Virus record (IMG/VR): IMGVR_UViG_3300022562_000956
Location: 1-49,911 of that record
DNA: 49,911 bases
Source of the DNA: a virus
Reading direction: 5' to 3' (one strand)
In this document: piece by piece, positions 1 to 49,911 of the stretch
How positions within the stretch are numbered: the first letter of the stretch is position 1
Layout of the letters: every line of letters begins with the position of its first letter
Notes under the pieces: model-generated
What the model saw: only the letters and a program-made list of their open reading frames with translations
Told to the model about the DNA's origin: nothing
Databases searched by the model: none
Program-made: the position numbers and the translations under genes

Positions 1-381
1 CGCCGCCGCCCGCGCCGCCGCCGCCGCCACCGCCTCCGCCGCCCACACCGCCGCCGCCTCCGCCGCCTCCGCCGCCTCCGCCCACGCCGCCCGCAGATCA
101 CCTTGGCTCACATCCTCGCCCGCGAGCCACCGGCGTGCGGGTTCAAGCGCTCGACGCGAGGCTTCGCTCAGCTCTAGCTGGTCACAGCATGCTAGCGCAG
201 CCGCCACGGCCGGGCGCGCTTCACCGCCAGCCTTGCCCCACGCCCACAGCAGCCAGTCTCCGTGCTTGCACGCGTGTAAGCACTCCTCGGCGGTGGCGAG
301 CTCGAGCGACTCCAGCCACTCGCGCGCCATGCGGCAGGCATGCCGGCGTTTGCAAAACACGATCAGTTCATCCCTCGTCAT
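1..381 (-). CDS. Ala/Trp/Glu-repeat protein, N-terminal part (gene cut by contig end)
   Basis: Reading left from ATG at 381, 127 codons run to base 1 without a stop. The first ~95 residues are a compact domain with several Cys and Trp (FCKRRHACRMAREWLESLEL, HACKHGDWLLWAWGKAGG), then a repeat of W-A-A-E-A-A type made of GCG/GAG/TGG codons. Phage proteins with this layout (short Cys/Trp head and long WAA/RAA tail) are common in environmental phages and have no assigned role. The same repeat resumes in frame at the right end of the window (49739-49911), so one gene spans both ends. Its start overlaps the last 14 bases of the small-terminase gene. Function unknown; the repeat is probably a long alpha helix. 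Confidence 0.8.
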   Translation of the reverse strand, partial: MTRDELIVFCKRRHACRMAREWLESLELATAEECLHACKHGDWLLWAWGKAGGEARPAVAAALACCDQLELSEASRRALEPARRWLAGEDVSQGDLRAAWAEAAEAAEAAAVWAAEAVAAAAARAAA

Positions 382-1015
382 CACTTCCTCCATCCGTCAT
401 CAAAAACGCCTCAAGCTCCGCGTCCGGAAGCTCCTCAAGGCGTCTACCACCAACTAGCAGAATCGGCCCACCGTTACCACCGGTATGCTCGAGCCGCTGC
501 GATGGACGCGCGTGCTCGGTCGGGTCCTGCACCTCTAGCTGCCACTTCGCCCAGCTCACCCCAGCGTTGTTGCCGCCGAGCGACGAGTCGCGACCAGCCG
601 CCCTGATCTGCTTGAGATGCCTCTCCTTGGCCGCAAACAGCACCCGGCAAATCTCGCGGTCCTCGTCGGTCGTACACCCGTCGTCGCGGTACCTGCCGAT
701 GGCGTTGCGCACGGTATTCGGAACCAACCCGACCTCGACCGCCGCCGACTGCACCGTGTGCGCCTCGTCAGACAAGATCGCCTCCGCAAACGCATGCGCG
801 AGCTCCAGCGTGATCACGCGATGGTCGCCGGCGGCCCTAGACCGCGCGCGCGCGCGGCTACCCAAAGTGACTCCGACGTCATATTCACGCTCACCAACGC
901 GCCCCTCATCACGTTCACCGTCGCGCTCACCAGCATCGTCACCGACATGTCCTGGTAGCGCGACCAGGCCATTCCGCGGCGCTCGTTCGTCTGCGTCTTT
1001 GCGTCGTTTTGGCAT
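368..1015 (-). CDS. Terminase small subunit-like protein (TerS)
   Basis: A 215-residue protein with an Arg/Asp-rich N-terminus, a helix-turn-helix at roughly 80-115 (TVQSAAVEVGLVPNTVRNAI) and a C-terminal part containing ...WAKWQLEVQDPTEHARPS followed by a T-G-G-N-G-G-P-I segment. This combination of HTH and W-x-L-E...DP...R-x-E-x-TG-x-x-GGPI is typical of small-terminase-like DNA-recognition subunits that bind packaging sites and hand DNA to TerL. Unusually, TerL (43371-44801) is about 6 kb away on the circle and on the opposite strand. A 158-bp intergenic region lies just upstream. Family call from pattern only. Confidence 0.65.
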   Translation of the reverse strand: MPKRRKDADERAPRNGLVALPGHVGDDAGERDGERDEGRVGEREYDVGVTLGSRARARSRAAGDHRVITLELAHAFAEAILSDEAHTVQSAAVEVGLVPNTVRNAIGRYRDDGCTTDEDREICRVLFAAKERHLKQIRAAGRDSSLGGNNAGVSWAKWQLEVQDPTEHARPSQRLEHTGGNGGPILLVGGRRLEELPDAELEAFLMTDGGSDDEG

Positions 1016-1173
1016 GGTGTGTCCGAAAACACTCGCTTCTAAATACCACGTGATTCCGTAGCAATGCTAACTGGCACGAATTATGCTGTGTATACCGCTT
1101 CACGCGGTGCCGGCTGACTTAGTCCTACGGACACGCAGCCACGGTGAACTGGTTGCGTCGTGGTCCACGTTGG
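1016..1173. promoter_or_regulatory. 158-bp intergenic region upstream of terS
   Basis: One of the longer non-coding gaps, visibly lower in GC than its surroundings. It holds a small hairpin (ACCGC-TTCAC-GCGGT, 1094-1108) and is bracketed by a 7-bp inverted repeat, GTGTCCG at 1019-1025 and CGGACAC at 1128-1134. On the minus strand a CATAAT box lies just downstream of the hairpin, a possible -10 for terS, but no good -35 is visible. It could be a promoter, a terminator of the upstream operon or a terminase recognition site. Confidence 0.3.
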
Positions 1174-1548
1174 TTACCCGTGTCCAAACTCGTACTCGCT
1201 GCACGACTGGTGTCGAGTCGTGATAGGCCACACCGCTACGCCTCGCGTGGTCACGTTGGCTGGTGCACGTCGGTGGCATTCCCCAGATGCTACCTCGCTC
1301 CCATCGTGTCTGAACTCCGGTCGCCAGTGCAGGCATGTCGCGCACTTTCCGCGTCGCCGCGCTCGGTTGGCGTAGCGCTCCCATCGAGTGGCCTGGTCAC
1401 GCGCCCACTGCTCGGCGCTTTCGTAGTCATCGAACTGCTTGATGGCGTGGCCTGGATGCAGCACCGAGTGATCGGCGCGAATGAACCATGTCGAGCCACT
1501 GCGTTCGATGGTGTATACGGTCCTTGGCGTTTCGTGTTCGTCGCTCAC
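1174..1548 (-). CDS. Small putative zinc-binding protein (CxxC...C...C)
   Basis: A 124-residue protein. The C-terminal half has C-A-T-C-L-H-W-R-P, then G-E-C-H-R-R-A-P, then V-W-P and H-Q-S-C-S-E-Y, the four-Cys layout of a small phage/bacterial family in which CxxCxxW..., GxCxRxxP, WP and a last C probably bind one zinc. The N-terminal half looks like a small beta domain (TPRTVYTIERSGSTWFIRAD). GTG at 1548 is chosen because GGAGGT sits just upstream; an in-frame ATG at 1590 would overlap the upstream gene. No function known. Confidence 0.6.
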   Translation of the reverse strand: MSDEHETPRTVYTIERSGSTWFIRADHSVLHPGHAIKQFDDYESAEQWARDQATRWERYANRARRRGKCATCLHWRPEFRHDGSEVASGECHRRAPANVTTRGVAVWPITTRHQSCSEYEFGHG

Positions 1549-1571
1549 ATCCACCTCCAGCTGTCCGTCGT

Positions 1572-1820
1572 TCAAGACGCCTCGCTCCACAGCACTTCAA
1601 ACCTCGCTTGCGCCTTCTTGCGCCATCCTCTGGCAAACGGCCTTGGCGACCTTGCCATGCCTTCAATGTCGCACTCCCATGAGTCTCCGCACTCGCACCA
1701 CAGGGTTGGACCGTACCACTCGTAGTGGTGCATGACGTGCCTCTTGTTCTTGCCGCACGAGCAGTCCATACGCATGCGTACCTTGCGCGTCGGCGCTGGA
1801 GAATGGACGTGCAGCGTCAC
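1572..1820 (-). CDS. Small Cys-rich hypothetical protein
   Basis: 82 residues with paired cysteines C-S-C-G and C-E-C-G-D-S-W-E-C in the middle, flanking a His/Trp-rich stretch, consistent with a zinc ribbon. The ATG overlaps the stop of the upstream gene by four bases (ATGA), so the two are translationally coupled. Function unknown. Confidence 0.55.
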   Translation of the reverse strand: MTLHVHSPAPTRKVRMRMDCSCGKNKRHVMHHYEWYGPTLWCECGDSWECDIEGMARSPRPFARGWRKKAQARFEVLWSEAS

Positions 1821-2107
1821 ATCAACCTCCAGTTGTCCTTGAGCTCGTTGAGCAGCTTCTGACGGCTCGCCACATCAGCACGGGCCTGCTTGACGGCAGC
1901 GCGCTTGGCAGCTTCTGGAGTGGTCACGCGCTTGGGAAGCTGGTTGAACACAATCGTCCCGCTCGGCTCATACCAGTAGCACCGCCACACGTCTCCATCG
2001 CGCAAGCACACGTGCAGCACCGTCTTGCGACCGCGCTTGAGTGAGCAACGCATGTCTCCGTCCTCGTCGCGCTCCAACTCCGTCCAACGCAGCTTCGCGT
2101 CACTCAT
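1817..2107 (-). CDS. Hypothetical protein (96 aa)
   Basis: Starts MSDAKLRWTELERDEDGD at 2107, inside the end of the upstream gene. It has a short beta-rich first half with W-R-C-Y-W-Y and an alanine/lysine-rich helix near the C-terminus (TPEAAKRAAVKQARADVAS). The helix motif EAAxRAAVK recurs in the gene at 48234-48530, so the two may be distant paralogues. No recognised family. Confidence 0.55.
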   Translation of the reverse strand: MSDAKLRWTELERDEDGDMRCSLKRGRKTVLHVCLRDGDVWRCYWYEPSGTIVFNQLPKRVTTPEAAKRAAVKQARADVASRQKLLNELKDNWRLM

Positions 2108-2291
2108 CACACACCTCGCTTCCGTTCGCGTCGACGTTCTCTGCGCCGCACGTTGCTGGCTCGTATGCAACGCGAAACACGAGGCACCCGCCAGCCTTGA
2201 CGACGTCACACCTGCGCAACCGCGCTCTGAACTCAGAGGCAAGCACATCCAGGTTGTTGCTAGGACCGTATTCATCTTCCCACCGGCTCAT
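2100..2291 (-). CDS. Hypothetical protein (63 aa)
   Basis: A short soluble protein with three cysteines (RLRRCDVV, GGCLVFRV, PATCGA). Its ATG overlaps the upstream stop and its end overlaps the next start, so it fits the coupled operon. Not recognised. Confidence 0.5.
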   Translation of the reverse strand: MSRWEDEYGPSNNLDVLASEFRARLRRCDVVKAGGCLVFRVAYEPATCGAENVDANGSEVCDE

Positions 2292-2599
2292 GGCTTCACC
2301 AGCCTCTGCCAGTGCAGGTGCTTAATCGCACTCAGTTCTCCGCTAATGTTGACCCCGTCAATCCATACCACACCGCGTGACCGCACGCGTGCGCCCGCTT
2401 CATGCGCGACCATCGCCTCGCCGAACGTGCAGTCGACCCACCTCGCCGGCTCCGGTGCCAGGCGCTTGAGTGCCTCTGCGATGATGCGAACGCGGCTGCG
2501 GAAGACAATGCCATATCCACCACCGTCCAGAGCCATCTCAACACCGCGCAGCGCCTCACGCTCATCAGCCGTCAACAGATCCTTCGTCTCGTCACTCAT
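2288..2599 (-). CDS. EAM-motif family protein A
   Basis: 103 residues from MSDETKD. The N-terminal helix-rich part is followed by R-W-V-D-C-T-F-G-E-A-M-V-A-H-E-A-G-A-R-V, a motif shared with genes at 3676-4035, 16134-16440 and 45384-45806. The family form is W-x-x-C-[ST]-F-x-[ED]-A-M followed by a Gly and a short beta strand. I do not know a named function. The F-x-E-A-x(n)-G arrangement loosely recalls DUF2829/Tad2-type small domains, but that is a guess. ATG at 2599 is preferred over 2626. Confidence 0.55.
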   Translation of the reverse strand: MSDETKDLLTADEREALRGVEMALDGGGYGIVFRSRVRIIAEALKRLAPEPARWVDCTFGEAMVAHEAGARVRSRGVVWIDGVNISGELSAIKHLHWQRLVKP

Positions 2600-2835
2600 C
2601 TCATGCCTCCGTTCTTCGCCAACCATGGGTGCCTGTTACGTTTCTTGCGCGCTCTCTTGGCCTCCGGAGTTCCATATGGATGTACCAGTAGAATGCCATG
2701 CTCTCGCAATCCTCCGACGAGTGTACAGCGCCCCTCTGCAAGCAACGTCAGTCCAACAAGTACGTGACCGTCAACGTCACAGAAAAAGACATAGTCCTGC
2801 GGATTCGAAAGCGTCAACTCCAGCGGCTCTCTCAC
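2596..2835 (-). CDS. Hypothetical protein (79 aa)
   Basis: Starts at a GTG that shares bases with the stop of the resolvase gene (GTGA). The first two thirds are beta-rich (DYVFFCDVDGHVLVGLTLL), the end is very basic (KRARKKRNRHPW). It may bind nucleic acid; no family recognised. Confidence 0.5.
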   Translation of the reverse strand: MREPLELTLSNPQDYVFFCDVDGHVLVGLTLLAEGRCTLVGGLREHGILLVHPYGTPEAKRARKKRNRHPWLAKNGGMR

Positions 2836-3356
2836 GCACGTACTCGCTTGCCCAGGAAGTTGGCCACGCCGTCGAACGCAGCGTAGTGCGCCATCACGAT
2901 GGCCTCCGCCACGTTGTGGTCGTCGACGCGCCCTCTGCCGACCAGCAAACTGTTCGCGTAGGCCACGGCGCGCTGCTTGATCTGCTCAGTTGTGCCGTAC
3001 GTCCCAATCGTCCTCTGCCGCCACTCGTCTGGCGATATGCCTACGACCCATGACCGCATGTGCCCAGCCATGTCGAGTTGCTCCATCCACCGGCCTCGTG
3101 CGTCACCCATACCCAGGATGGTAGCCGTGTTGCGCTTGCGTGACGCCGGGATGCTCGAGTGGTCCTCGTAGAACACGAGCAGCCGCGCATTACAGACAGT
3201 AGCCACATTGCGCGCCTGGATGACTGCCTGCCGCCGGTCCTCGCAGGTCTTGGCCAGGCCCCACACGACAGGCTGCACGCCGTCACGCACGCACCAGCCA
3301 GACGCAGCGGCCTGGTCTAGCGCGAGCACCACGATTGGCTGCTTCACGCGCCCCAT
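2832..3356 (-). CDS. RuvC-like Holliday junction resolvase
   Basis: A 174-residue RNase H-fold nuclease of the RuvC type, expected to cut four-way junctions formed during phage recombination or to trim branches before packaging. The acidic active-site residues are visible: Asp14 in V-V-L-A-L-D-Q-A-A-A-S-G-W at the first strand, Glu64 in L-V-F-Y-E-D-H-S, and the last helix D-D-H-N-V-A-E-A-I-V-M-A (Asp145/146, Glu151). Length matches the family. ATG at 3356 overlaps the upstream stop. It fits functionally with the exonuclease/annealase pair at 16.4-18.0 kb. Confidence 0.8.
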   Translation of the reverse strand: MGRVKQPIVVLALDQAAASGWCVRDGVQPVVWGLAKTCEDRRQAVIQARNVATVCNARLLVFYEDHSSIPASRKRNTATILGMGDARGRWMEQLDMAGHMRSWVVGISPDEWRQRTIGTYGTTEQIKQRAVAYANSLLVGRGRVDDHNVAEAIVMAHYAAFDGVANFLGKRVRA

Positions 3357-3676
3357 CACTGCTCTCCGATCGCCTTGTCGAAGGCACGCAGCGCCTCACT
3401 GCGAGGCATCGCAAGCCGGTCGTTCCACTTCTCGAGCTCGCCCTGTGCGATGCCGTTGGCACGCATGAACCGCCAGATTGCGCGCGTGCGGTCCAGGTAT
3501 GTGCCGATGTCGCTCGCCCAGATAGCACCCGCTGCGTCGAACGACGTGGCATCAGGCGACCTCGGCTCGCATGGACGGCCGTGCGCATCGCGCGCAATCG
3601 CTCCGGTGCTCCACGAGCGCTCTACGCGCCCGCGTGCCTCGCGCAGGATCGCCGTGATGACGTCGGAGTCGGTCAC
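3356..3676 (-). CDS. DUF6197-like protein
   Basis: 106 residues starting at a GTG that overlaps the upstream TAG (TAGTG). It follows the DUF6197 pattern: R-x-x-R-x-W-S-T-G-A-I-A-R-D-A-H-G-R-P near the start, a Pro/Asp segment, and E-K-W-N-D...R-S-E-A-L-R-A-F-D-K-A-I at the end. The biochemical role of that family is not known. An upstream ATG at 3754 would overlap the neighbouring gene by 78 bp and is less likely. Confidence 0.6.
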   Translation of the reverse strand: MTDSDVITAILREARGRVERSWSTGAIARDAHGRPCEPRSPDATSFDAAGAIWASDIGTYLDRTRAIWRFMRANGIAQGELEKWNDRLAMPRSEALRAFDKAIGEQ

Positions 3677-4035
3677 TACTCTACCTCGCGTTGCCACTTG
3701 CGCTTTTTGAGCGCGACCAGACGTCCGCTCAGCAGATCGACCTCGCCGGTCCACACGCCAGCAACACTCGAACGCACCTTCTCTTTGCGTTCGTAGTAGG
3801 CGGTCATGGCCTCTGCGAACGAGCAGTCGATCCAGCGCTTCTCGGGTTTGAGGCTAAACCTGATTTCGGAATTTCCCAAGTCCTCTGTACAAGCCTCGCG
3901 TCGGTCAAGAAAAAACCTTCCATCATACACGGCCCATTCGCATCCTTCACCATCGACCAGCGTGCGCCCATCCAGCAGCGCCCGGAAGCGCTCCACGGGC
4001 TTGCTCAAGTCGTACGTCTTTTTCTCGTCGCTCAT
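3676..4035 (-). CDS. EAM-motif family protein B
   Basis: 119 residues from MSDEKKTYD. The N-terminal half has E-C-x-W-A-V-Y-D-G-R-F-F-L, then K-R-W-I-D-C-S-F-A-E-A-M-T-A-Y-Y-E-R-K-E-K-V-R-S, the same motif as in the gene at 2288-2599, and a common C-terminal scheme of a hydrophobic strand, L-S-G-x-L and K-x-x-x-W-Q-R. The two are clear paralogues. Function unknown. Confidence 0.55.
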   Translation of the reverse strand: MSDEKKTYDLSKPVERFRALLDGRTLVDGEGCEWAVYDGRFFLDRREACTEDLGNSEIRFSLKPEKRWIDCSFAEAMTAYYERKEKVRSSVAGVWTGEVDLLSGRLVALKKRKWQREVE

Positions 4036-4241
4036 AGCCTCACCACATCCTTCCCGTCCTTGCGCAGGATACCGGCGCGCACCATGCGGTCGATCAGCGT
4101 GCATAGCCTGCTGCTCGGAAGCTTGCCGAACTCGTATCGCAGGCCGTCGCGAGTCACGCGCGTGCCAGAAGCGCGCTTGACGAGCCATACTCGCACACGT
4201 TCTATGCGCGCGTCAATCATCGGGTCACTGCGCGGATTCAT
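4032..4241 (-). CDS. Small winged-helix-like protein
   Basis: 69 residues, basic, with a helical pattern ending L-C-T-L-I-D-R-M-V-R-A-G-I-L-R-K-D-G-K that resembles the recognition helix and wing of a small winged-helix DNA-binding domain. Start MNPRSD at 4241 overlaps the upstream stop (ATGA). Confidence 0.5.
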   Translation of the reverse strand: MNPRSDPMIDARIERVRVWLVKRASGTRVTRDGLRYEFGKLPSSRLCTLIDRMVRAGILRKDGKDVVRL

Positions 4242-4402
4242 GCTCTCACCTCCACACTTCCAAGCCGCATCCCGATCCATCCCTCTGTCCACAACGCAAG
4301 ATGCGGATTACTCGCGACCGCTACTAGGTGGCGGTGGAAGTCGTCGTGGTTCGCATACCTCGCAATGCCATCGCGCAGCAGGTTGAGCGGCGGCAGACGC
4401 AC
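4238..4402 (-). CDS. Hypothetical protein (54 aa)
   Basis: Begins at GTG 4402, two bases after the stop of the upstream gene, and ends ...GMRLGSVEVRA. It contains H-D-D-F-H-R-H-L-V-A-V. A longer reading from ATG 4603 exists in the same frame, but its N-terminus is low-complexity and lies over the zinc-motif gene, so the short form is preferred. Confidence 0.4.
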   Translation of the reverse strand: MRLPPLNLLRDGIARYANHDDFHRHLVAVASNPHLALWTEGWIGMRLGSVEVRA

Positions 4403-4403
4403 C

Positions 4404-4613
4404 TCACGCGCTCCCGATGGCTGCGACGATGACGGTGCGAGCTCGGCACCGCCAACACCTGTTGAGCGGCACGAAGTGCTCGACGCTGATGCCGACGAGT
4501 ACGCCGCGGCTCTCTCCGACATCACGCGCAAGAGCAACGCCCTCGCTGCAGAGATCGCACCGATCGTCGCTCCACGGAGCGCTTTCCAGGACCAGCGCGT
4601 CATCGTGTTTCAC
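4404..4613 (-). CDS. Small two-CxxC zinc-ribbon-like protein
   Basis: 69 residues with C-D-L-C near residue 20 and C-W-R-C near residue 53, the spacing expected of a zinc ribbon. The likely start is GTG 4613, inside the end of the upstream gene. No function assigned. Confidence 0.5.
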   Translation of the reverse strand: MKHDDALVLESAPWSDDRCDLCSEGVALARDVGESRGVLVGISVEHFVPLNRCWRCRARTVIVAAIGSA

Positions 4614-4839
4614 CGCTTGCCTCGTACTCCATGGCTGCGAGCCACGCCATCGCCAGGCGGCGCGACGAGTCTCGGTCGCCGGTGCGCGTCGTCATGCTTG
4701 GAGTGGTTCCAGCTTCGCTTCCTACTGCAACTCCCAGAGGGGAGTGCAGTTCGATCGCCCAGCACCCTTCACCCAACACCTCGCGCACGCGCTTGTTCAG
4801 CTCGCGCATCGTGATTTGCACCTTGCGTCGCTTTGCCAT
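4600..4839 (-). CDS. Hypothetical protein (79 aa)
   Basis: Starts MAKRRKVQITMREL. Basic N-terminus, then a mixed alpha/beta region (EGCWAIELHSPLGVAVG) and an alanine-rich C-terminal helix (RRLAMAWLAAMEYEAS). An in-frame GTG one codon upstream overlaps the previous stop. Not recognised. Confidence 0.5.
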   Translation of the reverse strand: MAKRRKVQITMRELNKRVREVLGEGCWAIELHSPLGVAVGSEAGTTPSMTTRTGDRDSSRRLAMAWLAAMEYEASGETR

Positions 4840-4842
4840 CAC

Positions 4843-5100
4843 TCACCATCCATTCAGCCGCACGGTGCAGCTCTTGAGAGCGCCGCAGCACACCACGCCG
4901 CGAACGCGTGTGCCGAGCGGCGAGATACCAACGAACCCTTGGTTCCACCAGTCGTCGTCGGCGCACGCGAACATGTCGTACCCGGTCAGAGCCACCGGAT
5001 CGAAGCCATGCGCGCGCAGCACATGCTCGGCGCGCTCGTCGCTGAGCGTGCACGCCGTGATCATTGCCACTGCCATTGCAATCGCCATCATCGCCTTCAT
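4843..5100 (-). CDS. Small Cys-rich lipoprotein
   Basis: 85 residues with a signal peptide ending in a lipobox (A-M-I-T-A-C17). The mature part has G-Y-D-M-F-A-C, a W-W-N-Q-G-F segment and ends G-V-V-C-C-G-A-L-K-S-C-T-V-R-L. This G-x-V-C-C-G...K-x-C-T-V-R ending marks a family of small phage/bacterial exported proteins of unknown role. It is expected in the periplasm attached to a membrane, so it may alter the host envelope, for example in superinfection exclusion (inference). Confidence 0.6.
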   Translation of the reverse strand: MKAMMAIAMAVAMITACTLSDERAEHVLRAHGFDPVALTGYDMFACADDDWWNQGFVGISPLGTRVRGVVCCGALKSCTVRLNGW

Positions 5101-5107
5101 TGCATCC

Positions 5108-5530
5108 TCACTTCCCTGTGCTACCGAATCCACCGTCGCCGCGCGCTGAGTCTTCAAGCTCATGCGTGACGCTGAACGTCGCCTGATGCACGCGCTCGAG
5201 CACGAGCTGCGCGATCTTGTCGCCGGCCTGAATGACGTATGGGTCGTCGCCATGGTTCGTCACCACGACGCTGATCTCACCGCGGTAGCCGCTGTCGATC
5301 GTTCCAGGCGTGACGACGATTCCCTTCGCCGACAGACCGCTCCGTGGCCTAACGACGAACGCCCAGCCAGTGGGAGGCTGCAGGTGCACGCCGGTGCGCA
5401 CCTTGACCGTCTGCCCGCCCCACACGGTCGTCTTGACCAGCGCTCGCAGGTCCGCTCCAGTGTCGTCGTCGTGGGCGTACGTTGGGACGTGCGCGCCTTC
5501 GGCTAGCTTGACCTTGACGTGAATGCTCAT
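5108..5530 (-). CDS. dut: dUTP diphosphatase (dUTPase)
   Basis: A 140-residue trimeric-type dUTPase that hydrolyses dUTP to dUMP and pyrophosphate, keeping uracil out of phage DNA. Visible motifs: D-D-T-G-A-D-L (motif 1), P-R-S-G-L-S (motif 2), G-T-I-D-S-G-Y-R-G-E-I (motif 3, uracil and catalytic Asp), D-K-I-A-Q-L-V (motif 4) and the Gly-rich tail R-G-D-G-G-F-G-S-T-G-K (motif 5). Length is normal and all motifs are intact. The start MSIHVK at 5530 has GGAGGG upstream and overlaps the previous stop (ATGA). Confidence 0.95.
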   Translation of the reverse strand: MSIHVKVKLAEGAHVPTYAHDDDTGADLRALVKTTVWGGQTVKVRTGVHLQPPTGWAFVVRPRSGLSAKGIVVTPGTIDSGYRGEISVVVTNHGDDPYVIQAGDKIAQLVLERVHQATFSVTHELEDSARGDGGFGSTGK

Positions 5531-5727
5531 ACGCCCTCCGCTCGGCACATTCCAAACGCGACCACGCTGAACCCTGTAGCCACGAGTAGTGTGGCGCTTG
5601 CACAGCCGCAGAAGTCTGCGATCGCTAGCTCTCCTGCTCGTGCTGCTAGCGCCTGCGCTAGGCCGTGAGCATACGACAGCGAGCTCTGCGCGATGGCTGT
5701 GATCGCGAACTTCGTCGACAGCTTCAT
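5527..5727 (-). CDS. Small membrane-associated hypothetical protein
   Basis: 66 residues, starting MKLSTKFAITAIAQ, with a hydrophobic C-terminal stretch (SATLLVATGFSVVAFGM) that could span the membrane. Coupled on both sides by four-base overlaps. Part of a run of three small membrane genes (5527-6124). Confidence 0.5.
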   Translation of the reverse strand: MKLSTKFAITAIAQSSLSYAHGLAQALAARAGELAIADFCGCASATLLVATGFSVVAFGMCRAEGV

Positions 5728-5933
5728 TTTCCCACCATCGCCATCAACAGCGCGACGATGAAAAACACCGCCGCAAAAACCACGACGACAGTCGCACCTA
5801 GCCACAACGGAGACAGCACCCACCACCATGACCAGTCGATGTGACCCGTCAGCTTCAGACCGACGAACAGCACGGCGAGTGCGCCACCGATGCCGATGCC
5901 TCCGCCGCTAGAAACACTCTTCTCAGTCGCCAT
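5724..5933 (-). CDS. Transmembrane Fragile-X-F-type protein
   Basis: 69 residues with two membrane segments. Around the middle is L-K-L-T-G-H-I-D-W-S-W-W-W-V-L-S-P-L-W, the hallmark of the small phage membrane proteins annotated as transmembrane Fragile-X-F protein, followed by a long Val/Phe/Ala-rich second helix. The role is unknown; it may be a holin-like or host-membrane protein, but it lies outside the lysis cassette. Confidence 0.6.
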   Translation of the reverse strand: MATEKSVSSGGGIGIGGALAVLFVGLKLTGHIDWSWWWVLSPLWLGATVVVVFAAVFFIVALLMAMVGK

Positions 5934-6124
5934 CACGGCACCGCCTCCTGCGCAGCCGCAACGCACGCGGCCAACGGAATCTGTTGTTGCACGCACGCAG
6001 AGAACGCTGCGCTTCGACGCCTGAGGCGTTCCGAATCTGACCACGCACTCGCAGTAACGCCTGCAGATACCAGAACGAACAGGCTCACGAGCGCGATGGC
6101 CACTACCTTGTCTTCACTCTCCAT
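5933..6124 (-). CDS. Small membrane protein (63 aa)
   Basis: N-terminal hydrophobic segment (VVAIALVSLFVLVSAGVTA) followed by a short polar tail with two cysteines (FSACVQQQ, LAACVAAA). Probably anchored in the inner membrane with its tail outside. Its stop and the next ATG overlap (TGATG). No family recognised. Confidence 0.5.
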   Translation of the reverse strand: MESEDKVVAIALVSLFVLVSAGVTASAWSDSERLRRRSAAFSACVQQQIPLAACVAAAQEAVP

Positions 6125-6472
6125 TCACTCACCGCATTCCTTCTCCACACGCATATACACGCCCCTGCGTACACGCCGCAAGTTGCCTCGCTCGCACTCT
6201 CGTACGATTGCCTGGTGCACGGCCGTGTCGGCGTACTCGCGGAACACCAGCCTGGCCTGTGCGAATGACACCTGAGCGCCGACTGGGATGCCCATCAGCC
6301 ACTCGCGCACGGCCGAAGCGCTGTGTCCTGGACGCAGCGCTACGGCATCGCGCAACTCGCGGTTGAGCTTGGCACGATGCAACTGCAGCTCGCCTAGCTG
6401 TTCGCGCAGTTTGTCGATGCGCCGCTCGGTCGCCTCCATGTCAGCAGCGATCGCGGTTTTGGTGCGGGTCAT
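6125..6472 (-). CDS. Coiled-coil/winged-helix paralogue 1
   Basis: 115 residues. Residues ~5-45 form a charged coiled coil (ERRIDKLREQLGELQLHRAK); the C-terminal half has S-A-S-A-V-R-E-W-L, V-S-F-A-Q-A-R-L-V-F and ends E-R-G-N-L-R-R-V-R-R-G-V-Y-M-R, the strand-turn-strand ending of a winged helix. The same plan is seen in the next two genes upstream (6469-6792 and 6913-7266), making a tandem paralogous trio. Likely dimeric DNA-binding proteins; targets unknown. Confidence 0.6.
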   Translation of the reverse strand: MTRTKTAIAADMEATERRIDKLREQLGELQLHRAKLNRELRDAVALRPGHSASAVREWLMGIPVGAQVSFAQARLVFREYADTAVHQAIVRECERGNLRRVRRGVYMRVEKECGE

Positions 6473-6792
6473 GACACGCACCGCATGTACCGACCTCGAC
6501 TCACTCGCCTACATATGCCAGCGGAGATCGCTCTCTTGAATGCCTGGTCAATCGCAGACCTGCTGACACCAGGGAATCGTTCGCGAACATCGAAAACTAC
6601 CAACTCATCGCCAGGAGCGCTGCCAGCGATCCATTTTGACACCTCTCCATGGGAATGGATATTGACAGCCCTCATGAGTGCACACTTAGCGCGTATGCAC
6701 TGGTTGTCCGCTTCCTTTAGGCGCGACTTCAGTTTGTCCCTCAGTTCAATGGCTTGCTCAAGCTCTTTTGTCAGCGTTTGAAGGTCAGTCAT
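6469..6792 (-). CDS. Coiled-coil/winged-helix paralogue 2
   Basis: 107 residues from MTDLQTLTKELEQ. Coiled-coil N-terminus (ELRDKLKSRLKEADNQ), then S-K-W-I-A-G-S-A-P-G-D-E-L and V-F-D-V-R-E-R-F-P-G-V-S-R-S-A-I-D-Q-A-F, ending R-R-V-S-R-G-R-Y-M-R. The helix S-R-S-A-I-D-Q-A matches T-R-H-A-A-Q-E-S in paralogue 3 and T-A-V-H-Q-A in paralogue 1. The ATG overlaps the stop of the tiny gene upstream (ATGA). Confidence 0.6.
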   Translation of the reverse strand: MTDLQTLTKELEQAIELRDKLKSRLKEADNQCIRAKCALMRAVNIHSHGEVSKWIAGSAPGDELVVFDVRERFPGVSRSAIDQAFKRAISAGICRRVSRGRYMRCVS

Positions 6793-6905
6793 CCATCTCC
6801 TCCTGCCATCTCCGAGTACATTCGCGCCATCGCTCCAGTCCAGCGCTTCGTCGCGTCGCTCATCGTGTGCACCTCGCCGTCCAAAGCGAGTGCAGTCCAG
6901 CACAC
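6789..6905 (-). CDS. Tiny conserved-looking protein (38 aa)
   Basis: A short frame from GTG 6905, reading M-C-W-T-A-L-A-L-D-G-E-V-H-T-M-S-D-A-T-K-R-W and ending in a Met-rich helix. Its stop overlaps the ATG of paralogue 2. A shorter start (ATG 6863, 24 residues) is possible. The frame extends a few codons upstream toward the ATG at 6916, which is in another frame, so one lost base after 6916 could also explain the arrangement. Low certainty. Confidence 0.35.
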   Translation of the reverse strand: MCWTALALDGEVHTMSDATKRWTGAMARMYSEMAGGDG

Positions 6906-6912
6906 CGGATTG

Positions 6913-7266
6913 TCATTCCGCCGCCGCATTCCGCCTCCAGCGCGCATAGATTCCGCGGTCAACGCGCTCGATCAGTCCAAACTTACGCGCGTTTAGCAGC
7001 GATTCCTGAGCAGCATGACGAGTCATGCCTGGATGCGCTTTCATTACAGATGAAGCCGTGATCCGAGCGCCGTCGTCAAGAGATTCGATCCACATCGATA
7101 CCGCACCACGAGGTCTGCGATACACACCATCGTCCTGCAGCGCCCGCACTGCTTCCCGACGCAAGCGCAGCAGGCGCAGATCGATTGCCCGAACCTGCTC
7201 AAGCATGGTTGCTCGCTCCTCCTCGGCTCTCTTGATTTGCTCGGCAATGTCCATCAGCTGGTTCAC
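6913..7266 (-). CDS. Coiled-coil/winged-helix paralogue 3
   Basis: 117 residues, starting at GTG 7266 with GGAGGC just upstream and GTGA overlap with the preceding stop. Coiled coil at ~8-45, then G-A-V-S-M-W-I-E-S-L-D-D-G-A-R-I, V-M-K-A-H-P-G-M-T-R-H-A-A-Q-E-S-L and the wing-like end E-R-V-D-R-G-I-Y-A-R-W. Same architecture as its two downstream neighbours. Confidence 0.6.
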   Translation of the reverse strand: MNQLMDIAEQIKRAEEERATMLEQVRAIDLRLLRLRREAVRALQDDGVYRRPRGAVSMWIESLDDGARITASSVMKAHPGMTRHAAQESLLNARKFGLIERVDRGIYARWRRNAAAE

Positions 7267-7766
7267 GAACGCCTCCTTTGTGGTGCATCAATCGCCTGCG
7301 TAGGCACGTCGCACCGCACGTATCTCCAGGAGCGCGGAAGCAGGTCATAGCGGCGAGTCCAGCGCACAAAGTCGTCTCTGCTCGCTCCAGCGACATCTTT
7401 GCCTCGCACATCCCACTGCCCGTACAGGTGACGCGTGAGCTTGCCCTGGAGAGCCTCCGACCCGTCGACCGACGTCAGGCCAATAATCCCAGCGACAAGC
7501 ACGCTCAGTCGCTTGGCGTTGCGCGCCTCGAGGTCAAACACAGCGGATCGCCATGCTGAGAGTCGCCGACCAAGAGCCGGAACGTTGCCCAGGGCAACGC
7601 GCAATGCCTGCGAGTCTTCCGGAGCCTCCGGACGCTGCAACGGATAAGCCTGACCGTCCTCGACGAGATACGGGTCGTGCTCGGGAGCGAACGACGACAG
7701 GCAACGCTCGATCTCCGATGCAATCACAAATGGTGACGCAAGTAGGTCACGCAACTCCGAGTTCAT
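7263..7766 (-). CDS. Hypothetical protein (167 aa)
   Basis: Starts MNSELRDLLASPFV at 7766, overlapping the stop of the replication protein (ATGA). Helical protein, no Cys motifs; contains L-G-R-R-L-S-A-W-R-S-A-V-F-D-L-E-A-R and S-R-D-D-F-V-R-W-T-R-R-Y. Its place directly after the replication-organiser genes suggests a replication accessory role (inference). A longer in-frame reading to 8000 is a shadow of the upstream gene. Confidence 0.5.
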   Translation of the reverse strand: MNSELRDLLASPFVIASEIERCLSSFAPEHDPYLVEDGQAYPLQRPEAPEDSQALRVALGNVPALGRRLSAWRSAVFDLEARNAKRLSVLVAGIIGLTSVDGSEALQGKLTRHLYGQWDVRGKDVAGASRDDFVRWTRRYDLLPRSWRYVRCDVPTQAIDAPQRRRS

Positions 7767-8704
7767 CGTGCCTCCAGTTCGCGGATGCGCTCGTTCAGCG
7801 GGGCCAGCTCGCTGTGGATCAGTTCCATGGCCTCCGAGTCGCGCTTCTTGCCAAACAGCCCCTCGACCTGAGCAGCCAGACGATCGCGCTTTTGGCGCGC
7901 GACCGAGAGTTCGTCGCTCGCCTTCGCCTCCGGCGGGTTCGCATAACGCATCGGGTCGTTCGCCAGCGCTCCAAGTGGGAAGCCCTTGCTCTGCGCCCAC
8001 GGGTCGGCGAAGAAGCCGTCTAGCGCCCGTTCTAACGCCCGCTCTCCGTCTGGGTGGGTATCGACCCAGGACGCCACCACAGCGGCGCTCTCAGCGGCTC
8101 GTGGGCTCCAGGATGGCGGTCCGCCACGTGCGGCGAGGAACCGCTTCTCAAACCCGGTGCGCACGAGGAACGTGGTCGTGCGGATGGTTGGCTGCTCGGC
8201 GGTCGAAACTCCATGTGGTTTCTTAGAGTCTTGATCAAGTTCTTCCGAACCCGGATCCCTCTCCCTCTCCCTCTCCCAGTGACATGCCCGTGACTGAGCT
8301 GTGACAGAGGGTGTGACAGGCGCAGTGACAGCGCTGTGACTAACGGCGCTGTCACGTTGTGACATTCCTGAATTTGCCTTTCTCCATGCGGACTGCCTAG
8401 TCCTGTCTCTCGCGCGCTTGGCTGCAACTTCGGCTGGCGTCTCTTGCCAAACGCTCCAGTCGTGGAATTCGTAACCTTGTTCCGTTTCTCGCCATAGACC
8501 AGACGTCACGAGCGCCTTCGCCGAAGCCGAAGTCCCTCCAAGAAGGCGAACCTGTCCAGCAGGTATGTGCCCACCTGTGAGCTTCCTGCGCGACCAGGCC
8601 CCCGCAAGCGTCCATAGGCCTATAGCAGCCATGCGTCTTGCAGGCGGTAGCGCTGCAAGCTTCGGGTGGTCGTAGAACCCATCGTCGACGAAAAACCATG
8701 CCAT
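7763..8704 (-). CDS. Phage replication organiser-like protein
   Basis: 313 residues from M-A-W-F-F-V-D-D-G-F-Y-D-H-P-K-L. This opening (W-F-V-D-D-x-F...H-P-K, then G-L-W-x-L-A-G-A-W-S and a T-G-G-H-I-P segment) is the N-terminal winged-helix domain of many phage replication-initiator/organiser proteins. A polar linker rich in Ser/Glu follows (~125-200), then a C-terminal helical domain with A-L-E-R-A-L-D-G-F-F-A-D-P-W-A and a coiled coil at the end. It would recruit host helicase to the phage origin (family knowledge). No helicase motifs are present. Upstream in-frame extension to 9124 rejected. Confidence 0.6.
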   Translation of the reverse strand: MAWFFVDDGFYDHPKLAALPPARRMAAIGLWTLAGAWSRRKLTGGHIPAGQVRLLGGTSASAKALVTSGLWRETEQGYEFHDWSVWQETPAEVAAKRARDRTRQSAWRKANSGMSQRDSAVSHSAVTAPVTPSVTAQSRACHWERERERDPGSEELDQDSKKPHGVSTAEQPTIRTTTFLVRTGFEKRFLAARGGPPSWSPRAAESAAVVASWVDTHPDGERALERALDGFFADPWAQSKGFPLGALANDPMRYANPPEAKASDELSVARQKRDRLAAQVEGLFGKKRDSEAMELIHSELAPLNERIRELEAR

Positions 8705-8706
8705 TG

Positions 8707-9084
8707 TCACTCGCCGTGCTGCTGATTGCGCGTGGTTGCCTGCTTTGCGCGCCACCGTCGCTGGCGCTCTGTGGCCTGCGACGTCTTCCGACGCAGCTCT
8801 TTTGAGAGCACCCGCCATCCTCGGTCGATCGGCGTTACGCGCCTGCCATCCGGAGACGACGAGTCGTCGGCGTACGGGTCTGGCGAGCTCAGCGTCGCGA
8901 TCGCCTGCTGAACCTCTGCCAGAGTGACCTCGGCGCGCCTGGCAAGACCAGGCAACGACGAGTCGACCTCGCCGTACCTGTCTGCCATGGCCAAGAGCGT
9001 CACCCAGACGACGCGAGTGCTTGCAGGCTCGCTCCAGAGGCTGGAATCGATGATCTCTTTGTAGAGTTTCGCGGTGGTAGTCAT
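8707..9084 (-). CDS. Replication-organiser-like DNA-binding protein
   Basis: 125 residues beginning M-T-T-T-A-K-L-Y-K-E-I-I-D-S-S-L-W. The pattern K-L-x-x-x-I-x-D-S-x-x-W...R-V-V-W-V-T-L-L-A-M-A-D-R-Y-G-E-V-D...P-G-L-A-R-R-A, later L-S-S-P-D-P-Y and D-R-G-W-R-V-L, is a very common phage replisome-organiser N-terminal domain (winged helix). It ends in a basic tail (TERQRRWRAKQATT). It sits two bases before the second replication protein, so the pair is probably expressed together. A palindromic site lies just upstream (9140-9158). Confidence 0.7.
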   Translation of the reverse strand: MTTTAKLYKEIIDSSLWSEPASTRVVWVTLLAMADRYGEVDSSLPGLARRAEVTLAEVQQAIATLSSPDPYADDSSSPDGRRVTPIDRGWRVLSKELRRKTSQATERQRRWRAKQATTRNQQHGE

Positions 9085-9139
9085 GTCGATTTGTGTCGAT
9101 ACCACACGCGCAATAGCGACGCAAATCGCGTCTACATTA

Positions 9140-9158
9140 TGAACTCACCATGAGTTCA
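9140..9158. promoter_or_regulatory. Palindromic operator-like site
   Basis: TGAACTCA-CCA-TGAGTTCA: a perfect 8-bp inverted repeat with a 3-bp spacer, in the gap upstream of the replication gene that starts at 9084. The symmetry and length suit a dimeric repressor of the XRE type, such as the product of 10176-10427, but the binding protein is not shown. Confidence 0.5.
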
Positions 9159-9227
9159 CCATCGCATCGCCATGCTCGCCACAAGCACGGCGACGCAGAC
9201 GACGAGCGCGATCGTGATCTCAGGCAT
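9156..9227 (-). CDS. Tiny membrane peptide (23 aa)
   Basis: Starts at ATG 9227, sharing bases with the methyltransferase stop (TGATG). It encodes M-P-E-I-T-I-A-L-V-V-C-V-A-V-L-V-A-S-M-A followed by MRW, a single membrane-spanning helix. Translational coupling and composition support it; length is the main doubt. Confidence 0.4.
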   Translation of the reverse strand: MPEITIALVVCVAVLVASMAMRW

Positions 9228-9994
9228 CAGTCGCCGTTGCCGTCATCGGCTCCGAACAACCCGACCTGCTCGGCAGGCTTGGGCTGCTCTGCGAACATAG
9301 TCGGCGTGAAGCCACGCGACAGGCGCTTGACGGCAATGTCGTAGTGCTCGCGCATGCACTCTGCACCGATGGCTCGCCGTCCCTCCATCGCAGCGGCTAG
9401 CAGCGTTGTTCCTCCGCCTGCGCACGGGTCAACGACGAGGTCTCCAGGGCGCGTATAGTCTCGGATGATGGCGCGCATCAAACCAAGTGGCTTAGTTCCG
9501 GCTATTCCAGCTCCCTTCTCACACGGAGCCTCGTAAGCCCCTGGTAGGCATCCCCAAGTGGCGAATGAACGCTTCCGCGGGCGCGAGACGACGAGGTCGA
9601 CAGACCAGCACGCTGGGCCATCTCCAAGCAGTCGCGGTCGCTTTTGGATCACCGGTATCGGTCTGAACTCGTAGCGCTTGTTTTGGCGGTATGCTTGTTT
9701 GATGTGCTGGGCCAAGTCGTCAGATGTAAATATGGCCATCCAACCAAAGATCCGTGGCGCCCAGCTTTCTACGAATAACGTTGCGTCTCCCGGTGTCCAA
9801 TGGATATACGAGACGGCTGTTCTGGTCGCCTGACCAGTGACGCTTCTGACCTGCTGCGCTCCTGCGTTGTGCCCTTCATGCGTCGACTGGCCATACGGAG
9901 GATCGCTGATCAGCGCATCAGCCGTCACATCAGCCAGCACATCCTGCCATCGACCGAACCGCAGTTCGATGCCATATCTCACGAAACACGTCAC
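9227..9994 (-). CDS. Beta-class DNA methyltransferase (N6-A or N4-C)
   Basis: 255 residues. The catalytic motif IV, D-P-P-Y (31-34), comes before the AdoMet-binding motif V-V-D-P-C-A-G-G-G-T-T-L-L-A-A (about 190-205), the order of beta-class amino-methyltransferases. It should methylate adenine N6 or cytosine N4 in host-type or phage DNA, perhaps protecting the genome from restriction or marking replication regions. No restriction enzyme gene is nearby, so it looks like an orphan enzyme. GTG start at 9994 overlaps the upstream stop (GTGA). Confidence 0.85.
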   Translation of the reverse strand: MTCFVRYGIELRFGRWQDVLADVTADALISDPPYGQSTHEGHNAGAQQVRSVTGQATRTAVSYIHWTPGDATLFVESWAPRIFGWMAIFTSDDLAQHIKQAYRQNKRYEFRPIPVIQKRPRLLGDGPACWSVDLVVSRPRKRSFATWGCLPGAYEAPCEKGAGIAGTKPLGLMRAIIRDYTRPGDLVVDPCAGGGTTLLAAAMEGRRAIGAECMREHYDIAVKRLSRGFTPTMFAEQPKPAEQVGLFGADDGNGD

Positions 9995-10179
9995 TCATCA
10001 CTGACCTCATCAACGCTACCCTTGCACAACTCGCGAGCCAACTCAGCACAAAGCGCCTCGTACGTTGAAAAGCCGGCGACGAGCACGATCCTGCCGACGC
10101 GCGGCCGAATGACAGCGCGGTACGAGCCGTCAATGCTGCTCTGCAGCACCTCGACCTCGGCAATGCGACGCACGGTCAC
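9991..10179 (-). CDS. Hypothetical protein (62 aa)
   Basis: A short beta-then-alpha protein (IDGSYRAVIRPRVGRIVLVAGF, YEALCAELARELCKG) placed between the XRE regulator and the methyltransferase, coupled to both through GTGA overlaps. Not recognised. Confidence 0.5.
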   Translation of the reverse strand: MTVRRIAEVEVLQSSIDGSYRAVIRPRVGRIVLVAGFSTYEALCAELARELCKGSVDEVSDE

Positions 10180-10427
10180 CGATGCTGCTCCGCGTCCTCA
10201 ACCTGCAAACGTTCGGCCTTAGCGACGAGCTCACTGGCGGTCATGCCGAACGCAGACGCGATCCGCACGAGGCGCTCGATGCCGATGCTGTGCCGACCGC
10301 CTTCGATATGCCCCACGGTTGGCGTGCTGATGTCAAGCACTGCTCCGAGCTCTTTTAGCGACCAGCCGCGCTCCTTGCGCTCGGCGCGCACGACCATGCC
10401 GATGGCATCGCGCATCTCTAGCATCAT
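10176..10427 (-). CDS. XRE-family HTH regulator 1
   Basis: 83 residues, almost entirely an HTH_3 domain: R-A-E-R-K-E-R-G-W-S-L-K-E-L-G-A-V-L-D-I, then S-T-P-T-V-G-H-I-E-G-G-R-H-S-I and I-A-S-A-F-G-M-T-A-S-E-L. It is a Cro/CI-type DNA-binding protein likely to control the early leftward genes. With no integrase seen, it may be a lytic-cycle regulator rather than a lysogeny repressor. Candidate operator: the palindrome at 9140-9158 (inference). Confidence 0.85.
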   Translation of the reverse strand: MMLEMRDAIGMVVRAERKERGWSLKELGAVLDISTPTVGHIEGGRHSIGIERLVRIASAFGMTASELVAKAERLQVEDAEQHR

Positions 10428-10449
10428 GACGCCACCTCGCGCTCGCGTT

Positions 10450-10722
10450 TCATGCTGACCTCACTCGGCGCTGCCGAATGACAGCCTCCGCGCGCATCAC
10501 GAGCTCTGACACGCTGAGTCCGAACGCCTTGGCGAAACGCTCTGCCATGCGCAGAGAGCAGATTCCGGCATGACGCCGATACCCTCCGGAGAGCGCGCGG
10601 GCAACGTGCGTTGCGTGCATCCCTGTGCCGGCAGCTAGGTCGATGTTCGACCATTTTCGACGGCGCTGCTCATCGTAGATCACGTCAGCCAGTGCTGATT
10701 CAAGCTCTGTTCGTTCTCGCAT
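10450..10722 (-). CDS. XRE-like HTH regulator 2
   Basis: 90 residues from MRERTELESAL. The HTH is less canonical: W-S-N-I-D-L-A-A-G-T-G-M-H-A-T-H-V-A-R-A-L-S-G-G, then E-R-F-A-K-A-F-G-L-S-V-S-E-L-V-M-R-A. The last part closely matches regulator 1 (AFGMTASELVAKAE), so the two are related. Its start lies 23 bases inside the end of the transglycosylase gene. Confidence 0.75.
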   Translation of the reverse strand: MRERTELESALADVIYDEQRRRKWSNIDLAAGTGMHATHVARALSGGYRRHAGICSLRMAERFAKAFGLSVSELVMRAEAVIRQRRVRSA

Positions 10723-11167
10723 CACGCTCCATCTCCTCTCGCAATCTGTCACGCGTCCGCAGCACCGCAGGCGCACCGACACGCACGTAACATCGACCTG
10801 ACCTGTAGCCGCGAATCGCTCCAATATCAGACCTACACCTGCGCTGGTACCACGCCAGCGCCGCAGCTCCGGAGCGCGCTTGAGCTCGCACGCACTTGTA
10901 GTGCCTGCAGAAACCACGCGCAGCCCACAACGCAGGCAACACCTGCAGGATGCCGACGGCTCCGCGTCGCGACACAGCAGTCGGAGAGAATCGCGACTCG
11001 TGCCACGCTAGGCTCGTCAGCAGCAACGGCTCCGTGCCGTGCTCGTCGGCAGCGAACACCATCACGTGAGCCAGTTCGGATGCACCCGAGTGCGTGCGGA
11101 ACACGTCTGGGCACGTCGACGTGGTCGCGCACATGGCGATGATGGCGGCTGCTAATTTGGCAATCAC
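10700..11167 (-). CDS. Exported lytic transglycosylase (SLT-like)
   Basis: 155 residues from GTG 11167, which forms GTGA with the true stop of the SLOG gene. The N-terminus M-I-A-K-L-A-A-A-I-I-A-M-C-A is a signal peptide. The catalytic region reads L-T-S-L-A-W-H-E-S-R-F-S-P-T-A-V-S-R-R-G-A-V-G-I-L-Q-V, the SLT pattern with catalytic Glu in H-E-S-R-F and G-A-x-G-I-L-Q, followed by A-L-A-W-Y-Q-R-R-C and I-R-G-Y-R-S-G-R-C. It cleaves the MurNAc-GlcNAc bond of peptidoglycan in the periplasm. It lies far from the lysis cassette, so the role in lysis or envelope change is open. Confidence 0.7.
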   Translation of the reverse strand: MIAKLAAAIIAMCATTSTCPDVFRTHSGASELAHVMVFAADEHGTEPLLLTSLAWHESRFSPTAVSRRGAVGILQVLPALWAARGFCRHYKCVRAQARSGAAALAWYQRRCRSDIGAIRGYRSGRCYVRVGAPAVLRTRDRLREEMERDARTNRA

Positions 11168-11584
11168 GAGTGCCTCACAGTTGTGTTGCGCCAGCGTGGT
11201 CCGACGATGTGGACGCGCACGTGCAGTCCAAAGCGAGACGCGGTCTGGGATCGCGTGGAGTGTTCCGCGTGATAGACCATCCCAGATGGCCCACAGCTCC
11301 GTGGCCATCGCCTCTCCATTACCTGTGATCATGTTGGCATTGCGGATCGGTCCAGCTGCTTTCCCGTGAGCTGCCCAGTCTGCGGGCCATATCTCGACAG
11401 GATCATCCATCGTGGAGCGGATGTGCTCGGCAACAACTCGGTCGACCCCGCGCGCATCTCCGACCCGCCACATCTGATCGTGAGATAACCACGCATCGTC
11501 TTCGTTGTGCATGATCTCGAACGCCTCCAGCGCAATCTGTTCAGGAATCGTGCGAGTACCTGACACTACTACGATGCGGCTCAT
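11164..11584 (-). CDS. SLOG-family (DUF2493-like) protein, frameshifted
   Basis: Starts M-S-R-I-V-V-V-S-G-T-R-T-I at 11584. It has the Rossmann-like DUF2493/YspA pattern: V-V-S-G-T-R, V-G-D-A-R-G-V-D-R-V-V-A-E-H, P-A-D-W-A-A-H-G-K-A-A-G-P-I-R-N and W-D-G-L-S-R-G-T-L-H-A-I, as in nucleotide-derivative binding proteins. After H-A-I the frame is broken at a G run (11247-11249). Dropping one G restores Q-T-A-S-R-F-G-L-H-V-R-V-H-I-V, the normal family ending, with a stop at 11166-11164. Repaired length is 139 residues. As written the frame runs on into the transglycosylase, a false fusion. Confidence 0.7.
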
Positions 11585-11712
11585 TTGCTCACGCTCCCGA
11601 TCTTGACTGCTGCCCACAACACCGTTGCGATGACGACCGACGCCGCGATGAACGACGCGATGAAAACGTGCTCAGCGATTACTGTCAGCGCTGCTGATAC
11701 GACTCGGATCAT
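11581..11712 (-). CDS. Small single-pass membrane protein (43 aa)
   Basis: From ATG 11712 with a good GGAGGTGA upstream: M-I-R-V-V-S-A-A-L-T, then a hydrophobic helix (FIASFIAASVVIATVLWAAV) and the tail KIGSVSK. Its stop overlaps the SLOG start (ATGA). Codon use and ribosome site make it convincing despite its size. Role unknown. Confidence 0.6.
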   Translation of the reverse strand: MIRVVSAALTVIAEHVFIASFIAASVVIATVLWAAVKIGSVSK

Positions 11713-12227
11713 GGCTCACCTCCACGCGTCAAAGCTCCTGTCAGACGCAGTTTGCGCAACGCGCGATGCTCGAGCAGACGCACTGTCTCGCGCGAGACGC
11801 CCATGATCGCGGCAATGTCGTCAATGCACATGCCGTTCGGGTTTTCTGCCACCAACCGCTGTGCCTCAAGGTCGAGCTCCCACGGAACCTCGCGCCGGGC
11901 TCGTGCGTACTCCGGCGACACGCGCCACTCCTGCGATGTTCGCTGCTGGCTCCGCGTGACAGAATGGAACGGGTCTTTCCCGGCATGGATGCGAGAGACC
12001 ATTCTCAGCACAGTCGTTCCTTTGCGCTCGGCCCACTCGGCATACGTCAGCGTCTCACCCTCGTACGTCAGCGGCTGCTCCGCAACCGGCCTGAGCGGGT
12101 CCGGGTAGTTGCGAGAGTAGCGCATAGCGATCGTGCTGGCTGGGATGCCCAGCTCGCGCGCCCATTCGCCGATTGTGCGCGTCACGCCGTCGCGTGTGAT
12201 CTGAATGTAATGCGATGCTCTTGACAC
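11709..12227 (-). CDS. Regulator with two WA-LG-HTH modules and a sigma-region-4-like HTH
   Basis: 172 residues from GTG 12227 (GGAG six bases upstream; ATG 12239 also in frame). Two similar modules appear: R-T-I-G-E-W-A-R-E-L-G-I-P-A-S-T-I-A-M-R and L-T-Y-A-E-W-A-E-R-K-G-T-T-V-L-R-M-V-S-R, as in small DNA-binding repeats found next to HNH domains. The C-terminus, I-D-D-I-A-A-I-M-G-V-S-R-E-T-V-R-L-L-E-H-R-A-L-R-K-L-R, is a sigma-70 region-4-type HTH. No HNH or core-binding region 2 is visible, so it is more likely a transcription regulator than a full sigma factor. Confidence 0.6.
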   Translation of the reverse strand: MSRASHYIQITRDGVTRTIGEWARELGIPASTIAMRYSRNYPDPLRPVAEQPLTYEGETLTYAEWAERKGTTVLRMVSRIHAGKDPFHSVTRSQQRTSQEWRVSPEYARARREVPWELDLEAQRLVAENPNGMCIDDIAAIMGVSRETVRLLEHRALRKLRLTGALTRGGEP

Positions 12228-12269
12228 ATGGTTCTCCATATATGCGTCTGCAAACAATAGGGCGTGCGC

Positions 12270-12305
12270 GCCCGGTGATCTACAGGAGGGCCTGGATCAC
12301 CGGGC
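12270..12305 (-). terminator. Strong hairpin at end of 12297-12689 gene
   Basis: GCCCGGTGATC (12270-12280), a 14-base loop, and GATCACCGGGC (12295-12305): eleven perfect pairs. It overlaps the stop codon of the gene to its right and sits before the next leftward gene. There is no clear U tract, so it may be an intrinsic terminator, an attenuator or an RNA-processing site between the first genes of the leftward operon and the rest. Confidence 0.5.
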
Positions 12306-12689
12306 GACACGCGCGTCGCGCTCTCGCCGCGCCTTCAGAGCGAGCATGCAACGACGCCGAAAACGAGTGAGCCAACCCGGCTCCGCAACTTCACACGGCA
12401 CCCACGTGACGCGCTCGATGTCATCGAGCGTCTGCCGCACGCGCATAATGCGCTCCAGCCGAACACGCAGCTGGTCAGCAGCTGCATCGATGGACGCGCA
12501 CGGGCCTACGCGCACGTTGCGTAGCTCGGTGCCGACGCAGGTTGCATCGCGCCAGTATGCAACTCCATACACACCGTCGCGCTCACGCGGAAACGAGAAA
12601 TGTCGCTCTCGTCGACCAGACAGTTCGTCGACTAGGCGCCCGCATTCGAGCACCGCGCACCTGTATTTGAGCAACGATGACTGCTGCAT
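12297..12689 (-). CDS. Hypothetical protein (130 aa)
   Basis: Starts MQQSSLLKYRCAVLE with AAGGAG upstream. Arg-rich, alpha/beta; first half contains F-P-R-E-R-D-G-V-Y-G-V-A-Y-W-R and L-R-N-V-R-V-G-P-C, second half is helical and ends in a basic tail (RFRRRCMLALKARRERD). Could bind nucleic acid. No family recognised. Confidence 0.5.
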   Translation of the reverse strand: MQQSSLLKYRCAVLECGRLVDELSGRRERHFSFPRERDGVYGVAYWRDATCVGTELRNVRVGPCASIDAAADQLRVRLERIMRVRQTLDDIERVTWVPCEVAEPGWLTRFRRRCMLALKARRERDARVAR

Positions 12690-12703
12690 GTCCGACTCCT
12701 TGC

Positions 12704-13138
12704 CTACGGGTGGTGAAAGTCGATGGTGTCAGCGATCGACAGAACCTCGCTCAGAGCAACGTCGTCGTAGGCGTCGCGGAACTCAGCCTCCGCGGTGAAA
12801 ATACACTCGTGACACCTCGTCCCTGACACAACGATGCGTGATCCAACGGCTATCGCGTAGCCAAGCTCAACGGGAACACCTTCTGACCTGCGCTCGGATG
12901 GCCACAGGCACCATACGATTTGCGCGCGCGCGACTCCATCGAGGTCGCTGCTTGCGTGACGACTCTGTTCCTCACGCGACATCGCCGAATCAGGCGTTCC
13001 GGCCTTCATGTTGGCCTCAACATCCTCCCACCACCGATACGTGATTTCGACCATGCCTGAGTCGTCAAGCTGCCGCGCGTACTTCTTCACGCGCTCCAAC
13101 TCGCTGCTAGGACCTGCGAGGTATATTCGCACTGTCAT
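12704..13138 (-). CDS. Nucleoside 2-deoxyribosyltransferase-like protein
   Basis: 144 residues, start M-T-V-R-I-Y-L-A-G-P-S-S-E-L with AAGGAG eight bases upstream. The opening I-Y-L-A-G-P, the middle D-G-V-A-R-A-Q-I-V-W-C-L-W-P and the late G-V-P-V-E-L-G-Y-A-I-A-V-G follow the nucleoside 2-deoxyribosyltransferase / DUF4406 fold, where the Glu in V-E-L-G-Y is usually the catalytic nucleophile. It may salvage or modify nucleosides, matching the dUTPase. It is the first gene of the long leftward operon. Confidence 0.65.
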   Translation of the reverse strand: MTVRIYLAGPSSELERVKKYARQLDDSGMVEITYRWWEDVEANMKAGTPDSAMSREEQSRHASSDLDGVARAQIVWCLWPSERRSEGVPVELGYAIAVGSRIVVSGTRCHECIFTAEAEFRDAYDDVALSEVLSIADTIDFHHP

Positions 13139-13293
13139 TCGTCTACTCCTTGCGGTCATTCAAGCGCGCTGACGAAGACGATTGCAAGCGCAAAACGATG
13201 TTTCGCCGTGCTTTGTGGCGTCACGCACGCGTCGTGCATTTTCCCGTCGATAGGGTCTAGACGCGCGACCCGGAACAGCGGCACCATAGGCAC
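13139..13293. promoter_or_regulatory. Divergent intergenic region, left/right early operons
   Basis: The only gap between the leftward 1-13.1 kb block and the rightward 13.3-19.3 kb block, so it must hold promoters for both. It contains TTGCAAGCGCAA (partial dyad, about 13183) and GTTTCGCCGTGCTTTGTG, which resembles a stretch of the other divergent region at 42032-42055 (GTTTCGC, then GTGCTATGTG). GGGTC and GACCC form a short inverted repeat near 13254-13272. No convincing -35/-10 pair was found. Confidence 0.35.
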
Positions 13294-13431
13294 ATGACGG
13301 CGACACAGCAGGCTCTGGCGGATGCGCGACGCAAGGCTCACGAGGCGTTGCGAGCGGCTATCCAAGCTCACACGCAAGCTACGTTGCTCGCGGATCGCGC
13401 TGGGCAAGCTGTGCCACAGAGGAGGACGTGA
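13294..13431 (+). CDS. Small helical protein (45 aa)
   Basis: First rightward frame: M-T-A-T-Q-Q-A-L-A-D-A-R-R-K-A-H-E-A-L-R and on to a stop at 13429-13431, which overlaps the start of the next gene. Alanine-rich, one amphipathic helix. The overlap with a GAGGAGG-preceded start supports it. Confidence 0.45.
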   Translation: MTATQQALADARRKAHEALRAAIQAHTQATLLADRAGQAVPQRRT

Positions 13432-13796
13432 TGACGCTGACGATGTGGCCAGACGACGTGCGCTGCGAGCGACGCTGGGCTGAGCGTGCGGCATACGGGC
13501 GAGGTTGTGCGCTGGGTGCGCAAGGAGGTGGTGTGATGCGTAATCAATACGAGGTGCGCCGAACGGATTGCAGCGTTTTTGGCGGCCACCAGCCAGTCAC
13601 GATCGCTGCCTACAAGCGTCCATGCGCCGCGCTACGCCATGCTGAGCGTCTGGCACTGCGTGACAACCGCGCGCATGCTACTCGGTACAATCCGGCCAAC
13701 GTCTACTACGAGGTGCGCAAGTTCAGCACGGGCGACTGGGTGGAAGTCGAGTCTCCGCTGGTGCCGTCAGTGGGCGAGATTGGGATTACGCCATGA
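13428..13796 (+). CDS. Hypothetical protein (122 aa)
   Basis: Two starts are credible. GTG 13428/ATG 13431 follows GGAGGA and overlaps the previous stop; ATG 13536 (M-R-N-Q-Y-E-V-R-R) follows AAGGAGGTG. Both are in one frame. The N-terminal piece has E-R-R-W-A-E-R-A-A-Y-G-R-G-C-A; the second piece is beta-rich and ends V-E-S-P-L-V-P-S-V-G-E-I-G-I-T-P. The product may exist in two forms. Function unknown. Confidence 0.5.
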   Translation: MMTLTMWPDDVRCERRWAERAAYGRGCALGAQGGGVMRNQYEVRRTDCSVFGGHQPVTIAAYKRPCAALRHAERLALRDNRAHATRYNPANVYYEVRKFSTGDWVEVESPLVPSVGEIGITP

Positions 13797-13963
13797 CGCG
13801 CCTTGTCTACCCGGTGCACTGCTCCGACCCTACAACACGCGTCGACCAGCACGGCGACCTGTGGGTGCTCGCGCTGCGCAGTGACCCGTCACGCGGAGGC
13901 GCTCCGTTGTGGAAGCGCGTGGAAGGCGTTGTGGTCGCGAAAGGTGGTCGCGATGCCTCATGA
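13793..13963 (+). CDS. Hypothetical protein (56 aa)
   Basis: M-T-R-L-V-Y-P-V-H-C-S-D-P at ATG 13793, which overlaps the previous stop (ATGA). Small beta protein with D-L-W-V-L-A-L-R and W-K-R-V-E-G-V-V-V-A. The stop lies inside the next gene. Not recognised. Confidence 0.45.
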   Translation: MTRLVYPVHCSDPTTRVDQHGDLWVLALRSDPSRGGAPLWKRVEGVVVAKGGRDAS

Positions 13964-14156
13964 ACGAGAGAGACTCGCAGCTCGCCTGCGCATCTCAGCT
14001 GGCGTGATGCTCGCTTCTCGCGACGACGTGCTGAGCGAAGTGCGCCGCGAATTGCGAGAGCGCTACCAGGAACGTGCGATTCTTGATGCAGCCGCCGCCA
14101 AGTTTCGCGAGGATTGGCTTAGGCGCATTCGTTGGGGAGAAGTGAAAGATGGCTGA
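13953..14156 (+). CDS. Small helical protein (67 aa)
   Basis: Starts M-P-H-E-R-E-R-L-A-A-R-L-R-I-S at 13953. Charged helices (SEVRRELRERYQERAILDAA) dominate; likely a coiled coil. Overlaps both neighbours by a few bases. Confidence 0.5.
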   Translation: MPHERERLAARLRISAGVMLASRDDVLSEVRRELRERYQERAILDAAAAKFREDWLRRIRWGEVKDG

Positions 14157-14472
14157 GCACAAATACGCGTACGTGGACCTGATCGACGGTCCATGCCACC
14201 GATACCCGAACACGTTCGAGATCTCGGCAGCAGTGATCGACAACGACGACCTGACGTTCGAGGTTGAGTGCGTGGTAGACCCGACAACCGGCGACGTCGA
14301 TCAGGTTCGCGTGCTCAAGCTGATCTGGGAGACGCGCGGCTGGCAGTGGCTTGTGCCCAGCCGACTACAGGACGCACCGCTGTACGGAGAGCTGATGTCG
14401 TGGATCAATGCCGACGGCAACGTACGCGAGATCATCGACGAGGTTCTGAGGGAAGAGCGCGACTGCGCGTGA
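14149..14472 (+). CDS. Hypothetical protein (107 aa)
   Basis: Acidic alpha/beta protein: M-A-E-H-K-Y-A-Y-V-D-L-I-D-G-P, then I-S-A-A-V-I-D-N-D-D-L-T-F-E-V-E-C-V-V-D-P, and helical C-terminus N-V-R-E-I-I-D-E-V-L-R-E-E. Overlaps the previous stop by eight bases. Not recognised. Confidence 0.5.
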   Translation: MAEHKYAYVDLIDGPCHRYPNTFEISAAVIDNDDLTFEVECVVDPTTGDVDQVRVLKLIWETRGWQWLVPSRLQDAPLYGELMSWINADGNVREIIDEVLREERDCA

Positions 14473-14484
14473 ATGGAGGACGCA

Positions 14485-14970
14485 ATGGCCTGCAAGCAAA
14501 TCAACCTCTCAATCGAGACGAGTGACCGCTACGGTGACGGCGATTGGTGGGATGCGCGCATCACTGGTTTTGATCGCACGGTCGAAGGCGACGGCGACTC
14601 AGCGGATGCGATCGCCGACGCGCTCCGCAATCTTGCTGATGAGGTCCGCTGCGACAGCATGGGCACGTCGACGCGCGCTGTGCAGGTCGAGGAGCTGCTA
14701 GGTTGGTGGAGCGACGTCATTGCCCCGAAGGTCGTTTGCGAGTCCTGCCTGGAACGGGTGCACGAGGACGAGTCTGGTGTATCTCCCATCAGCGGCACTG
14801 GCGTCTGGTGCAGCGAGTGCAGCGCCAATCTTGCCTGGGCCGAGCGCGAGCAGCTCGCCAACGAGCGCGCGAGAGAGATCGAGTACGTTCGTCAGGAACA
14901 GCTCGGACGCGACGCGGGAGATGATCTGTGCGAATCGACATGCGACGCGAGGGAGAGTGAACGTGGCTGA
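14485..14970 (+). CDS. Hypothetical protein with CxxC pair (161 aa)
   Basis: ATG 14485 has GGAGG at good distance and is preferred over ATG 14473. Beta-rich N-terminus with D-G-D-W-W-D-A-R-I-T-G-F, then an A-D-A-L-R-N-L-A helix, then C-E-S-C-L-E-R-V and W-C-S-E-C-S-A-N, probably one zinc ribbon, and a long charged helix at the C-terminus (ANERAREIEYVRQEQLGRD). No known function. Confidence 0.5.
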   Translation: MACKQINLSIETSDRYGDGDWWDARITGFDRTVEGDGDSADAIADALRNLADEVRCDSMGTSTRAVQVEELLGWWSDVIAPKVVCESCLERVHEDESGVSPISGTGVWCSECSANLAWAEREQLANERAREIEYVRQEQLGRDAGDDLCESTCDARESERG

Positions 14971-15262
14971 CCACTGCACTGAATGCCTGTGCCTACCTCC
15001 GGAAGGCGTACCAGCGCATAAGTGGCTAGGATACGATGCCGTGTGCCCAGACTGCCGGCAGATGCTGGATGACGAGGAAACGTTTGAGGAGCACGCGGCC
15101 GAAAACGTGTCCATCACCGAGTTCGGCATCGCAATCGGTCACTGCAGCTGCGTATACTGCCGTCGTCACCTGGCGCGACAGGCGCGACAGTGGGCGTGGG
15201 AGAAGTTGCACAAGGCGCGCGCTGCCGAGCCGGTTGACGAGAGCGAGGACATCACGTTTTGA
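14963..15262 (+). CDS. Cys-rich zinc-binding-like protein (99 aa)
   Basis: GTG start at 14963 overlapping the previous stop, with AGGGAGAG upstream. Three Cys clusters: H-C-T-E-C-L-C-L-P-P near the start, C-P-D-C-R-Q-M-L in the middle and G-H-C-S-C-V-Y-C-R-R-H later, consistent with two zinc sites. The C-terminus is Trp/Ala-rich (RQWAWEKLHKARAAE). Role unknown. Confidence 0.5.
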   Translation: MADHCTECLCLPPEGVPAHKWLGYDAVCPDCRQMLDDEETFEEHAAENVSITEFGIAIGHCSCVYCRRHLARQARQWAWEKLHKARAAEPVDESEDITF

Positions 15263-15282
15263 GCAAGCGGAGTGATGTGAAG

Positions 15283-16116
15283 ATGAGCAAGAAGAAGAAG
15301 ACAGTGCTGACGAAGCGCGCGCGTGACTTTTTGTCGCAAGGGCGGACTATTTATGACGGGTCGATCGCGTATGTGTTGCGTACGTGCGACGCGAACATGA
15401 CTGCTGCGCACCGCGGATTCGTATGGCCACGGTCGGGCGCAGTGACGTGCGATGATTGGGCTGCGACGCGCGAGTGCGGAAATGGATTGCACGGGTTCCT
15501 GTGGGGGACTGGTGATCACGCCTTGGCCTCATATGCACCAGGCGCGATCTGGGTCGTGTGCGCTGTGTGGTCGGACGATGTCGTCGACTTGGGCGGAAAG
15601 GTCAAGTTTCCGCGGGCGTGGGTCGTATTTGCGGGCCAGCGCGATGATGCGGTTGCATTACTCGTGTATCTTGGTGGGAAACCGGATTTTCGTGGCACCG
15701 CGACGGCTGGCGACGCTGGCACCGCGACGGCTGGCTACGCTGGCACCGCGACGGCTGGCGACGATGGCACCGCGACGGCTGGCGACGATGGCACCGCGAC
15801 GGCTGGCTACGCTGGCACCGCGACGGCTGGCTACGCTGGCACCGCGACGGCTGGCGACGATGGCACCGCGACGGCTGGCTACGCTGGCACCGCGACGGCT
15901 GGCGCACGTGGCACCGCGACGGCTGGCTACGCTGGCACCGCGACGGCTGGCTACGCTGGCACCGCGACGGCTGGCGCACGTGGCGTCATCTCTATCTGGG
16001 GATGGGACGGTAAGCGTCGCCGGATGGTCACTGGTTACGTCGGGGAAGACGGCATCAAGGCCAACGTTGCGTACCGCGTTGATCCGAAAACCGGGTGCCT
16101 GGTAGAGGCTAGATGA
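15283..16116 (+). CDS. DUF7666-like protein with twelve 8-residue G-T-A-T-A-G repeats
   Basis: 277 residues from ATG 15283 (TTG 15259 in frame overlaps the previous stop). N-terminal domain: Y-D-G-S-I-A-Y-V-L-R-T-C-D-A-N-M-T-A, W-P-R-S-G-A-V-T-C-D-D-W and C-G-N-G-L-H-G-F-L-W-G, as in DUF7666 proteins. Then twelve tandem copies of G-T-A-T-A-G-x-x, where x-x is DA, YA, DD or AR, likely a narrow beta-solenoid, and a beta C-terminus (GVISIWGWDGKRRRM). Such proteins occur in phages and plasmids with no known role. Confidence 0.65.
   Translation: MSKKKKTVLTKRARDFLSQGRTIYDGSIAYVLRTCDANMTAAHRGFVWPRSGAVTCDDWAATRECGNGLHGFLWGTGDHALASYAPGAIWVVCAVWSDDVVDLGGKVKFPRAWVVFAGQRDDAVALLVYLGGKPDFRGTATAGDAGTATAGYAGTATAGDDGTATAGDDGTATAGYAGTATAGYAGTATAGDDGTATAGYAGTATAGARGTATAGYAGTATAGYAGTATAGARGVISIWGWDGKRRRMVTGYVGEDGIKANVAYRVDPKTGCLVEAR
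15694..15981 (+). repeat. Twelve tandem 24-bp coding repeats
   Basis: Each unit is GGCACCGCGACGGCTGGC followed by six variable bases (GACGCT, TACGCT, GACGAT or GCACGT). The eighteen-base core is identical in all copies at nucleotide level, so the array is recently expanded or kept uniform by recombination. It lies inside the DUF7666-like gene and keeps the frame (period 24). Confidence 0.95.
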
Positions 16117-16133
16117 CACGAGGGAGTGATGCG

Positions 16134-16440
16134 ATGGAAGATGACAAGCTGACTAGGAAAGTACGCGCCATTGTCGAGTGCATGCGAAGCGAAGTCATGT
16201 GTGGTTTTGGTGCAGATCTCGTTTTCGAAGACACTCAACTCCTACTACAGGCAAGCGACGCGCTTGCTCCACGAACAGAGTGGGAGGAATGCACGTTTGC
16301 TAGAGGCGATGGCGCACGAGGAAGAAGGCGGCAAGATTATGTGTCGCAATATTGCAAATTCACCGAATTGGTATGAGCCAGGAGAGATCCGCCATCGCCA
16401 TCCTAACTGGGAGTGGCGTCGCAAGCGGAGCGGATCGTGA
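16134..16440 (+). CDS. EAM-motif family protein C, frameshifted
   Basis: Starts M-E-D-D-K-L-T-R-K at 16134 (AGGGAG upstream; ATG 16113 also in frame). The first frame reaches T-E-W-E-E-C-T-F at 16298. One base later the next frame continues L-E-A-M-A-H-E-E-E-G-G-K-I, completing the W-x-x-C-T-F-x-E-A-M motif seen in three other genes here. That frame ends at 16438-16440, where TGA overlaps the GTG of the exonuclease gene (GTGA), confirming it is coding. One extra base (G 16299 or one T of 16296-16298) separates the halves. Repaired length 101 residues. Confidence 0.6.
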
Positions 16441-17078
16441 GCGACGCAGTCCGCATCTGCCACTCCGACGATCGCGAACGATGGCTCGCTGAGCGCATGG
16501 CAGGCGTCGGCGGCAGCGATATCGCGGCAGTGCTAGGAGAGGACAAGCATCGCACGCGAGAGCAGGCGCGCATGGAGAAGGCGGGGCTTGCAGATCCGTT
16601 TGCCGGCAACGAGGCCACCGAGCTCGGGCACGCGATGGAACCGACCGTGGCGACCATCGCCAGAGCGCGATGGGGCTGGCAGCTCGAGCGCTACGGATGG
16701 CTGATACGCGACCATGTATGCTGCGAGCTCATCGTGACGCCTGACTACGTGATGCCGACGCCGTACGGTCCAGCGACCGTTCAGATCAAGTTCAGCTCGT
16801 GTCAGGCCACCGAGGACTGCAGGCCGCGCAAAGACGGGTCACCTAGCACGGCAGAGTATGCCGGAGGTCCGCCATTGCGACTGCAGCTGCAGATCCAGGC
16901 CGAGCTCGCAGCACTCGGCTGGCAGCATGGCGTTCTGCTAGTTTTGCACTTGCAACCCATGAAACTTCGCGCGTACTATGTTCCCCGCCATGACGGGGCA
17001 ATCGCGCGCATTCGCAGCGATGTGCCGGTGTTCATGCGAGAGGTGAGAGCGCTCAAGGAAGGCAGGATGACGGCATGA
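16437..17078 (+). CDS. YqaJ-like phage recombination exonuclease
   Basis: 213 residues of the YqaJ/lambda-exonuclease PD-(D/E)xK family, which degrades the 5' strand at double-strand ends to feed the annealase encoded next. Seen: [12 protein letters not shown] near the start, [11 protein letters not shown], the metal-binding V-T-P-D-Y (Asp103) and A-T-V-Q-I-K-F-S (Gln116, Lys118), then [10 protein letters not shown]. The acidic residue of the ExK pair is Gln here. GTG start 16437 forms GTGA with the previous stop. Confidence 0.8.
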
Positions 17079-17995
17079 CGAAACTTGCACGAGTAGACGG
17101 CGGAAGCGCGATTGCTCGCAGTGACTTCGACAGCGGGCAAGTGCAGCTGATCAAGGATACGATCGCCAAGGGCACCACTGATGCCGAGCTTCAGCTTTTT
17201 GTCCAGACATGCTCGCGACTCGGCCTTGACCCCTTTGCCCGCCAGATTTTCCTGGTCAAACGCTGGGACTCAACACTCAAGCGTGAGGTGGCTCAGAGCC
17301 AGGTCAGCATCGATGGCCTGCGGCTGGTAGCGGAGCGCACGCGCCAATATCGCGGACAGACGGCACCTCAGTGGTGCGGAGAAGACGGCACGTGGACCGA
17401 CGTCTGGCTGCAGAAAAAGCCGCCAGCTGCGGCACGCTGCGGCGTCTACAGGGAAGGGTTTGTTGAGCCGCTCGTGCGCGTGGCTCGTTACGACAGCTAC
17501 GTCCAGACGACGCGAGACGGGAAACCCAATCGCATGTGGGCATCGATGCCGGACGTGATGCTCGCAAAGTGCGCAGAGAGCCTAGCTCTGCGCGCAGCGT
17601 TCCCGAACGAACTGTCTGGCATCTATACGGCCGAGGAGATGGGTCAAGAGACCGGTGCTACACGCCAACGTGCGACCAAGCAGCCGCGTACGCTTGACGA
17701 CGTTGCAGACACGCGCGTCGTCACCGACGAACACGGCGACACTGTCACGATCGACGAAGAGACCGGCGAGATCATCGACGCACCGAGCCAGATGCCCGAG
17801 CCACCGCAGCCGCCAGACGAAGGAGAGTGCCCGCGGTTCTCGAGCGGTCAGCACGTAGGCAAGACATACGACGAGGTGCCAGCGGGCATGTTGCGCGCGC
17901 TGCTGAGCAAAGACGAGTTCTGCGAGCGCGCTGGGCCGCGCAACGTTGCGTGGGCGCGCTACGTTGTGGCGAGGCACGAATACGAGAAGGGTTGA
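17075..17995 (+). CDS. bet: Redbeta/RecT-type single-strand annealing protein
   Basis: 306 residues. The core [20 protein letters not shown], then [19 protein letters not shown] and [15 protein letters not shown], later [14 protein letters not shown], is the phage Bet family signature. It pairs complementary single strands, working with the exonuclease from the overlapping gene (ATGA). The C-terminal third (after ~200) is an acidic, Pro-rich tail ending in a small domain with G-K-T-Y-D-E-V-P that resembles other exodeoxyribonuclease-associated tails. Confidence 0.9.
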
Positions 17996-18029
17996 CATCA
18001 CACGCTCACGCGTGGTCAGATCATGGGAC

Positions 18030-18326
18030 ATGACGACGCTGACGACAGAGATGCTGGCCTATGTCCACGACTGCACACGATCTGCGGACAAGCACGATCT
18101 AGACGGCAAGAAGAGTTGCTTCGTGGCCGACATGCACAAGACGGCCGCGTTTCTTGGCATGTTCTCTGGCGATCTGGGTGAATTCAAGCAAGCGCTCGTG
18201 CGCATCTGGCGAACAGATGGCGCACACCTAACCCGTTGTGACCTCGTCGGCGCATACGACCAGGTCACGGTAGACGCGAGTGAGATCGTATACATGCACG
18301 CAACGTTTCACTTCGTCACCATGTGA
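18030..18326 (+). CDS. Hypothetical protein (98 aa)
   Basis: Starts M-T-T-L-T-T-E-M-L-A-Y-V-H at 18030. Soluble alpha/beta protein with two Cys (HDCTRS, KSCFVA), G-D-L-G-E-F-K-Q-A-L-V-R-I-W and a hydrophobic end (EIVYMHATFHFVTM). Follows the annealase by 34 bases. Not recognised. Confidence 0.5.
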   Translation: MTTLTTEMLAYVHDCTRSADKHDLDGKKSCFVADMHKTAAFLGMFSGDLGEFKQALVRIWRTDGAHLTRCDLVGAYDQVTVDASEIVYMHATFHFVTM

Positions 18327-18406
18327 CGACATGCTCCCACCGAAATGAGCCATGACGTGCGAATACTCTTCCACCGCTCAAGCAGATCAGGCACGATCAT
18401 GAATGT

Positions 18407-18437
18407 GAGGGCCGCGCAGCGGTAACTGCCGACCCTC
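18407..18437 (+). promoter_or_regulatory. Hairpin in 138-bp gap before MTTIEN-type gene
   Basis: The gap 18327-18464 holds GAGGG (18407-18411) and CCCTC (18433-18437) with a partly self-complementary interior (CGG...CCG). It could be a leader structure or terminator; the downstream gene has GGAG at a normal distance. Nothing else was recognised in the gap. Confidence 0.3.
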
Positions 18438-18464
18438 TGGACCACAGCCGGATAGGAGCCGACC

Positions 18465-18706
18465 ATGACCACGATCGAGAATAGCACCGAGAGCACCGTC
18501 ACCGACGCCCAGATCCGCGCACTTCGCGACGAGGCCGCAGCAGCCGGCGACTATGCTCAGGTCGACCTCTGCAACCGCGCCCTGTGCTCCGACGACGAGA
18601 CCACCGACCAGGACGGCAACAAGCGCGCAACATCTGCGCTCAGGTGATCGCCAACGCAGAGTCGCAGGACCTTGGCGATGACGATCCTGCCGCCGACCGC
18701 GCCTGA
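18465..18706 (+). CDS. MTTIEN-type small protein, frameshifted
   Basis: Begins M-T-T-I-E-N-S-T-E-S-T-V-T-D-A-Q-I-R-A-L-R and continues E-A-A-A-A-G-D-Y-A-Q-V-D-L-C-N-R-A-L, a small helical protein type I recognise from Myxococcota-like genomes and their mobile elements. The first frame stops at 18645-18647. The family normally continues with a C-x-x-V-I-A-x-A-E helix, and exactly that, I-C-A-Q-V-I-A-N-A-E-S-Q, lies in another frame from 18632 to the stop at 18704-18706. One base appears missing near 18629-18631; repaired length is 80 residues. Function unknown. Confidence 0.6.
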
Positions 18707-18763
18707 TCGTCCACCGCTCGGCCTCGCGAGGTGACTCGCGGTGCTCGTGGGAGGGATGATCAG

Positions 18764-19009
18764 ATGCACGCAGCAATCGGTATCAACGGCAAAGGGCTCG
18801 TCGTGTGGGGCCTGGGCGAGACGAGCGACGCGGCAATCGCCGACGCCCGCACGTGGCTACACGCGGACAACGAGCTCGTCTGCACTGAGGTGAGCGCAGA
18901 CGTCGCCGCTCGCATCGAGGACGGCGAGATCAACTGCGACGCGCTCGGTCTCGACTGCACGCGGCTCGCGCGCGACCTCGAGCTATTCGGGCAGCTGGTG
19001 GAGCCGTGA
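18764..19009 (+). CDS. Hypothetical protein (81 aa)
   Basis: M-H-A-A-I-G-I-N-G-K-G-L-V-V-W-G-L-G-E-T-S-D-A-A-I-A-D-A-R-T-W. The pattern W-G-x-G-E-T...A-x-x-D-A belongs to small proteins that often accompany MTTIEN-type genes in soil bacteria (my recollection, not tested). Acidic, alpha/beta. Its stop overlaps the next start (GTGA). Confidence 0.5.
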   Translation: MHAAIGINGKGLVVWGLGETSDAAIADARTWLHADNELVCTEVSADVAARIEDGEINCDALGLDCTRLARDLELFGQLVEP

Positions 19010-19275
19010 AACTCGCCGACATCGACCCGCATGCCGTCGCACTCGACGTCGCACGCCAGTCGCACGCTCACGTGGTCGACCTGACGTCGCGCCTGCTCTC
19101 GCCGATCTGCGATGGCCCGTGGCTGCCACGCGGGCAGCCTGAGGATGCCGCGCTGCGCTCGACGCAGATCTACCTGACCGTGCGCGACCTGGCCGCGTGC
19201 GTCCTAGCCGATCGCCGCGTCCCAGCGCCCTGCAACGTCGAGGCTCCCCGGTGCACTCAGGTGCAGGTGGTATGA
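19006..19275 (+). CDS. Hypothetical protein (89 aa)
   Basis: GTG start overlapping the previous stop: M-K-L-A-D-I-D-P-H-A-V-A-L-D-V-A-R. Helical, with two Cys near the end. The last 72 bases lie over the end of the opposing esterase gene (19204-20598), so the rightward and leftward operons meet tail to tail here. An alternative is that the true protein ends earlier through an indel, but the reading is clean. Confidence 0.45.
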   Translation: MKLADIDPHAVALDVARQSHAHVVDLTSRLLSPICDGPWLPRGQPEDAALRSTQIYLTVRDLAACVLADRRVPAPCNVEAPRCTQVQVV

Positions 19276-20598
19276 CTCGATCCATGGACCCTCAGGCGCA
19301 TCGACGAGCAGCGCTCCGAGCACCACGGCGAGTTGTGCCTGCTGCGTGCGCACGGACTCCCACGATGGGTATGGCCCGTCGGACGGCACGGTCGTCGGAA
19401 GGCGCGTGACGACGATCGGGGCTAAGCCGTAGCGCGCGACGTAGGCGCTGATGGTGGCTGTCCAATTGTCCGCGTACGCAGGCGAAGCGTCGACCGCGTC
19501 GTTGGCGCCGTCGTAGAGCACGTATCCAGCGAGTCGCGTTCCCGGCGTCCTGAGCGCTGCGTCGATGCGCAGTGTGTTGCTGTGCCAGTACGATCCGCCG
19601 TAGACCTGCTCGGACGAGCGGCGCCCGCCATGGCCACAGTTGAGCGCGGAGGTTTCGCGGCCTGTACGCTGCGCTCGCAACCAACCGAACAAGCCAGCGG
19701 GTCCAATACCTTTCAGGTCGCTGGAATATGCGCCTGCCACGTTGCACGGCTCCGAGAGCTCCGAGTACGCATCCCAGTAGCTCACCGGCGTGAACGCGCG
19801 CAGCATCCACAGCGACCCGTCAAGCGGTGGATATCCAGCAGGCGCTGTCGCCGGATCCGCGCGGCCCTCCATCTCCGAATCGCCAAGGCAAATCCAGACG
19901 TCGCGCGTCGCCGGAGCCACGTAGCGAGCGCGTGCGTACTGCCAAAGATGCGCGACCTGCGACGCGGTCAGCGCGCCGTCGAACACGTCAAGCTCGGCCA
20001 GCGCGATGGTGCTCGACTCGCCGATCATCATGCCAGTGCAGGCTCCCGACGTCACGCCACGGCCAGTACGCGTGCCCAGTGAGACGCCGTCGCGATAGAG
20101 CGTCCACGTGCCGCTGCCAACCGAGCCGTCGACGACCCACGTCCACCAGTGCGGCCACTGGCATAGCGCGTCGGTCCAGGGCTGGTCACCAGGAGGAGTC
20201 GGGCGCCAATAGTCCCCGCTCTCGTGCTCTGGCACTGCGGAGAGCTGCGCATAGAGCGTCTCGAAATCCAGGCGCAGCGCCACACCGCCCGTCTCAACGT
20301 AGCCCCACCACGCGAGCGTGAACGAGCCGGATAGACAGACGTCGGAGCTCGATGTCGTGAGCGACTGCGAGGTGACTACTACGAGCGGGTGTGAGCGCGC
20401 TCGATTGGTTCCGGCGAGCAGCGATGGAGCATCGACAGCGGACAGCGTCGCGCCTCCGATGCGCGCCGGCCATGTTCCGCGGGCGTAGTCCTCAGCGAGC
20501 CATTGCGCGCGCAACGCGAAGTCTGCAGGAGAAGGCAGGCGGGACATTGACGGTGATTGGCGCTGACCTCGACGTGCGGCGCCTGCGCGCCGATTCAC
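19204..20598 (-). CDS. LamG-like plus SGNH esterase tail protein
   Basis: 464 residues. Residues ~60-225 form a LamG/concanavalin-type beta sandwich ending I-A-L-A-E-L-D-V-F-D-G-A-L-T-A-S-Q-V. Residues ~232-464 form an SGNH hydrolase: G-D-S-E-M-E-G with nucleophile Ser241, G322 in C-G-H-G-G, G-A-N-D (364-367) and H444/H446 near the end. The close G-D/Q-S-x-M-E-G form suggests a carbohydrate O-acetylesterase that deacetylates surface polysaccharide during adsorption. GTG 20598 overlaps the previous stop; ATG 20547 is an alternative start. Confidence 0.7.
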   Translation of the reverse strand: MNRRAGAARRGQRQSPSMSRLPSPADFALRAQWLAEDYARGTWPARIGGATLSAVDAPSLLAGTNRARSHPLVVVTSQSLTTSSSDVCLSGSFTLAWWGYVETGGVALRLDFETLYAQLSAVPEHESGDYWRPTPPGDQPWTDALCQWPHWWTWVVDGSVGSGTWTLYRDGVSLGTRTGRGVTSGACTGMMIGESSTIALAELDVFDGALTASQVAHLWQYARARYVAPATRDVWICLGDSEMEGRADPATAPAGYPPLDGSLWMLRAFTPVSYWDAYSELSEPCNVAGAYSSDLKGIGPAGLFGWLRAQRTGRETSALNCGHGGRRSSEQVYGGSYWHSNTLRIDAALRTPGTRLAGYVLYDGANDAVDASPAYADNWTATISAYVARYGLAPIVVTRLPTTVPSDGPYPSWESVRTQQAQLAVVLGALLVDAPEGPWIESYHLHLSAPGSLDVAGRWDAAIG

Positions 20599-21359
20599 AG
20601 CGCCAGCGACCCCAGTGTTACATCGGCCTCTGAGCCGACTGTAAATGACATGTCGTCCGATCCAATCGAATCCGTGAGGCCAGCCGGGAACGATGCTCCA
20701 GTCACCTGCTCGCTGACGTCCCAGCGGTGAGCAGCACTCTGCGCGGTACCAAGCGGAGTTCGCCTGGTAGCGACGTATTGCGCGTACAGATCAGTGGCAT
20801 CAGCGGCATTGATGAATGTATCTGCTCCGACGAGCCCAGCCAAGTACGCTTCGCTACCCGATGTGCCAGTGTTTCTCGAATTGAACGCCATCGGAGAGTT
20901 GTTGGGCGCATAGGTTGCATCTGCAGTGCCCGAGCCTACTTCCACACCATTTACGCTCAAACGTACGGCGCTGCCGTCCCACCACCCTACGATAACCATG
21001 GGGGTATTTACAACCCCGACGGTTATTGTGTACGTCGGTGAGTAGGTCCCGGTGGCGTCGATGAAGAACGTCAAGCTAGCAGCGTTTTGCTCTATACCCC
21101 AACCGGTCGCCCCGCCGAAGCACCCGCTCAAATAGCCATACCCGGTTGGTATGGATGTCCACCACGCCAGCGCGCAGATCCACAGGCCTGTCGTACCGTC
21201 TCCCTGAACAGCAGGGAACGCCGTCATCAGCGACGCGCCTCCGCCAAATCCGGTGCCGCCATACAGGACTGTCGGAAGACCCGACTGGACGATCCCGCCC
21301 AGGCTGCTGCGCACGCCGCGTCGCTCACCGAGCGAACCCATCCTCCTATTGACTCGCAC
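20595..21359 (-). CDS. LamG-like receptor-binding/tail protein
   Basis: 254 residues, Gly/Ser/Thr-rich beta protein. It shows the LamG scheme: a concave sheet (GLWICALAWWTSI), I-G-W-W-D-G-S-A-V-R-L-S-V-N-G-V-E-V-G-S and E-A-Y-L-A-G-L-V-G-A-D-T-F-I-N-A, then a helix like that of the other LamG proteins in this block. GTG 21359 starts within the end of the lipoprotein gene. Placed between lysis genes and the esterase, it is probably a virion adhesion protein. Confidence 0.55.
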   Translation of the reverse strand: MRVNRRMGSLGERRGVRSSLGGIVQSGLPTVLYGGTGFGGGASLMTAFPAVQGDGTTGLWICALAWWTSIPTGYGYLSGCFGGATGWGIEQNAASLTFFIDATGTYSPTYTITVGVVNTPMVIVGWWDGSAVRLSVNGVEVGSGTADATYAPNNSPMAFNSRNTGTSGSEAYLAGLVGADTFINAADATDLYAQYVATRRTPLGTAQSAAHRWDVSEQVTGASFPAGLTDSIGSDDMSFTVGSEADVTLGSLAL

Positions 21360-21792
21360 GATAAGCCTCCCTTGCGTGTCCTTGCGCTGTTCCTGGCTGA
21401 TACCACACCCTGGCGTCGTCGTGAGCCACGTTTGACCGGCTACCGTCCCATACGCTGCGCGAGCGCCCGATAGTGCAGGAGTACAGCGCGTGCATCAGCT
21501 CGTGGATAGCTGGGTCGCCGCCGCCGTCGATCGGCTCGCCTGGACGCAGAAGCGGTCCGCGCCACGTCAGGCACGATGCCGCTCGCTCGACCGTCACTCC
21601 GCACACGTCACGAAATGCCTGCGCGCTCGTCGCCCAGCGCACGCGCATGTCAGCTAGGCATCGACCAGGCGCTGGCAGTCCGGCTTCTGACCATCCTCGT
21701 TCGGCTGCATCGATGAGTCGCGCATCCAGGTCGCTCGGAGGCACTTCAGAGCGACATCCGGCGAGAAGCGCGATCACGGCCAACGCTCTCAC
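21346..21792 (-). CDS. Lipoprotein with HExxH metalloprotease-like motif
   Basis: 148 residues from GTG 21792, which overlaps the amidase stop (GTGA). Signal peptide and lipobox: A-L-A-V-I-A-L-L-A-G-C13. The mature part carries D-P-A-I-H-E-L-M-H-A-L, an HExxH zinc motif (His97, Glu98, His101), with a possible third ligand in V-A-H-D-D (His124). Cysteines are paired around it. Position in the lysis cassette suggests an outer-membrane spanin-like or envelope-attacking role, but a superinfection-exclusion lipoprotein is also possible. The catalytic motif is seen; activity is inferred. Confidence 0.65.
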   Translation of the reverse strand: MRALAVIALLAGCRSEVPPSDLDARLIDAAERGWSEAGLPAPGRCLADMRVRWATSAQAFRDVCGVTVERAASCLTWRGPLLRPGEPIDGGGDPAIHELMHALYSCTIGRSRSVWDGSRSNVAHDDARVWYQPGTAQGHAREAYRASQ

Positions 21793-22370
21793 GGTCCATC
21801 CTCGCAAGGCGTCACGGTCGACCGCGACGGGCAAATCGCAGCCAGCCATTGCGGCCCTGGGTCGCGCTTATTCGACGCAACGTGGAAGTGCCCGATGTGT
21901 CCGCGAACCGTCTCGAGCGTGGGTCGTGAGAGCGTGCGCTCGGACGGGTGCGCATGCTCGGGAAGACCGAACGCTGCCGATAGCGTGCGCATCAGCGCCT
22001 TGCCTGCTGCCAGCTGCGGCTCAGTCCACCACTCGCCATCACCGCCCAGGCCGCAGACCTCGACACCGACAGACCATGGATTCGCGCTCAACACCGCGTG
22101 TTTCCCGCCGGCATGCGCGGTCATTCGGTCCGCGTCGCAGCATTGGTAAACGACGCCGTCGCGGCCAATGATGAAGTTGACAGATAGTCCACGCAGGTGA
22201 AGCGTCTCAATGACGCGCGCGTGGTCTCCTTGCCCGCCGGTCCAGTGCCAAACTACCGCCCTGGTCTCGGTGCGCTGCTGACGAGCTGGGAACACGGATA
22301 GGTCGACGACGGCTTGCGCTTCGCAGTGCACAGGCATGCCGCGAACCACGATGCTCACTTGCCACCCCAC
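21789..22370 (-). CDS. N-acetylmuramoyl-L-alanine amidase (endolysin)
   Basis: 193 residues of the Amidase_2/T7-lysozyme family, cutting the bond between MurNAc and the stem peptide. Zinc ligands are visible: His42 in V-V-W-H-W-T-G-G and the cluster G-H-I-G-H-F-H-V (158-164), followed by K-R-D-P-G-P, the usual Lys/Asp-Pro-Gly-Pro end. Middle motifs V-N-F-I-I-G-R-D-G-V-V-Y-Q and N-P-W-S-V-G-V-E-V-C also fit. No signal peptide, so it should need the small membrane proteins next door as holin. Confidence 0.9.
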   Translation of the reverse strand: MGWQVSIVVRGMPVHCEAQAVVDLSVFPARQQRTETRAVVWHWTGGQGDHARVIETLHLRGLSVNFIIGRDGVVYQCCDADRMTAHAGGKHAVLSANPWSVGVEVCGLGGDGEWWTEPQLAAGKALMRTLSAAFGLPEHAHPSERTLSRPTLETVRGHIGHFHVASNKRDPGPQWLAAICPSRSTVTPCEDGP

Positions 22371-22738
22371 TGGGCGACAGCGCTGGCAATACCGATGACC
22401 GTCGCGGCAAGAGCGATTACGCCAGATACCACCTTCGCAGTGAACTTGGCGATCCGAGCACGCTCCTCGCGGCGCATCTCGCGCCCCTTAAGCACAAGCA
22501 CTGTTGCGCCCAATTTCTCCATGCGCTCTCGGTCCTCGTGCCGATGGCGAGCAAGCATTTCCTGGTCGTCTTCTCGGTGTTCGACGAGCTCGCGCGTGCG
22601 CTCTTCAATGCGCGCCACGCTCTCACGCACGCCGGAGATCTCGTGGTACACAGCGCCCTGGAAATCAGCCTGTGCTCGAGCGACGTCGCGCATAGCCTCC
22701 TGGAGGCCGTCAAGGCTGCGGCGAAGATCGTCGTCCAT
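22355..22738 (-). CDS. Coiled-coil protein with C-terminal membrane anchor
   Basis: 127 residues from M-D-D-D-L-R-R-S-L. A long charged coiled coil (about 5-95) leads into a single hydrophobic segment (VVSGVIALAATVIGIASAVA). This is the layout of several phage holins/lysis accessory proteins with a cytoplasmic stalk. ATG 22738 overlaps the previous stop (TGATG). Between the spanin-like gene and the amidase, so a holin is likely. Confidence 0.55.
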   Translation of the reverse strand: MDDDLRRSLDGLQEAMRDVARAQADFQGAVYHEISGVRESVARIEERTRELVEHREDDQEMLARHRHEDRERMEKLGATVLVLKGREMRREERARIAKFTAKVVSGVIALAATVIGIASAVAQWGGK

Positions 22739-23526
22739 CACCGCACCGCCCATGCAATGGTCACGGTCATAGTAGCCAGGAAGCCTGCTATGAACATCAC
22801 CGCCGGTCTGCGCCACCAGCGTGATAGCCTGGCATTCTCCCTGGTCTCAGCCGCCAGTACGCGCTGCGACGCAGCCAATCCAGCCTGGCACACCGACTCG
22901 GCCGCTAGCGCGCTATCCAGCCCTCGCTCGCTGGCGTCTGCCTCGGCGCGGAGCTCGCGCAACATCTTGCGCGCAGCCTCGAGCTCGACCAGGAACTGCG
23001 TGTCCTCGGCGTGCTCGGCGTCGCTCATCCACCAGCCACCAGGCAGCCTATCGTGCGTATCGCGATGCATGGCTGACGTTACCGGCTCAGCCGCACTCAC
23101 TGGTGTTGCAGCGCCGATAGCCGCAATGAGCACGACAAGCCCACCAAGCCTGCCACCCCGCCGTAACCGCTCCGCTGCCTCTCTGCGAATACGCTCGCGC
23201 TCGTCTGGGTCGGCATGGTCGACAGCGGCGGCACTCTGCTCGGATTGCGCTGCGATCGCTTCGGAACGTGCTCGTGACTGCGTGGCCGCTTTGCGCGCCG
23301 ATAGCGCCGCCTCTCGCTGCTGGCGTGCAGCCTCTCGCACGACGGAGTCTGCGCGCAACTGCTCCGCAATCTCGGCGTCAGTCTGCCTCCGGCTGCCAAG
23401 ACGCAAGCGACCCAGACTCGCCACCGCCACGAGCAGGCCAAACGCCGACAATGCGACGGCCCACCACCAACGCCACGACGTGACGCGATACCAGACACCC
23501 GAGATTGTTTGACCGATCGTGAGCAT
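22738..23526 (-). CDS. Multi-pass coiled-coil membrane protein, lysis region
   Basis: 262 residues from M-L-T-I-G-Q-T-I. Three hydrophobic segments: W-W-W-A-V-A-L-S-A-F-G-L-L-V-A-V near the start, G-G-L-V-V-L-I-A-A-I-G-A-A in the middle and V-M-F-I-A-G-F-L-A-T-M-T-V-T near the end, separated by long Arg/Glu/Ala-rich coiled coils. Possibly an unusual inner-membrane spanin or two fused lysis proteins, since the middle segment plus A-A-T-P-V-S-A-A resembles a signal peptide. Longer upstream readings are shadows. Confidence 0.5.
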   Translation of the reverse strand: MLTIGQTISGVWYRVTSWRWWWAVALSAFGLLVAVASLGRLRLGSRRQTDAEIAEQLRADSVVREAARQQREAALSARKAATQSRARSEAIAAQSEQSAAAVDHADPDERERIRREAAERLRRGGRLGGLVVLIAAIGAATPVSAAEPVTSAMHRDTHDRLPGGWWMSDAEHAEDTQFLVELEAARKMLRELRAEADASERGLDSALAAESVCQAGLAASQRVLAAETRENARLSRWWRRPAVMFIAGFLATMTVTIAWAVR

Positions 23527-23558
23527 ACTGCACCGCCCTCGCGCGCCATGGATTGACC

Positions 23559-23738
23559 TCAGTACCGAGCCTTTGCGCCTCCCAAAAACTTGCCGAGTGG
23601 ATGCGTGATCCGCTGCAGCCATGGCCACCGCTCGTCGAGCGCATCGCATACTGCCAGAACGAATCGGCCAACTGCCCACAGCCCACCCACTGCGGCAGCT
23701 GCCATGTTCGCGAAATCGGTCACATCGTCAGCGCTCAT
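23559..23738 (-). CDS. Small membrane protein, holin-like candidate (59 aa)
   Basis: Starts M-S-A-D-D-V-T-D-F-A-N-M at 23738. One hydrophobic stretch (AAAAVGGLWAVGRFVLAVCDAL) and a short basic/aromatic tail. First gene of the lysis group; a candidate holin or pinholin. In-frame ATG 23774 would overlap the upstream gene and is less likely. Confidence 0.5.
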   Translation of the reverse strand: MSADDVTDFANMAAAAVGGLWAVGRFVLAVCDALDERWPWLQRITHPLGKFLGGAKARY

Positions 23739-23748
23739 CGGGTCCTCC

Positions 23749-24867
23749 TCAGACGGCGTAACGGTGTGCCGCACGCTCGTGTAGCAATCCTACCTCAGCC
23801 GCAGACCACACGCGGTCGGCAATGATGATTTCGGCGATCTGCGCGCTTGCGTATTGGCCAATCGTACTCGTGTTGTAGGAGCGGGCCCCGATCGTCACCT
23901 TTGTCGCTGTGCCGGTCGACCCAAGCGTTCCGCCAGCGGTCAGCGAGGTCAGCACGCGGTCCTTCCAGAAAGTCGGCGCTGCGTCACCTGCGAACGTCAG
24001 CGTGTACAGGCCGATGGCCGCCCCGTAGGTCGCAGCGACCGAATACGTCGCGCTCGTCCCGCCGGTGTCGACGACGGTAAACACGAAGTCGTCGCTGGAG
24101 TCCAGTGTGATGTCCCATCGACCGTTGTCCGAGCCTGCGGTGCCCACGCTGAGCAGCGTGTGGTCGGCGGTCGCTGCAGTTCGACGCACCGCGAGAAAGA
24201 CGCTGAACGGGTTCCCGCCGCTGAGCGCCTCGGCAAGCGTCGTGTTTGAGCAGACCAGCGATTCAGAGCTACCCGCAACGAAGCTGATCGCGGGCGTCGT
24301 CAGATCGCTGCTTACCTGAGTCGCATCAAATAGGTCAGGCTTGTTTGCGCCGGCGATGAACGATGCGCCAGCCATGTGGCTGCTCACCGTGCGCGGCTTC
24401 CACTCCTCCACCGTGACAGCGCCTGACGTAACGCGCACGGTGTCACCGAGCGCAGCGTCAAAGTGCACCGCCGGGTCAAGCGCCAGCGGCAACGGCGACG
24501 AGAGCATCGGCGAGCCCGAGTTCTTCACCGCGCGCCAGTTGCCTGTGGTGTCGCTAGACACGTACGAGAAGTGCGTGCAGTTCTTCGGCACCGGGAACGA
24601 GATCGCCTGGCCAGCTCCGACCTCGAGGCCAGCGCTGTACAGCGGAGCCAGGTATTCGCCGGTCGTTTTCGACGCGACGTCAACCGCAACCTTCACGTTT
24701 TTGTCGCCGAACGCGATCGTGAGCGTCGAGCCGAGCGACGAGAACAGGACCATCTGTCCCTTCCACTCTGGTGGAACGAGCTTTCGCGCGGCGGTTCCCG
24801 AGTGGACCGCTCCGTAGATCTCGCCTTGCCCAGGGGGGCAAACGTCCATGAACAATTCGCTTTTCAT
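23749..24867 (-). CDS. LamG-domain tail/receptor-binding protein
   Basis: 372 residues, start M-K-S-E-L-F-M-D-V-C with GGGGGC upstream. N-terminal ~150 residues are a small beta domain; residues ~170-370 are a LamG sandwich: F-S-V-F-L-A-V-R-R-T, L-L-S-V-G-T-A-G-S-D-N-G-R-W-D-I-T-L, Y-T-L-T-F-A-G-D, and the end A-Q-I-A-E-I-I-I-A-D-R-V-W-S-A-A-E-V with helix. Likely exposed on the virion tail and binding host glycans. Confidence 0.6.
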   Translation of the reverse strand: MKSELFMDVCPPGQGEIYGAVHSGTAARKLVPPEWKGQMVLFSSLGSTLTIAFGDKNVKVAVDVASKTTGEYLAPLYSAGLEVGAGQAISFPVPKNCTHFSYVSSDTTGNWRAVKNSGSPMLSSPLPLALDPAVHFDAALGDTVRVTSGAVTVEEWKPRTVSSHMAGASFIAGANKPDLFDATQVSSDLTTPAISFVAGSSESLVCSNTTLAEALSGGNPFSVFLAVRRTAATADHTLLSVGTAGSDNGRWDITLDSSDDFVFTVVDTGGTSATYSVAATYGAAIGLYTLTFAGDAAPTFWKDRVLTSLTAGGTLGSTGTATKVTIGARSYNTSTIGQYASAQIAEIIIADRVWSAAEVGLLHERAAHRYAV

Positions 24868-24873
24868 TTTTGC

Positions 24874-27800
24874 TCACTGCCCCCTGGAAATGCTCTGGTC
24901 AGATCCAGCTTGTAGGTTGGCTGTTGCGGCGCCTAGACCGGTCGCCGACGTGTACGAAAGCTTAGCAGGCTGCTCTTGTGACGACTGAGCCTCTTGCGCC
25001 TGCGCGATGCTGCCGCTGGCTAGCTCGTTGATCAGCGTCTGGAAAGATGGCGTATCGAACGATGTCATCGGCGCACCAAGCACGCGAGACATCCGCAGGC
25101 GTTGCTTGTACGGAGGCTTCTCGCGCATCTTGGCGATCTCATTCGTCACCTGTGAGACGAACCTACCCCACAGCCGTGGCTGCAGCGTGCGGATCGCGTC
25201 AAGGTCCTCCTGCACCCACTCGCCACTGGCGATGCGCTGCATGGCCGCAGCGGGATTTTGCACGGCGCGCACCGAGCGCAAGAACGACTGCACGTCTGAT
25301 TTGGCGTACTGCTGCTTGGCCGCAGCCGCGAACGGTGTGCTCAGGTCGATGAGCCCGCTCGGCGCCTTCCGCATCAGGTAGTCGCTCGCGCTCTGGACAT
25401 AGCGCTCCATGGCCGCTGCATGCTCCGGAGACTCCGCGGCCAGCTGGCTGTACTGCTCGCGCAGTTGCTTGCGCTCGTCGCTCATCGGGTCGGTCATGCG
25501 CGACAGCGCCTGGATCCCGCGCTCCACGCTGGCAGGCTTGTTCGCAAACATCATCGTGCCAGCAATCGGAGCGCTGCGCCCAGCCGCTGTGGCAGCGGAT
25601 TCGACTCCGCGTCCGACGCGCTCAGCGGATCGAGCTGCCGCGCTTGCAGCTCGCTTGGATACGTCAACGGTCTTTCGCGCTGCATTGGCAAATGAGCGCG
25701 CCGCCTGAAGAACGAGGCTGTCACCAGACAGCGCTGTGGTCTTTGCGGCTGCCAATGCAGAGGCGTTCCCCGCCGCCGATGCGGCGGATGTCAGTTCCCC
25801 GCTGGCAAGCGCTGACAAGTCGATGTTGCGACGAGACGCTGCCTCGGAAACATTGGCCAGCTTCTGCGTCACGGACAGCGCGCCTTTGCCAACCCATCCG
25901 ACAGGTCCGGGGATGTCCGCCTCCTGCACGAGCCTGGCGAACTCGTCGCGATCGCGTCGCATCAGGGCGACCGCGTTCATGTTCTCTTCGATCTTCTCGC
26001 GCAGCCCGGACAACTTGCTTGCGAGTTCCTGAGCTTCCTGGCTCCCCCAAGCCTGTGCTCGGTTTACCGCATCAATCTCGCGCGCACGCAGGTAGCGACG
26101 AAACGCCTCCTCCTGTGGAACGACCTCTTCGTCTCCCAGGCGTCGCAGCAAGCTTCCGACATTGTTTCGATTCAGCTTCTTGAGTTGTCGGAACGGGTTC
26201 GCTGACGACTCGCCGCCCTCGTACAAAACACCACGAAGCATGTCGTCTTTGCTGCGCCTGATGGCTTCTGCATACGTAGCGTTGACGCGTTTTTGCATCG
26301 TTCCAAACGACCCAAAGACCGACTCGTCCTCCAGGTGCTTGCGAAGCTCGTCGGCCATCCCTGGCAGCTGCCCGTCTCCCTGGAGTGCCTGACGCACGAT
26401 CGGGTTGCGCGACACGGCAGCCTTGTTGTCGATTGCGCGTTTGAGGTCGTCAAGAACCATAGCGGCATCGCCCAACTCGCCGTTTGCGATGTGTTCGCGA
26501 AACTTTGCCCTTGAATGGGCTAGTTGAGCCGACAATTGCTTGACCGTAGCCCCACCACTTGCATCGTTTAGGCTTGGTCCTAGACGCTTCAGCCGAGTCA
26601 GTTGCTCACCAAGATTAGAGAACACAGACTCAGTCTCCATGCCGGCTTTGACTAAGTTCTCGTTCAGAGCCGACCTAGGCGTCGGCACGTATGCCCATAC
26701 CGAGTCAAGGCCAGCCTCTCTCGCCGCTGCCACTCGATGCAAGCCATCGTCAACGATGTATTTTCCGGATTCTCCGATATCAGCGCGGATAGCTGGCAAC
26801 GGTTTCCGTCCTTCAAGGGCTTCCTTTACGGGCTTGAGCTTGGACTCTGACCATGAAGACGGTGCATCTATTTCGTCCAACGGAACGCGCTCAAGACGCC
26901 ATGCATAGTCAGGGTCGTCAGCGTGTCTGGCCAAAAACTTCTTCGCATCCGCTTTGTCCGCAACGAACGCTGGGCCCTTCTTCCCACCAATGACCGGGTT
27001 GAACGATTCAAGACTCGCCTCGCCCAATGATTCAATCTTGCGAGGACCATGAACTTGTAGGTTCAGCTCCCGCGCCTTTGCGCGTTTGGCTGCGATAGCT
27101 ACCTGGTCGTCCATCCTCTGCGTGATCTTGACGAACTCGTCTCCAGCCTCGCCGATGTCGCGCACAGCCTGCTGCTGCATGTCCTCAAAACCGCCGGATG
27201 CAGCGCGCGCTTGCGCAAACAATGCGGCAGCCTTCTTGCGTTCAGCCTGCGCAAGGTCACGCGATACCAAGGCTCCCTTGCTCTCGTATAGTGGCTCGAA
27301 CGCAAACTCAGCCTCTGCTGCGGCATCTCCGGTTGCGCTGGACGATAGCTTGGACAACTCGTCGACCGTAGACGACACGCGTGATTCAAAGGATCCGGCA
27401 GCCTGCGCAGCTGCAGACGCAGCCGCATCAACACCAACCTCCGATGCAACCTCGGTAGCCACCGGCTTGCCCATTCCGAGTGCTTCACCGATAGCACCGG
27501 CAGCGCGAGATCCTGCCGCGTATGCGCCTCTACCTGCCTCGGAAAGCTTCTCGCCAGCGAAACGGACCTTATCAGCCACTGCGCGACCAGCCGCCTTCGC
27601 TCCGGTGCCAATCAGCGATGAAGCTCCTCCGAACGCTCCGCCAAGCAACGCGCCCTCTTGCGCGCCCATCGCAATGCGCTCGGCTGTGATTTCCTGATCA
27701 TTCAGAAAGTCATTGTCGACCGCCTGAGCAGCCCCATACAGCGCGCCCTCGAACGCGCCCTTGCCAACTGCCACGCCAGCTCGGCCAAGCGCTGACGTGA

Positions 27801-28338
27801 CGCCGCCAGCCCCCAGGCGTGCCGCAGCGGCCTCGGTGCCAAGCCCACCAGTGAGCAGGCCAAGACCGATGGCTCCACCGACCTCACCTACCGTCGATGC
27901 GATCGGATTGGCTTCCTTGCGTGCCAGCAAGTCGGCGCGCGCCTCTTTCTCAGCTGCCAGCGCCTGGTCAGCGCGATTCATGTCGACGACCGGCGCGTTC
28001 AGCCCGCGATCGACAGCGCGCTGCGTCTCGCCGATGCCCGCATAGTCGGCTAGCTGGTTGCCGAGCTCGGTGCCGATGCCTGCGCCGTACGCCTGGATGG
28101 CGTCGCTTGCGCCTAGCGTCAGGCCACGGCCGACGCTCTCAAGCAGCGCGCGCGGTCCTGATTCGCCAGCCTCAATCAGGCGGTTTGCGCGCGCAACGTC
28201 ATCGCCAGACGCGAGAGACCCGCCACGCTCCGACAGATATCGGTCGAGTTGGCTTTCCGGTACGGTGCTCAGCGAGCCGTCGTCAGCCTTGACGATCACC
28301 CGTCCAGAAGGATCTCTCTGCAAGTCATCCGGCATCAT
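24874..28338 (-). CDS. Internal/ejection protein with embedded ParB-like domain
   Basis: 1154 residues, Ala-rich. Glycine-rich hydrophobic stretches at ~150-260 (GGAIGLGLLTGGLG, GAQEGALLGGAFGG) suit membrane insertion by a podoviral ejection protein. Around 480-552 is a ParB/sulfiredoxin-like domain: L-E-R-V-P-L-D-E-I-D-A-P, L-P-A-I-R-A-D, G-K-Y-I-V-D-D-G-L-H-R-V-A-A-A-R-E-A-G. The rest is long helices (KRLGPSLND, EKIEENMNAVALMRRD) and a C-terminal tail. It should enter the cell with DNA; the embedded domain may act on host DNA or nucleotides (inference). Confidence 0.65.
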   Translation of the reverse strand: MMPDDLQRDPSGRVIVKADDGSLSTVPESQLDRYLSERGGSLASGDDVARANRLIEAGESGPRALLESVGRGLTLGASDAIQAYGAGIGTELGNQLADYAGIGETQRAVDRGLNAPVVDMNRADQALAAEKEARADLLARKEANPIASTVGEVGGAIGLGLLTGGLGTEAAAARLGAGGVTSALGRAGVAVGKGAFEGALYGAAQAVDNDFLNDQEITAERIAMGAQEGALLGGAFGGASSLIGTGAKAAGRAVADKVRFAGEKLSEAGRGAYAAGSRAAGAIGEALGMGKPVATEVASEVGVDAAASAAAQAAGSFESRVSSTVDELSKLSSSATGDAAAEAEFAFEPLYESKGALVSRDLAQAERKKAAALFAQARAASGGFEDMQQQAVRDIGEAGDEFVKITQRMDDQVAIAAKRAKARELNLQVHGPRKIESLGEASLESFNPVIGGKKGPAFVADKADAKKFLARHADDPDYAWRLERVPLDEIDAPSSWSESKLKPVKEALEGRKPLPAIRADIGESGKYIVDDGLHRVAAAREAGLDSVWAYVPTPRSALNENLVKAGMETESVFSNLGEQLTRLKRLGPSLNDASGGATVKQLSAQLAHSRAKFREHIANGELGDAAMVLDDLKRAIDNKAAVSRNPIVRQALQGDGQLPGMADELRKHLEDESVFGSFGTMQKRVNATYAEAIRRSKDDMLRGVLYEGGESSANPFRQLKKLNRNNVGSLLRRLGDEEVVPQEEAFRRYLRAREIDAVNRAQAWGSQEAQELASKLSGLREKIEENMNAVALMRRDRDEFARLVQEADIPGPVGWVGKGALSVTQKLANVSEAASRRNIDLSALASGELTSAASAAGNASALAAAKTTALSGDSLVLQAARSFANAARKTVDVSKRAASAAARSAERVGRGVESAATAAGRSAPIAGTMMFANKPASVERGIQALSRMTDPMSDERKQLREQYSQLAAESPEHAAAMERYVQSASDYLMRKAPSGLIDLSTPFAAAAKQQYAKSDVQSFLRSVRAVQNPAAAMQRIASGEWVQEDLDAIRTLQPRLWGRFVSQVTNEIAKMREKPPYKQRLRMSRVLGAPMTSFDTPSFQTLINELASGSIAQAQEAQSSQEQPAKLSYTSATGLGAATANLQAGSDQSISRGQ

Positions 28339-30098
28339 TTGCCCGTGTATGGACGCTCATCGAGCGTGTCCAGTTGGTGATTGTACGGCTTCAGAGAAGC
28401 GTTGACCGACTTGACCACGTCCTTCTCAAGCGAATCGTAGTAGTCGTACGTGTCTTTGATGTTTGCCTCTGACGGGTTTGTGAACGCTTGTTCCAGCTGC
28501 TTGATCTGACCTTCGTTTGGTGCGCTCTTGTCTCCGAGCACAAGGTTCCACTGCGAACGTAGGCGCATGATGAGTTCTTGCGACTTCGCTCGTTCAGTTG
28601 GGCTTAGCGTAAACCCGCGCTTGGACGCTTCTTTCAGCGCCTGCACAGTCGTCATGAAGTTGCCGGCCGTAGAAACGATCTTCTTGGCCTCCTTGACGTC
28701 GTCCTCGGTCACTTGCCCGGTACGCTTCAATCCTCCTGCCTCTGGCAGTGCGCCTTCACCTCCGCCAGCAGCCTTCTGACGAGCAATCTCAGCTTCGGCC
28801 ATCTCACGACGGCGCTTGCTTAGCTCGGCCATCTCGCTGTTTGAGATCGTTCCGTCGGCTTCCTTGGCCATCAGCTCCGCGATCTGCGGGTCACGCCGAG
28901 CAGCGGCCGCACGACGTGCCTGCTCCTGCTGGTACAACGACACGTTCGCCTGGTCGGCGCGTGTCTGATTCTTGTCGAGCCGCTCAGTCTCAAAGTTCTG
29001 CCGATTGCGCGCGCGCTCCTGGTCGATGGCGGCCACAGCCGCAGCCGCATTCGCCGTCGTCTCCTTGGACATCGACGCGTCGCGGATTGCCTCCAACTCT
29101 TGCTGATGAGCGCGCAGCCGCGCGTCGCGCTCGAGCAGGTCGGCTTCGCGGTCATCGCGAGCCATGTCGCGGATGCCCTGGATCTGCTGCTGCTTGGCAG
29201 TGAGCAGGCCACGCTGATTGGCCAGAGCCAGCTTCTGCTCTTCCATGTCGCGATCAATGCCGTCGTTGATGACCTGCATCGTAGTAGCCAGGCCGTTCGA
29301 CTGGTTTCCGCCGGAGCGAGCGATCGCATCGCCGATGCCGGACATCGCGAGCGCGAGTGCTGCTCCTACGCGCTGGGCCGTCGTCCGCCGGTCACCGATT
29401 TGCGTGCCTTCGATCTTCTTCTGGATCTCGGCTACCTCGCGGTTTGTCGCGTCCATGGCTGCCCGATGCTGCTCGCGACGAGCTCGCGCCTCATCCTCAG
29501 CAGCGCGTTCGGCAGTGGCGGCAGCTTGCTTCTTCTGCGCGATCTGGTCGAGCGCGTCCGCCTGCGCTTGCGCTGCCTCCATCGTGGCATCAGCGCGCAT
29601 ACCAGCGGCGACCTCTTCATCGGTCTGCGCCGTCTGCAGCGCCGATTCGGCGTCCTTGGCTGCAGCACCGCTACGCGCAGCGATATCGCGCATCGGGTTC
29701 GCCGGACCAGTGCTGCTGCGCTGGCGCTGGGCCATCAGGCGATTGGCTGCGAGTTGCGCAAGCTGCCTCGTGTCCATCCCGCTCAGGTCGTCTGGCTCGG
29801 CCGCAGGCGCCTGAGCACCAGGCGGAACAGGCGGAGCCATGGTCTCCTGCTCCGCAGTCTGCTGCTCGACCTGGAACGGGTCAGCCGGCGGCGAAAACGC
29901 GGGCTCCTGAGGAGGCTCAACCGACTGCACAGGCTCGGCAGGCGCGTAGTCGTAGGGTTGCGCCATCGCAGGCTCAGGCGCACCGGGCACGTCGTACGGA
30001 GATGCTGACGACGACGCCATCGCAGCCGGCGCTGATGACTGCATGTCAGCGCCGAACTGGTACGCGAGCTGTGCCTCTTCCTCGGGCGTCAGTGCCAT
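28335..30098 (-). CDS. Coiled-coil internal virion protein
   Basis: 587 residues. Residues 1-110 are Pro/Ala/Gln-rich and probably unfolded; ~115-420 is a near-continuous charged coiled coil (AERAAEDEARARREQHRAAMD and later stretches), with G-A-A-L-A-L-A-M-S-G-I-G-D-A-I as a hydrophobic break. The last ~150 residues are helical with D-V-K-E-A-K-K-I and a Y-D-Y-Y-D-S-L-E-K stretch. Position between two other large proteins in the tail block fits a second ejection protein. Confidence 0.6.
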   Translation of the reverse strand: MALTPEEEAQLAYQFGADMQSSAPAAMASSSASPYDVPGAPEPAMAQPYDYAPAEPVQSVEPPQEPAFSPPADPFQVEQQTAEQETMAPPVPPGAQAPAAEPDDLSGMDTRQLAQLAANRLMAQRQRSSTGPANPMRDIAARSGAAAKDAESALQTAQTDEEVAAGMRADATMEAAQAQADALDQIAQKKQAAATAERAAEDEARARREQHRAAMDATNREVAEIQKKIEGTQIGDRRTTAQRVGAALALAMSGIGDAIARSGGNQSNGLATTMQVINDGIDRDMEEQKLALANQRGLLTAKQQQIQGIRDMARDDREADLLERDARLRAHQQELEAIRDASMSKETTANAAAAVAAIDQERARNRQNFETERLDKNQTRADQANVSLYQQEQARRAAAARRDPQIAELMAKEADGTISNSEMAELSKRRREMAEAEIARQKAAGGGEGALPEAGGLKRTGQVTEDDVKEAKKIVSTAGNFMTTVQALKEASKRGFTLSPTERAKSQELIMRLRSQWNLVLGDKSAPNEGQIKQLEQAFTNPSEANIKDTYDYYDSLEKDVVKSVNASLKPYNHQLDTLDERPYTGK

Positions 30099-30105
30099 GG
30101 CTACC

Positions 30106-31428
30106 TCAGACAGGGGTGAGAATGTTTGGGTTCAGCGGCATGATAGTTTTACCACCTCCTCCGCCAAGTGCGTTGCTGCGCATCGCAGCCTGCTGGCGAG
30201 CTCTGCGCTGCTCTTCGTCGAGTTTGTTCACACCGGCAGGCTTGCCGGGCATCGCCACCGGTGGCCCGTAGTTACGTGGTCCCATGCCAGCCTCCGCCAG
30301 AAGCTGCTGGCCCATGTCGCCGGTGCCAGGCGCTATGCCAAGCGACTTCTCGCGGCCGGTTGCGCCAGGCCGCGATGCCAGTCCCTGCGTAGTGCCGGAG
30401 ATGGCGTTTCGGTCCTGCAGGCCTGACGACGTTCCGGAAACAGCGTTTGATGCATAATCGCCAGCAGCAGCACCTCCAACCGCCCCCGCTGGACCTCCGC
30501 CAATAGCTCCGAGTACAGTGCCACCAGTGGTGAACAGGCTACCAAGCAACGCTTTGTCGCCAGACGCAGCCGCAGCTGCCGCTGCCAAGCGCGCGCGCTC
30601 CAGGTCGACGTTGGCGCCAAGCTCTGCCGTTCTGGCGCCTGTCTCAGCACCGAGGTATGCACGCTCGCGCCCAGCGCCAAGCTCGCCGATCGCTCCGGCA
30701 GCTTGGTTCTGCAGGCTGATGCCCTGGCCTTGCGCACCCAGGCCAAGGCCAGCGAGCGATGCCCCGACCTGCGCCGATCCGATATCCTGCCCACGGATGC
30801 CCGTCGACCCTGCCATGTACGCGTCGCGCGCCTGAGCCATCTCGGCGGCTCGCAATGCACCAGCCTGCTGGCCAAGCTCAAGTTGCGCCTGCGAGTTGGC
30901 CATGCTGGCGTTGCGCATCGCAGCTGCTTGGTTGCCGCCGCGAGACGACGCCGCAAGACCCATGTTCTGCCGTGCAGCACGGCCGGCGTTTGCGCGCAGC
31001 ATCAACTCGGCCTGGCTCGGGGCCTGGCCGCGCGCAGCCATCGACTGCAGGCGTAGCGCGTCCTCCTGCGACCCGCGTGCGCCAACCGATCGGTCCATGG
31101 AATTACGGGCAGCACCGAACCCGTACCGAGCCACGTCGCGACCCTCGCGTGAATATCGGGCGCCTTGCAGAGCACCTGCGCCTAGCATGCCGACGGCGTT
31201 GTCTTGCTGCGCAGAACCGCTCGCAATGCCAGCACCATATTCACTAGACCAGTCGCTTCCTGGTGCATACGCGGCGCGCGAAAAATCAGGCGTGGTGCTA
31301 CCGCTGCCAGACTTGCTTGGTGACAGCCAGTTCTTCGCTTTTTTGCCGCCAGCTACCGCCGCATCGGTGATGGCAGACGGGAAAAACAGCGCGTCCTTCC
31401 AATCAAGTTTGCCGTCGAAAAGACCCAT
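30106..31428 (-). CDS. Internal virion/ejection protein, Ala/Gly/Gln-rich
   Basis: 440 residues from M-G-L-F-D-G-K-L-D-W. Mostly Ala/Gly/Gln/Arg helices with low-complexity runs (ASSRGGNQAAAMRNAS, LAAAAAAASGD), then a Gly-rich hydrophobic segment near 310-340 (GSLFTTGGTVLGAIGGGPAG). Such composition and gene position match the smaller podoviral ejection/pilot proteins. GTG at 31431 sits one codon upstream; ATG 31428 is chosen, with GAGGTGAT upstream. Confidence 0.55.
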   Translation of the reverse strand: MGLFDGKLDWKDALFFPSAITDAAVAGGKKAKNWLSPSKSGSGSTTPDFSRAAYAPGSDWSSEYGAGIASGSAQQDNAVGMLGAGALQGARYSREGRDVARYGFGAARNSMDRSVGARGSQEDALRLQSMAARGQAPSQAELMLRANAGRAARQNMGLAASSRGGNQAAAMRNASMANSQAQLELGQQAGALRAAEMAQARDAYMAGSTGIRGQDIGSAQVGASLAGLGLGAQGQGISLQNQAAGAIGELGAGRERAYLGAETGARTAELGANVDLERARLAAAAAAASGDKALLGSLFTTGGTVLGAIGGGPAGAVGGAAAGDYASNAVSGTSSGLQDRNAISGTTQGLASRPGATGREKSLGIAPGTGDMGQQLLAEAGMGPRNYGPPVAMPGKPAGVNKLDEEQRRARQQAAMRSNALGGGGGKTIMPLNPNILTPV

Positions 31429-31437
31429 CACATCACC

Positions 31438-32676
31438 TCATGCTTGGAAGTTTGCCCGATTGGTAGCCGAGAGCGAGTTCGCGAAGCAGCCGGCCGCTAG
31501 CACACTGTCGCCGGTCGTACCAATGCGCATCGACCATGGACCGCCGGACGACGTGAAGTTCGTCCCGGTGTTGCTGCCGATTAGCACATCATCTGCATAC
31601 ACAGTCATGACATGGTTCGTTCCAGCCGCCGATCCATCGCAGTATATCGTCCAATGCCGGAACACGGTGGTGTCGAGACCGTGCGCAATCGAAATTGAGT
31701 ACGTCGTGCCATAGAACCACTCCACGCCGGTTGGGTCGATCGTGATGTAGTGACGTCGCGACGACGGTCCAGTGAATCCATACGTGCTGATGGTTTTGCA
31801 GTAGACGTAATATGTTAGTACATACGTCGATCCGCCACCCTCAGGGTTCGTGCCTGCTCCGCCATTGAGCAATGTATACAGTCCGTTTGTGTCGCTCACT
31901 GAGCGCGTTGCTATGCCGCCTCCAGACGACTGGATCTGCGGGTTCGGGTAGCTCACGCGCTTGAGGTTTGACGGGCTCGACCACGATGCTGATCCGTACG
32001 TGGTGTCTGAATCGACGAGCGACGACAGCAGGTATGGGGAGACACCCGTGTCCGTAGCATCGTCCGAGTACACAGCGCTGATGCACGCTGCGTTTGCCTC
32101 CATGAACGACGAGCCGGTCCACGCTGACTGCAGGGCAACACTGAACGTCGCGTCGCTCTGGTCTGTATACGTCGTCAGCGCCGTCGTGCCGGTGATACGC
32201 ACGAGGTACTGCGACGACTCCGTGCTCGGGATTGTCCACGCGTACGACGTCGACGCGCCGCTGACACCAGTTGTGATGCTAGTCCAGCTGGACCCATTGT
32301 TCGTCGAGTAGTCAAGGTCAAATCCGGTGAACGTGCCCGTCTTGGTCCACGTGATTGATACCGAATCGTTGACCGTGTAGCTCTCACCGCCGTTGGGCGC
32401 TGTAAGCGCAACACTGGCATTGATAGCGAACGCCGTGTTGTTCGTCTTGGCGACCGTGCGCCCAGGCGACCGACCAGTCACGCGGACCAGCGACGACGCG
32501 CTCTCGTCCGCAGCCAGTGGCGTGTACGAGTACGACCGGATGGCAGCGCCGAGCCCGCTGGTCAGCGTCGACCAGTTCGACCCGCCGTCGGTTGAGAGCT
32601 CGACGTCAAACGTCACGAAGGATCCGCCAGAAACGGTCCATGTGATGTTCGTCGATGTTCCGATCGTCCATGCCAT
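31438..32676 (-). CDS. Tail fibre with two Ig-like/Kre9-type repeats and a LamG-like end
   Basis: 412 residues. Two beta modules of ~90 residues share W-T-V/K-x-G-x-F...F-D-V/L-E/D-L-S-T-D/N-G-G/N-S-x-W and ...Y-x-V-T-G/R-I-T-G, a bacterial surface/Kre9-like Ig fold. The C-terminal ~230 residues hold a LamG-like sandwich (FRHWTIYCDGSAAG, MTVYADDVLIGSN) ending A-A-G-C-F-A-N-S-L-S-A-T-N-R-A-N-F, like the LamG endings at 19-25 kb. Likely a tail fibre; Ig modules often bind sugars. Confidence 0.6.
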   Translation of the reverse strand: MAWTIGTSTNITWTVSGGSFVTFDVELSTDGGSNWSTLTSGLGAAIRSYSYTPLAADESASSLVRVTGRSPGRTVAKTNNTAFAINASVALTAPNGGESYTVNDSVSITWTKTGTFTGFDLDYSTNNGSSWTSITTGVSGASTSYAWTIPSTESSQYLVRITGTTALTTYTDQSDATFSVALQSAWTGSSFMEANAACISAVYSDDATDTGVSPYLLSSLVDSDTTYGSASWSSPSNLKRVSYPNPQIQSSGGGIATRSVSDTNGLYTLLNGGAGTNPEGGGSTYVLTYYVYCKTISTYGFTGPSSRRHYITIDPTGVEWFYGTTYSISIAHGLDTTVFRHWTIYCDGSAAGTNHVMTVYADDVLIGSNTGTNFTSSGGPWSMRIGTTGDSVLAAGCFANSLSATNRANFQA

Positions 32677-32679
32677 AGG

Positions 32680-35600
32680 TCAGCTCGGTGATGTGATCTC
32701 AAGGTCTGGCTGCGCCGCATTCACGCGGTGCACGTTGTTGATGATTTGTCGTCCGCGCTTGGTGACACCGTATTCCTGCAGCACTGCGAGCGGGATGACC
32801 CCCGAGTGAGACAGGCTTCCAGCGACCTCGCAGTGCAGCTTGTACGCGGTCACGCGCTGGCGAGCGGGCTTGAGCGGCAGCCACACGACGCCATCCGTGA
32901 TCCAGTCGGCAAGGTTAGCGCCGGAGTACTCCCACTGCGTTGCCACCGTATTGATGTCGTAGTCCAGGTACAGCGTGATGGTGATCGTCAGGTTGCTCGA
33001 CAGATCCTCGCTAGGCGTCTGCAGCGATAGCAGCAGCGACCACAGCCTGCCGTAACCGTTCAGGCTGGTCAGCTTGATCCACGGCGTTTCCCAGATGCTA
33101 TCGCCTGAGCGCTGGTTGTACCCGCTGTCTCCGCGTCGTAGCTCGGTCAGGATGCTGGTGCCGGTCGACCTGTAGATCAGGTCGTTGATGATGACCGTGT
33201 CTACCTCGCTCGTGGTGAGCGTGAGCTGCGACCATGCGTTGTTCGCGATGGAGTAGTAGTAGATCGCGTCGGCGCCCTGCACACGGATCTCGTGGTTCGC
33301 TGGATCGTACACAGCGCGTAGGCACGTGAACGTGCGCGCGTTCGTGTCCGGCTCGATCGGAAGTCCGACCTCTTGAATCTGCCCGTTCCAGATCACGAAG
33401 CCACGAGCGCTCTGGAAAAACAGTCCGACGGGCGTGTCCGCGATGCTCGCGCGAGACGAGCAGCCAATCTCGATGACCTTGCGCGGAGGAGCGAACGAAC
33501 CGAAGCCGAGCGCGTTTGGACCCTCACCATAGAGTTGATAGATGCCGTCGTCGCAAAGAAACGTTGGAACGCCTTGTACGTCGATGACAGCGACGGCTTC
33601 TGCGCCGAGGTCTCCGGTCAGCGCGCTGTTCCACTCGGGCGCGTATCCAGACACGAACGGCTTCGTGCACCACCATCGCGAGCGGTCCTCTGCGTCGACT
33701 CCGAACATGCGGTCGCCGACTGTCGCGATAGAGCAGAAGCTCGGCGGAGGCTCCGACGAGAGCTCGCCGCTGTCCGTGTATAGCGGCGGGTCGCCGGTGG
33801 AACCGGCTGCGATGCTCGTGAACGCGTAGTGCATGCCGCCGGTCGTCGTCGAGTCGTAGTCGTCCTTCTTGTTGGAGTTGTTTGCCAGGTAGTAAAGCGA
33901 TCCTGGTCCAGACTCCGTGCAGTAAACCTCAACGCTGTATCCGCCAGCTGCGATTGCAGAGTTGCGCCCAGTAAACGCGGGGATCTCAACATAGAACGTG
34001 TCGGTCGCATCGACCAGGATAGCGTCGCTAGGAGCGCTTCGGTGCAGCTTGCCAGCGCGGTCTACCCACGTGTACAGCGCGACTACGCTGATGGTCGTCC
34101 CTGGCGTGCCGATGTAGCAGGCTGGGCGTCGCAGCGGCTGAGCTTCGGTTGTATGCATGCCGTCGTGGTCGAACAGCGAACCGCCTGCGATCAGCGTGGT
34201 AGAATCGTGCTGCTGCCATGGAAGTGGTGATGGCGAGAAGTTGAGCTTGTTCCAGAACACGCTTTGCGGGTACGTTGTCGTATCGCTTGGCACTCCGTCT
34301 GCGGCTGGGTCTCCAACTGCAGCGATATGCGCTACTCCATCGATCACCGACACCGCAGATGTCGCGATGATTCCGATCGGTTGCTTGAACGCACGGTCGT
34401 GCATGATGCGAGCGGCAGGGTCGAGCCGGCTCTCGGTGTTACCGAGCCGAGCGATGATTATTGCAGCCGCCGATGTATCCCAGGCTGACGAAACGAACGC
34501 GGTTCCCCTGCCAGTCGTCAGCGGACAGAAGCATTTGCCGCCGACCGTGAACGCGCCAGCGATGATGCTCGTGTTCGGCGTAGTGAATTTGCTGAAGTCG
34601 TCGAACATGCTCGACGCGAAGTCGATAGCCGAGCAGTCGACGAAATCCTGCGCGCTGACGTTCGTGTCCGTGCCCATCACGAAGATGCACGCGATGTCGT
34701 CGTCGTCCTTCTGGCATGCAGTGATCTTGCTGTAGGCCTTGCCCGTGCCAGGCGTCATCGTGGTATACGTCGTGCCTGGAGTTCCCAGCACTTCTCCGAT
34801 GACGTTGCTCGAATAGATACTCACCACAAGTGACTGCGTAGCGCCCACGACCAGGTCAAAGTCGGTCGCGGTATGGCTTGCCGTATGGGTCGATGCGACC
34901 ACCTGAATCGACGTGTACGTGCGCACGTTCAGGATGGCCGAACCGCTGTTGTCGTAGTATCCGAACAGGTACGCCGTACCACTTGGCGAGTGGTAACGGA
35001 TGCGGTGCTGGTCAGACCCGGCAGTCGACGTCAGCGTGACAGCGGTCTGGAATGAGCGTGAGCTGTCGACCCACTCGACAAGCTTGATCGAGAACGGAGC
35101 CGCAGTCGCGTCAGAATACGTTACTACCGCGCCCGTGGTCAGGTATTGGCACGCTCCAATGACAGGAGCTCCACCGCTGTCTCCCTGGGCTGTCACCTGC
35201 CGTTCTGCGATGACTGTGCCGTCCGCCGTGACCGCGCGCATGCGCACTTTCCACGCACCACTCGTGTACACCGACCAAGCGAACACCAGGTTGCCGTTGG
35301 CAGTGCCAGCGCAAACCGCGGTGTGAACGTACTCTTCCTGTACGCCAAACTGGGCCGTCGCTAGCAACTGACGCGACACCTCGATCGGCGTCGTAGAGAA
35401 CGCGCCTGACGTCGCGCTGCTGCCAGCGGTAGCAGGAGATGTGCACAGAGCCGTAGTGCCATCCACGAGGCGCCCTACGCCATGCTGAGCGCTCACAAAA
35501 ATGACGTCGTTATCGCGCGCTGCCAGCGTATGCACAGTGCCTGTTGCGACTGCCGTACTCGATGTCGCAGGCGTGCGCTCGAGCTTGCCAAGCTGGCCGA

Positions 35601-35715
35601 AGCGATAGCCATCTAGCACGCGGAAGCCGGACGGGCCCTCGGCCTGCTCGTGCTCCTTGAGATCGAGCCCGCCGGTCAGCAGCAGCTCTTGCTCACCGCG
35701 TGGAAGGCCAGCCAT
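32680..35715 (-). CDS. Large tail (nozzle-like) protein
   Basis: 1011 residues, start M-A-G-L-P-R-G-E-Q at ATG 35715, overlapping the previous stop (TGATG). Beta-rich throughout, Ser/Thr-rich, few charged helices; N-terminus L-L-L-T-G-G-L-D-L-K-E-H and late S-L-L-L-S-L-Q-T-P and Y-K-L-H-C-E-V-A-G-S. Size, composition and position right after the adaptor match the large beta-propeller nozzle/stabilisation proteins of podoviruses (T7 gp12 / SU10 / epsilon15-type). Assignment by context. Confidence 0.55.
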   Translation of the reverse strand: MAGLPRGEQELLLTGGLDLKEHEQAEGPSGFRVLDGYRFGQLGKLERTPATSSTAVATGTVHTLAARDNDVIFVSAQHGVGRLVDGTTALCTSPATAGSSATSGAFSTTPIEVSRQLLATAQFGVQEEYVHTAVCAGTANGNLVFAWSVYTSGAWKVRMRAVTADGTVIAERQVTAQGDSGGAPVIGACQYLTTGAVVTYSDATAAPFSIKLVEWVDSSRSFQTAVTLTSTAGSDQHRIRYHSPSGTAYLFGYYDNSGSAILNVRTYTSIQVVASTHTASHTATDFDLVVGATQSLVVSIYSSNVIGEVLGTPGTTYTTMTPGTGKAYSKITACQKDDDDIACIFVMGTDTNVSAQDFVDCSAIDFASSMFDDFSKFTTPNTSIIAGAFTVGGKCFCPLTTGRGTAFVSSAWDTSAAAIIIARLGNTESRLDPAARIMHDRAFKQPIGIIATSAVSVIDGVAHIAAVGDPAADGVPSDTTTYPQSVFWNKLNFSPSPLPWQQHDSTTLIAGGSLFDHDGMHTTEAQPLRRPACYIGTPGTTISVVALYTWVDRAGKLHRSAPSDAILVDATDTFYVEIPAFTGRNSAIAAGGYSVEVYCTESGPGSLYYLANNSNKKDDYDSTTTGGMHYAFTSIAAGSTGDPPLYTDSGELSSEPPPSFCSIATVGDRMFGVDAEDRSRWWCTKPFVSGYAPEWNSALTGDLGAEAVAVIDVQGVPTFLCDDGIYQLYGEGPNALGFGSFAPPRKVIEIGCSSRASIADTPVGLFFQSARGFVIWNGQIQEVGLPIEPDTNARTFTCLRAVYDPANHEIRVQGADAIYYYSIANNAWSQLTLTTSEVDTVIINDLIYRSTGTSILTELRRGDSGYNQRSGDSIWETPWIKLTSLNGYGRLWSLLLSLQTPSEDLSSNLTITITLYLDYDINTVATQWEYSGANLADWITDGVVWLPLKPARQRVTAYKLHCEVAGSLSHSGVIPLAVLQEYGVTKRGRQIINNVHRVNAAQPDLEITSPS

Positions 35716-36062
35716 CAGAACACCCACAGGCGAATCGTCGCCTGCGTTGATAGACCGCCTGCGTTCGTCCGCTGCATAACGAACGTCGTGGACGGGTCGT
35801 AGCCGTTGTCTCGAGCAACGATTGGGCTCGTCACGACAGCGCCGTCAAGCGCATCTCCGATGATGCCAGGGCGCATCACCATGATGCCGAAGCCTCCTAC
35901 GTAGTCGCGTCCGAGCAGGTGCTGCGCAGTCGCAACGCTCGCACCAGACGCGAACGTGATGTCGAGCCAGCGACCGCCAAGGAACGGCACGTTGATCAGC
36001 TCGTGCTCGCGATGCGCATCAGGCGTAGGGCGAAACGGCAGTGCTGGTCTACGCTCAGCCAT
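35715..36062 (-). CDS. Small beta-sandwich virion protein (LWVF ending)
   Basis: 115 residues. H-L-L-G-R-D-Y-V-G-G-F-G-I-M-V-M and the final A-T-I-R-L-W-V-F match a family of small phage head/tail proteins that carry H-x-L-G-R-x-x-x-G-(F/W)-x-V and end V-x-L-W-V-F. I do not know its exact place; genome position between adaptor and nozzle suggests a tail or connector component. Confidence 0.5.
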   Translation of the reverse strand: MAERRPALPFRPTPDAHREHELINVPFLGGRWLDITFASGASVATAQHLLGRDYVGGFGIMVMRPGIIGDALDGAVVTSPIVARDNGYDPSTTFVMQRTNAGGLSTQATIRLWVF

Positions 36063-36754
36063 CAGCGCCTCCAGAACAACGAGCGGTCATCGACGAACTC
36101 GCCGCTTCCCCATGTGTCACGCACCTGGAACGTCGAGAAACGGTCACGCTGCTTGGCCTGCGCGACGATCTCCTCCTCGATCTGCATCTTCATGCGAATC
36201 GACTCTGTCGAGTCCTTCTCCTCGCGTTCAAGCGCCTTGACCATGAAGTCCTGGATGAGCCATTCATCCCAGCCAGGCTGCGCGTCGATGCTGTCGCTCG
36301 TCGCCGTGACGAAGATGCCGGTGTCGTAGTACAGCGAGACCGTATACGTGTCGCTCGGCGTCGGAAAGAACCGCAGCGTCGAGCCATGCAGCCGATAGAG
36401 CGGGGGCGCATCCCAAGCCTTCACGCTCTCGCCAGCCGCCAGGTAGTCGTCGACCGACGCCATGCGCAGCGGCACAGACTCATCTGCCGCACGCAGCCAC
36501 GCGATCTGGCGCAGGTCGGTGAAGTTGCTCGGCAGAGAAACGGTGGAAACGCTGGCAGTCGTCGTCACAGTGCCGAGCGTCAAGAAGTAGTCACTGTTTG
36601 CCCACCGAATGAGCGAGCTGAGGCGACGCGCGCCGAACTTGACCCAGTTCAGCGCCATCGTAGTGGTCACGTACGACGTGGTCGAGAAGTCGTCGTAGTC
36701 CAAGCGGACCCGCGCCTCCTCCATGATGTCGCTGACCAGAACGGACGTCGCCAC
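36062..36754 (-). CDS. Head-tail adaptor (SU10/gp6-like)
   Basis: 230 residues from GTG 36754 with GAGGTGA upstream. M-A-T-S-V-L-V-S-D-I-M-E-E-A-R-V-R-L-D-Y, then T-M-A-L-N-W-V-K-F-G-A-R-R-L-S and a middle beta region ...Y-R-L-H-G-S-T-L-R-F-F-P-T-P-S-D-T-Y-T-V-S-L-Y-Y, which is the SU10-adaptor pattern (helical bundle with a beta insert between G-x-x-L-x-F-x-P and L-Y-Y). Attaches to the portal and carries the nozzle. Confidence 0.65.
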   Translation of the reverse strand: MATSVLVSDIMEEARVRLDYDDFSTTSYVTTTMALNWVKFGARRLSSLIRWANSDYFLTLGTVTTTASVSTVSLPSNFTDLRQIAWLRAADESVPLRMASVDDYLAAGESVKAWDAPPLYRLHGSTLRFFPTPSDTYTVSLYYDTGIFVTATSDSIDAQPGWDEWLIQDFMVKALEREEKDSTESIRMKMQIEEEIVAQAKQRDRFSTFQVRDTWGSGEFVDDRSLFWRR

Positions 36755-36762
36755 AACTCACC

Positions 36763-37011
36763 TCACCGGCAGTCCATGAATGCGTCGAGAGCGTCAACGA
36801 GTGCTTCGCTATCGCCATCCTTGAGCGCGGCTTTCAGCGCGTCGGCAGCTGCGAGCTTGACGTCTCGCATCTCCTCGTCGCCGTCGTCCGTCTCGTATTC
36901 ACCGCTGTCGTCCTCGGACATGCGGCCCTTGCCCATGCGCTTCTCACTGGGGCCGATCCCAATGAGCAGCGTGGCGCCTTTACCGCCGCCTTTTTTACCA
37001 GGCATGTCCAT
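36763..37011 (-). CDS. Small acidic helical protein (82 aa)
   Basis: N-terminal Gly/Lys stretch (MDMPGKKGGGKGATLL), then an acidic part and a C-terminal helical pair (AAADALKAALKDGDSEALVDALDAFMDC). The A-x-x-A-L-K/D-A-x-x-x-x-D-x-x-x-L-x-x-A-L ending is common in small phage proteins near head genes. Function unknown; ATG overlaps the previous stop (TGATG). Confidence 0.5.
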   Translation of the reverse strand: MDMPGKKGGGKGATLLIGIGPSEKRMGKGRMSEDDSGEYETDDGDEEMRDVKLAAADALKAALKDGDSEALVDALDAFMDCR

Positions 37012-37712
37012 CAGTCGACCATTCGCAGGAGGAAGGCTGCGCAGAGCTCGTCGCTCGTGTCGCTGCCCGTGGTTGGCGTGATGACGAACGTCACGTAAAG
37101 CGGAACGGTGTTCGTTGATGCGCCGTCGGTGATAACCTCGAGCGCATCGCCGACCGCAACAGTGTTCGCCGCGGTTGGCGTAGCGCTGTCGCGGTCACCC
37201 GCTGCAGAGCTCGCGTTCTCGACGGTCAGCGTCCCGTTGGTAACCGCAACGCCATTGATCTCGGTGGAGATGGCCGCGTCAGCCGTCGCAATCGCTCCGC
37301 CAAGGACTGTGCGAATCGACGTGATGGTGCCTGCCACCGGAGCCGCAACGAACGCGCTGCTGGCAGTGGAGATGTCCGTGAGGACAGTCGTCGCCGACAC
37401 GTTGCCAGTTGCGCCGGCGGTGTGCAGCAGGCTTGCCGTGCCAGCCGATGCATCCGTTGCGGTCACCCGCAGAAAGCCCGGTGCACTCGTTGAGTTGTCG
37501 ACCGGGCCCGCAAAGAGCGGGACGATCGCCTTGCATGACGCGCTGAAGTTGACCGTGGTCACACCAGCCGCGCTGCGGGTCACTGACGAAACGCCCATTG
37601 CGTCGGTCAGCGTCTGAGTCGCATCGCTACTCGGCACCCAGCGCACGTACGCGACGCGCGTGTCTGGACCGTAGCAGTTCAGCGGCTTGTTGAAGATCTT
37701 CTGCTGACCCAT
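37011..37712 (-). CDS. Capsid decoration/head-fibre-like protein
   Basis: 233 residues, small Ala/Thr/Val-rich beta protein with little Lys or Arg; repeated beta turns (TATDASAGTASLLHTAG, TITSIRTVLGG). GGAGGG lies upstream of ATG 37712. Directly downstream of the capsid gene, so a head decoration or fibre protein is likely. No catalytic motifs. Confidence 0.45.
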   Translation of the reverse strand: MGQQKIFNKPLNCYGPDTRVAYVRWVPSSDATQTLTDAMGVSSVTRSAAGVTTVNFSASCKAIVPLFAGPVDNSTSAPGFLRVTATDASAGTASLLHTAGATGNVSATTVLTDISTASSAFVAAPVAGTITSIRTVLGGAIATADAAISTEINGVAVTNGTLTVENASSAAGDRDSATPTAANTVAVGDALEVITDGASTNTVPLYVTFVITPTTGSDTSDELCAAFLLRMVD

Positions 37713-37727
37713 GGTGGATCCCTCCTA

Positions 37728-38948
37728 TCAGCCAGCCGGTAGGGTGATGCGCATGATCTTGCCAGGCGCGTTCGAGGCGAAGTTGTGGTCGATGACACCC
37801 TGGATTTCGAACGTGTCGCCCGTTGCCGAGCCAAGGCGCAGGAACTCCACGCCGTCCGAGTTGATCAGGCTCGGTGCGTTGCCGTTGGTGCACCACATCC
37901 AGGCGCCTGGGTCGATGGCGTAGGCCACGTTGAGCGGGCAGTCGTTGTCCGGGAGGATCTTGATCCCATGGTGCATGAAGCCTTCGTAGCCGATGCCGTA
38001 CTCACCGTCGTCGGTGATGAAGCGGTCGCCTTCCTTGGCCACGCTCAGGTTCGAGATGTTGACCGGGTTCGTGTACACGTACTTGAACCTGGCCTTGGTG
38101 CGGGCTGCGCGCGCCATCGCCTTGATGTAGACGGTTTCCTGCGTGTCGCTGGAGCCGTCGTAGCGGATGCCGCCGAGGCGCTCAGGGTCGCTCGACCGTG
38201 CGACCTGGAACAGCGTCGTGCTCGGAGCGCTGGAAGGCACCCACGTCGCGAGGCCGGAAGCCGCAGCGCCGAAGTCGCCGTCCTGGAACAGGTAGTCGTC
38301 GTTGGTGATGCCGCTGATGGCGGTAGCCCAGTTCGCCGACGCGGTGAGCACGCCGGTGTCGCGGTTGACCGCAGTGATCGTCGCCGTGTTGCCCGAGTCG
38401 CGTAGCGATCCGGACTCGCCGTCCGAGCTCGATGCCGCGATCTTCATCCCGGGCTCAAAGAAGAACGAGTCCTCGGGATTAGCCAGCGTGAGGCTGGTCG
38501 TGCTGATCGCGGTCGTCGGATGAACGCGCGCGCGCCAGCCCCCGAAGCTGCCGTACTGCTCCTTCGCGACGTTGTCGCCGAGTGTGGAGAGCGCGCCGTC
38601 CATCTCGCTCTTGAGCAGATCGAGGAACATGCCCGCGTTGTTGGCGTCGTTCATCGCCTGGCGGACGACGATGCCCGCCACCTTCGCAACGCAGTAGTCC
38701 GAGATGGGCGTGACCTGGAAGCCATCCCATTTCGACGCGTACTCGTTGGTTCCGGCGGTCGTCAGGTTGTGCGAACGCCCCTGCGGCTTGCCGTATTGGA
38801 TCGGGATGTGGAAATACCGACCCGTCATGTCCTTCTTACGGCTCGTGGTGCCGAGGAGCGGGTGGTCCTTCATGGTGAGTTCGGTGTCCTCACCAATGTC
38901 GTACATCTCTTTGAGCGCGTCGAGCGCTGCGGTTCTGTCGAACGTCAT
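37728..38948 (-). CDS. Major capsid protein (HK97-type)
   Basis: 406 residues, the head shell subunit. Starts M-T-F-D-R-T-A-A-L-D-A-L-K-E-M-Y and continues through P-I-Q-Y-G-K-P-Q-G-R-S-H-N, W-D-G-F-Q-V-T-P-I-S-D-Y-C, K-A-M-A-R-A-A-R-T-K-A-R-F-K-Y and D-D-G-E-Y-G-I-G-Y-E-G-F, a capsid type of podoviruses with a separate scaffold. Position after the scaffold and length are right. No protease gene or propeptide is visible. Confidence 0.8.
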   Translation of the reverse strand: MTFDRTAALDALKEMYDIGEDTELTMKDHPLLGTTSRKKDMTGRYFHIPIQYGKPQGRSHNLTTAGTNEYASKWDGFQVTPISDYCVAKVAGIVVRQAMNDANNAGMFLDLLKSEMDGALSTLGDNVAKEQYGSFGGWRARVHPTTAISTTSLTLANPEDSFFFEPGMKIAASSSDGESGSLRDSGNTATITAVNRDTGVLTASANWATAISGITNDDYLFQDGDFGAAASGLATWVPSSAPSTTLFQVARSSDPERLGGIRYDGSSDTQETVYIKAMARAARTKARFKYVYTNPVNISNLSVAKEGDRFITDDGEYGIGYEGFMHHGIKILPDNDCPLNVAYAIDPGAWMWCTNGNAPSLINSDGVEFLRLGSATGDTFEIQGVIDHNFASNAPGKIMRITLPAG

Positions 38949-38965
38949 GATACAGCCTCAGAAAA

Positions 38966-40054
38966 TCATTGCCGCTGCAGCCGGAGCATCGCCGCTTGCT
39001 TTTTCTCGGCCATGCTGCGCTTTAGCGGTCGCGTCTGCGGATTGGACGGCGCAGACACCATGTCTGACGCCAATGCGCGCGGGCCCTCATCTGGCTGGGC
39101 CGTTCGTCGGCTGCTCTCCTGCGATGCGCCAAGCGCAGCCAGGAGTTGTTCGCGCAGTTTTGGCTGGCCCTTCGTGAGCGCAGCCAGAGCTTTCGGGGCG
39201 CTCATCAGCGCCATCAGGTCGTCACGGATTGCCTTCTCGAGCGCGGGAGCAACCTGCATCGGGTCGTTCGCTTCGTTGGCGTAGCAGACGTTGAGCAAGC
39301 GCTGCGGACCATCCTTGAGCGCCGCGAGCAGCGGGAACTTGTCGGCCGACGATGAGATGACCGTCGACACAACCTCCAGGTGCTGCTCGCGCACCTGCTG
39401 CTGCTTGACCACGGCTTCGCGCTCGGCTCGCTCGGCCTCGGCTGCGTCGAGCTTGGCCTGCATTTCAGCGAGCTTCTGCTCGAGCGCCGACGCCTTTTCG
39501 TCGACGTGCGTGCGGATCTCGTCGCGGTCGTCCGGTGGAACAACCTCTTTCTTGAGGTACTTACGCGTCAGGTCCTCATAGGTGGTACCGGCAAGCTTGA
39601 GGGCCTTGAACGGGTCTTTGAGCGCCTCTTTGATCTGCGCCAGCTCGGCCTGGATCGCATCGCGCTCCTTGCGGACAGAGGCAACACCCTGGTCCTTCTC
39701 GCGCAACGCCAGGTCCTTCTTGCGCAGGTCTGCCATTGCCTTGGCCAGGCGCGCGCTGTACCGGGCCTCGCTCTCTTGCTCTTCCGGCGTGACAGCACTC
39801 TCGGTAGCAGCAGGCTCATCGCTCGCTGGCTCGGCTGCCGGCTCGGCTGCCGGCTCAGGTGCGGAGACTGGCACCGATGCTGGAGGCGCATAACGTTGCT
39901 GTCCGATCTTCGCAAGCGCGTTCAGCCGGCGGTCATGCGCCGTCTTTCCGCGCTCAATTCCGGCTGGCTCAGCAGAGACAGGCGATGCCTGTGTCGCTGG
40001 CTCTGCGGCCGGTGCCGGTGCTGCTGCTACTGGTGCTGTCGATGCTGTGGTCAC
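38966..40054 (-). CDS. Scaffolding protein
   Basis: 362 residues from GTG 40054, with GGGAAGAG upstream. N-terminal ~95 residues are Pro/Ala-rich and disordered, ~100-225 form charged coiled coils (DLALREKDQGVASVRKERDA), then a region with V-V-S-T-V-I-S-S-S-A-D-K-F-P-L-L-A-A-L and a basic C-terminal tail (KRSMAEKKQAAMLRLQ) that would bind the capsid. Between portal and capsid genes: typical podoviral scaffold, guiding procapsid assembly and then removed. Confidence 0.75.
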   Translation of the reverse strand: MTTASTAPVAAAPAPAAEPATQASPVSAEPAGIERGKTAHDRRLNALAKIGQQRYAPPASVPVSAPEPAAEPAAEPASDEPAATESAVTPEEQESEARYSARLAKAMADLRKKDLALREKDQGVASVRKERDAIQAELAQIKEALKDPFKALKLAGTTYEDLTRKYLKKEVVPPDDRDEIRTHVDEKASALEQKLAEMQAKLDAAEAERAEREAVVKQQQVREQHLEVVSTVISSSADKFPLLAALKDGPQRLLNVCYANEANDPMQVAPALEKAIRDDLMALMSAPKALAALTKGQPKLREQLLAALGASQESSRRTAQPDEGPRALASDMVSAPSNPQTRPLKRSMAEKKQAAMLRLQRQ

Positions 40055-40063
40055 GCTCTTCCC

Positions 40064-41977
40064 TTACGCGGTGCCCATCGGTGGGGCGTTTGCCAGCGCA
40101 GCCATCTGGTCTGCGGCCTGTTGCGGCTGCTCTGTCTGGGCAGCCATCGTTTCGGGCGGAGGCGCTGGAGGCTGCATAGCCGCGGACAAGCGGCCAATCT
40201 CAGCGTTCAGCAGGTCCATGTAGTCGCGCACGTTATCGAGCACCTCCTCCGGAGCATCGGAATACCGGCACTGGAGGTACGCAACGCGCGCAGTGGAAAG
40301 GCACAGTTTGAGCCCATTGACGCCGAGAATCGGGTCGACGAACTCTTGGTAATCCTCGCCGTCCATGACCTGTTCGACGAGCCATCGCGAGTAGTCGATG
40401 TCCGCCATCTTGTCGCGCATGTCGCTGTCGAGGTCGGGTAGGTCGAGCAAGTCAAGCGCAGTCTGCTGGTCGATCATGCCAGCCTTGAGCAGCCCCACCA
40501 CGTCGTCGCGGCGACCCTTTGGCGTCGTGGACAGGCCCGACGTCGGGAACACCTGCAAGCGCACGTCGTCATCGTCCATCTGGACATCGCGCCACTTGAT
40601 GCGATGAATGAAGTCGCGTCGGCCACGCTTCGTCTGCGCCGTGACAGAGTAGCTCTGGTCGATCTCGGCAGCGTCGTCGTTGCAGCGTGAGATGAGCCGT
40701 GCAACGTCGAGGTGGAAGCGCTCCCAGCGTCGCTGCGGGTGCACGTGACGACGCGATTGCACGTCGTCTGCCGCGCGAATGCCGACGGCCGAGTTGATGC
40801 CGACCATGCGCTCGCCCTGCACCTGCTGCTCTGAGTAACCCTCGTTCGCCAGAGTCTCCTCGCGAATGGCTGGGATTTCAGCGCGTAGGTCCGGGATCGT
40901 GCCGTTCCAGGTCAGCAACTTCGGCTCACCCATCTCGGTCTGCAGCACCGTCCCCGGCAGATTGTTGATCTGCTCAGGGGACAGGCCACATCCCTTCGGC
41001 AGGATCGTGATGCACTTGCTGTTCAGGTCCTGCGAGCGCTCGTACTTGCGGACCAGCTGATTGATGCGCCTCTGCGCCTCTTTGGTGCGCGCGACCAGCG
41101 ATTGGCCGTACCAGCCTGCAGGCATGTCCGCATAGCGGTAGAACGCGAACGGGAAGTCATCATGCTTGTACTCCGCGTCGACAAGCACTGTGCGCCCGAC
41201 GCACATCACGAAGCGCCCAGGCTGCTTTGACGTGCCGAGATGCCATGCGTGATAGACGAGCACCGAGTCTGCCGCCGACTCGCGCGTCAGCAGGTAGTCG
41301 GCCATGTCCTCGCCGTTGACCACGCCGCTGAGGTTGATCTCGTCGGCCTTGCGCGGATAGAGCTCGCGCAGCCTGTCGCGGTTCACCGGCTTGACCCAGT
41401 ACAGGTTCCGCGGTGCGCCGTGCAACGCCTCGTTGTGGTCGACCAGGATCTCGTTCGGCTGCACGCGCTCGATGCAGACGCGACCCGTGTCAGGGTGCAC
41501 GTAGCCGTAGACGCCGCCGATGTCCTGAATCGCGCCATCGCGGAAGATGCGCGGTCCCAGGTCGTCCATGCCGAGCTGCTTCATCTGGCCGCTGATCGCG
41601 AGCGTGCGCTGCTTGGCACGACGCTGCATCCACCAGTCGCCAGCCTGCGTCAGGTACTGAATCGTTGGCTTGCCAGCTGCGATGATCGACGCCGCGGTGT
41701 CTACGATGCTGAGGCACAGCATGTATCGCGAGCGGTCGTTGTGTCCGTACAGGACCGACTTGGCTCGCTGCATGGGCGATGCGTCGATGCCGCGTCCGTA
41801 CAGGTCATCGGGCGAGACGATGCGCATGTGCAGCAGGTTTGACCGGCGTCGCTCCTTCTGCTGCTTGCGCAGGAAATCGCAGAGTCCTGACACCAGTTCG
41901 TGCACGTTTGCGCCGCGACCCCGCTTGGGAGCCGACCACCACGCCTTTTGCTGCACGTTGGGCTGCACATAGGGCAT
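40064..41977 (-). CDS. Portal protein
   Basis: 637 residues, the dodecameric ring through which DNA is packaged and ejected. Begins M-P-Y-V-Q-P-N-V-Q-Q-K; portal-type stretches include S-I-V-D-T-A-A-S-I-I-A-A-G-K-P, Q-P-N-E-I-L-V-D-H-N-E-A, Q-R-R-I-N-Q-L-V-R-K-Y, G-T-V-L-Q-T-E-M-G-E-P-K and the C-terminal P-P-A-P-P-P-E-T-M tail. First gene of the leftward virion operon; terL faces the other way, starting beyond the divergent region at 42.0 kb. Start: ATG 41977, six codons after an upstream ATG at 41995. Confidence 0.75.
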   Translation of the reverse strand: MPYVQPNVQQKAWWSAPKRGRGANVHELVSGLCDFLRKQQKERRRSNLLHMRIVSPDDLYGRGIDASPMQRAKSVLYGHNDRSRYMLCLSIVDTAASIIAAGKPTIQYLTQAGDWWMQRRAKQRTLAISGQMKQLGMDDLGPRIFRDGAIQDIGGVYGYVHPDTGRVCIERVQPNEILVDHNEALHGAPRNLYWVKPVNRDRLRELYPRKADEINLSGVVNGEDMADYLLTRESAADSVLVYHAWHLGTSKQPGRFVMCVGRTVLVDAEYKHDDFPFAFYRYADMPAGWYGQSLVARTKEAQRRINQLVRKYERSQDLNSKCITILPKGCGLSPEQINNLPGTVLQTEMGEPKLLTWNGTIPDLRAEIPAIREETLANEGYSEQQVQGERMVGINSAVGIRAADDVQSRRHVHPQRRWERFHLDVARLISRCNDDAAEIDQSYSVTAQTKRGRRDFIHRIKWRDVQMDDDDVRLQVFPTSGLSTTPKGRRDDVVGLLKAGMIDQQTALDLLDLPDLDSDMRDKMADIDYSRWLVEQVMDGEDYQEFVDPILGVNGLKLCLSTARVAYLQCRYSDAPEEVLDNVRDYMDLLNAEIGRLSAAMQPPAPPPETMAAQTEQPQQAADQMAALANAPPMGTA

Positions 41978-42025
41978 GGTAACGACGCGGCGCAAGACTA
42001 CGTTTGGCTATTGTGCGACGCCGGG

Positions 42026-42055
42026 TTGCCACGTTTCGCGTGCGCGTGCTATGTG
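42026..42055 (+). promoter_or_regulatory. Sigma70-like promoter for rightward terL operon
   Basis: TTGCCA (42026-42031), 18 bases, then TATGTG (42050-42055) preceded by TGC (extended -10). It lies in the divergent gap with the portal gene. A transcript would begin near 42062, at or just before the ATG at 42063, so translation may be leaderless. Match to consensus is moderate. Confidence 0.35.
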
Positions 42056-42062
42056 TGACGCG

Positions 42063-42254
42063 ATGACAGATGCAGCAACAGAGGCGCTGATCGCGCGCAT
42101 TCGCAACCACCCATCATTCGGTGAAGTCCTATCCAGACTCAGGAGCGGGTCATTGCACTCACGTAGCGCAGGCCGCGGACTGGTTTACACCATGATTGCA
42201 GACCTTCTGGATGAAGGTACGCGGGACCATGAACCATGCCGAAACCAGAAGTGA
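42063..42254 (+). CDS. Small helical protein (63 aa)
   Basis: M-T-D-A-A-T-E-A-L-I-A-R-I-R-N-H-P from ATG 42063; ATG 42051 is also in frame but overlaps the predicted -10. Helical (FGEVLSRLRSG, LVYTMIADLLDEG). First gene of the rightward terL operon; role unknown. Confidence 0.45.
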   Translation: MTDAATEALIARIRNHPSFGEVLSRLRSGSLHSRSAGRGLVYTMIADLLDEGTRDHEPCRNQK

Positions 42255-42439
42255 CCCTGAAAGACAAGATCGGCTTCACGTTGTTCGCAGGCCTGCCGCT
42301 CGGCTCGGGCGTAGCGACGACCATGGGCGCCTGGCCCGTCGTCGGCGTGTTTGCGCTGGTGCTGGGCGTCATCGCGCTAAGCGCAGTCGGGTGGGTCTGC
42401 GGCAACTGGGATGACGAGTCGTATCTTGGCGATGACTGA
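42236..42439 (+). CDS. Small two-helix membrane protein
   Basis: 67 residues: M-P-K-P-E-V-T-L-K-D-K, then hydrophobic segments I-G-F-T-L-F-A-G-L-P-L-G-S-G-V-A and P-V-V-G-V-F-A-L-V-L-G-V-I-A-L, ending in an acidic tail (NWDDESYLGDD). Holin-like topology, but far from the lysis genes. Overlaps both neighbours. Confidence 0.5.
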   Translation: MPKPEVTLKDKIGFTLFAGLPLGSGVATTMGAWPVVGVFALVLGVIALSAVGWVCGNWDDESYLGDD

Positions 42440-42686
42440 CGCCCTAGACACGCCGACGCGGCTCCGCATGTGGATGGCCCGCGAGGACGTTAGCTGCAAG
42501 GAGATGGCAGCGCGCATCGGCTGCAGCCTGCAGACGGTTGCGCGGTTACGACGCGGAGAACGAGCGCCGACGCTGCGAATCGCGCAGGCTGTCTCCGCGA
42601 TCACCGGTGGCGAGATCCGCGAGGACATGTGGCCTACGCTTGGCAGCGAGCGGACGAAGAAGAGTGACGACTGGGGAGGGTACTGA
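42432..42686 (+). CDS. XRE-family HTH regulator 3
   Basis: 84 residues from M-T-D-A-L-D-T-P-T. HTH_3 domain: W-M-A-R-E-D-V-S-C-K-E-M-A-A-R-I-G-C, S-L-Q-T-V-A-R-L-R-R-G-E-R-A-P-T and A-Q-A-V-S-A-I-T-G-G-E-I. A Cro-like protein probably acting on the divergent promoters at 42.0 kb. ATG 42432 overlaps the previous stop; ATG 42411 is an alternative. Confidence 0.75.
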   Translation: MTDALDTPTRLRMWMAREDVSCKEMAARIGCSLQTVARLRRGERAPTLRIAQAVSAITGGEIREDMWPTLGSERTKKSDDWGGY

Positions 42687-42997
42687 TGAGCGATTTGAGC
42701 GGAATTGCGGTCGGAGGCAAGGTCTTGTTGCGACGCTATGGCGAGAACTATGCCGTGCTCACGGTGACCAAGACGTGCAAGCGCTACTTTGAGACTGGGA
42801 AACGCAAGTGGAGCTATTCGGGGAGTCCTTATCCACGCAAGGAATGGGAAACTAGCCACGTGTACAAGGCCACCGAGAAAGATCTGCACGCGTTCCGCTG
42901 CCGTCGGAGAAAACAGGAGCTTCTCAAGGAGCTACCGGTCGTCGCCGACGACCACGGAATCTGGCTCACGATCGAGCGCAATCTGGGGGGCCTGTGA
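42686..42997 (+). CDS. Hypothetical protein (103 aa)
   Basis: M-S-D-L-S-G-I-A-V-G-G-K-V-L-L-R, beta-rich then basic (KATEKDLHAFRCRRRKQELL). Looks like a small SH3-like or phage KOW-type domain binding nucleic acid, by composition only. Starts TGATG with the previous stop. Confidence 0.5.
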   Translation: MSDLSGIAVGGKVLLRRYGENYAVLTVTKTCKRYFETGKRKWSYSGSPYPRKEWETSHVYKATEKDLHAFRCRRRKQELLKELPVVADDHGIWLTIERNLGGL

Positions 42998-43371
42998 CCA
43001 CTGAGAACGACGACCCGCGCTACCTGCGCACCATCCGCGAACTGCGTGCTCTTGGCGCGACGCACATCCGTCTGCGTGAGTCAGGTGTCGACGTCGAGTT
43101 GGACGTGTCGTTCTCTGGCCCGCCAGCCGCTGTCCAGCTAACGCAGGATCCGCCTGCGATTGAGATCGGCCGTCCTGACCGCACGCCTGTCATCGTGGCG
43201 CACGAGACAACGTCAGCGACGCACCTGCGCGAGGCTGCCATCGCCTACGTGCGCACGCATCCAGACGGCATCTCGTCGGCGCTGGCGACGCTGCCAGCCG
43301 AGTATCAGGGGGCGATGAGCGAGGCTGACCTGCGTGACCTGCTCGACGCGGAGCTGATTCCAGGCGGCTGA
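42994..43371 (+). CDS. Hypothetical protein before terL (125 aa)
   Basis: GTG 42994 overlaps the previous stop (GTGA); its own stop overlaps the terL ATG (TGATG). Acidic N-terminus, R-A-L-G-A-T-H-I-R-L-R-E-S-G-V-D-V-E-L and a C-terminal helical part (HLREAAIAYVRTHPDGISSA). Its position would suit a second small terminase subunit, but no HTH is visible and terS-like features are stronger at 368-1015. Confidence 0.5.
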   Translation: MTTENDDPRYLRTIRELRALGATHIRLRESGVDVELDVSFSGPPAAVQLTQDPPAIEIGRPDRTPVIVAHETTSATHLREAAIAYVRTHPDGISSALATLPAEYQGAMSEADLRDLLDAELIPGG

Positions 43372-44801
43372 TGTCATCAGCAAGGAGACAGGCATTGATC
43401 GAGAAGGCCCGTCGCAAAGCGATTCGCGACCAGATCGCGTCTGAACTGCACCCGAAACAGCGTGACGTGCTCGTTGCCATCCTATCAGGCGCACAGTACA
43501 TCGCAGCTCTATGCGGACGCCGCGCAGGCAAGACCGAGTTCGACGCGCGCCTCATCGCGATCGCGCTTGAGCGATGCGGTCCAGACGAGTTCGTGTTCTA
43601 CGCGGCCGTAACCAGGAGCCTGGCCAAGGACCTGATGTGGTCGCGCCTGGCCGCGCTCAACGAGCGGTACAGCCTCGGCTGGCGCATGCTCGAGCACGAG
43701 GGACGCATCGTCACCTCACGCGGCGGAACGTTCCGCGTGCTCGGCTTTGACAAGCTGCCCGAGCTCGAGAAGACGCGCGGCTACAAGACGCGCCTCATCG
43801 TGTTCGACGAGCCAGCGACCTACGCCGACAAGCTCGAGAAGCTCATCCGCGACTGTGTGGGCCCGTCGCTTGGCGACTTGCGCGGCACGCTTCTGATCAA
43901 CGGCACGCCAGGCGAGGTCTGCGCAGGCTTCTGGCACGACGTCAGCACTGGCCGCAACGCGCGATACGAGACGTTTCACTGGACGGTGCTGGACAACCCG
44001 CACTTCCCTCGTGACGCGGCTGCGATGCTCGCCGAGGAGCGCGCCGCCAACGGCTGGACAGAGGAGGACGCGACCTACCAGCGCGAGTGGATGGGTCGCT
44101 GGATCAACGACCCGACGGCGCAGGTCTACAAGTTCGCCTACGACCGCGACGTCATCCTGCAGCTGCCTGGCGACTACCAGGAACGCGGTGGCCGGTGGAT
44201 GTTCACGCTGGGCATCGACTTCGGCTACTCTCCAGACCCATGCGCCTGGGGAGTTCTCGGCAGCCCTCCGCACAGCCACGACACGTACCTCGTGCACACC
44301 GAGGAGCACTACGAGCTCTTGCCAGACCAGGCTGCCGAGGTGACTGCGCGGCTCGTTGATCGCTTCGACCCGCAGGCTGTCGTCGGCGATCCTGCAGCTG
44401 CAGCCTACATCGCCGAGTGGAACCGTCGCTGGTCGGAGCAGTCGAAGGCTTGGATGCACCCGGCAGACAAGCTGGGCAAGTTCGACGCGATCGACGTGCT
44501 AAATGGCGAGATGCGAGCGGGGCGTTTCAAAGTCTACGCGCCCGCATGCCAGACGTGGATCGGGCAAGCACAGAGCTTGCCGTACAAGAACTCGCTGACT
44601 CGCGATCAAGAGCATCCTGCGTACGCGAACCATTCCGTCGACTGCGTGCTCTATAGCCACCGTAGACACAGGTCGTATCTGCAGGAGCTGCCGAATCGCG
44701 AGCCTACGCTAGACGAGCGCGTGGAGATTGCTCGCCAGGCGCGCATCGATCGCGTGCAGAGCGCGCTTAGGTCGGCGCAAGAGGCCTGGGACGACTACTG
44801 A
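43371..44801 (+). CDS. terL: Terminase large subunit
   Basis: 476 residues, the packaging motor. ATPase: Walker A C-G-R-R-A-G-K-T (48-55), Walker B L-I-V-F-D-E (142-147, catalytic Glu147) and a coupling motif region near L-L-I-N-G-T (174-179). Nuclease (RNase H-like): acidic residues in L-G-I-D-F-G-Y-S (Asp283), V-V-G-D-P-A-A (Asp340) and H-S-V-D-C-V-L-Y (Asp424). Complete. The gene faces away from the virion operon and ends tail to tail with the small leftward gene at 44795. Confidence 0.95.
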   Translation: MSSARRQALIEKARRKAIRDQIASELHPKQRDVLVAILSGAQYIAALCGRRAGKTEFDARLIAIALERCGPDEFVFYAAVTRSLAKDLMWSRLAALNERYSLGWRMLEHEGRIVTSRGGTFRVLGFDKLPELEKTRGYKTRLIVFDEPATYADKLEKLIRDCVGPSLGDLRGTLLINGTPGEVCAGFWHDVSTGRNARYETFHWTVLDNPHFPRDAAAMLAEERAANGWTEEDATYQREWMGRWINDPTAQVYKFAYDRDVILQLPGDYQERGGRWMFTLGIDFGYSPDPCAWGVLGSPPHSHDTYLVHTEEHYELLPDQAAEVTARLVDRFDPQAVVGDPAAAAYIAEWNRRWSEQSKAWMHPADKLGKFDAIDVLNGEMRAGRFKVYAPACQTWIGQAQSLPYKNSLTRDQEHPAYANHSVDCVLYSHRRHRSYLQELPNREPTLDERVEIARQARIDRVQSALRSAQEAWDDY

Positions 44802-44953
44802 CGCGTGCCATTCTCATTCACCTTTCTTCGCTTGCTTAGTTCAAGTTCTCGGGGGCTCATATAGAGCCGAAGTGTTTCGTCGACGGTTTTCACGCTCAAG
44901 AATTGCGATATACGCTCGTCAAGCGACACGCGAATGGCTTTCTTGTACGACAT
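44795..44953 (-). CDS. Hypothetical protein (52 aa)
   Basis: M-S-Y-K-K-A-I-R-V-S-L-D-E-R-I-S from ATG 44953; a TTG at 44986 in frame would add eleven residues. The frame is open further upstream (to 45060) without a good start, so the gene may be truncated. It is visibly less GC-rich than the neighbours and overlaps the end of terL by seven bases. The stretch 44987-45124 upstream has no convincing gene. Confidence 0.4.
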   Translation of the reverse strand: MSYKKAIRVSLDERISQFLSVKTVDETLRLYMSPRELELSKRRKVNENGTRQ

Positions 44954-45124
44954 ACCGTGCTCGTCTAGGTTGTCGTAGAGTCGCAAGAAAGTCCTCGCGC
45001 CGTCGCGGTGATCGTCTGCGTGTGCGAGTCCTGCGCTGGCGAGTACGGTGGTCGGCTAGCAAAAGCCGGAGGTGCGCGAGTGGGGCATAGGCCCAGCGCG
45101 AGCAAGAGCAGCCGGAAGAGCCAG

Positions 45125-45352
45125 CTACCCTACCAGTCTGCGCCTACGCAGCTCGTTGTGGCGCTGCATCCTCTTCTCGCGATTGCGCTCAGCTGTCCTA
45201 GCACGACGCGCTGCCCAGCCTATGATGAGCGAGTCTTCAACCGTCTCTCTCGCCACCATAGCCTTGCTAAGGCTCTTCTCGCATGGCCCGCACAAGCTAT
45301 CGCGCGACCTGTCGTCGATGGGGTTGTTCATGCATACGACACAACTCTTCAT
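45125..45352 (-). CDS. Zinc-ribbon-like protein (75 aa)
   Basis: Starts M-K-S-C-V-V-C-M-N-N-P and continues S-L-C-G-P-C-E-K-S-L, so four Cys in two CxxC pairs, followed by a basic helical tail (ARRARTAERNREKRMQRH). A small zinc ribbon, probably nucleic-acid-binding. Not assigned to a named family. Confidence 0.55.
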   Translation of the reverse strand: MKSCVVCMNNPIDDRSRDSLCGPCEKSLSKAMVARETVEDSLIIGWAARRARTAERNREKRMQRHNELRRRRLVG

Positions 45353-45383
45353 CTATCGCACTCCAATCAATTCTCTGTTCCGC

Positions 45384-45806
45384 TCACCTGACCTTGCGGC
45401 TCCAAAAGGAGTCCGTGTTCCGAGACAGACTCGGCGCAAGCCACCGCTTACCATCCGCGTCCAAGAACTGGATCTGCCCTCCACCGGCTTCATGCGCCAT
45501 AGCATCGTAGAACGAGCACGGCTCCCATTCTGGTCGTGGAGCCGCCTTGTCAACACCTTCTGCTGGCCACGTCGCCAGCGACACCTTGCGCGGAGTCGCA
45601 TGCGGCGGGAATGTGACGATGAAGCGCACCAGCCGTGGGTCAGCTTCGTCCAAACTGTCCATTCGCGACGTGACATCGTTGATGAACAGAACGCCACTGA
45701 TCATGCGGTACTCACCAAGATGAGTCGTGGTCTTCACCCGCCCGCCATTGCGCACCACTGCGTCGGCAGTCTTGCCGTTCACCCATCCGCTGCTAGTCGT
45801 TGCCAT
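45384..45806 (-). CDS. EAM-motif family protein D
   Basis: 140 residues from M-A-T-T-S-S-G-W. The first 80 residues are beta-rich (GEYRMISGVLFINDV, LVRFIVTFPPH); then P-E-W-E-P-C-S-F-Y-D-A-M-A-H-E-A-G-G-G-Q-I-Q-F-L and a C-terminal beta stretch ending W-S-R-K-V-R. The complete family motif with Asp in place of Glu. Its first 17 coding bases are identical to those of the next gene upstream (45779-46051). Function unknown. Confidence 0.55.
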   Translation of the reverse strand: MATTSSGWVNGKTADAVVRNGGRVKTTTHLGEYRMISGVLFINDVTSRMDSLDEADPRLVRFIVTFPPHATPRKVSLATWPAEGVDKAAPRPEWEPCSFYDAMAHEAGGGQIQFLDADGKRWLAPSLSRNTDSFWSRKVR

Positions 45807-46051
45807 ATCTCATCTCCATTCACAGCCTCGTCAAGCATCACCACCATCATTGACTGATCCCGATTGCATGACGCGATTGCTTCGAACGACAAGTTGACTC
45901 CGTACGGCTCGCCTCCGCTTGTCGGCTCAAACCACCACGTTTCATACGCAGCAGACCCTACCCGTCGCCATTCAACGAATCGCACTCCATGCAAGGCAGC
46001 GAACGCTTGTCCGATGCGGTTAGCGTCATCCTCTCTGCTAGTCGTTGCCAT
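45779..46051 (-). CDS. Hypothetical protein (90 aa)
   Basis: M-A-T-T-S-R-E-D-D-A-N-R-I from ATG 46051, sharing its first 17 bases with the gene at 45384. Alpha/beta with V-E-W-R-R-V-G-S-A-A-Y-E-T-W-W-F and M-M-V-V-M-L-D-E-A. Not recognised. Confidence 0.5.
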   Translation of the reverse strand: MATTSREDDANRIGQAFAALHGVRFVEWRRVGSAAYETWWFEPTSGGEPYGVNLSFEAIASCNRDQSMMVVMLDEAVNGDEIWQRLAADG

Positions 46052-46238
46052 GCTTGGCTCCGAGCGCTTCATCGATCGCTGCGTCGCTCAGGCCGTAGTC
46101 GCGTGCCACTCGGCGCATGGCAGCGCTGAATGACGCCGCCGCATCTGGCCAGCCGCGCCGAACTGTAACCCCACGCGCAGCCGTGTCAAAAAACCGCTGC
46201 CAGCGTGCTCTCGTCTCGTCGTCAGTCGTCGTTGTCAT
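46038..46238 (-). CDS. Hypothetical protein (66 aa)
   Basis: M-T-T-T-T-D-D-E-T-R-A-R-W-Q-R-F-F then V-A-R-D-Y-G-L-S-D-A-A-I-D-E-A-L, helical. The ATG overlaps the previous stop (ATGA). Not recognised. Confidence 0.5.
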   Translation of the reverse strand: MTTTTDDETRARWQRFFDTAARGVTVRRGWPDAAASFSAAMRRVARDYGLSDAAIDEALGAKHGND

Positions 46239-47149
46239 GGCTTCACCAGCTTCCTTCCCAGCGTCTTGAATTCGGTCTCACGCGCAATCTCGAGTGCCTT
46301 GCGCCACTCACGGCACACGCGCAGCTGAAGCATCGCCTTGGCGAACTCCCACTGGATACCGTTGCCGCACAGCGGGTCTTCCTTGTACACGCGCAGAGTC
46401 GGCACGCCATGCGGCAGCTCACCAGTCGTCTCCCAGACGTTCGGCTCGACCTCGACGAGGTAGTACGCCTTGGCGCCTCCCCACTTGACGTCGCGCTCCG
46501 CCTTGATCTCGCGCAGGCGGTTCTCCTCGACCTGCTCGTTGGCTCCAGGCGCAACCACCTCCATCACGTGGCGCGCCAGGTCGCCTCGGATGAGCTCGGT
46601 GCGCGGCTTGTTGTCGTCGATCGACGACATCGTATGATGTTGCGCTCGCTTCATCTCAGGCTCAGCCGTGCCGTCGCCTCGGTACCCTGAGTCGCGCAGC
46701 ATATCCTCCCCGGGGCCCAAAATTTCCCAGTCTCCACGGCACCCGCAATCGCAGCCGGTTATCAACCCATCGCGCATCATCCTGGACAACATCATCTCAA
46801 GCGCGCGCTCAGGAACGTCTGGAACGACGGCTGACAGAGAAGGCATCGCGTGCCCATCACCCGTTGTCCACCACACAGTGCAATGATCCGGTCCATCAAG
46901 CGATAAGGCTTGCAGGATCCTGATCTCAGCGTCCTGACTTTTGTTGCGCGGCTTGTTGTCGTCGTCGGTCACGTCTATGCCCGTCCTCTCTACGTCATCG
47001 TTAGTCAGCACAGATGATGTCCCGTCTCGCATCACCACTAGCGCCTCCGCCGTGCGCATGATTCGTTGCCATCTTTGTTCGCAGCGTGGCTCATGAAAGC
47101 CGCCTATGGCGGTTCGCATGCAGATGCATTCGCGGCTAGTGGTGATCAC
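46235..47149 (-). CDS. Hypothetical protein with winged-helix-like centre (304 aa)
   Basis: GTG 47149 forms GTGA with the previous stop. A linker D-D-N-K-P-R appears twice, after an N-terminal domain (about 70 residues) and again near residue 180, splitting the protein into three units. The middle one (A-E-I-R-I-L-Q-A-L-S-L, E-M-M-L-S-R-M-M-R-D-G-L-I-T, C-D-C-G-C-R-G-D-W) resembles a winged helix with a Cys cluster; the last is alpha/beta. Possibly formed by gene fusion or internal duplication. Confidence 0.5.
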   Translation of the reverse strand: MITTSRECICMRTAIGGFHEPRCEQRWQRIMRTAEALVVMRDGTSSVLTNDDVERTGIDVTDDDNKPRNKSQDAEIRILQALSLDGPDHCTVWWTTGDGHAMPSLSAVVPDVPERALEMMLSRMMRDGLITGCDCGCRGDWEILGPGEDMLRDSGYRGDGTAEPEMKRAQHHTMSSIDDNKPRTELIRGDLARHVMEVVAPGANEQVEENRLREIKAERDVKWGGAKAYYLVEVEPNVWETTGELPHGVPTLRVYKEDPLCGNGIQWEFAKAMLQLRVCREWRKALEIARETEFKTLGRKLVKP

Positions 47150-47361
47150 GCTCTGCCTCCAATGCCTGCGTAGCAAATCGCTATATTCCCGCGTGACAGC
47201 AGTGGATTTCCGGCCAAGTCGGCATAGATGGCCGAGTAGAACATCCTCTTGATGGCTTCAACGATACGTCCGAAACGAACCGGATGCGTGCACTTGCGAC
47301 CAGTTATGCGCGCCTCCACAGCCGCACGCACGGCCTCTTTCTTGCGCTGACGACGGGTCAC
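47146..47361 (-). CDS. Small basic protein (71 aa)
   Basis: GTG 47361 (GTGA overlap with previous stop): V-T-R-R-Q-R-K-K-E-A-V-R-A-A-V-E-A-R, then a helical part (RFGRIVEAIKRMFYSAIYADLAG). Basic first half suggests DNA or RNA contact. Not recognised. Confidence 0.45.
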   Translation of the reverse strand: MTRRQRKKEAVRAAVEARITGRKCTHPVRFGRIVEAIKRMFYSAIYADLAGNPLLSRGNIAICYAGIGGRA

Positions 47362-47561
47362 TTGGCCATCTCCAGCGTCATCTGCACCTGCTCGACGAGC
47401 TCGCTTGCCGGGTGCACTAACGTGAACGTGCCGCCTGAATGCAACGTCACAGTGCACACTTTGCTATCATAGCACTGGGACACAGCCGCGATACTACGCG
47501 GGTCTATCCAGACCACTTCCTGACCATCGGTCCATGCCTGAGTGAACTTCAGGAACCTCAT
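47358..47561 (-). CDS. Hypothetical protein (67 aa)
   Basis: M-R-F-L-K-F-T-Q-A-W at ATG 47561, overlapping the previous stop (TGATG). Beta-rich with T-V-T-L-H-S-G-G-T-F-T-L-V-H and a C-terminal helix. Similar to small phage proteins with a G-x-x-V-W-I-D-P-x-x-I-A-A-V core; role unknown. Confidence 0.5.
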   Translation of the reverse strand: MRFLKFTQAWTDGQEVVWIDPRSIAAVSQCYDSKVCTVTLHSGGTFTLVHPASELVEQVQMTLEMAK

Positions 47562-47734
47562 CACGCACATCCCTTACGCTCGAACACCATCGCGATGTAA
47601 TCTGCCAGCCGGTCAACATCGCGCGATAGTTCGACCATGCGCTCGTGCTCGATGCAGGCTGCGCGCGGCGCCTCTCCACGTCTGTAGACATCTACATGCC
47701 AGCCGTTCGACTCCAGCGAGCCGAGCACACGCAT
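47561..47734 (-). CDS. Hypothetical protein (57 aa)
   Basis: M-R-V-L-G-S-L-E-S-N-G-W-H-V-D-V-Y from ATG 47734 (TTG 47746 in frame). Short beta start, then a helix (VELSRDVDRLADYIAMVFE). Not recognised. Confidence 0.45.
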   Translation of the reverse strand: MRVLGSLESNGWHVDVYRRGEAPRAACIEHERMVELSRDVDRLADYIAMVFERKGCA

Positions 47735-47746
47735 TGATGTGTGCAA

Positions 47747-48208
47747 TCATCGCTTCACCTCCATCATCCTCTGCAGCTGATGCCTTACGCAAGCACGCAC
47801 GTCGGCTGTGCGGCCCATGAACAAGCGCACGATGGCCAGGTCTCCAGTTGACCTCGGCGTCATGGGCTCCAGCGCCTTGCGCGTCTCGGACTGGTCGACA
47901 AGAGCTGCTACGTCGTCGTCACGCTCGTCGTTGAACTTCATATGCGCCATCCTCGCCTCCAGCACGCGCTCAACCAGACCCGTGCGCGGGTACAGGCCAT
48001 CATGCATGACCTCCACGCAGTCCTCAAGCAGCCAGCGCACGGACAGCATGTCGTCCGACAGCTTGCCGACGGCACCAACCGTGAAGTAGTAGCGCGCATC
48101 CTCGTCGTCTAGACACTCGCGCAACGTCCTGCGCGGAGCTGGCACGTCAGGCTTGACCGAGTCCATCGTGACCACGCCATTCTCGCGGTCGACTGACGTC
48201 ACGTACAT
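47747..48208 (-). CDS. Hypothetical protein (153 aa)
   Basis: M-Y-V-T-S-V-D-R-E-N-G-V-V-T-M from ATG 48208; ATG 48274 in frame would overlap the upstream gene by 41 bases. Helical after residue 35 (LSVRWLLEDCVEVMHDGLYP, RLFMGRTADVRACVRHQLQRM). Not recognised. Confidence 0.5.
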   Translation of the reverse strand: MYVTSVDRENGVVTMDSVKPDVPAPRRTLRECLDDEDARYYFTVGAVGKLSDDMLSVRWLLEDCVEVMHDGLYPRTGLVERVLEARMAHMKFNDERDDDVAALVDQSETRKALEPMTPRSTGDLAIVRLFMGRTADVRACVRHQLQRMMEVKR

Positions 48209-48233
48209 AGCTCGCTCGCCAGTGCATATACAC

Positions 48234-48530
48234 TCATCGATCTCCTCGCGGCTGAGAGAATAAGGAGCATTCAAGCTCGCTGATGTTTTCAGCGATCTGG
48301 TCAGCAGTCAGCGGAGCTAGACCATCCACCATGCCAATCAATCGCGTCACCAGCGCCTTGACGGCAGCGCGCTGCGCAGCCTCCTGCGTCTCCTCGCGAC
48401 CATTCATGTTGCCTAGGTGATACGGCGTTTCCCACAGCCAGCTTCCCGACTGCGCCTCATGTACCCATGCGATTTCGTCATTGCCTTGCGTTAGCGCCTG
48501 GACAATGCCGTTGAACCGCCACTCCATCAC
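48234..48530 (-). CDS. Hypothetical protein (98 aa)
   Basis: M-M-E-W-R-F-N-G-I-V-Q-A-L; W-V-H-E-A-Q-S-G-S-W-L-W-E-T-P-Y then a helix T-Q-E-A-A-Q-R-A-A-V-K-A-L-V. The helix and the beta start recall the gene at 1817-2107, so these may be distant paralogues. Not recognised. Confidence 0.5.
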   Translation of the reverse strand: MMEWRFNGIVQALTQGNDEIAWVHEAQSGSWLWETPYHLGNMNGREETQEAAQRAAVKALVTRLIGMVDGLAPLTADQIAENISELECSLFSQPRGDR

Positions 48531-48808
48531 TCGCCTCGCTTCTTCTCAGCCTTCGCCGGTGCCGGCGTCATGTCGACCTCGATGCTGCTCACGTTCGTGC
48601 GTGGCACCAGCACGACACGATGCTTGCCCGTGATGCGCAGCCATGGGCCGTCGTCGTACACGCTGATCTCGGTCGCGCTTCCGGCACCGCCGTTCACCAG
48701 TCGCTGGCACATGCCCGCGACAGACTTCGTCGATGACACCTCGTGCGGGTTGTCGATCTGCGCCAGGAACCGAATCGACTTCACCGGTAGCTCTTTCATC
48801 GTGGTCAT
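48527..48808 (-). CDS. Hypothetical protein (93 aa)
   Basis: M-T-T-M-K-E-L-P-V-K-S-I-R-F-L-A-Q at ATG 48808. Beta-rich centre (ATEISVYDDGPWLRITGKHR, VVLVPRTNVSSIEVD), Lys/Glu tail. Not recognised. Confidence 0.5.
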   Translation of the reverse strand: MTTMKELPVKSIRFLAQIDNPHEVSSTKSVAGMCQRLVNGGAGSATEISVYDDGPWLRITGKHRVVLVPRTNVSSIEVDMTPAPAKAEKKRGE

Positions 48809-48810
48809 GA

Positions 48811-49158
48811 TCACCTCTCCGTCAACCTTGCCAGCGCAGTAAACCCGTCCTTGGTCGCCGGCGGCAGGATCTTTCCCGGCCTCCCAGCCTGCTCCCACAG
48901 GTCGCGCATCAGCCCGAGTCTGCGATAGCTGTCGCGCACCCAGCCATGCGCTACCGAGTCGCCGACGACGCATAACCAGCCGAACACGAAGTCGCCATCG
49001 CGCGCCACCAGCACCTTACCGCGCTCGATCGCCTTGTACATGGTGTTGCGGCGCCATTTGGGAGCGCTGCGCATCCAGCTGTCGTAGATGAGGTTGAGCT
49101 CGCTGTCGCGCATCGGTCCGATCGCGTAGTCGAGGATCGTCAGCGCGCCGTCAGTCAT
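48811..49158 (-). CDS. GNAT-like acetyltransferase fold protein
   Basis: 115 residues. I-Y-D-S-W-M-R-S-A-P, then I-E-R-G-K-V-L-V-A-R-D-G-D-F-V-F-G-W-L-C-V, and V-A-H-G-W-V-R-D-S-Y-R-R-L-G-L-M-R-D-L-W. The last stretch matches GNAT motif A (V...Y-R-R-x-G-L/I) that holds the acetyl-CoA pyrophosphate. Could acetylate a host or phage target; substrate unknown. Confidence 0.5.
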   Translation of the reverse strand: MTDGALTILDYAIGPMRDSELNLIYDSWMRSAPKWRRNTMYKAIERGKVLVARDGDFVFGWLCVVGDSVAHGWVRDSYRRLGLMRDLWEQAGRPGKILPPATKDGFTALARLTER

Positions 49159-49471
49159 CGCTTACCTCAACCTCGCGGCCCTCTGGCTCGATCGTGCTGC
49201 TGAAGTACCAGCGGTCTCCCATTGACGTTGCCCTCAGTGCACGCTTCACCTCGGATCTAGCAAAGTCATCGATCCCATCTCGCACCTTGGCAACGAACAC
49301 ACCAGCATCAATCGGGTCCGGTGCGTTGTGCCCGCCATTCCCGACGTACGACGCGAGCTCGCGCAGCGCCTCCGACAGCTCATCGACATGCAGCTGCAGC
49401 TCATTACACTTACGCTCCAGCCTCATGCGATCCGCGTCCAACTGCGCCATGCGCTCAGCATCCAAGGTCAC
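49151..49471 (-). CDS. Coiled-coil protein (106 aa)
   Basis: N-terminal coiled coil (AERMAQLDADRMRLERKCNE, LQLHVDELSEALRELASYVG), then an alpha/beta end with R-W-Y-F-S-S-T-I-E-P-E-G-R-E-V. Start MTLDAE at 49471; end overlaps the acetyltransferase-like gene. Not recognised. Confidence 0.5.
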   Translation of the reverse strand: MTLDAERMAQLDADRMRLERKCNELQLHVDELSEALRELASYVGNGGHNAPDPIDAGVFVAKVRDGIDDFARSEVKRALRATSMGDRWYFSSTIEPEGREVEVSDD

Positions 49472-49505
49472 TCATCACCCATCCTCCGTGAACCTACGCA
49501 GCGAC

Positions 49506-49742
49506 TCAAAACGCGCGCACGAAGCCTTCGATCGCGTCGTCTCGCTCAGACACCCGCTTCCAAGCCTTGCGCTCTAGGTCTTCCATGTATCGCATCCGGT
49601 CGACGAGCTTCAGCACCTCTTCCAGCAGCGCACTAACCGTCTCCGAGCCAAGCGAAAGCGTGCGCAGGTCGTCGTAGCGACCCGTAACCAGCGCATCGTA
49701 GATGTCGCGCACCTCAGCAGCGACTGACCGACGCGCAGTCAT
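49506..49742 (-). CDS. Small helical protein (78 aa)
   Basis: M-T-A-R-R-S-V-A-A-E-V-R-D-I-Y-D-A-L, mostly charged helices (ALLEEVLKLVDRMRYMEDLE). Its ATG overlaps the stop of the repeat gene (ATGA), so it is translated with it. A small stretch 49472-49505 follows with no gene. Confidence 0.5.
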   Translation of the reverse strand: MTARRSVAAEVRDIYDALVTGRYDDLRTLSLGSETVSALLEEVLKLVDRMRYMEDLERKAWKRVSERDDAIEGFVRAF

Positions 49743-49911
49743 GGCGTGCCTCCGAAGCTGAGTTTGCTGAAATCCAGGTGCCCGCGCACGATCGAAGCGA
49801 AGCCGACGTCAGGCCTTGCCCACGCCGCCGCCCACGCCGCCTCCGCCGCCCACACCGCCCACGCCTCCGCCGACGCCGCCCACGCCTCCGCCGCCGCCCA
49901 CGCCGCCGCCC
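49739..49911 (-). CDS. Ala/Trp/Glu-repeat protein, C-terminal part (gene cut by contig end)
   Basis: Reads in from base 49909: A-A-A-W-A-A-A-E-A-W-A-A-S-A-E-A-W-A-V-W and on to W-A-R-P-D-V-G-F-A-S-I-V-R-G-H-L and a stop at 49741-49739, overlapping the next start (ATGA). It carries the same W-A-A repeat as 1-381. Joining base 1 directly to 49911 leaves the frame one base short (381+173=554), so at least one base, or more repeat units, was lost at the junction. Confidence 0.8.
   Translation of the reverse strand, partial: AAAWAAAEAWAASAEAWAVWAAEAAWAAAWARPDVGFASIVRGHLDFSKLSFGGTP

Follow-up and report, generated by a model that had tools for sequence, protein, structure and literature searches.

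An apparent SLOG-transglycosylase fusion in a phage contig is very probably two overlapping genes joined by one extra base

Results

One minus-strand frame in a 49,911-base virus record (62% GC; the whole of this stretch is called the window below) combines a SLOG domain with an SLT lytic transglycosylase. Very probably, however, it consists of two separate, translationally coupled phage genes, which look like one frame because of a surplus base at 11249-11247. This is the best explanation in the light of profile scores, codon usage, structure prediction and about 250 related loci, which bear out a sequence-only reading of the same DNA, which had taken the fusion as spurious and the two genes as coupled. 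PHROGs matches in the window include a terminase large subunit, a portal, a dUTPase, a RecT-like protein and a DNA methyltransferase. The features of the locus are collected in Table 1.

Table 1. Features of the SLOG-SLT locus (window coordinates)
Feature	Position	Strand	Remarks
43-aa ORF, one hydrophobic helix	11712-11581	-	ATGA overlap with SLOG start
SLOG/YAcAr-type gene, two-gene reading	11584-11164	-	ATG 11584 to TGA 11166-11164; 139 aa with one base of 11249-11247 skipped
CCC run (GGG on the plus strand) with extra base	11249-11247	-	frame break between SLOG core and last helix and strand
GTGA overlap, SLOG stop/SLT start	11167-11164	-	GAGG Shine-Dalgarno-like motif 5 nt before GTG
SLT lytic transglycosylase gene	11167-10700	-	GTG start, 155 aa, short hydrophobic N-terminus, WHES catalytic motif
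Apparent 294-aa fusion ORF	11584-10700	-	ATG to TGA as written; architecture judged spurious
90-aa transcriptional-repressor-like gene, next downstream	10722-10450	-	23-nt overlap with SLT end

Frame break in the SLOG domain

The sequence as given does encode a SLOG-SLT fusion: the frame runs through 294 amino acids without a stop, just as the sequence-only reading had described. Residues 3-112 match PHROG 289, residues 178-264 match Pfam SLT, and the linker of the fused frame reads PDRVSLWTARARPHRR... With one base fewer at the CCC run the frame reads ...GTLHAIQTASRFGLHVRVHIVGPRWRNTTVRHS and ends at the stop at 11166-11164. The corrected tail past the run, GTLHAIQTASRFGLHVRVH, corresponds to the helix and strand with which SLOG relatives end, e.g. 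GTKHMIDLARKKGLGVNIV in L008.

The two forms were scored against a SLOG profile made from 12 other phage SLOG proteins, the window copy being left out. The fused form reached 69.2 bits and the corrected one 83.8 bits, a gain of 14.6 bits. When every deletion or insertion of one base within the first 420 nt of the ORF was tried (approx. 840 changes), the three equivalent deletions at 11247-11249 obtained the top score, so that the removal of one G proposed earlier, with its normal SLOG ending and GTGA overlap, is the best single-base change. A single-base insertion in place of the deletion gave 72.6 bits at best, which is clearly worse. None of 2000 dinucleotide-shuffled tails attained 83.8 bits (maximum 79.4). 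The PHROG 289 score rose from 51.5 to 63.4 bits (E 3.7e-17) after the correction, and the end of the match moved from residue 112 to residue 133. In tblastn searches against phages the corrected protein matched 156 records at E<=0.01, many of the alignments continuing beyond the break, while the fused protein matched 2 records at the different threshold of E<=1e-5.

Codon usage was compared for the three frames of the 81-nt linker, and the fused frame came out at -6.6 and the third one at -10.2, against -1.3 for the SLOG frame. A deficit as large as that of the fused frame occurred in 0.25% of held-out early-gene windows, the codon model having been trained on late genes only. Codon score had also served to choose the held-out early genes, hence this result has a supporting role only. 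The codon bias of the early region is weak.

AlphaFold2 modelled the corrected SLOG with a mean pLDDT of 90.7, and helix 106-117 and strand 121-126 complete the fold; the variant modelled had the base skipped a few nucleotides further on, so that Q113 was read as P. In the fused form strand 121-126 was lost and the confidence dropped after residue 120. The alignment used for the fused form held SLOG rows only and no SLT relatives, hence its poor C-terminal half means little. A mixed SLOG and SLT alignment was rejected for folding, since it placed the SLTs onto the SLOG wrongly.

The SLOG protein

The corrected protein belongs with the YAcAr/YspA, cpYpsA-related SLOG family (PF10686; PHROG 289), of which Klebsiella phage KP8 AVJ48925.1 and Vibrio phage H188 AKU42626.1 are examples. 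It is 29-39% identical to the aligned relatives and shares with them the invariant motifs G..R, G.(A)RG.D, ADW..HGK.AG.IRN and WDG.S.GT, but differs from them in an insert around NMITGNGEAM. The window copy itself gave no Pfam match, PF10686 included, although 11 of the 12 alignment members do match PF10686. The first 12 phage relatives are all stand-alone genes of 114-136 aa, whereas the window copy as written lacks the last strand and continues into the SLT.

The Rossmannoid alpha/beta fold with its G.R, GxARGxD and GT motifs was found in the window SLOG, both in the invariant columns and in the AlphaFold2 model. Foldseek returned weak matches for this model (TM-score about 0.5-0.6), among them DprA, ShosA and a MoCo carrier protein, which are SLOG folds. 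Only chance-level matches were obtained when the PDB was searched by sequence with the SLOG protein. Most viral SLOGs are predicted to act in NAD-related pathways, where they would counter ADP-ribose-type signals of host immunity (PMC9503650). The same analysis predicts for phage SLOGs that they bind or cleave nucleotides or ADP-ribose derivatives, and the window protein would probably bind or process signals of this type.

The SLT gene and its N-terminus

Taken separately, the 155-aa SLT gene scored 39.3 bits against PF01464, above the curated cut-off of 21.3. Its AWHESRF motif contains the catalytic Glu (ES), which is invariant in the SLT alignment. The T7-like internal virion protein gp16 has local SLT similarity to it around this Glu, but gp16 is a virion protein of more than 1300 aa.

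The SLT gene had been credited with a signal peptide of its own. Its N-terminus is short and hydrophobic, contains a single lysine (MIAKLAAAIIAMCATTS) and is conserved in position in the stand-alone relatives; it may be a signal peptide or, as a possible alternative, a SAR-like anchor. An invariant C13 ends this short hydrophobic stretch in the aligned SLTs (window 11167-11117, minus strand), and the preceding M/L/V misfits a normal lipobox. The Cys in this place recalls that of SAR endolysins such as P1 Lyz.

Separate genes in the relatives

As the earlier reading had suggested, relatives were searched for separate genes. In IMG/VR and GTDB genomes 160 further SLOG loci were examined, and none of them had SLOG fused to SLT; the frame extensions beyond SLOG did not look SLT-like by eye, and most of them stopped within 20 residues. 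No SLOG was found within 1.5 kb of the SLT in any of 87 SLT relatives. Thus no homologue among the 247 loci carries both domains in one frame, and the SLOG-SLT neighbourhood itself was not met in any of the relatives either. Of the viral records with SLOG, 40 were checked, and 4 of these had an SLT above the cut-off. The nearest case is L052, with a SLOG gene at 1395-1730 and a different, stand-alone SLT-like gene at 2695-3066, on the same strand and about 1 kb downstream. This SLT-like gene of L052 has a hydrophobic N-terminus.

The nearest SLTs, of PF01464 type on IMG/VR contigs (L178-L181, L183, L195, L199), are stand-alone and their N-termini are similar to that of the window SLT. Those of L178, L179, L180 and L183 are 28-33% identical to it over the full length and their starts align with GTG 11167. 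AWHESRF, GA[VI]G.LQ, the hydrophobic N-terminus and the Cys at the same place are shared between the window and the stand-alone SLTs of L178-L183, L195 and L199. These contigs have no SLOG gene near the SLT, while in the window the SLOG gene lies between a membrane ORF and the SLT.

No close relatives of the fused protein, the portal, the terminase and the junction DNA were found in IMG/VR, nor any of the portal and the SLOG-SLT locus in the phage collection; consequently, the junction could not be compared directly in a near relative. No second contig or copy of the region turned up in the collections searched, so the short form was not observed directly.

Discussion

A genuine, functional SLOG-SLT fusion protein with a new domain architecture would account for the frame which is open as written, from its ATG to the end of the SLT. 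Such a protein is nevertheless very improbable. Its SLOG fold would be broken before the last strand, it would bury in mid-chain a hydrophobic N-terminus that the stand-alone SLTs conserve, its linker has poor codon usage and it has no counterpart among the related loci. In addition, there is no clear logic in linking a cytoplasmic nucleotide-binding domain to a periplasmic enzyme. A related proposal, to which we give little more credit, is that a recent real insertion fused the nucleotide-sensing SLOG to the exported SLT in one phage lineage, the fusion being made alongside a separately started SLT.

A programmed +1 shift of the ribosome at the CCC run would yield both a short SLOG and the fusion from one message, and phages can shift at proline CCC. 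The +1 sites of Listeria phages are CCC_UGA and ACA_CCC (PMC5009743), and the known phage sites have an in-frame CCC, then a stop codon or a pseudoknot (PMC5009743), as in Listeria phage PSA. In the window, on the contrary, the zero-frame codons are AUC CCA GAC, in which CCC does not stand as a codon, and the site is not followed by a stop codon. By base-pairing rules the re-pairing of the P-site tRNA would be poor (AUC to UCC, CCA to CAG), and the 12 phage SLOG relatives examined all do without a shift. We regard this mechanism as the least probable of the explanations.

According to the two-gene reading, the ribosome would end the SLOG at its TGA and re-initiate at the overlapping GTG, aided by the GAGG upstream. 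The ATGA and then GTGA overlaps, which join three genes by stop and start, together with the GAGG before GTG 11167, make translational coupling likely. The SLOG protein would remain in the cytoplasm and probably bind or process nucleotide or ADP-ribose-type signals. The SLT would be exported to the cell wall by means of its hydrophobic N-terminus and cut peptidoglycan there, plausibly for lysis and probably beside the small membrane protein.

As the source of the extra base, an error of sequencing or assembly and a genuine frameshift mutation are about equally likely. The second case, that is a two-gene locus whose SLOG gene was damaged in the sequenced phage, has just under an even chance. 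The longest late-gene frames are unbroken (e.g. 24889-28297, 32695-35749 and 28338-30105; approx. 20 kb in all), so the contig is not generally prone to indels. A run of three G is not a typical site of sequencing errors. Since the run has only three bases and the late-gene frames are intact, an error is not clearly favoured. The SLOG gene is accessory and its loss is conceivable, but the remaining SLOG frame is intact and conserved, which would place such a loss in the recent past.

The fused architecture is not a real feature and should not be counted; each of the two genes adds a member to a known kind. An annotation by longest frame would enter a spurious SLOG-SLT architecture in the databases, where searches for nucleotide-signalling effectors could be led astray by it. 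The locus matters mainly as a caution for automatic annotation, the genes themselves being ordinary phage genes.

The 43-aa membrane ORF had not been mentioned in the sequence-only reading. In L180, L181, L183, L195 and L199 the SLT start coincides with or lies next to the end of a one-helix membrane ORF, and the two often overlap as ATGA; most of these ORFs have 43-45 aa, and the frame listed for L181 has 139 aa, its end being near-identical to the ORF of L180. In the window the corresponding overlap is with the SLOG start and not with the SLT start. The simplest history would be that a SLOG gene was inserted into a pair of membrane ORF and SLT. The occurrence of this pair, a small membrane ORF with a short SLT, in several contigs points to a possible compact lysis cassette.

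Two further observations were made in the window. A 182-aa protein encoded at 11709-12257 (minus strand) matches PHROG 3377 (HNH-endonuclease-associated) with its N-terminal part and PHROG 351 (sigma-factor-like) with its C-terminal part. A 24-bp tandem array at 15693-15984 (plus strand; 12.2 copies, 93% matches) lies within the ORF 15259-16116 and encodes 8-residue repeats of ATAG type.

Follow-up and report, generated by a model that had tools for sequence, protein, structure and literature searches.

A phage family of HExxH lipoproteins with a predicted mini-zincin layout, one member of which overlaps an endolysin gene

Introduction

Llp of T5 and Cor of the phi80-type phages are superinfection-exclusion lipoproteins, a class that blocks the receptor or the entry of DNA. 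Lipoproteins are also known from lysis, where the two-component spanins are represented by lambda RzRz1 and Mu gp23/23.1 (PMC9239132). In these spanins an outer-membrane lipoprotein subunit is encoded next to the endolysin gene, a trait that the lipoprotein analysed here appears to share. HExxH peptidases that act on the outer membrane, as is proposed below for the phage family, include the outer-membrane/periplasmic M48 enzymes LoiP and BepA of E. coli, and LoiP is itself a lipoprotein. The role of BepA at the outer membrane has been described (PMC8423444, PMC7950410). In Listeria, the phage-derived secreted metzincin Mtz has a lipoprotein partner, Tim, and raises sensitivity to phage lysin (PMC8235301), and mini-zincins or minigluzincins such as abylysin, selecase and the Acel_2062 family have also been described (PMC3890501).

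Here we analyse a lipoprotein with an HExxH motif that is encoded directly behind an endolysin gene in an IMG/VR virus record of 49,911 bases, hereafter the window, together with its relatives in other phages. Text searches for phage HExxH lipoproteins in lysis, covering few subscription papers, brought up no account of these proteins, which we regard as a phage family not described before, although the type of enzyme is known.

Results

The gene (21346-21792, minus strand) has a GTG start codon at 21790-21792 and encodes a protein of 148 aa. The start codon lies in a GTGA at 21789-21792 (minus strand) that is shared with the TGA of the preceding Amidase_2 gene (21789-22370, minus strand), which encodes an N-acetylmuramoyl-L-alanine amidase of 193 aa, the endolysin (Pfam E=7e-21; PHROG endolysin E=9e-15). 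The N-terminus, MRALAVIALLAGC (21754-21792, minus strand), is a short putative type II signal peptide with the lipobox LLAG-C13 and Arg, not Asp, at position +2. Coordinate arithmetic places the HExxH codons (H97-E98-L99-M100-H101) at 21490-21504 and, together with the alignment, the codon of H124, the candidate third zinc ligand, at 21421-21423, both on the minus strand. From the motif on, the protein reads HELMHALYSCT..., and the residues of note are the lipid Cys13, Cys45, Cys64, Cys74 and Cys106, the HExxH at 97-101, H124 and W130. The lipobox, the HELMH, the candidate third ligand and the overlap with the amidase stop are thus all present in the window sequence, as the initial annotation had described. 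An antisense ORF of 232 aa overlaps the gene.

The late gene run of the window comprises, in order, a structural gene (1154 aa), a LamG-like gene, a small transmembrane protein, two coiled-coil transmembrane proteins, the amidase, the HExxH lipoprotein, a LamG-like protein and a LamG-SASA esterase, with which the run ends. The coiled-coil protein next to the amidase (22355-22816, minus strand) has a C-terminal transmembrane helix and is holin- or spanin-like by topology only. The coiled-coil protein before it (22738-23679, minus strand; true start probably near 23530) has several hydrophobic segments: one transmembrane segment at each terminus and, between them, a signal-like stretch (GGLVVLIAAIGAATPVSA); it may be an unusual spanin or holin, or represent two fused genes. 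Downstream of the lipoprotein lie the LamG-like (concanavalin-type), tail-fibre-like neighbour (20595-21359, minus strand), whose PF13385 match is below the cut-off (E=0.001), and the LamG protein with a SASA/GDSL esterase domain (19204-20598, minus strand; PF03629, E=1.5e-9).

Within the 18-26 kb module no lipobox protein other than the HExxH lipoprotein was found, and a lipobox scan, by which an unusual spanin might be missed, turned up no canonical o-spanin in the rest of the late module. The HExxH lipoprotein is therefore the main lipoprotein candidate if the phage needs an outer-membrane lysis protein, a function that a non-lipoprotein disruptin may serve instead. A scan for promoters and terminators gave nothing informative.

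Outside the late run, a second lipobox ORF of the window (4843-5100, minus strand) encodes 85 aa beginning MKAMMAIAMAVAMITACTLSDERAEHVLRAHGFDPVALTGYDMFACADDD..., a product which we take to resemble small lipoproteins known from other phages. At 10700-11617 (minus strand) the N-terminal part of the product matches PHROG 289, 'GTP-binding domain', and the C-terminal half is lytic-transglycosylase-like; the ORF may represent two genes, of which the second has a possible signal peptide of its own at 11167. The protein encoded at 15259-16116 (plus strand) has tandem repeats of the GTATAGYA/GTATAGDD type.

Degenerate-pattern scans identified 14 relatives in unrelated IMG/VR phage contigs, yielding a family of 15 with the window protein. 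The first DNA pattern, HExxH-x4-C-...-H-x4-[V/I/M]-W, returned 11 IMG/VR loci, eight of them lipoprotein ORFs of the same build and three chance matches (L006, L010, L012). A CATGAR variant added one member (L014); a pattern of the upstream Cys residues and HExxH-C, in which H124 and W130 were not demanded, gave L002, L003, L007, L011 and the new L030; and a pattern without the Trp added L034, L036, L038 and L039. All five members from the pattern that left H124 and W130 free keep both the His and the Trp. An over-strict pattern, demanding HxD and a hydrophobic residue, gave no loci. Besides the three chance matches, L013, L027-L029, L031-L033, L037 and L041 were set aside as chance matches or implausible genes, L035 as a different HExxH protein, and L040 as a short frame with a doubtful start. 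The closest relative, L009 in contig G007, is 35% identical over 130 aa by BLASTP (E=2e-16) and 41% in the alignment. Exact peptide words from the window protein alone found nothing in the viral and genome sets because the family is too divergent; with the closest three members they re-found G007 and nothing else.

Searches with the window protein up to E=1 matched neither a Pfam nor a PHROG family, tblastn found nothing in 50,697 phage records, and among PDB sequences there was a single match, at E=0.23. When three relatives were compared with phages, and one with plasmids, tblastn again gave no match. Family members had no significant match to Pfam, PHROG, NCBIfam or PADLOC models, the weak Pfam matches of single members being mostly to HExxH families. 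A pattern satisfied by 11 of the 15 members had one chance match in 84,980 bacterial and archaeal species genomes; by this pattern no true member occurs there, so the family appears to be restricted to phages. At least one carrier, G006, is temperate (Pfam Phage_integrase) and another, G007, probably so (integrase by eye), and despite such carriers no prophage copy was found in the genome collection. The integrase genes are those of L022 (6436-7647, plus strand) and L023 (18448-19731, minus strand).

The family signature consists of a lipobox, at least four further Cys and HExxH-x4-C-...-(D/N)xxH-...-W. In alignment A2 (n=15) the lipid Cys, Cys74, H97, E98, H101, C106, H124 and W130 are invariant, and Cys45 and D121 nearly so. 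The 100% conservation of HExxH, C106, H124 and W130 is partly by construction, since most search patterns demanded these residues and every pattern demanded E98. No pattern asked for the lipobox, and just one of them demanded the upstream Cys. A lipobox-like N-terminal Cys, preceded by an n-region and a hydrophobic region and located near residue 10-20, is present in 15/15 members, and none of the 15 has Asp at +2, with the lipid Cys as assigned. At least four Cys follow the lipid Cys in every member, exactly four in ten, which is enough for two disulfides. Judged from these alignments, the signature is real and not a product of chance, as 14 further phage loci share the lipobox, the Cys pattern and HExxH...H...W. 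The window copy is a slightly divergent member, with N121 where almost all others have Asp and a shorter stretch just before HExxH.

AlphaFold2 was run with A2 as the input alignment, and the fold prediction that the initial annotation had called for gives a minimal zincin layout with HExxH in a helix. The HExxH helix is preceded by two or three strands, and the His stands just before a short helix. The model of the window protein (pLDDT 76.8, pTM 0.68) has HExxH in helix 94-107, a low-confidence loop before H124 (residues 111-115, pLDDT<50) and H124 ahead of a short helix, 127-130. This loop, N121 and the shortened stretch before the motif suggest that the window copy could be inactive, a possible loss of activity that these features would allow. 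L005, a more typical member, is predicted with higher values (pLDDT 82.2, pTM 0.76; 90-93 in the site region) in the order helix-helix-strand-helix-strand-strand-HExxH helix-(His)-short helix, its H113-H117 lying within helix 104-124. A motif in a helix devoid of a third ligand, which had been held to speak against a metalloprotease, is not what is seen at the sequence level, where a candidate third His is present.

In Foldseek searches against the PDB, the six best matches of the window model were all HExxH peptidases (abylysin, Zmp1, a lethal-toxin entry and ZMPSTE24 three times; E 0.55-3.3). The top 30 matches of L005 included selecase, snake-venom metalloproteases, leishmanolysin, MMP-3 and karilysin (E 0.18-1.7), interspersed with BcsB and others. 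The matches of both models are enriched in zincins, yet all have E>0.1 and prob<=0.51; as no single fold match is significant, the evidence is one of enrichment for one enzyme class. Foldseek against a viral library gave no significant match. Among PDB sequences the family profile matched astacins best, at E about 1, aligned over GC...HELxHA. These models and the zincin-enriched fold and profile matches make a lipid-anchored mini-zincin fairly well supported as a fold-level reading.

Like the mini-zincins, the family has about 100-130 aa, an HExxH helix and a very small C-terminal subdomain, and abylysin and selecase are among the top Foldseek matches of its models, with fold and sequence scores that are not significant. 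It differs from them in its lipid anchor, its richness in Cys and its candidate third ligand, a His some 13-23 residues after HExxH and not Glu or Asp. Membership in named peptidase families was not borne out for metzincins, SprT-like peptidases or M48. The likeness to astacin-like metzincins is the profile alignment over GC....HELxHA at E about 1, and HExxHxxGxxH is missing from 15/15 members; there is no Met-turn either. The arrangement HELxHxL...H...W/F is shared, by eye, with SprT-like peptidases; there was no Pfam match to SprT (PF10263) above the cut-off (best E=0.11, in 1/14 members), and hhalign of the family against E. coli YggI, which we take to be SprT, aligned 25 columns with a probability of 11%. 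Unlike the family, YggI has neither signal peptide nor lipobox. Neither the window protein nor its relatives have a Pfam M48 match, and in contrast to the family LoiP and BepA are bacterial, larger and have Glu as third ligand. The Mtz/Tim system differs in being Gram-positive, in a protease that is not itself a lipoprotein, and in its metzincin motif.

The window protein shares one spanin trait, that of a lipobox lipoprotein next to a lysin. Whereas o-spanins are short and Pro-rich, it has 148 aa, is Cys-rich and carries HExxH in a fairly confidently predicted fold. It is not among the C-terminal-TM proteins of the module, and the build of an o-spanin or unimolecular spanin was accordingly rejected. 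The likeness to the superinfection-exclusion lipoproteins Llp, Cor and Ltp consists of the lipobox and the tail-fibre neighbourhood.

The arrangement with a lysin is not conserved as a lysis cassette, although in six of ten contigs examined the lipoprotein and a lysin are no more than about 5 kb apart. G007 is most like the window: fibre-like genes, transmembrane proteins, the amidase, a coiled-coil transmembrane protein, a small gene and the HExxH lipoprotein follow one another until the run ends, with the amidase <1 kb before the lipoprotein. A 4-base overlap of the lipoprotein start with the preceding co-directional gene occurs in the window, G007, G008 and G009. The G009 phage is distantly related to that of the window (TerL 36%, 1154-aa protein 29%), and in G009 the lipoprotein follows tail genes and precedes TerL, while a different lysin, an M15 peptidase, is encoded 2 kb on, past TerL and a transmembrane protein. 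In G008 the gene is among tail genes, adjoining a transmembrane/coil protein, with the amidase 5 kb away. Three copies are antisense and lie within or next to tail genes: in G004 the 3' end faces a short tail-fibre gene (E=7e-21) and the amidase is 2.4 kb away, and in G005 and L038 the gene is within the tail module or closes it. The G002 copy is on the opposite strand and has an M15 lysin 2.6 kb away; those of G001, G006 and L030 are in accessory or early regions; and that of G003 is at the contig edge, 11 kb from the amidase. Near the L030 lipoprotein an HExxx protein (ISHEVLEVLADP) and another lipobox protein were observed (5594-6244, plus strand; 6560-7105, minus strand), and in L039 a second lipoprotein lies directly upstream.

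Discussion

We give about an even chance to the window protein being a late, lipid-anchored mini-zincin, coupled to endolysin translation, that cuts one or a few host envelope proteins as infection ends. Such a protein would be exported by Sec and lipidated at Cys13, and would be retained in the outer membrane, lacking Asp at +2, provided that the host obeys the Lol +2 rule. Two disulfides among Cys45, Cys64, Cys74 and Cys106 would stabilise the small alpha/beta domain, in which one Zn would be bound by H97, H101 and H124 with E98 as the general base. Translational coupling would ensure that it is made together with the endolysin. The target across the family would be a surface or outer-membrane protein, either the phage receptor or an envelope-tethering protein, and its cutting would free progeny from debris or make the outer layer yield. 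Speaking against a mini-zincin are the absence of a significant match to any known peptidase family and the distance of several members from lysis and tail genes. That a lipoprotein carries HExxH does not by itself establish a zincin: the later structure of pallilysin reportedly argued against this fold. Pallilysin is an HExxH lipoprotein that had been studied through HAXXH mutants and ICP-MS (PMC3406077).

The narrower forms of this mini-zincin reading differ in the target. A protease dedicated to lysis, replacing or assisting a spanin by cutting tethers between outer membrane and peptidoglycan after amidase action, agrees with the GTGA coupling in the window, the amidase pairing repeated in G007, the lysins near the gene in most of the contigs examined and a late module in which the lipobox scan, open to missing an unusual spanin, revealed no canonical o-spanin. 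The window and G007, taken alone, lean towards it. However, the position between tail genes and TerL in G009, with its different lysin, the antisense copies of G004, G005 and L038 and the early or accessory ones of G001 and G006 make such a dedicated role rather unlikely. It is the main idea of the initial annotation, a metalloprotease-like lipoprotein that would break the outer envelope in place of a spanin, with the processing of receptors as its alternative. Its first part is strengthened by the family-wide third His, the zincin-like predicted fold and the status of sole lipobox protein in the late module; its second part finds partial support and is weakened by a family without a fixed tie to lysis genes, and we regard an endolysin-coupled outer-membrane zinc protease that replaces the spanin by cutting the proteins that hold the outer membrane as improbable. 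Destruction of the phage's own receptor, and thereby superinfection exclusion in the manner of Llp or Cor but by proteolysis, is a tentative possibility. The tail-fibre neighbourhood agrees with receptor processing no less well than with lysis: tail-fibre or LamG genes recur nearby (window, G004, G008, G009), the antisense placement in G004, G005 and L038 is moron-like, and lipoproteins are a known superinfection-exclusion class (PMC3952083). Yet Llp and Cor need no HExxH, the accessory-region members are not beside fibres, and no receptor is known for these phages. Taken together, the contexts lean slightly towards receptor destruction or superinfection exclusion over an aid to lysis.

It is unlikely, though conceivable, that the lipoprotein is non-enzymatic, with HExxH as a relic or structural metal site in a binding protein or a spanin-like outer-membrane anchor. 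The want of a significant match to an active peptidase family and the N121 of the window copy would fit such a protein, whereas H124 is kept in 15/15 members, five of them found with that residue left free, E98 is kept as well, albeit demanded by every pattern, and a folded domain of 130 aa is unlike the short, Pro-rich o-spanins. A chance motif or misread ORF, for which the overlapping antisense frame and the lack of a database family could be cited, is scarcely credible and was rejected: independent homologues, with L009 the closest at E=2e-16, retain the lipobox, the Cys and the spacing.

In other phages the gene is found beside tail fibres, antisense in tail modules or in an accessory region. 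What the family members have in common is therefore more likely to be the cutting of a host envelope protein late in infection, be it a receptor or a barrier to lysis. If active, these proteins would be a phage lipid-anchored protease directed against the host envelope, and would serve either to pass the outer membrane by proteolysis or to destroy receptors.

What the first reader, a model, noticed from the sequence alone, without database searches (positions are those of the whole stretch)
24874..28338. ParB/sulfiredoxin-like domain inside an ejection protein
Residues ~480-552 read like a ParB-type catalytic core (P-L-D-E-I-D, then G-K-Y-x-V-D-D-G-x-H-R-V-A-A-A) embedded in a 1154-residue protein that should be injected with the DNA. 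An NTP-dependent or nuclease-like domain delivered at infection could act on host DNA or on signalling nucleotides at once.
Basis: partly seen in the sequence, partly recalled or inferred. Interest (0 to 1): 0.75.

Follow-up and report, generated by a model that had tools for sequence, protein, structure and literature searches.

The report
ParB-fold domain in phage ejection protein
A short-tailed phage, unlike any phage I could find, carries a small nucleotide-binding domain of the ParB/sulfiredoxin fold inside the large protein that, judging by gene order, it ejects into the bacterium with its DNA; such domains are known in other phage-particle proteins, but I found no report of one on this kind of carrier.

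Summary
The ORF is real, 1154 aa, but on the minus strand (28338 to 24874). Residues ~466-564 fold as a complete ParB/sulfiredoxin domain, in AlphaFold2 models made with an alignment and from the single sequence. Every top PDB match is free serine kinase (SerK), SbnI, sulfiredoxin or ParB/Noc. The phosphate-binding GxxR motif is intact (G532-L533-H534-R535). The sulfiredoxin cysteine is a leucine, and the SerK/SbnI catalytic glutamate aligns with a serine. The carrier is very probably the gp16-type ejection protein of a short-tailed phage: it is the last and largest of three adjacent genes behind portal, scaffold, podoviral-type capsid, SU10-type adaptor and a presumed nozzle. That rests on synteny; no homologue of the carrier was found. 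The same DGxHR-type domain also rides on portal and MuF-type proteins of unrelated phages. ParB domains in virion-delivered proteins were described in 2017 (DdrB-type), so this is a new variant of a known kind. 'Nuclease' is not supported specifically. Nucleotide binding is likely from fold and motif. Whether it acts as injected effector, as switch in the ejection channel, or during assembly is open.

The parts
24874..28338 (-). 1154-aa gp16-type (last and largest) ejection-protein candidate carrying the ParB/Srx domain
   Evidence: 4-nt ATGA overlap with the upstream gene; synteny
26647..26943 (-). ParB/Srx-fold domain, residues ~466-564 (core 481-553)
   Evidence: AlphaFold2 models and PDB fold searches; family profile E 4.8e-6 at Z 1e6, only hit in the window
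26734..26745 (-). G532-L533-H534-R535, the GxxR phosphate-binding (P/Box II) motif
   Evidence: sequence; invariant DGxHR columns in alignment A2 (partly by selection); SbnI/SerK alignment
28335..30098 (-). 587-aa gp15/gp20-type ejection-protein candidate
   Evidence: synteny, size; no family match
30106..31431 (-). 441-aa gp14/gp7-type ejection-protein candidate
   Evidence: synteny; no family match
32680..35727 (-). 1015-aa tail nozzle/hub candidate
   Evidence: weak PHROG phrog_511 E 0.0097 and position; nozzle reading is inferred
36062..36754 (-). head-tail adaptor, SU10 type
   Evidence: PF24175 SU10_adaptor E 2.8e-14, above cut-off
37728..38948 (-). major capsid protein
   Evidence: NF033394 capsid_maj_Podo E 2.5e-11, below its curated cut-off
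40064..41995 (-). portal / head-tail connector
   Evidence: phrog_156 E 2.5e-8; PF23899 SU10_portal E 1.6e-6
43371..44801 (+). terminase large subunit
   Evidence: phrog_2 E 1.9e-28

Best explanation
The gene encodes the gp16-type ejection protein of a short-tailed phage. Inserted in its middle is a ParB/Srx-fold domain of the DGxHR kind, nearest to SerK/SbnI, that binds a nucleoside triphosphate through G532-L533-H534-R535. The protein is packaged, leaves the head before or with the DNA, and the domain becomes active only on meeting the NTPs of the new host's cytoplasm, where it serves as an early infection module (NTP sensing or turnover, or NTP-dependent handling of incoming DNA). Shown by computation: the fold and the intact P motif. 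Strongly inferred: the ejection-protein identity. Inferred only: NTP binding, packaging, delivery and the site of action.
For: Fold: pLDDT 84 with the alignment, ~76-83 in the domain from the single sequence. Best PDB matches: SerK Z 9.9 over 76 residues at 2.1 A, sulfiredoxin 6ky4 Z 8.9, ParB with a CTP analogue 7bnr Z 8.9, SbnI Z 8.6; the single-sequence model gives the same families. The GxxR arginine is the residue whose mutation abolishes NTP binding in ParB-fold proteins, phage ones included (PMC12704722). Carrier: third and largest of three tightly packed genes (441, 587, 1154 aa; gaps +7 and -4 nt) after portal, scaffold, podoviral-type capsid, SU10-type adaptor and nozzle candidate. 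That is the gp14-gp15-gp16 order and the gp16 size range 609-1337 aa described for podoviruses (PMC8954989). Recurrence on other virion proteins: portals L122, L059, L138, Tunturi_5; MuF-type L092 and Jabberwocky gp13. Precedent for delivery: DdrB of P1 is incorporated in the head (PMC5512222).
Against: No homologue of the carrier or of the other two ejection candidates was found, so their role rests on gene order alone. No convincing membrane segment: the best 19-mer scores 1.28, below the mean maximum of shuffles. Portal fusions of the same domain sit on a protein that stays in the virion, so injection is not implied by the domain. 17 of 28 purified ParB-fold proteins showed no NTP binding in vitro. 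No conservation test of the active site within orthologues was possible.
Confidence: 0.45

Rival explanations
1. NTP-dependent switch or clamp in the ejection apparatus itself: after refolding in the inner membrane, the domain binds CTP or ATP on the cytoplasmic side and gates or grips the incoming DNA, as ParB clamps use CTP. It is a part of the channel, not an effector.
For: The fold includes CTP-gated DNA clamps (ParB, Noc, KorB rank among the matches); gp16 of T7 is said to bind DNA on the cytoplasmic side (PMC8954989).
Against: No HTH or ParB dimerisation domain was found by Pfam; sequence is nearer to SerK/SbnI than to ParB.
Confidence: 0.25
2. Injected effector enzyme: the domain nicks DNA or destroys host NTPs or signalling nucleotides as soon as it enters.
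For: [quoted passage not shown] one relative (L089) also carries an ART-PolyVal domain.
Against: No nuclease motif; Srx cysteine replaced by L533; SerK/SbnI catalytic Glu aligned to S494; no second effector domain in P0001.
Confidence: 0.2
3. The domain works in the producing cell, during head assembly or packaging, and is carried along passively afterwards.
For: The same domain is fused to portals, which stay in the virion; NTPs are abundant in the producing cell.
Against: Ejection proteins have no known assembly role that needs NTP (general knowledge); no test available here.
Confidence: 0.15
4. Degenerate structural module: the fold persists as a scaffold (as PadC is said to use it) and no longer binds nucleotide.
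For: Catalytic residues of Srx and SerK are absent; the reference on the fold notes scaffold uses (PMC12704722).
Against: The GxHR P motif and the surrounding V-DDG-HR-AA are intact, which a decayed pocket would not need.
Confidence: 0.15

Closest known systems
DdrB-like ParB domains of polyvalent proteins (phage P1 DdrB; Iyer et al. 2017, PMC5512222)
   Same: ParB/Srx superfamily domain in a large phage protein encoded among virion genes; conserved arginine; presumed delivery with DNA
   Different: No Pfam match to any ParB model up to E 10; no MPTase, lysozyme or other polyvalent partner domain found; carrier is a podovirus ejection-protein candidate
SerK / SbnI (free serine kinases with ParB fold)
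   Same: closest solved relatives by profile (E 8.5e-9 to 6e-8) and by fold (Z up to 9.9); DGxHR motif shared
   Different: catalytic Glu (E30 of SerK) aligned with S494; no SerK C-terminal domain detected
Portal- and MuF-fused DGxHR domains (L122, L059, L138, Tunturi_5 portal; L092, Jabberwocky gp13)
   Same: same motif and domain layout, carried by a virion protein of the head or portal vertex
   Different: domain lies behind the portal or MuF region; carriers unrelated to the window's
T7 gp16 / P22 gp16 ejection proteins
   Same: gene order, size class, last of three ejection genes
   Different: no sequence match found; T7 gp16 carries an N-terminal transglycosylase, this one a ParB fold at mid-protein

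Membership tests
[quoted passage not shown]
   secondary structure and fold matches, alignment-based and single-sequence models
ParB/sulfiredoxin fold superfamily | GxxR phosphate-binding motif (Box II) | tested here: met
   G532-L533-H534-R535, aligned to the DGxHR of SbnI/SerK
ParB/sulfiredoxin fold superfamily | NTP binding | not testable with these tools
   needs a binding assay
Sulfiredoxin (Srx) | catalytic Cys in the GCHR motif | tested here: not met
   position is L533 (GLHR); the Srx Cys position is from general knowledge
Free serine kinase SerK/SbnI | catalytic Glu (SerK E30) | tested here: not met
   aligned residue is S494 in the phmmer/profile alignments; a shift of a few residues cannot be excluded
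Canonical ParB partition protein | HTH parS-binding and C-terminal dimerisation domains; neighbouring parA | tested here: inconclusive
   no such Pfam hit in P0001; neighbours scanned are structural genes; divergent domains could be missed
DdrB-like ParB of polyvalent proteins | family-specific features (Asp/Asn after strand 2; extra helix with conserved Tyr) | tested here: inconclusive
   no Pfam match at E 10; lineage features not examined on a structure
Podoviral gp16-type ejection protein | last and largest of three consecutive ejection genes after the head/tail-machine genes | tested here: met
   against PMC8954989; the identity of the other two genes is itself by synteny
Podoviral gp16-type ejection protein | membrane-spanning segments | tested here: inconclusive
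   no 19-mer above shuffles by Kyte-Doolittle, but Gly/Ala-rich segments at residues 60-300 could insert as amphipathic helices and no dedicated predictor was available
Podoviral gp16-type ejection protein | present in virion and ejected | not testable with these tools
   needs virion proteomics and ejection assay

The most novel reading that the evidence does not exclude
The ejection protein uses a ParB-fold NTP switch to sense that it has reached the cytoplasm of a new host and only then opens, grips or pulls the incoming genome: an NTP-gated (perhaps CTP-gated) DNA-delivery channel, which would be a new principle of phage genome entry. The DGxHR domains on portals and MuF proteins would be versions of the same device at the DNA exit.
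Probability: 0.12. Interest if true: 0.85.

Novelty: new variant of a known kind. Interest (0 to 1): 0.42.

Why it matters
ParB-fold domains are now known to be versatile NTP-binding modules, and phages place them repeatedly on proteins at the DNA-exit vertex (portal, MuF and, here, an ejection-protein candidate). A single-residue test (R535) on a virion protein would show whether phages carry a nucleotide-dependent device into the host with their DNA. How gp16-type proteins pull or gate DNA at the inner membrane is still open.

Tried and rejected
Homologues of P0001, nozzle and portal in IMG/VR, and of P0001 and terminase in GTDB genomes: none; these scans use short exact peptide patterns and reach close relatives only. 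tblastn in phage records for P0001, both other ejection candidates, portal and capsid: none. The virus is an isolated lineage, so I could not test whether related ejection proteins lack the domain. The first DNA pattern (VDDGxHRxAA) gave mostly out-of-frame noise with three plausible hits. The third pattern had a frame error in its last codon; its hits were re-read with a shorter motif (searches failed for that reason). Alignment A1 contained a stray placeholder string of mine and was not used. The family profile is partly circular, because its members were chosen by a motif the window has; I rely on the unselected searches and the single-sequence model instead. Canonical partition role rejected: no partner domains found. 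Sulfiredoxin activity rejected: no Cys. Serine kinase activity thought unlikely: no Glu. The weak GrpE hit (E 0.013, residues 939-1028) is below cut-off and taken as coiled-coil noise.

Full report
What was checked. The finding names 24874-28338. The 1154-aa ORF there is on the minus strand. It starts with an ATG that overlaps the stop of the upstream gene by 4 nt, in a tightly packed operon running from the portal gene to a tail-type gene. The quoted motifs are there: residues 481-491 RLERVPLDEID and 525-539 GKYIVDDGLHRVAAA.

Is it more than chance. Pfam, PHROGs and NCBIfam have no model that matches the domain. Searches that were not selected for the motif still point to one fold. The top three PDB sequence hits are SbnI at E 0.018-0.048. 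All annotated hits among 38 weak phage tblastn matches are ParB-like proteins, a portal or a MuF/head-morphogenesis protein. The only plasmid hit of the whole protein is a weak one (E 9) to a ParB-family protein. AlphaFold2 from the single sequence gives the domain with pLDDT about 76-83, and with an alignment of 26 viral domains 84 overall. Foldseek and VIA-align 2 on both models list only ParB/Srx-fold entries at the top: SerK Z 9.9, ParB 7bnk Z 9.0, sulfiredoxin 6ky4 Z 8.9, SbnI Z 8.6; the single-sequence model gives the same families with slightly lower Z. The single-sequence result is the non-circular one, because the aligned sequences were fetched with DNA patterns built on the motif.

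Which branch of the fold. A profile of the alignment finds SbnI and SerK first (E 8.5e-9 to 6e-8), then sulfiredoxin (about 3e-5 to 9e-5), then Noc and ParB (5e-5 to 4e-3). The GxxR motif of Box II is intact as G532-L533-H534-R535. Mutation of this arginine abolishes NTP binding in the ParB-fold proteins tested, phage ones included, and specificity (ATP, CTP, GTP) cannot be predicted from sequence (PMC12704722). The sulfiredoxin cysteine is leucine here. The SerK/SbnI catalytic glutamate falls on S494 in the printed alignments. So the domain probably binds a nucleotide but is neither a sulfiredoxin nor, probably, a serine kinase.

What the carrier is. The window is an IMG/VR virus record with no detectable close relative. 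Its structural module reads portal (phrog_156, SU10_portal), presumed scaffold, capsid (capsid_maj_Podo, below cut-off), SU10-type adaptor (PF24175, E 2.8e-14), a 1015-aa nozzle candidate, an Ig-like protein, then 441-, 587- and 1154-aa genes, then LamG-type and esterase proteins and an endolysin. This is the order of short-tailed phages. The ejection genes of podoviruses form a small operon gp14-gp15-gp16 with the largest last, 609-1337 aa, with fast divergence and swapped enzymatic domains (PMC8954989). The 1154-aa protein is therefore very probably the gp16-type ejection protein. Two points weaken this: no sequence match, and no strongly hydrophobic segment by Kyte-Doolittle. The domain-coding stretch has lower GC (0.56 against 0.617 for the gene), consistent with, but not proof of, a module of separate origin.

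Other carriers of the same domain. Among viral ORFs with YxVxDGxHRxAA and DGxHRxAA....G, several large ones are virion proteins: portals L122 and L059 (PF04860), portal L138 (PF06381, E 6e-109), the MuF-like protein L092 (PF04233 E 0.0032, below cut-off), and a polyvalent-like protein with ART-PolyVal, L089. In cultured phages, the Tunturi_5 portal (profile E 2e-4) and Jabberwocky gp13, annotated as MuF-like or head morphogenesis (profile E 0.022), carry it too. Most other carriers are stand-alone or ParB-like proteins.

Comparison with what is known. Iyer and colleagues (PMC5512222) described DdrB-type ParB domains in virion-delivered polyvalent proteins and proposed NTP-regulated DNase or NTP-sensing roles. 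The window's domain does not match those Pfam models and is nearer to SerK/SbnI, and the carrier type is different; two literature searches for such a fusion turned up no report in the held library. I class it as a new variant of a known kind.

How it probably works. I take the domain as an NTP-binding module that meets its ligand in the new host's cytoplasm after ejection. Whether it then acts as part of the channel, as an effector, or is only active during assembly cannot be decided here. The portal fusions warn against assuming injection. The nuclease reading has no specific support.

Noticed in passing
L138:5790-9239 (minus): 1150-aa portal protein (PF06381) with a DGxHR ParB-like domain near residue 764 and a weak metallopeptidase-like C-terminus (PF06167 E 7.6e-5, below cut-off): a three-part portal fusion.
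   Followed up: partly
15259-16116 (+), array 15693-15984: Protein with about 12 copies of an 8-residue GTATAGxx repeat encoded by a 24-bp tandem array (93% matches); matches phrog_18079 (unknown function, E 7e-61).
   Followed up: no
19204-20598 (minus): Tail-end protein with LamG-like region and a SASA/GDSL carbohydrate esterase domain (PF03629 E 1.5e-9): possible de-acetylation of host surface glycans.
   Followed up: no
10700-11617 (minus): 305-aa ORF joining an N-terminal region like phrog_289 to a C-terminal lytic-transglycosylase-like region; may be a true fusion or two genes read as one.
   Followed up: no
26647-26943 (minus): GC of the domain-coding stretch is 0.56 against 0.617 for the whole gene; GC3 dips in the same place.
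   Followed up: partly
1-94 and 49818-49911: Both ends of the record are low-complexity CCGCCG-type repeats; possibly assembly ends.
   Followed up: no
L070:10266-11909 (+): DGxHR ParB-like domain at the N-terminus of a protein with LigD phosphoesterase-like and ATP-dependent DNA ligase domains.
   Followed up: partly
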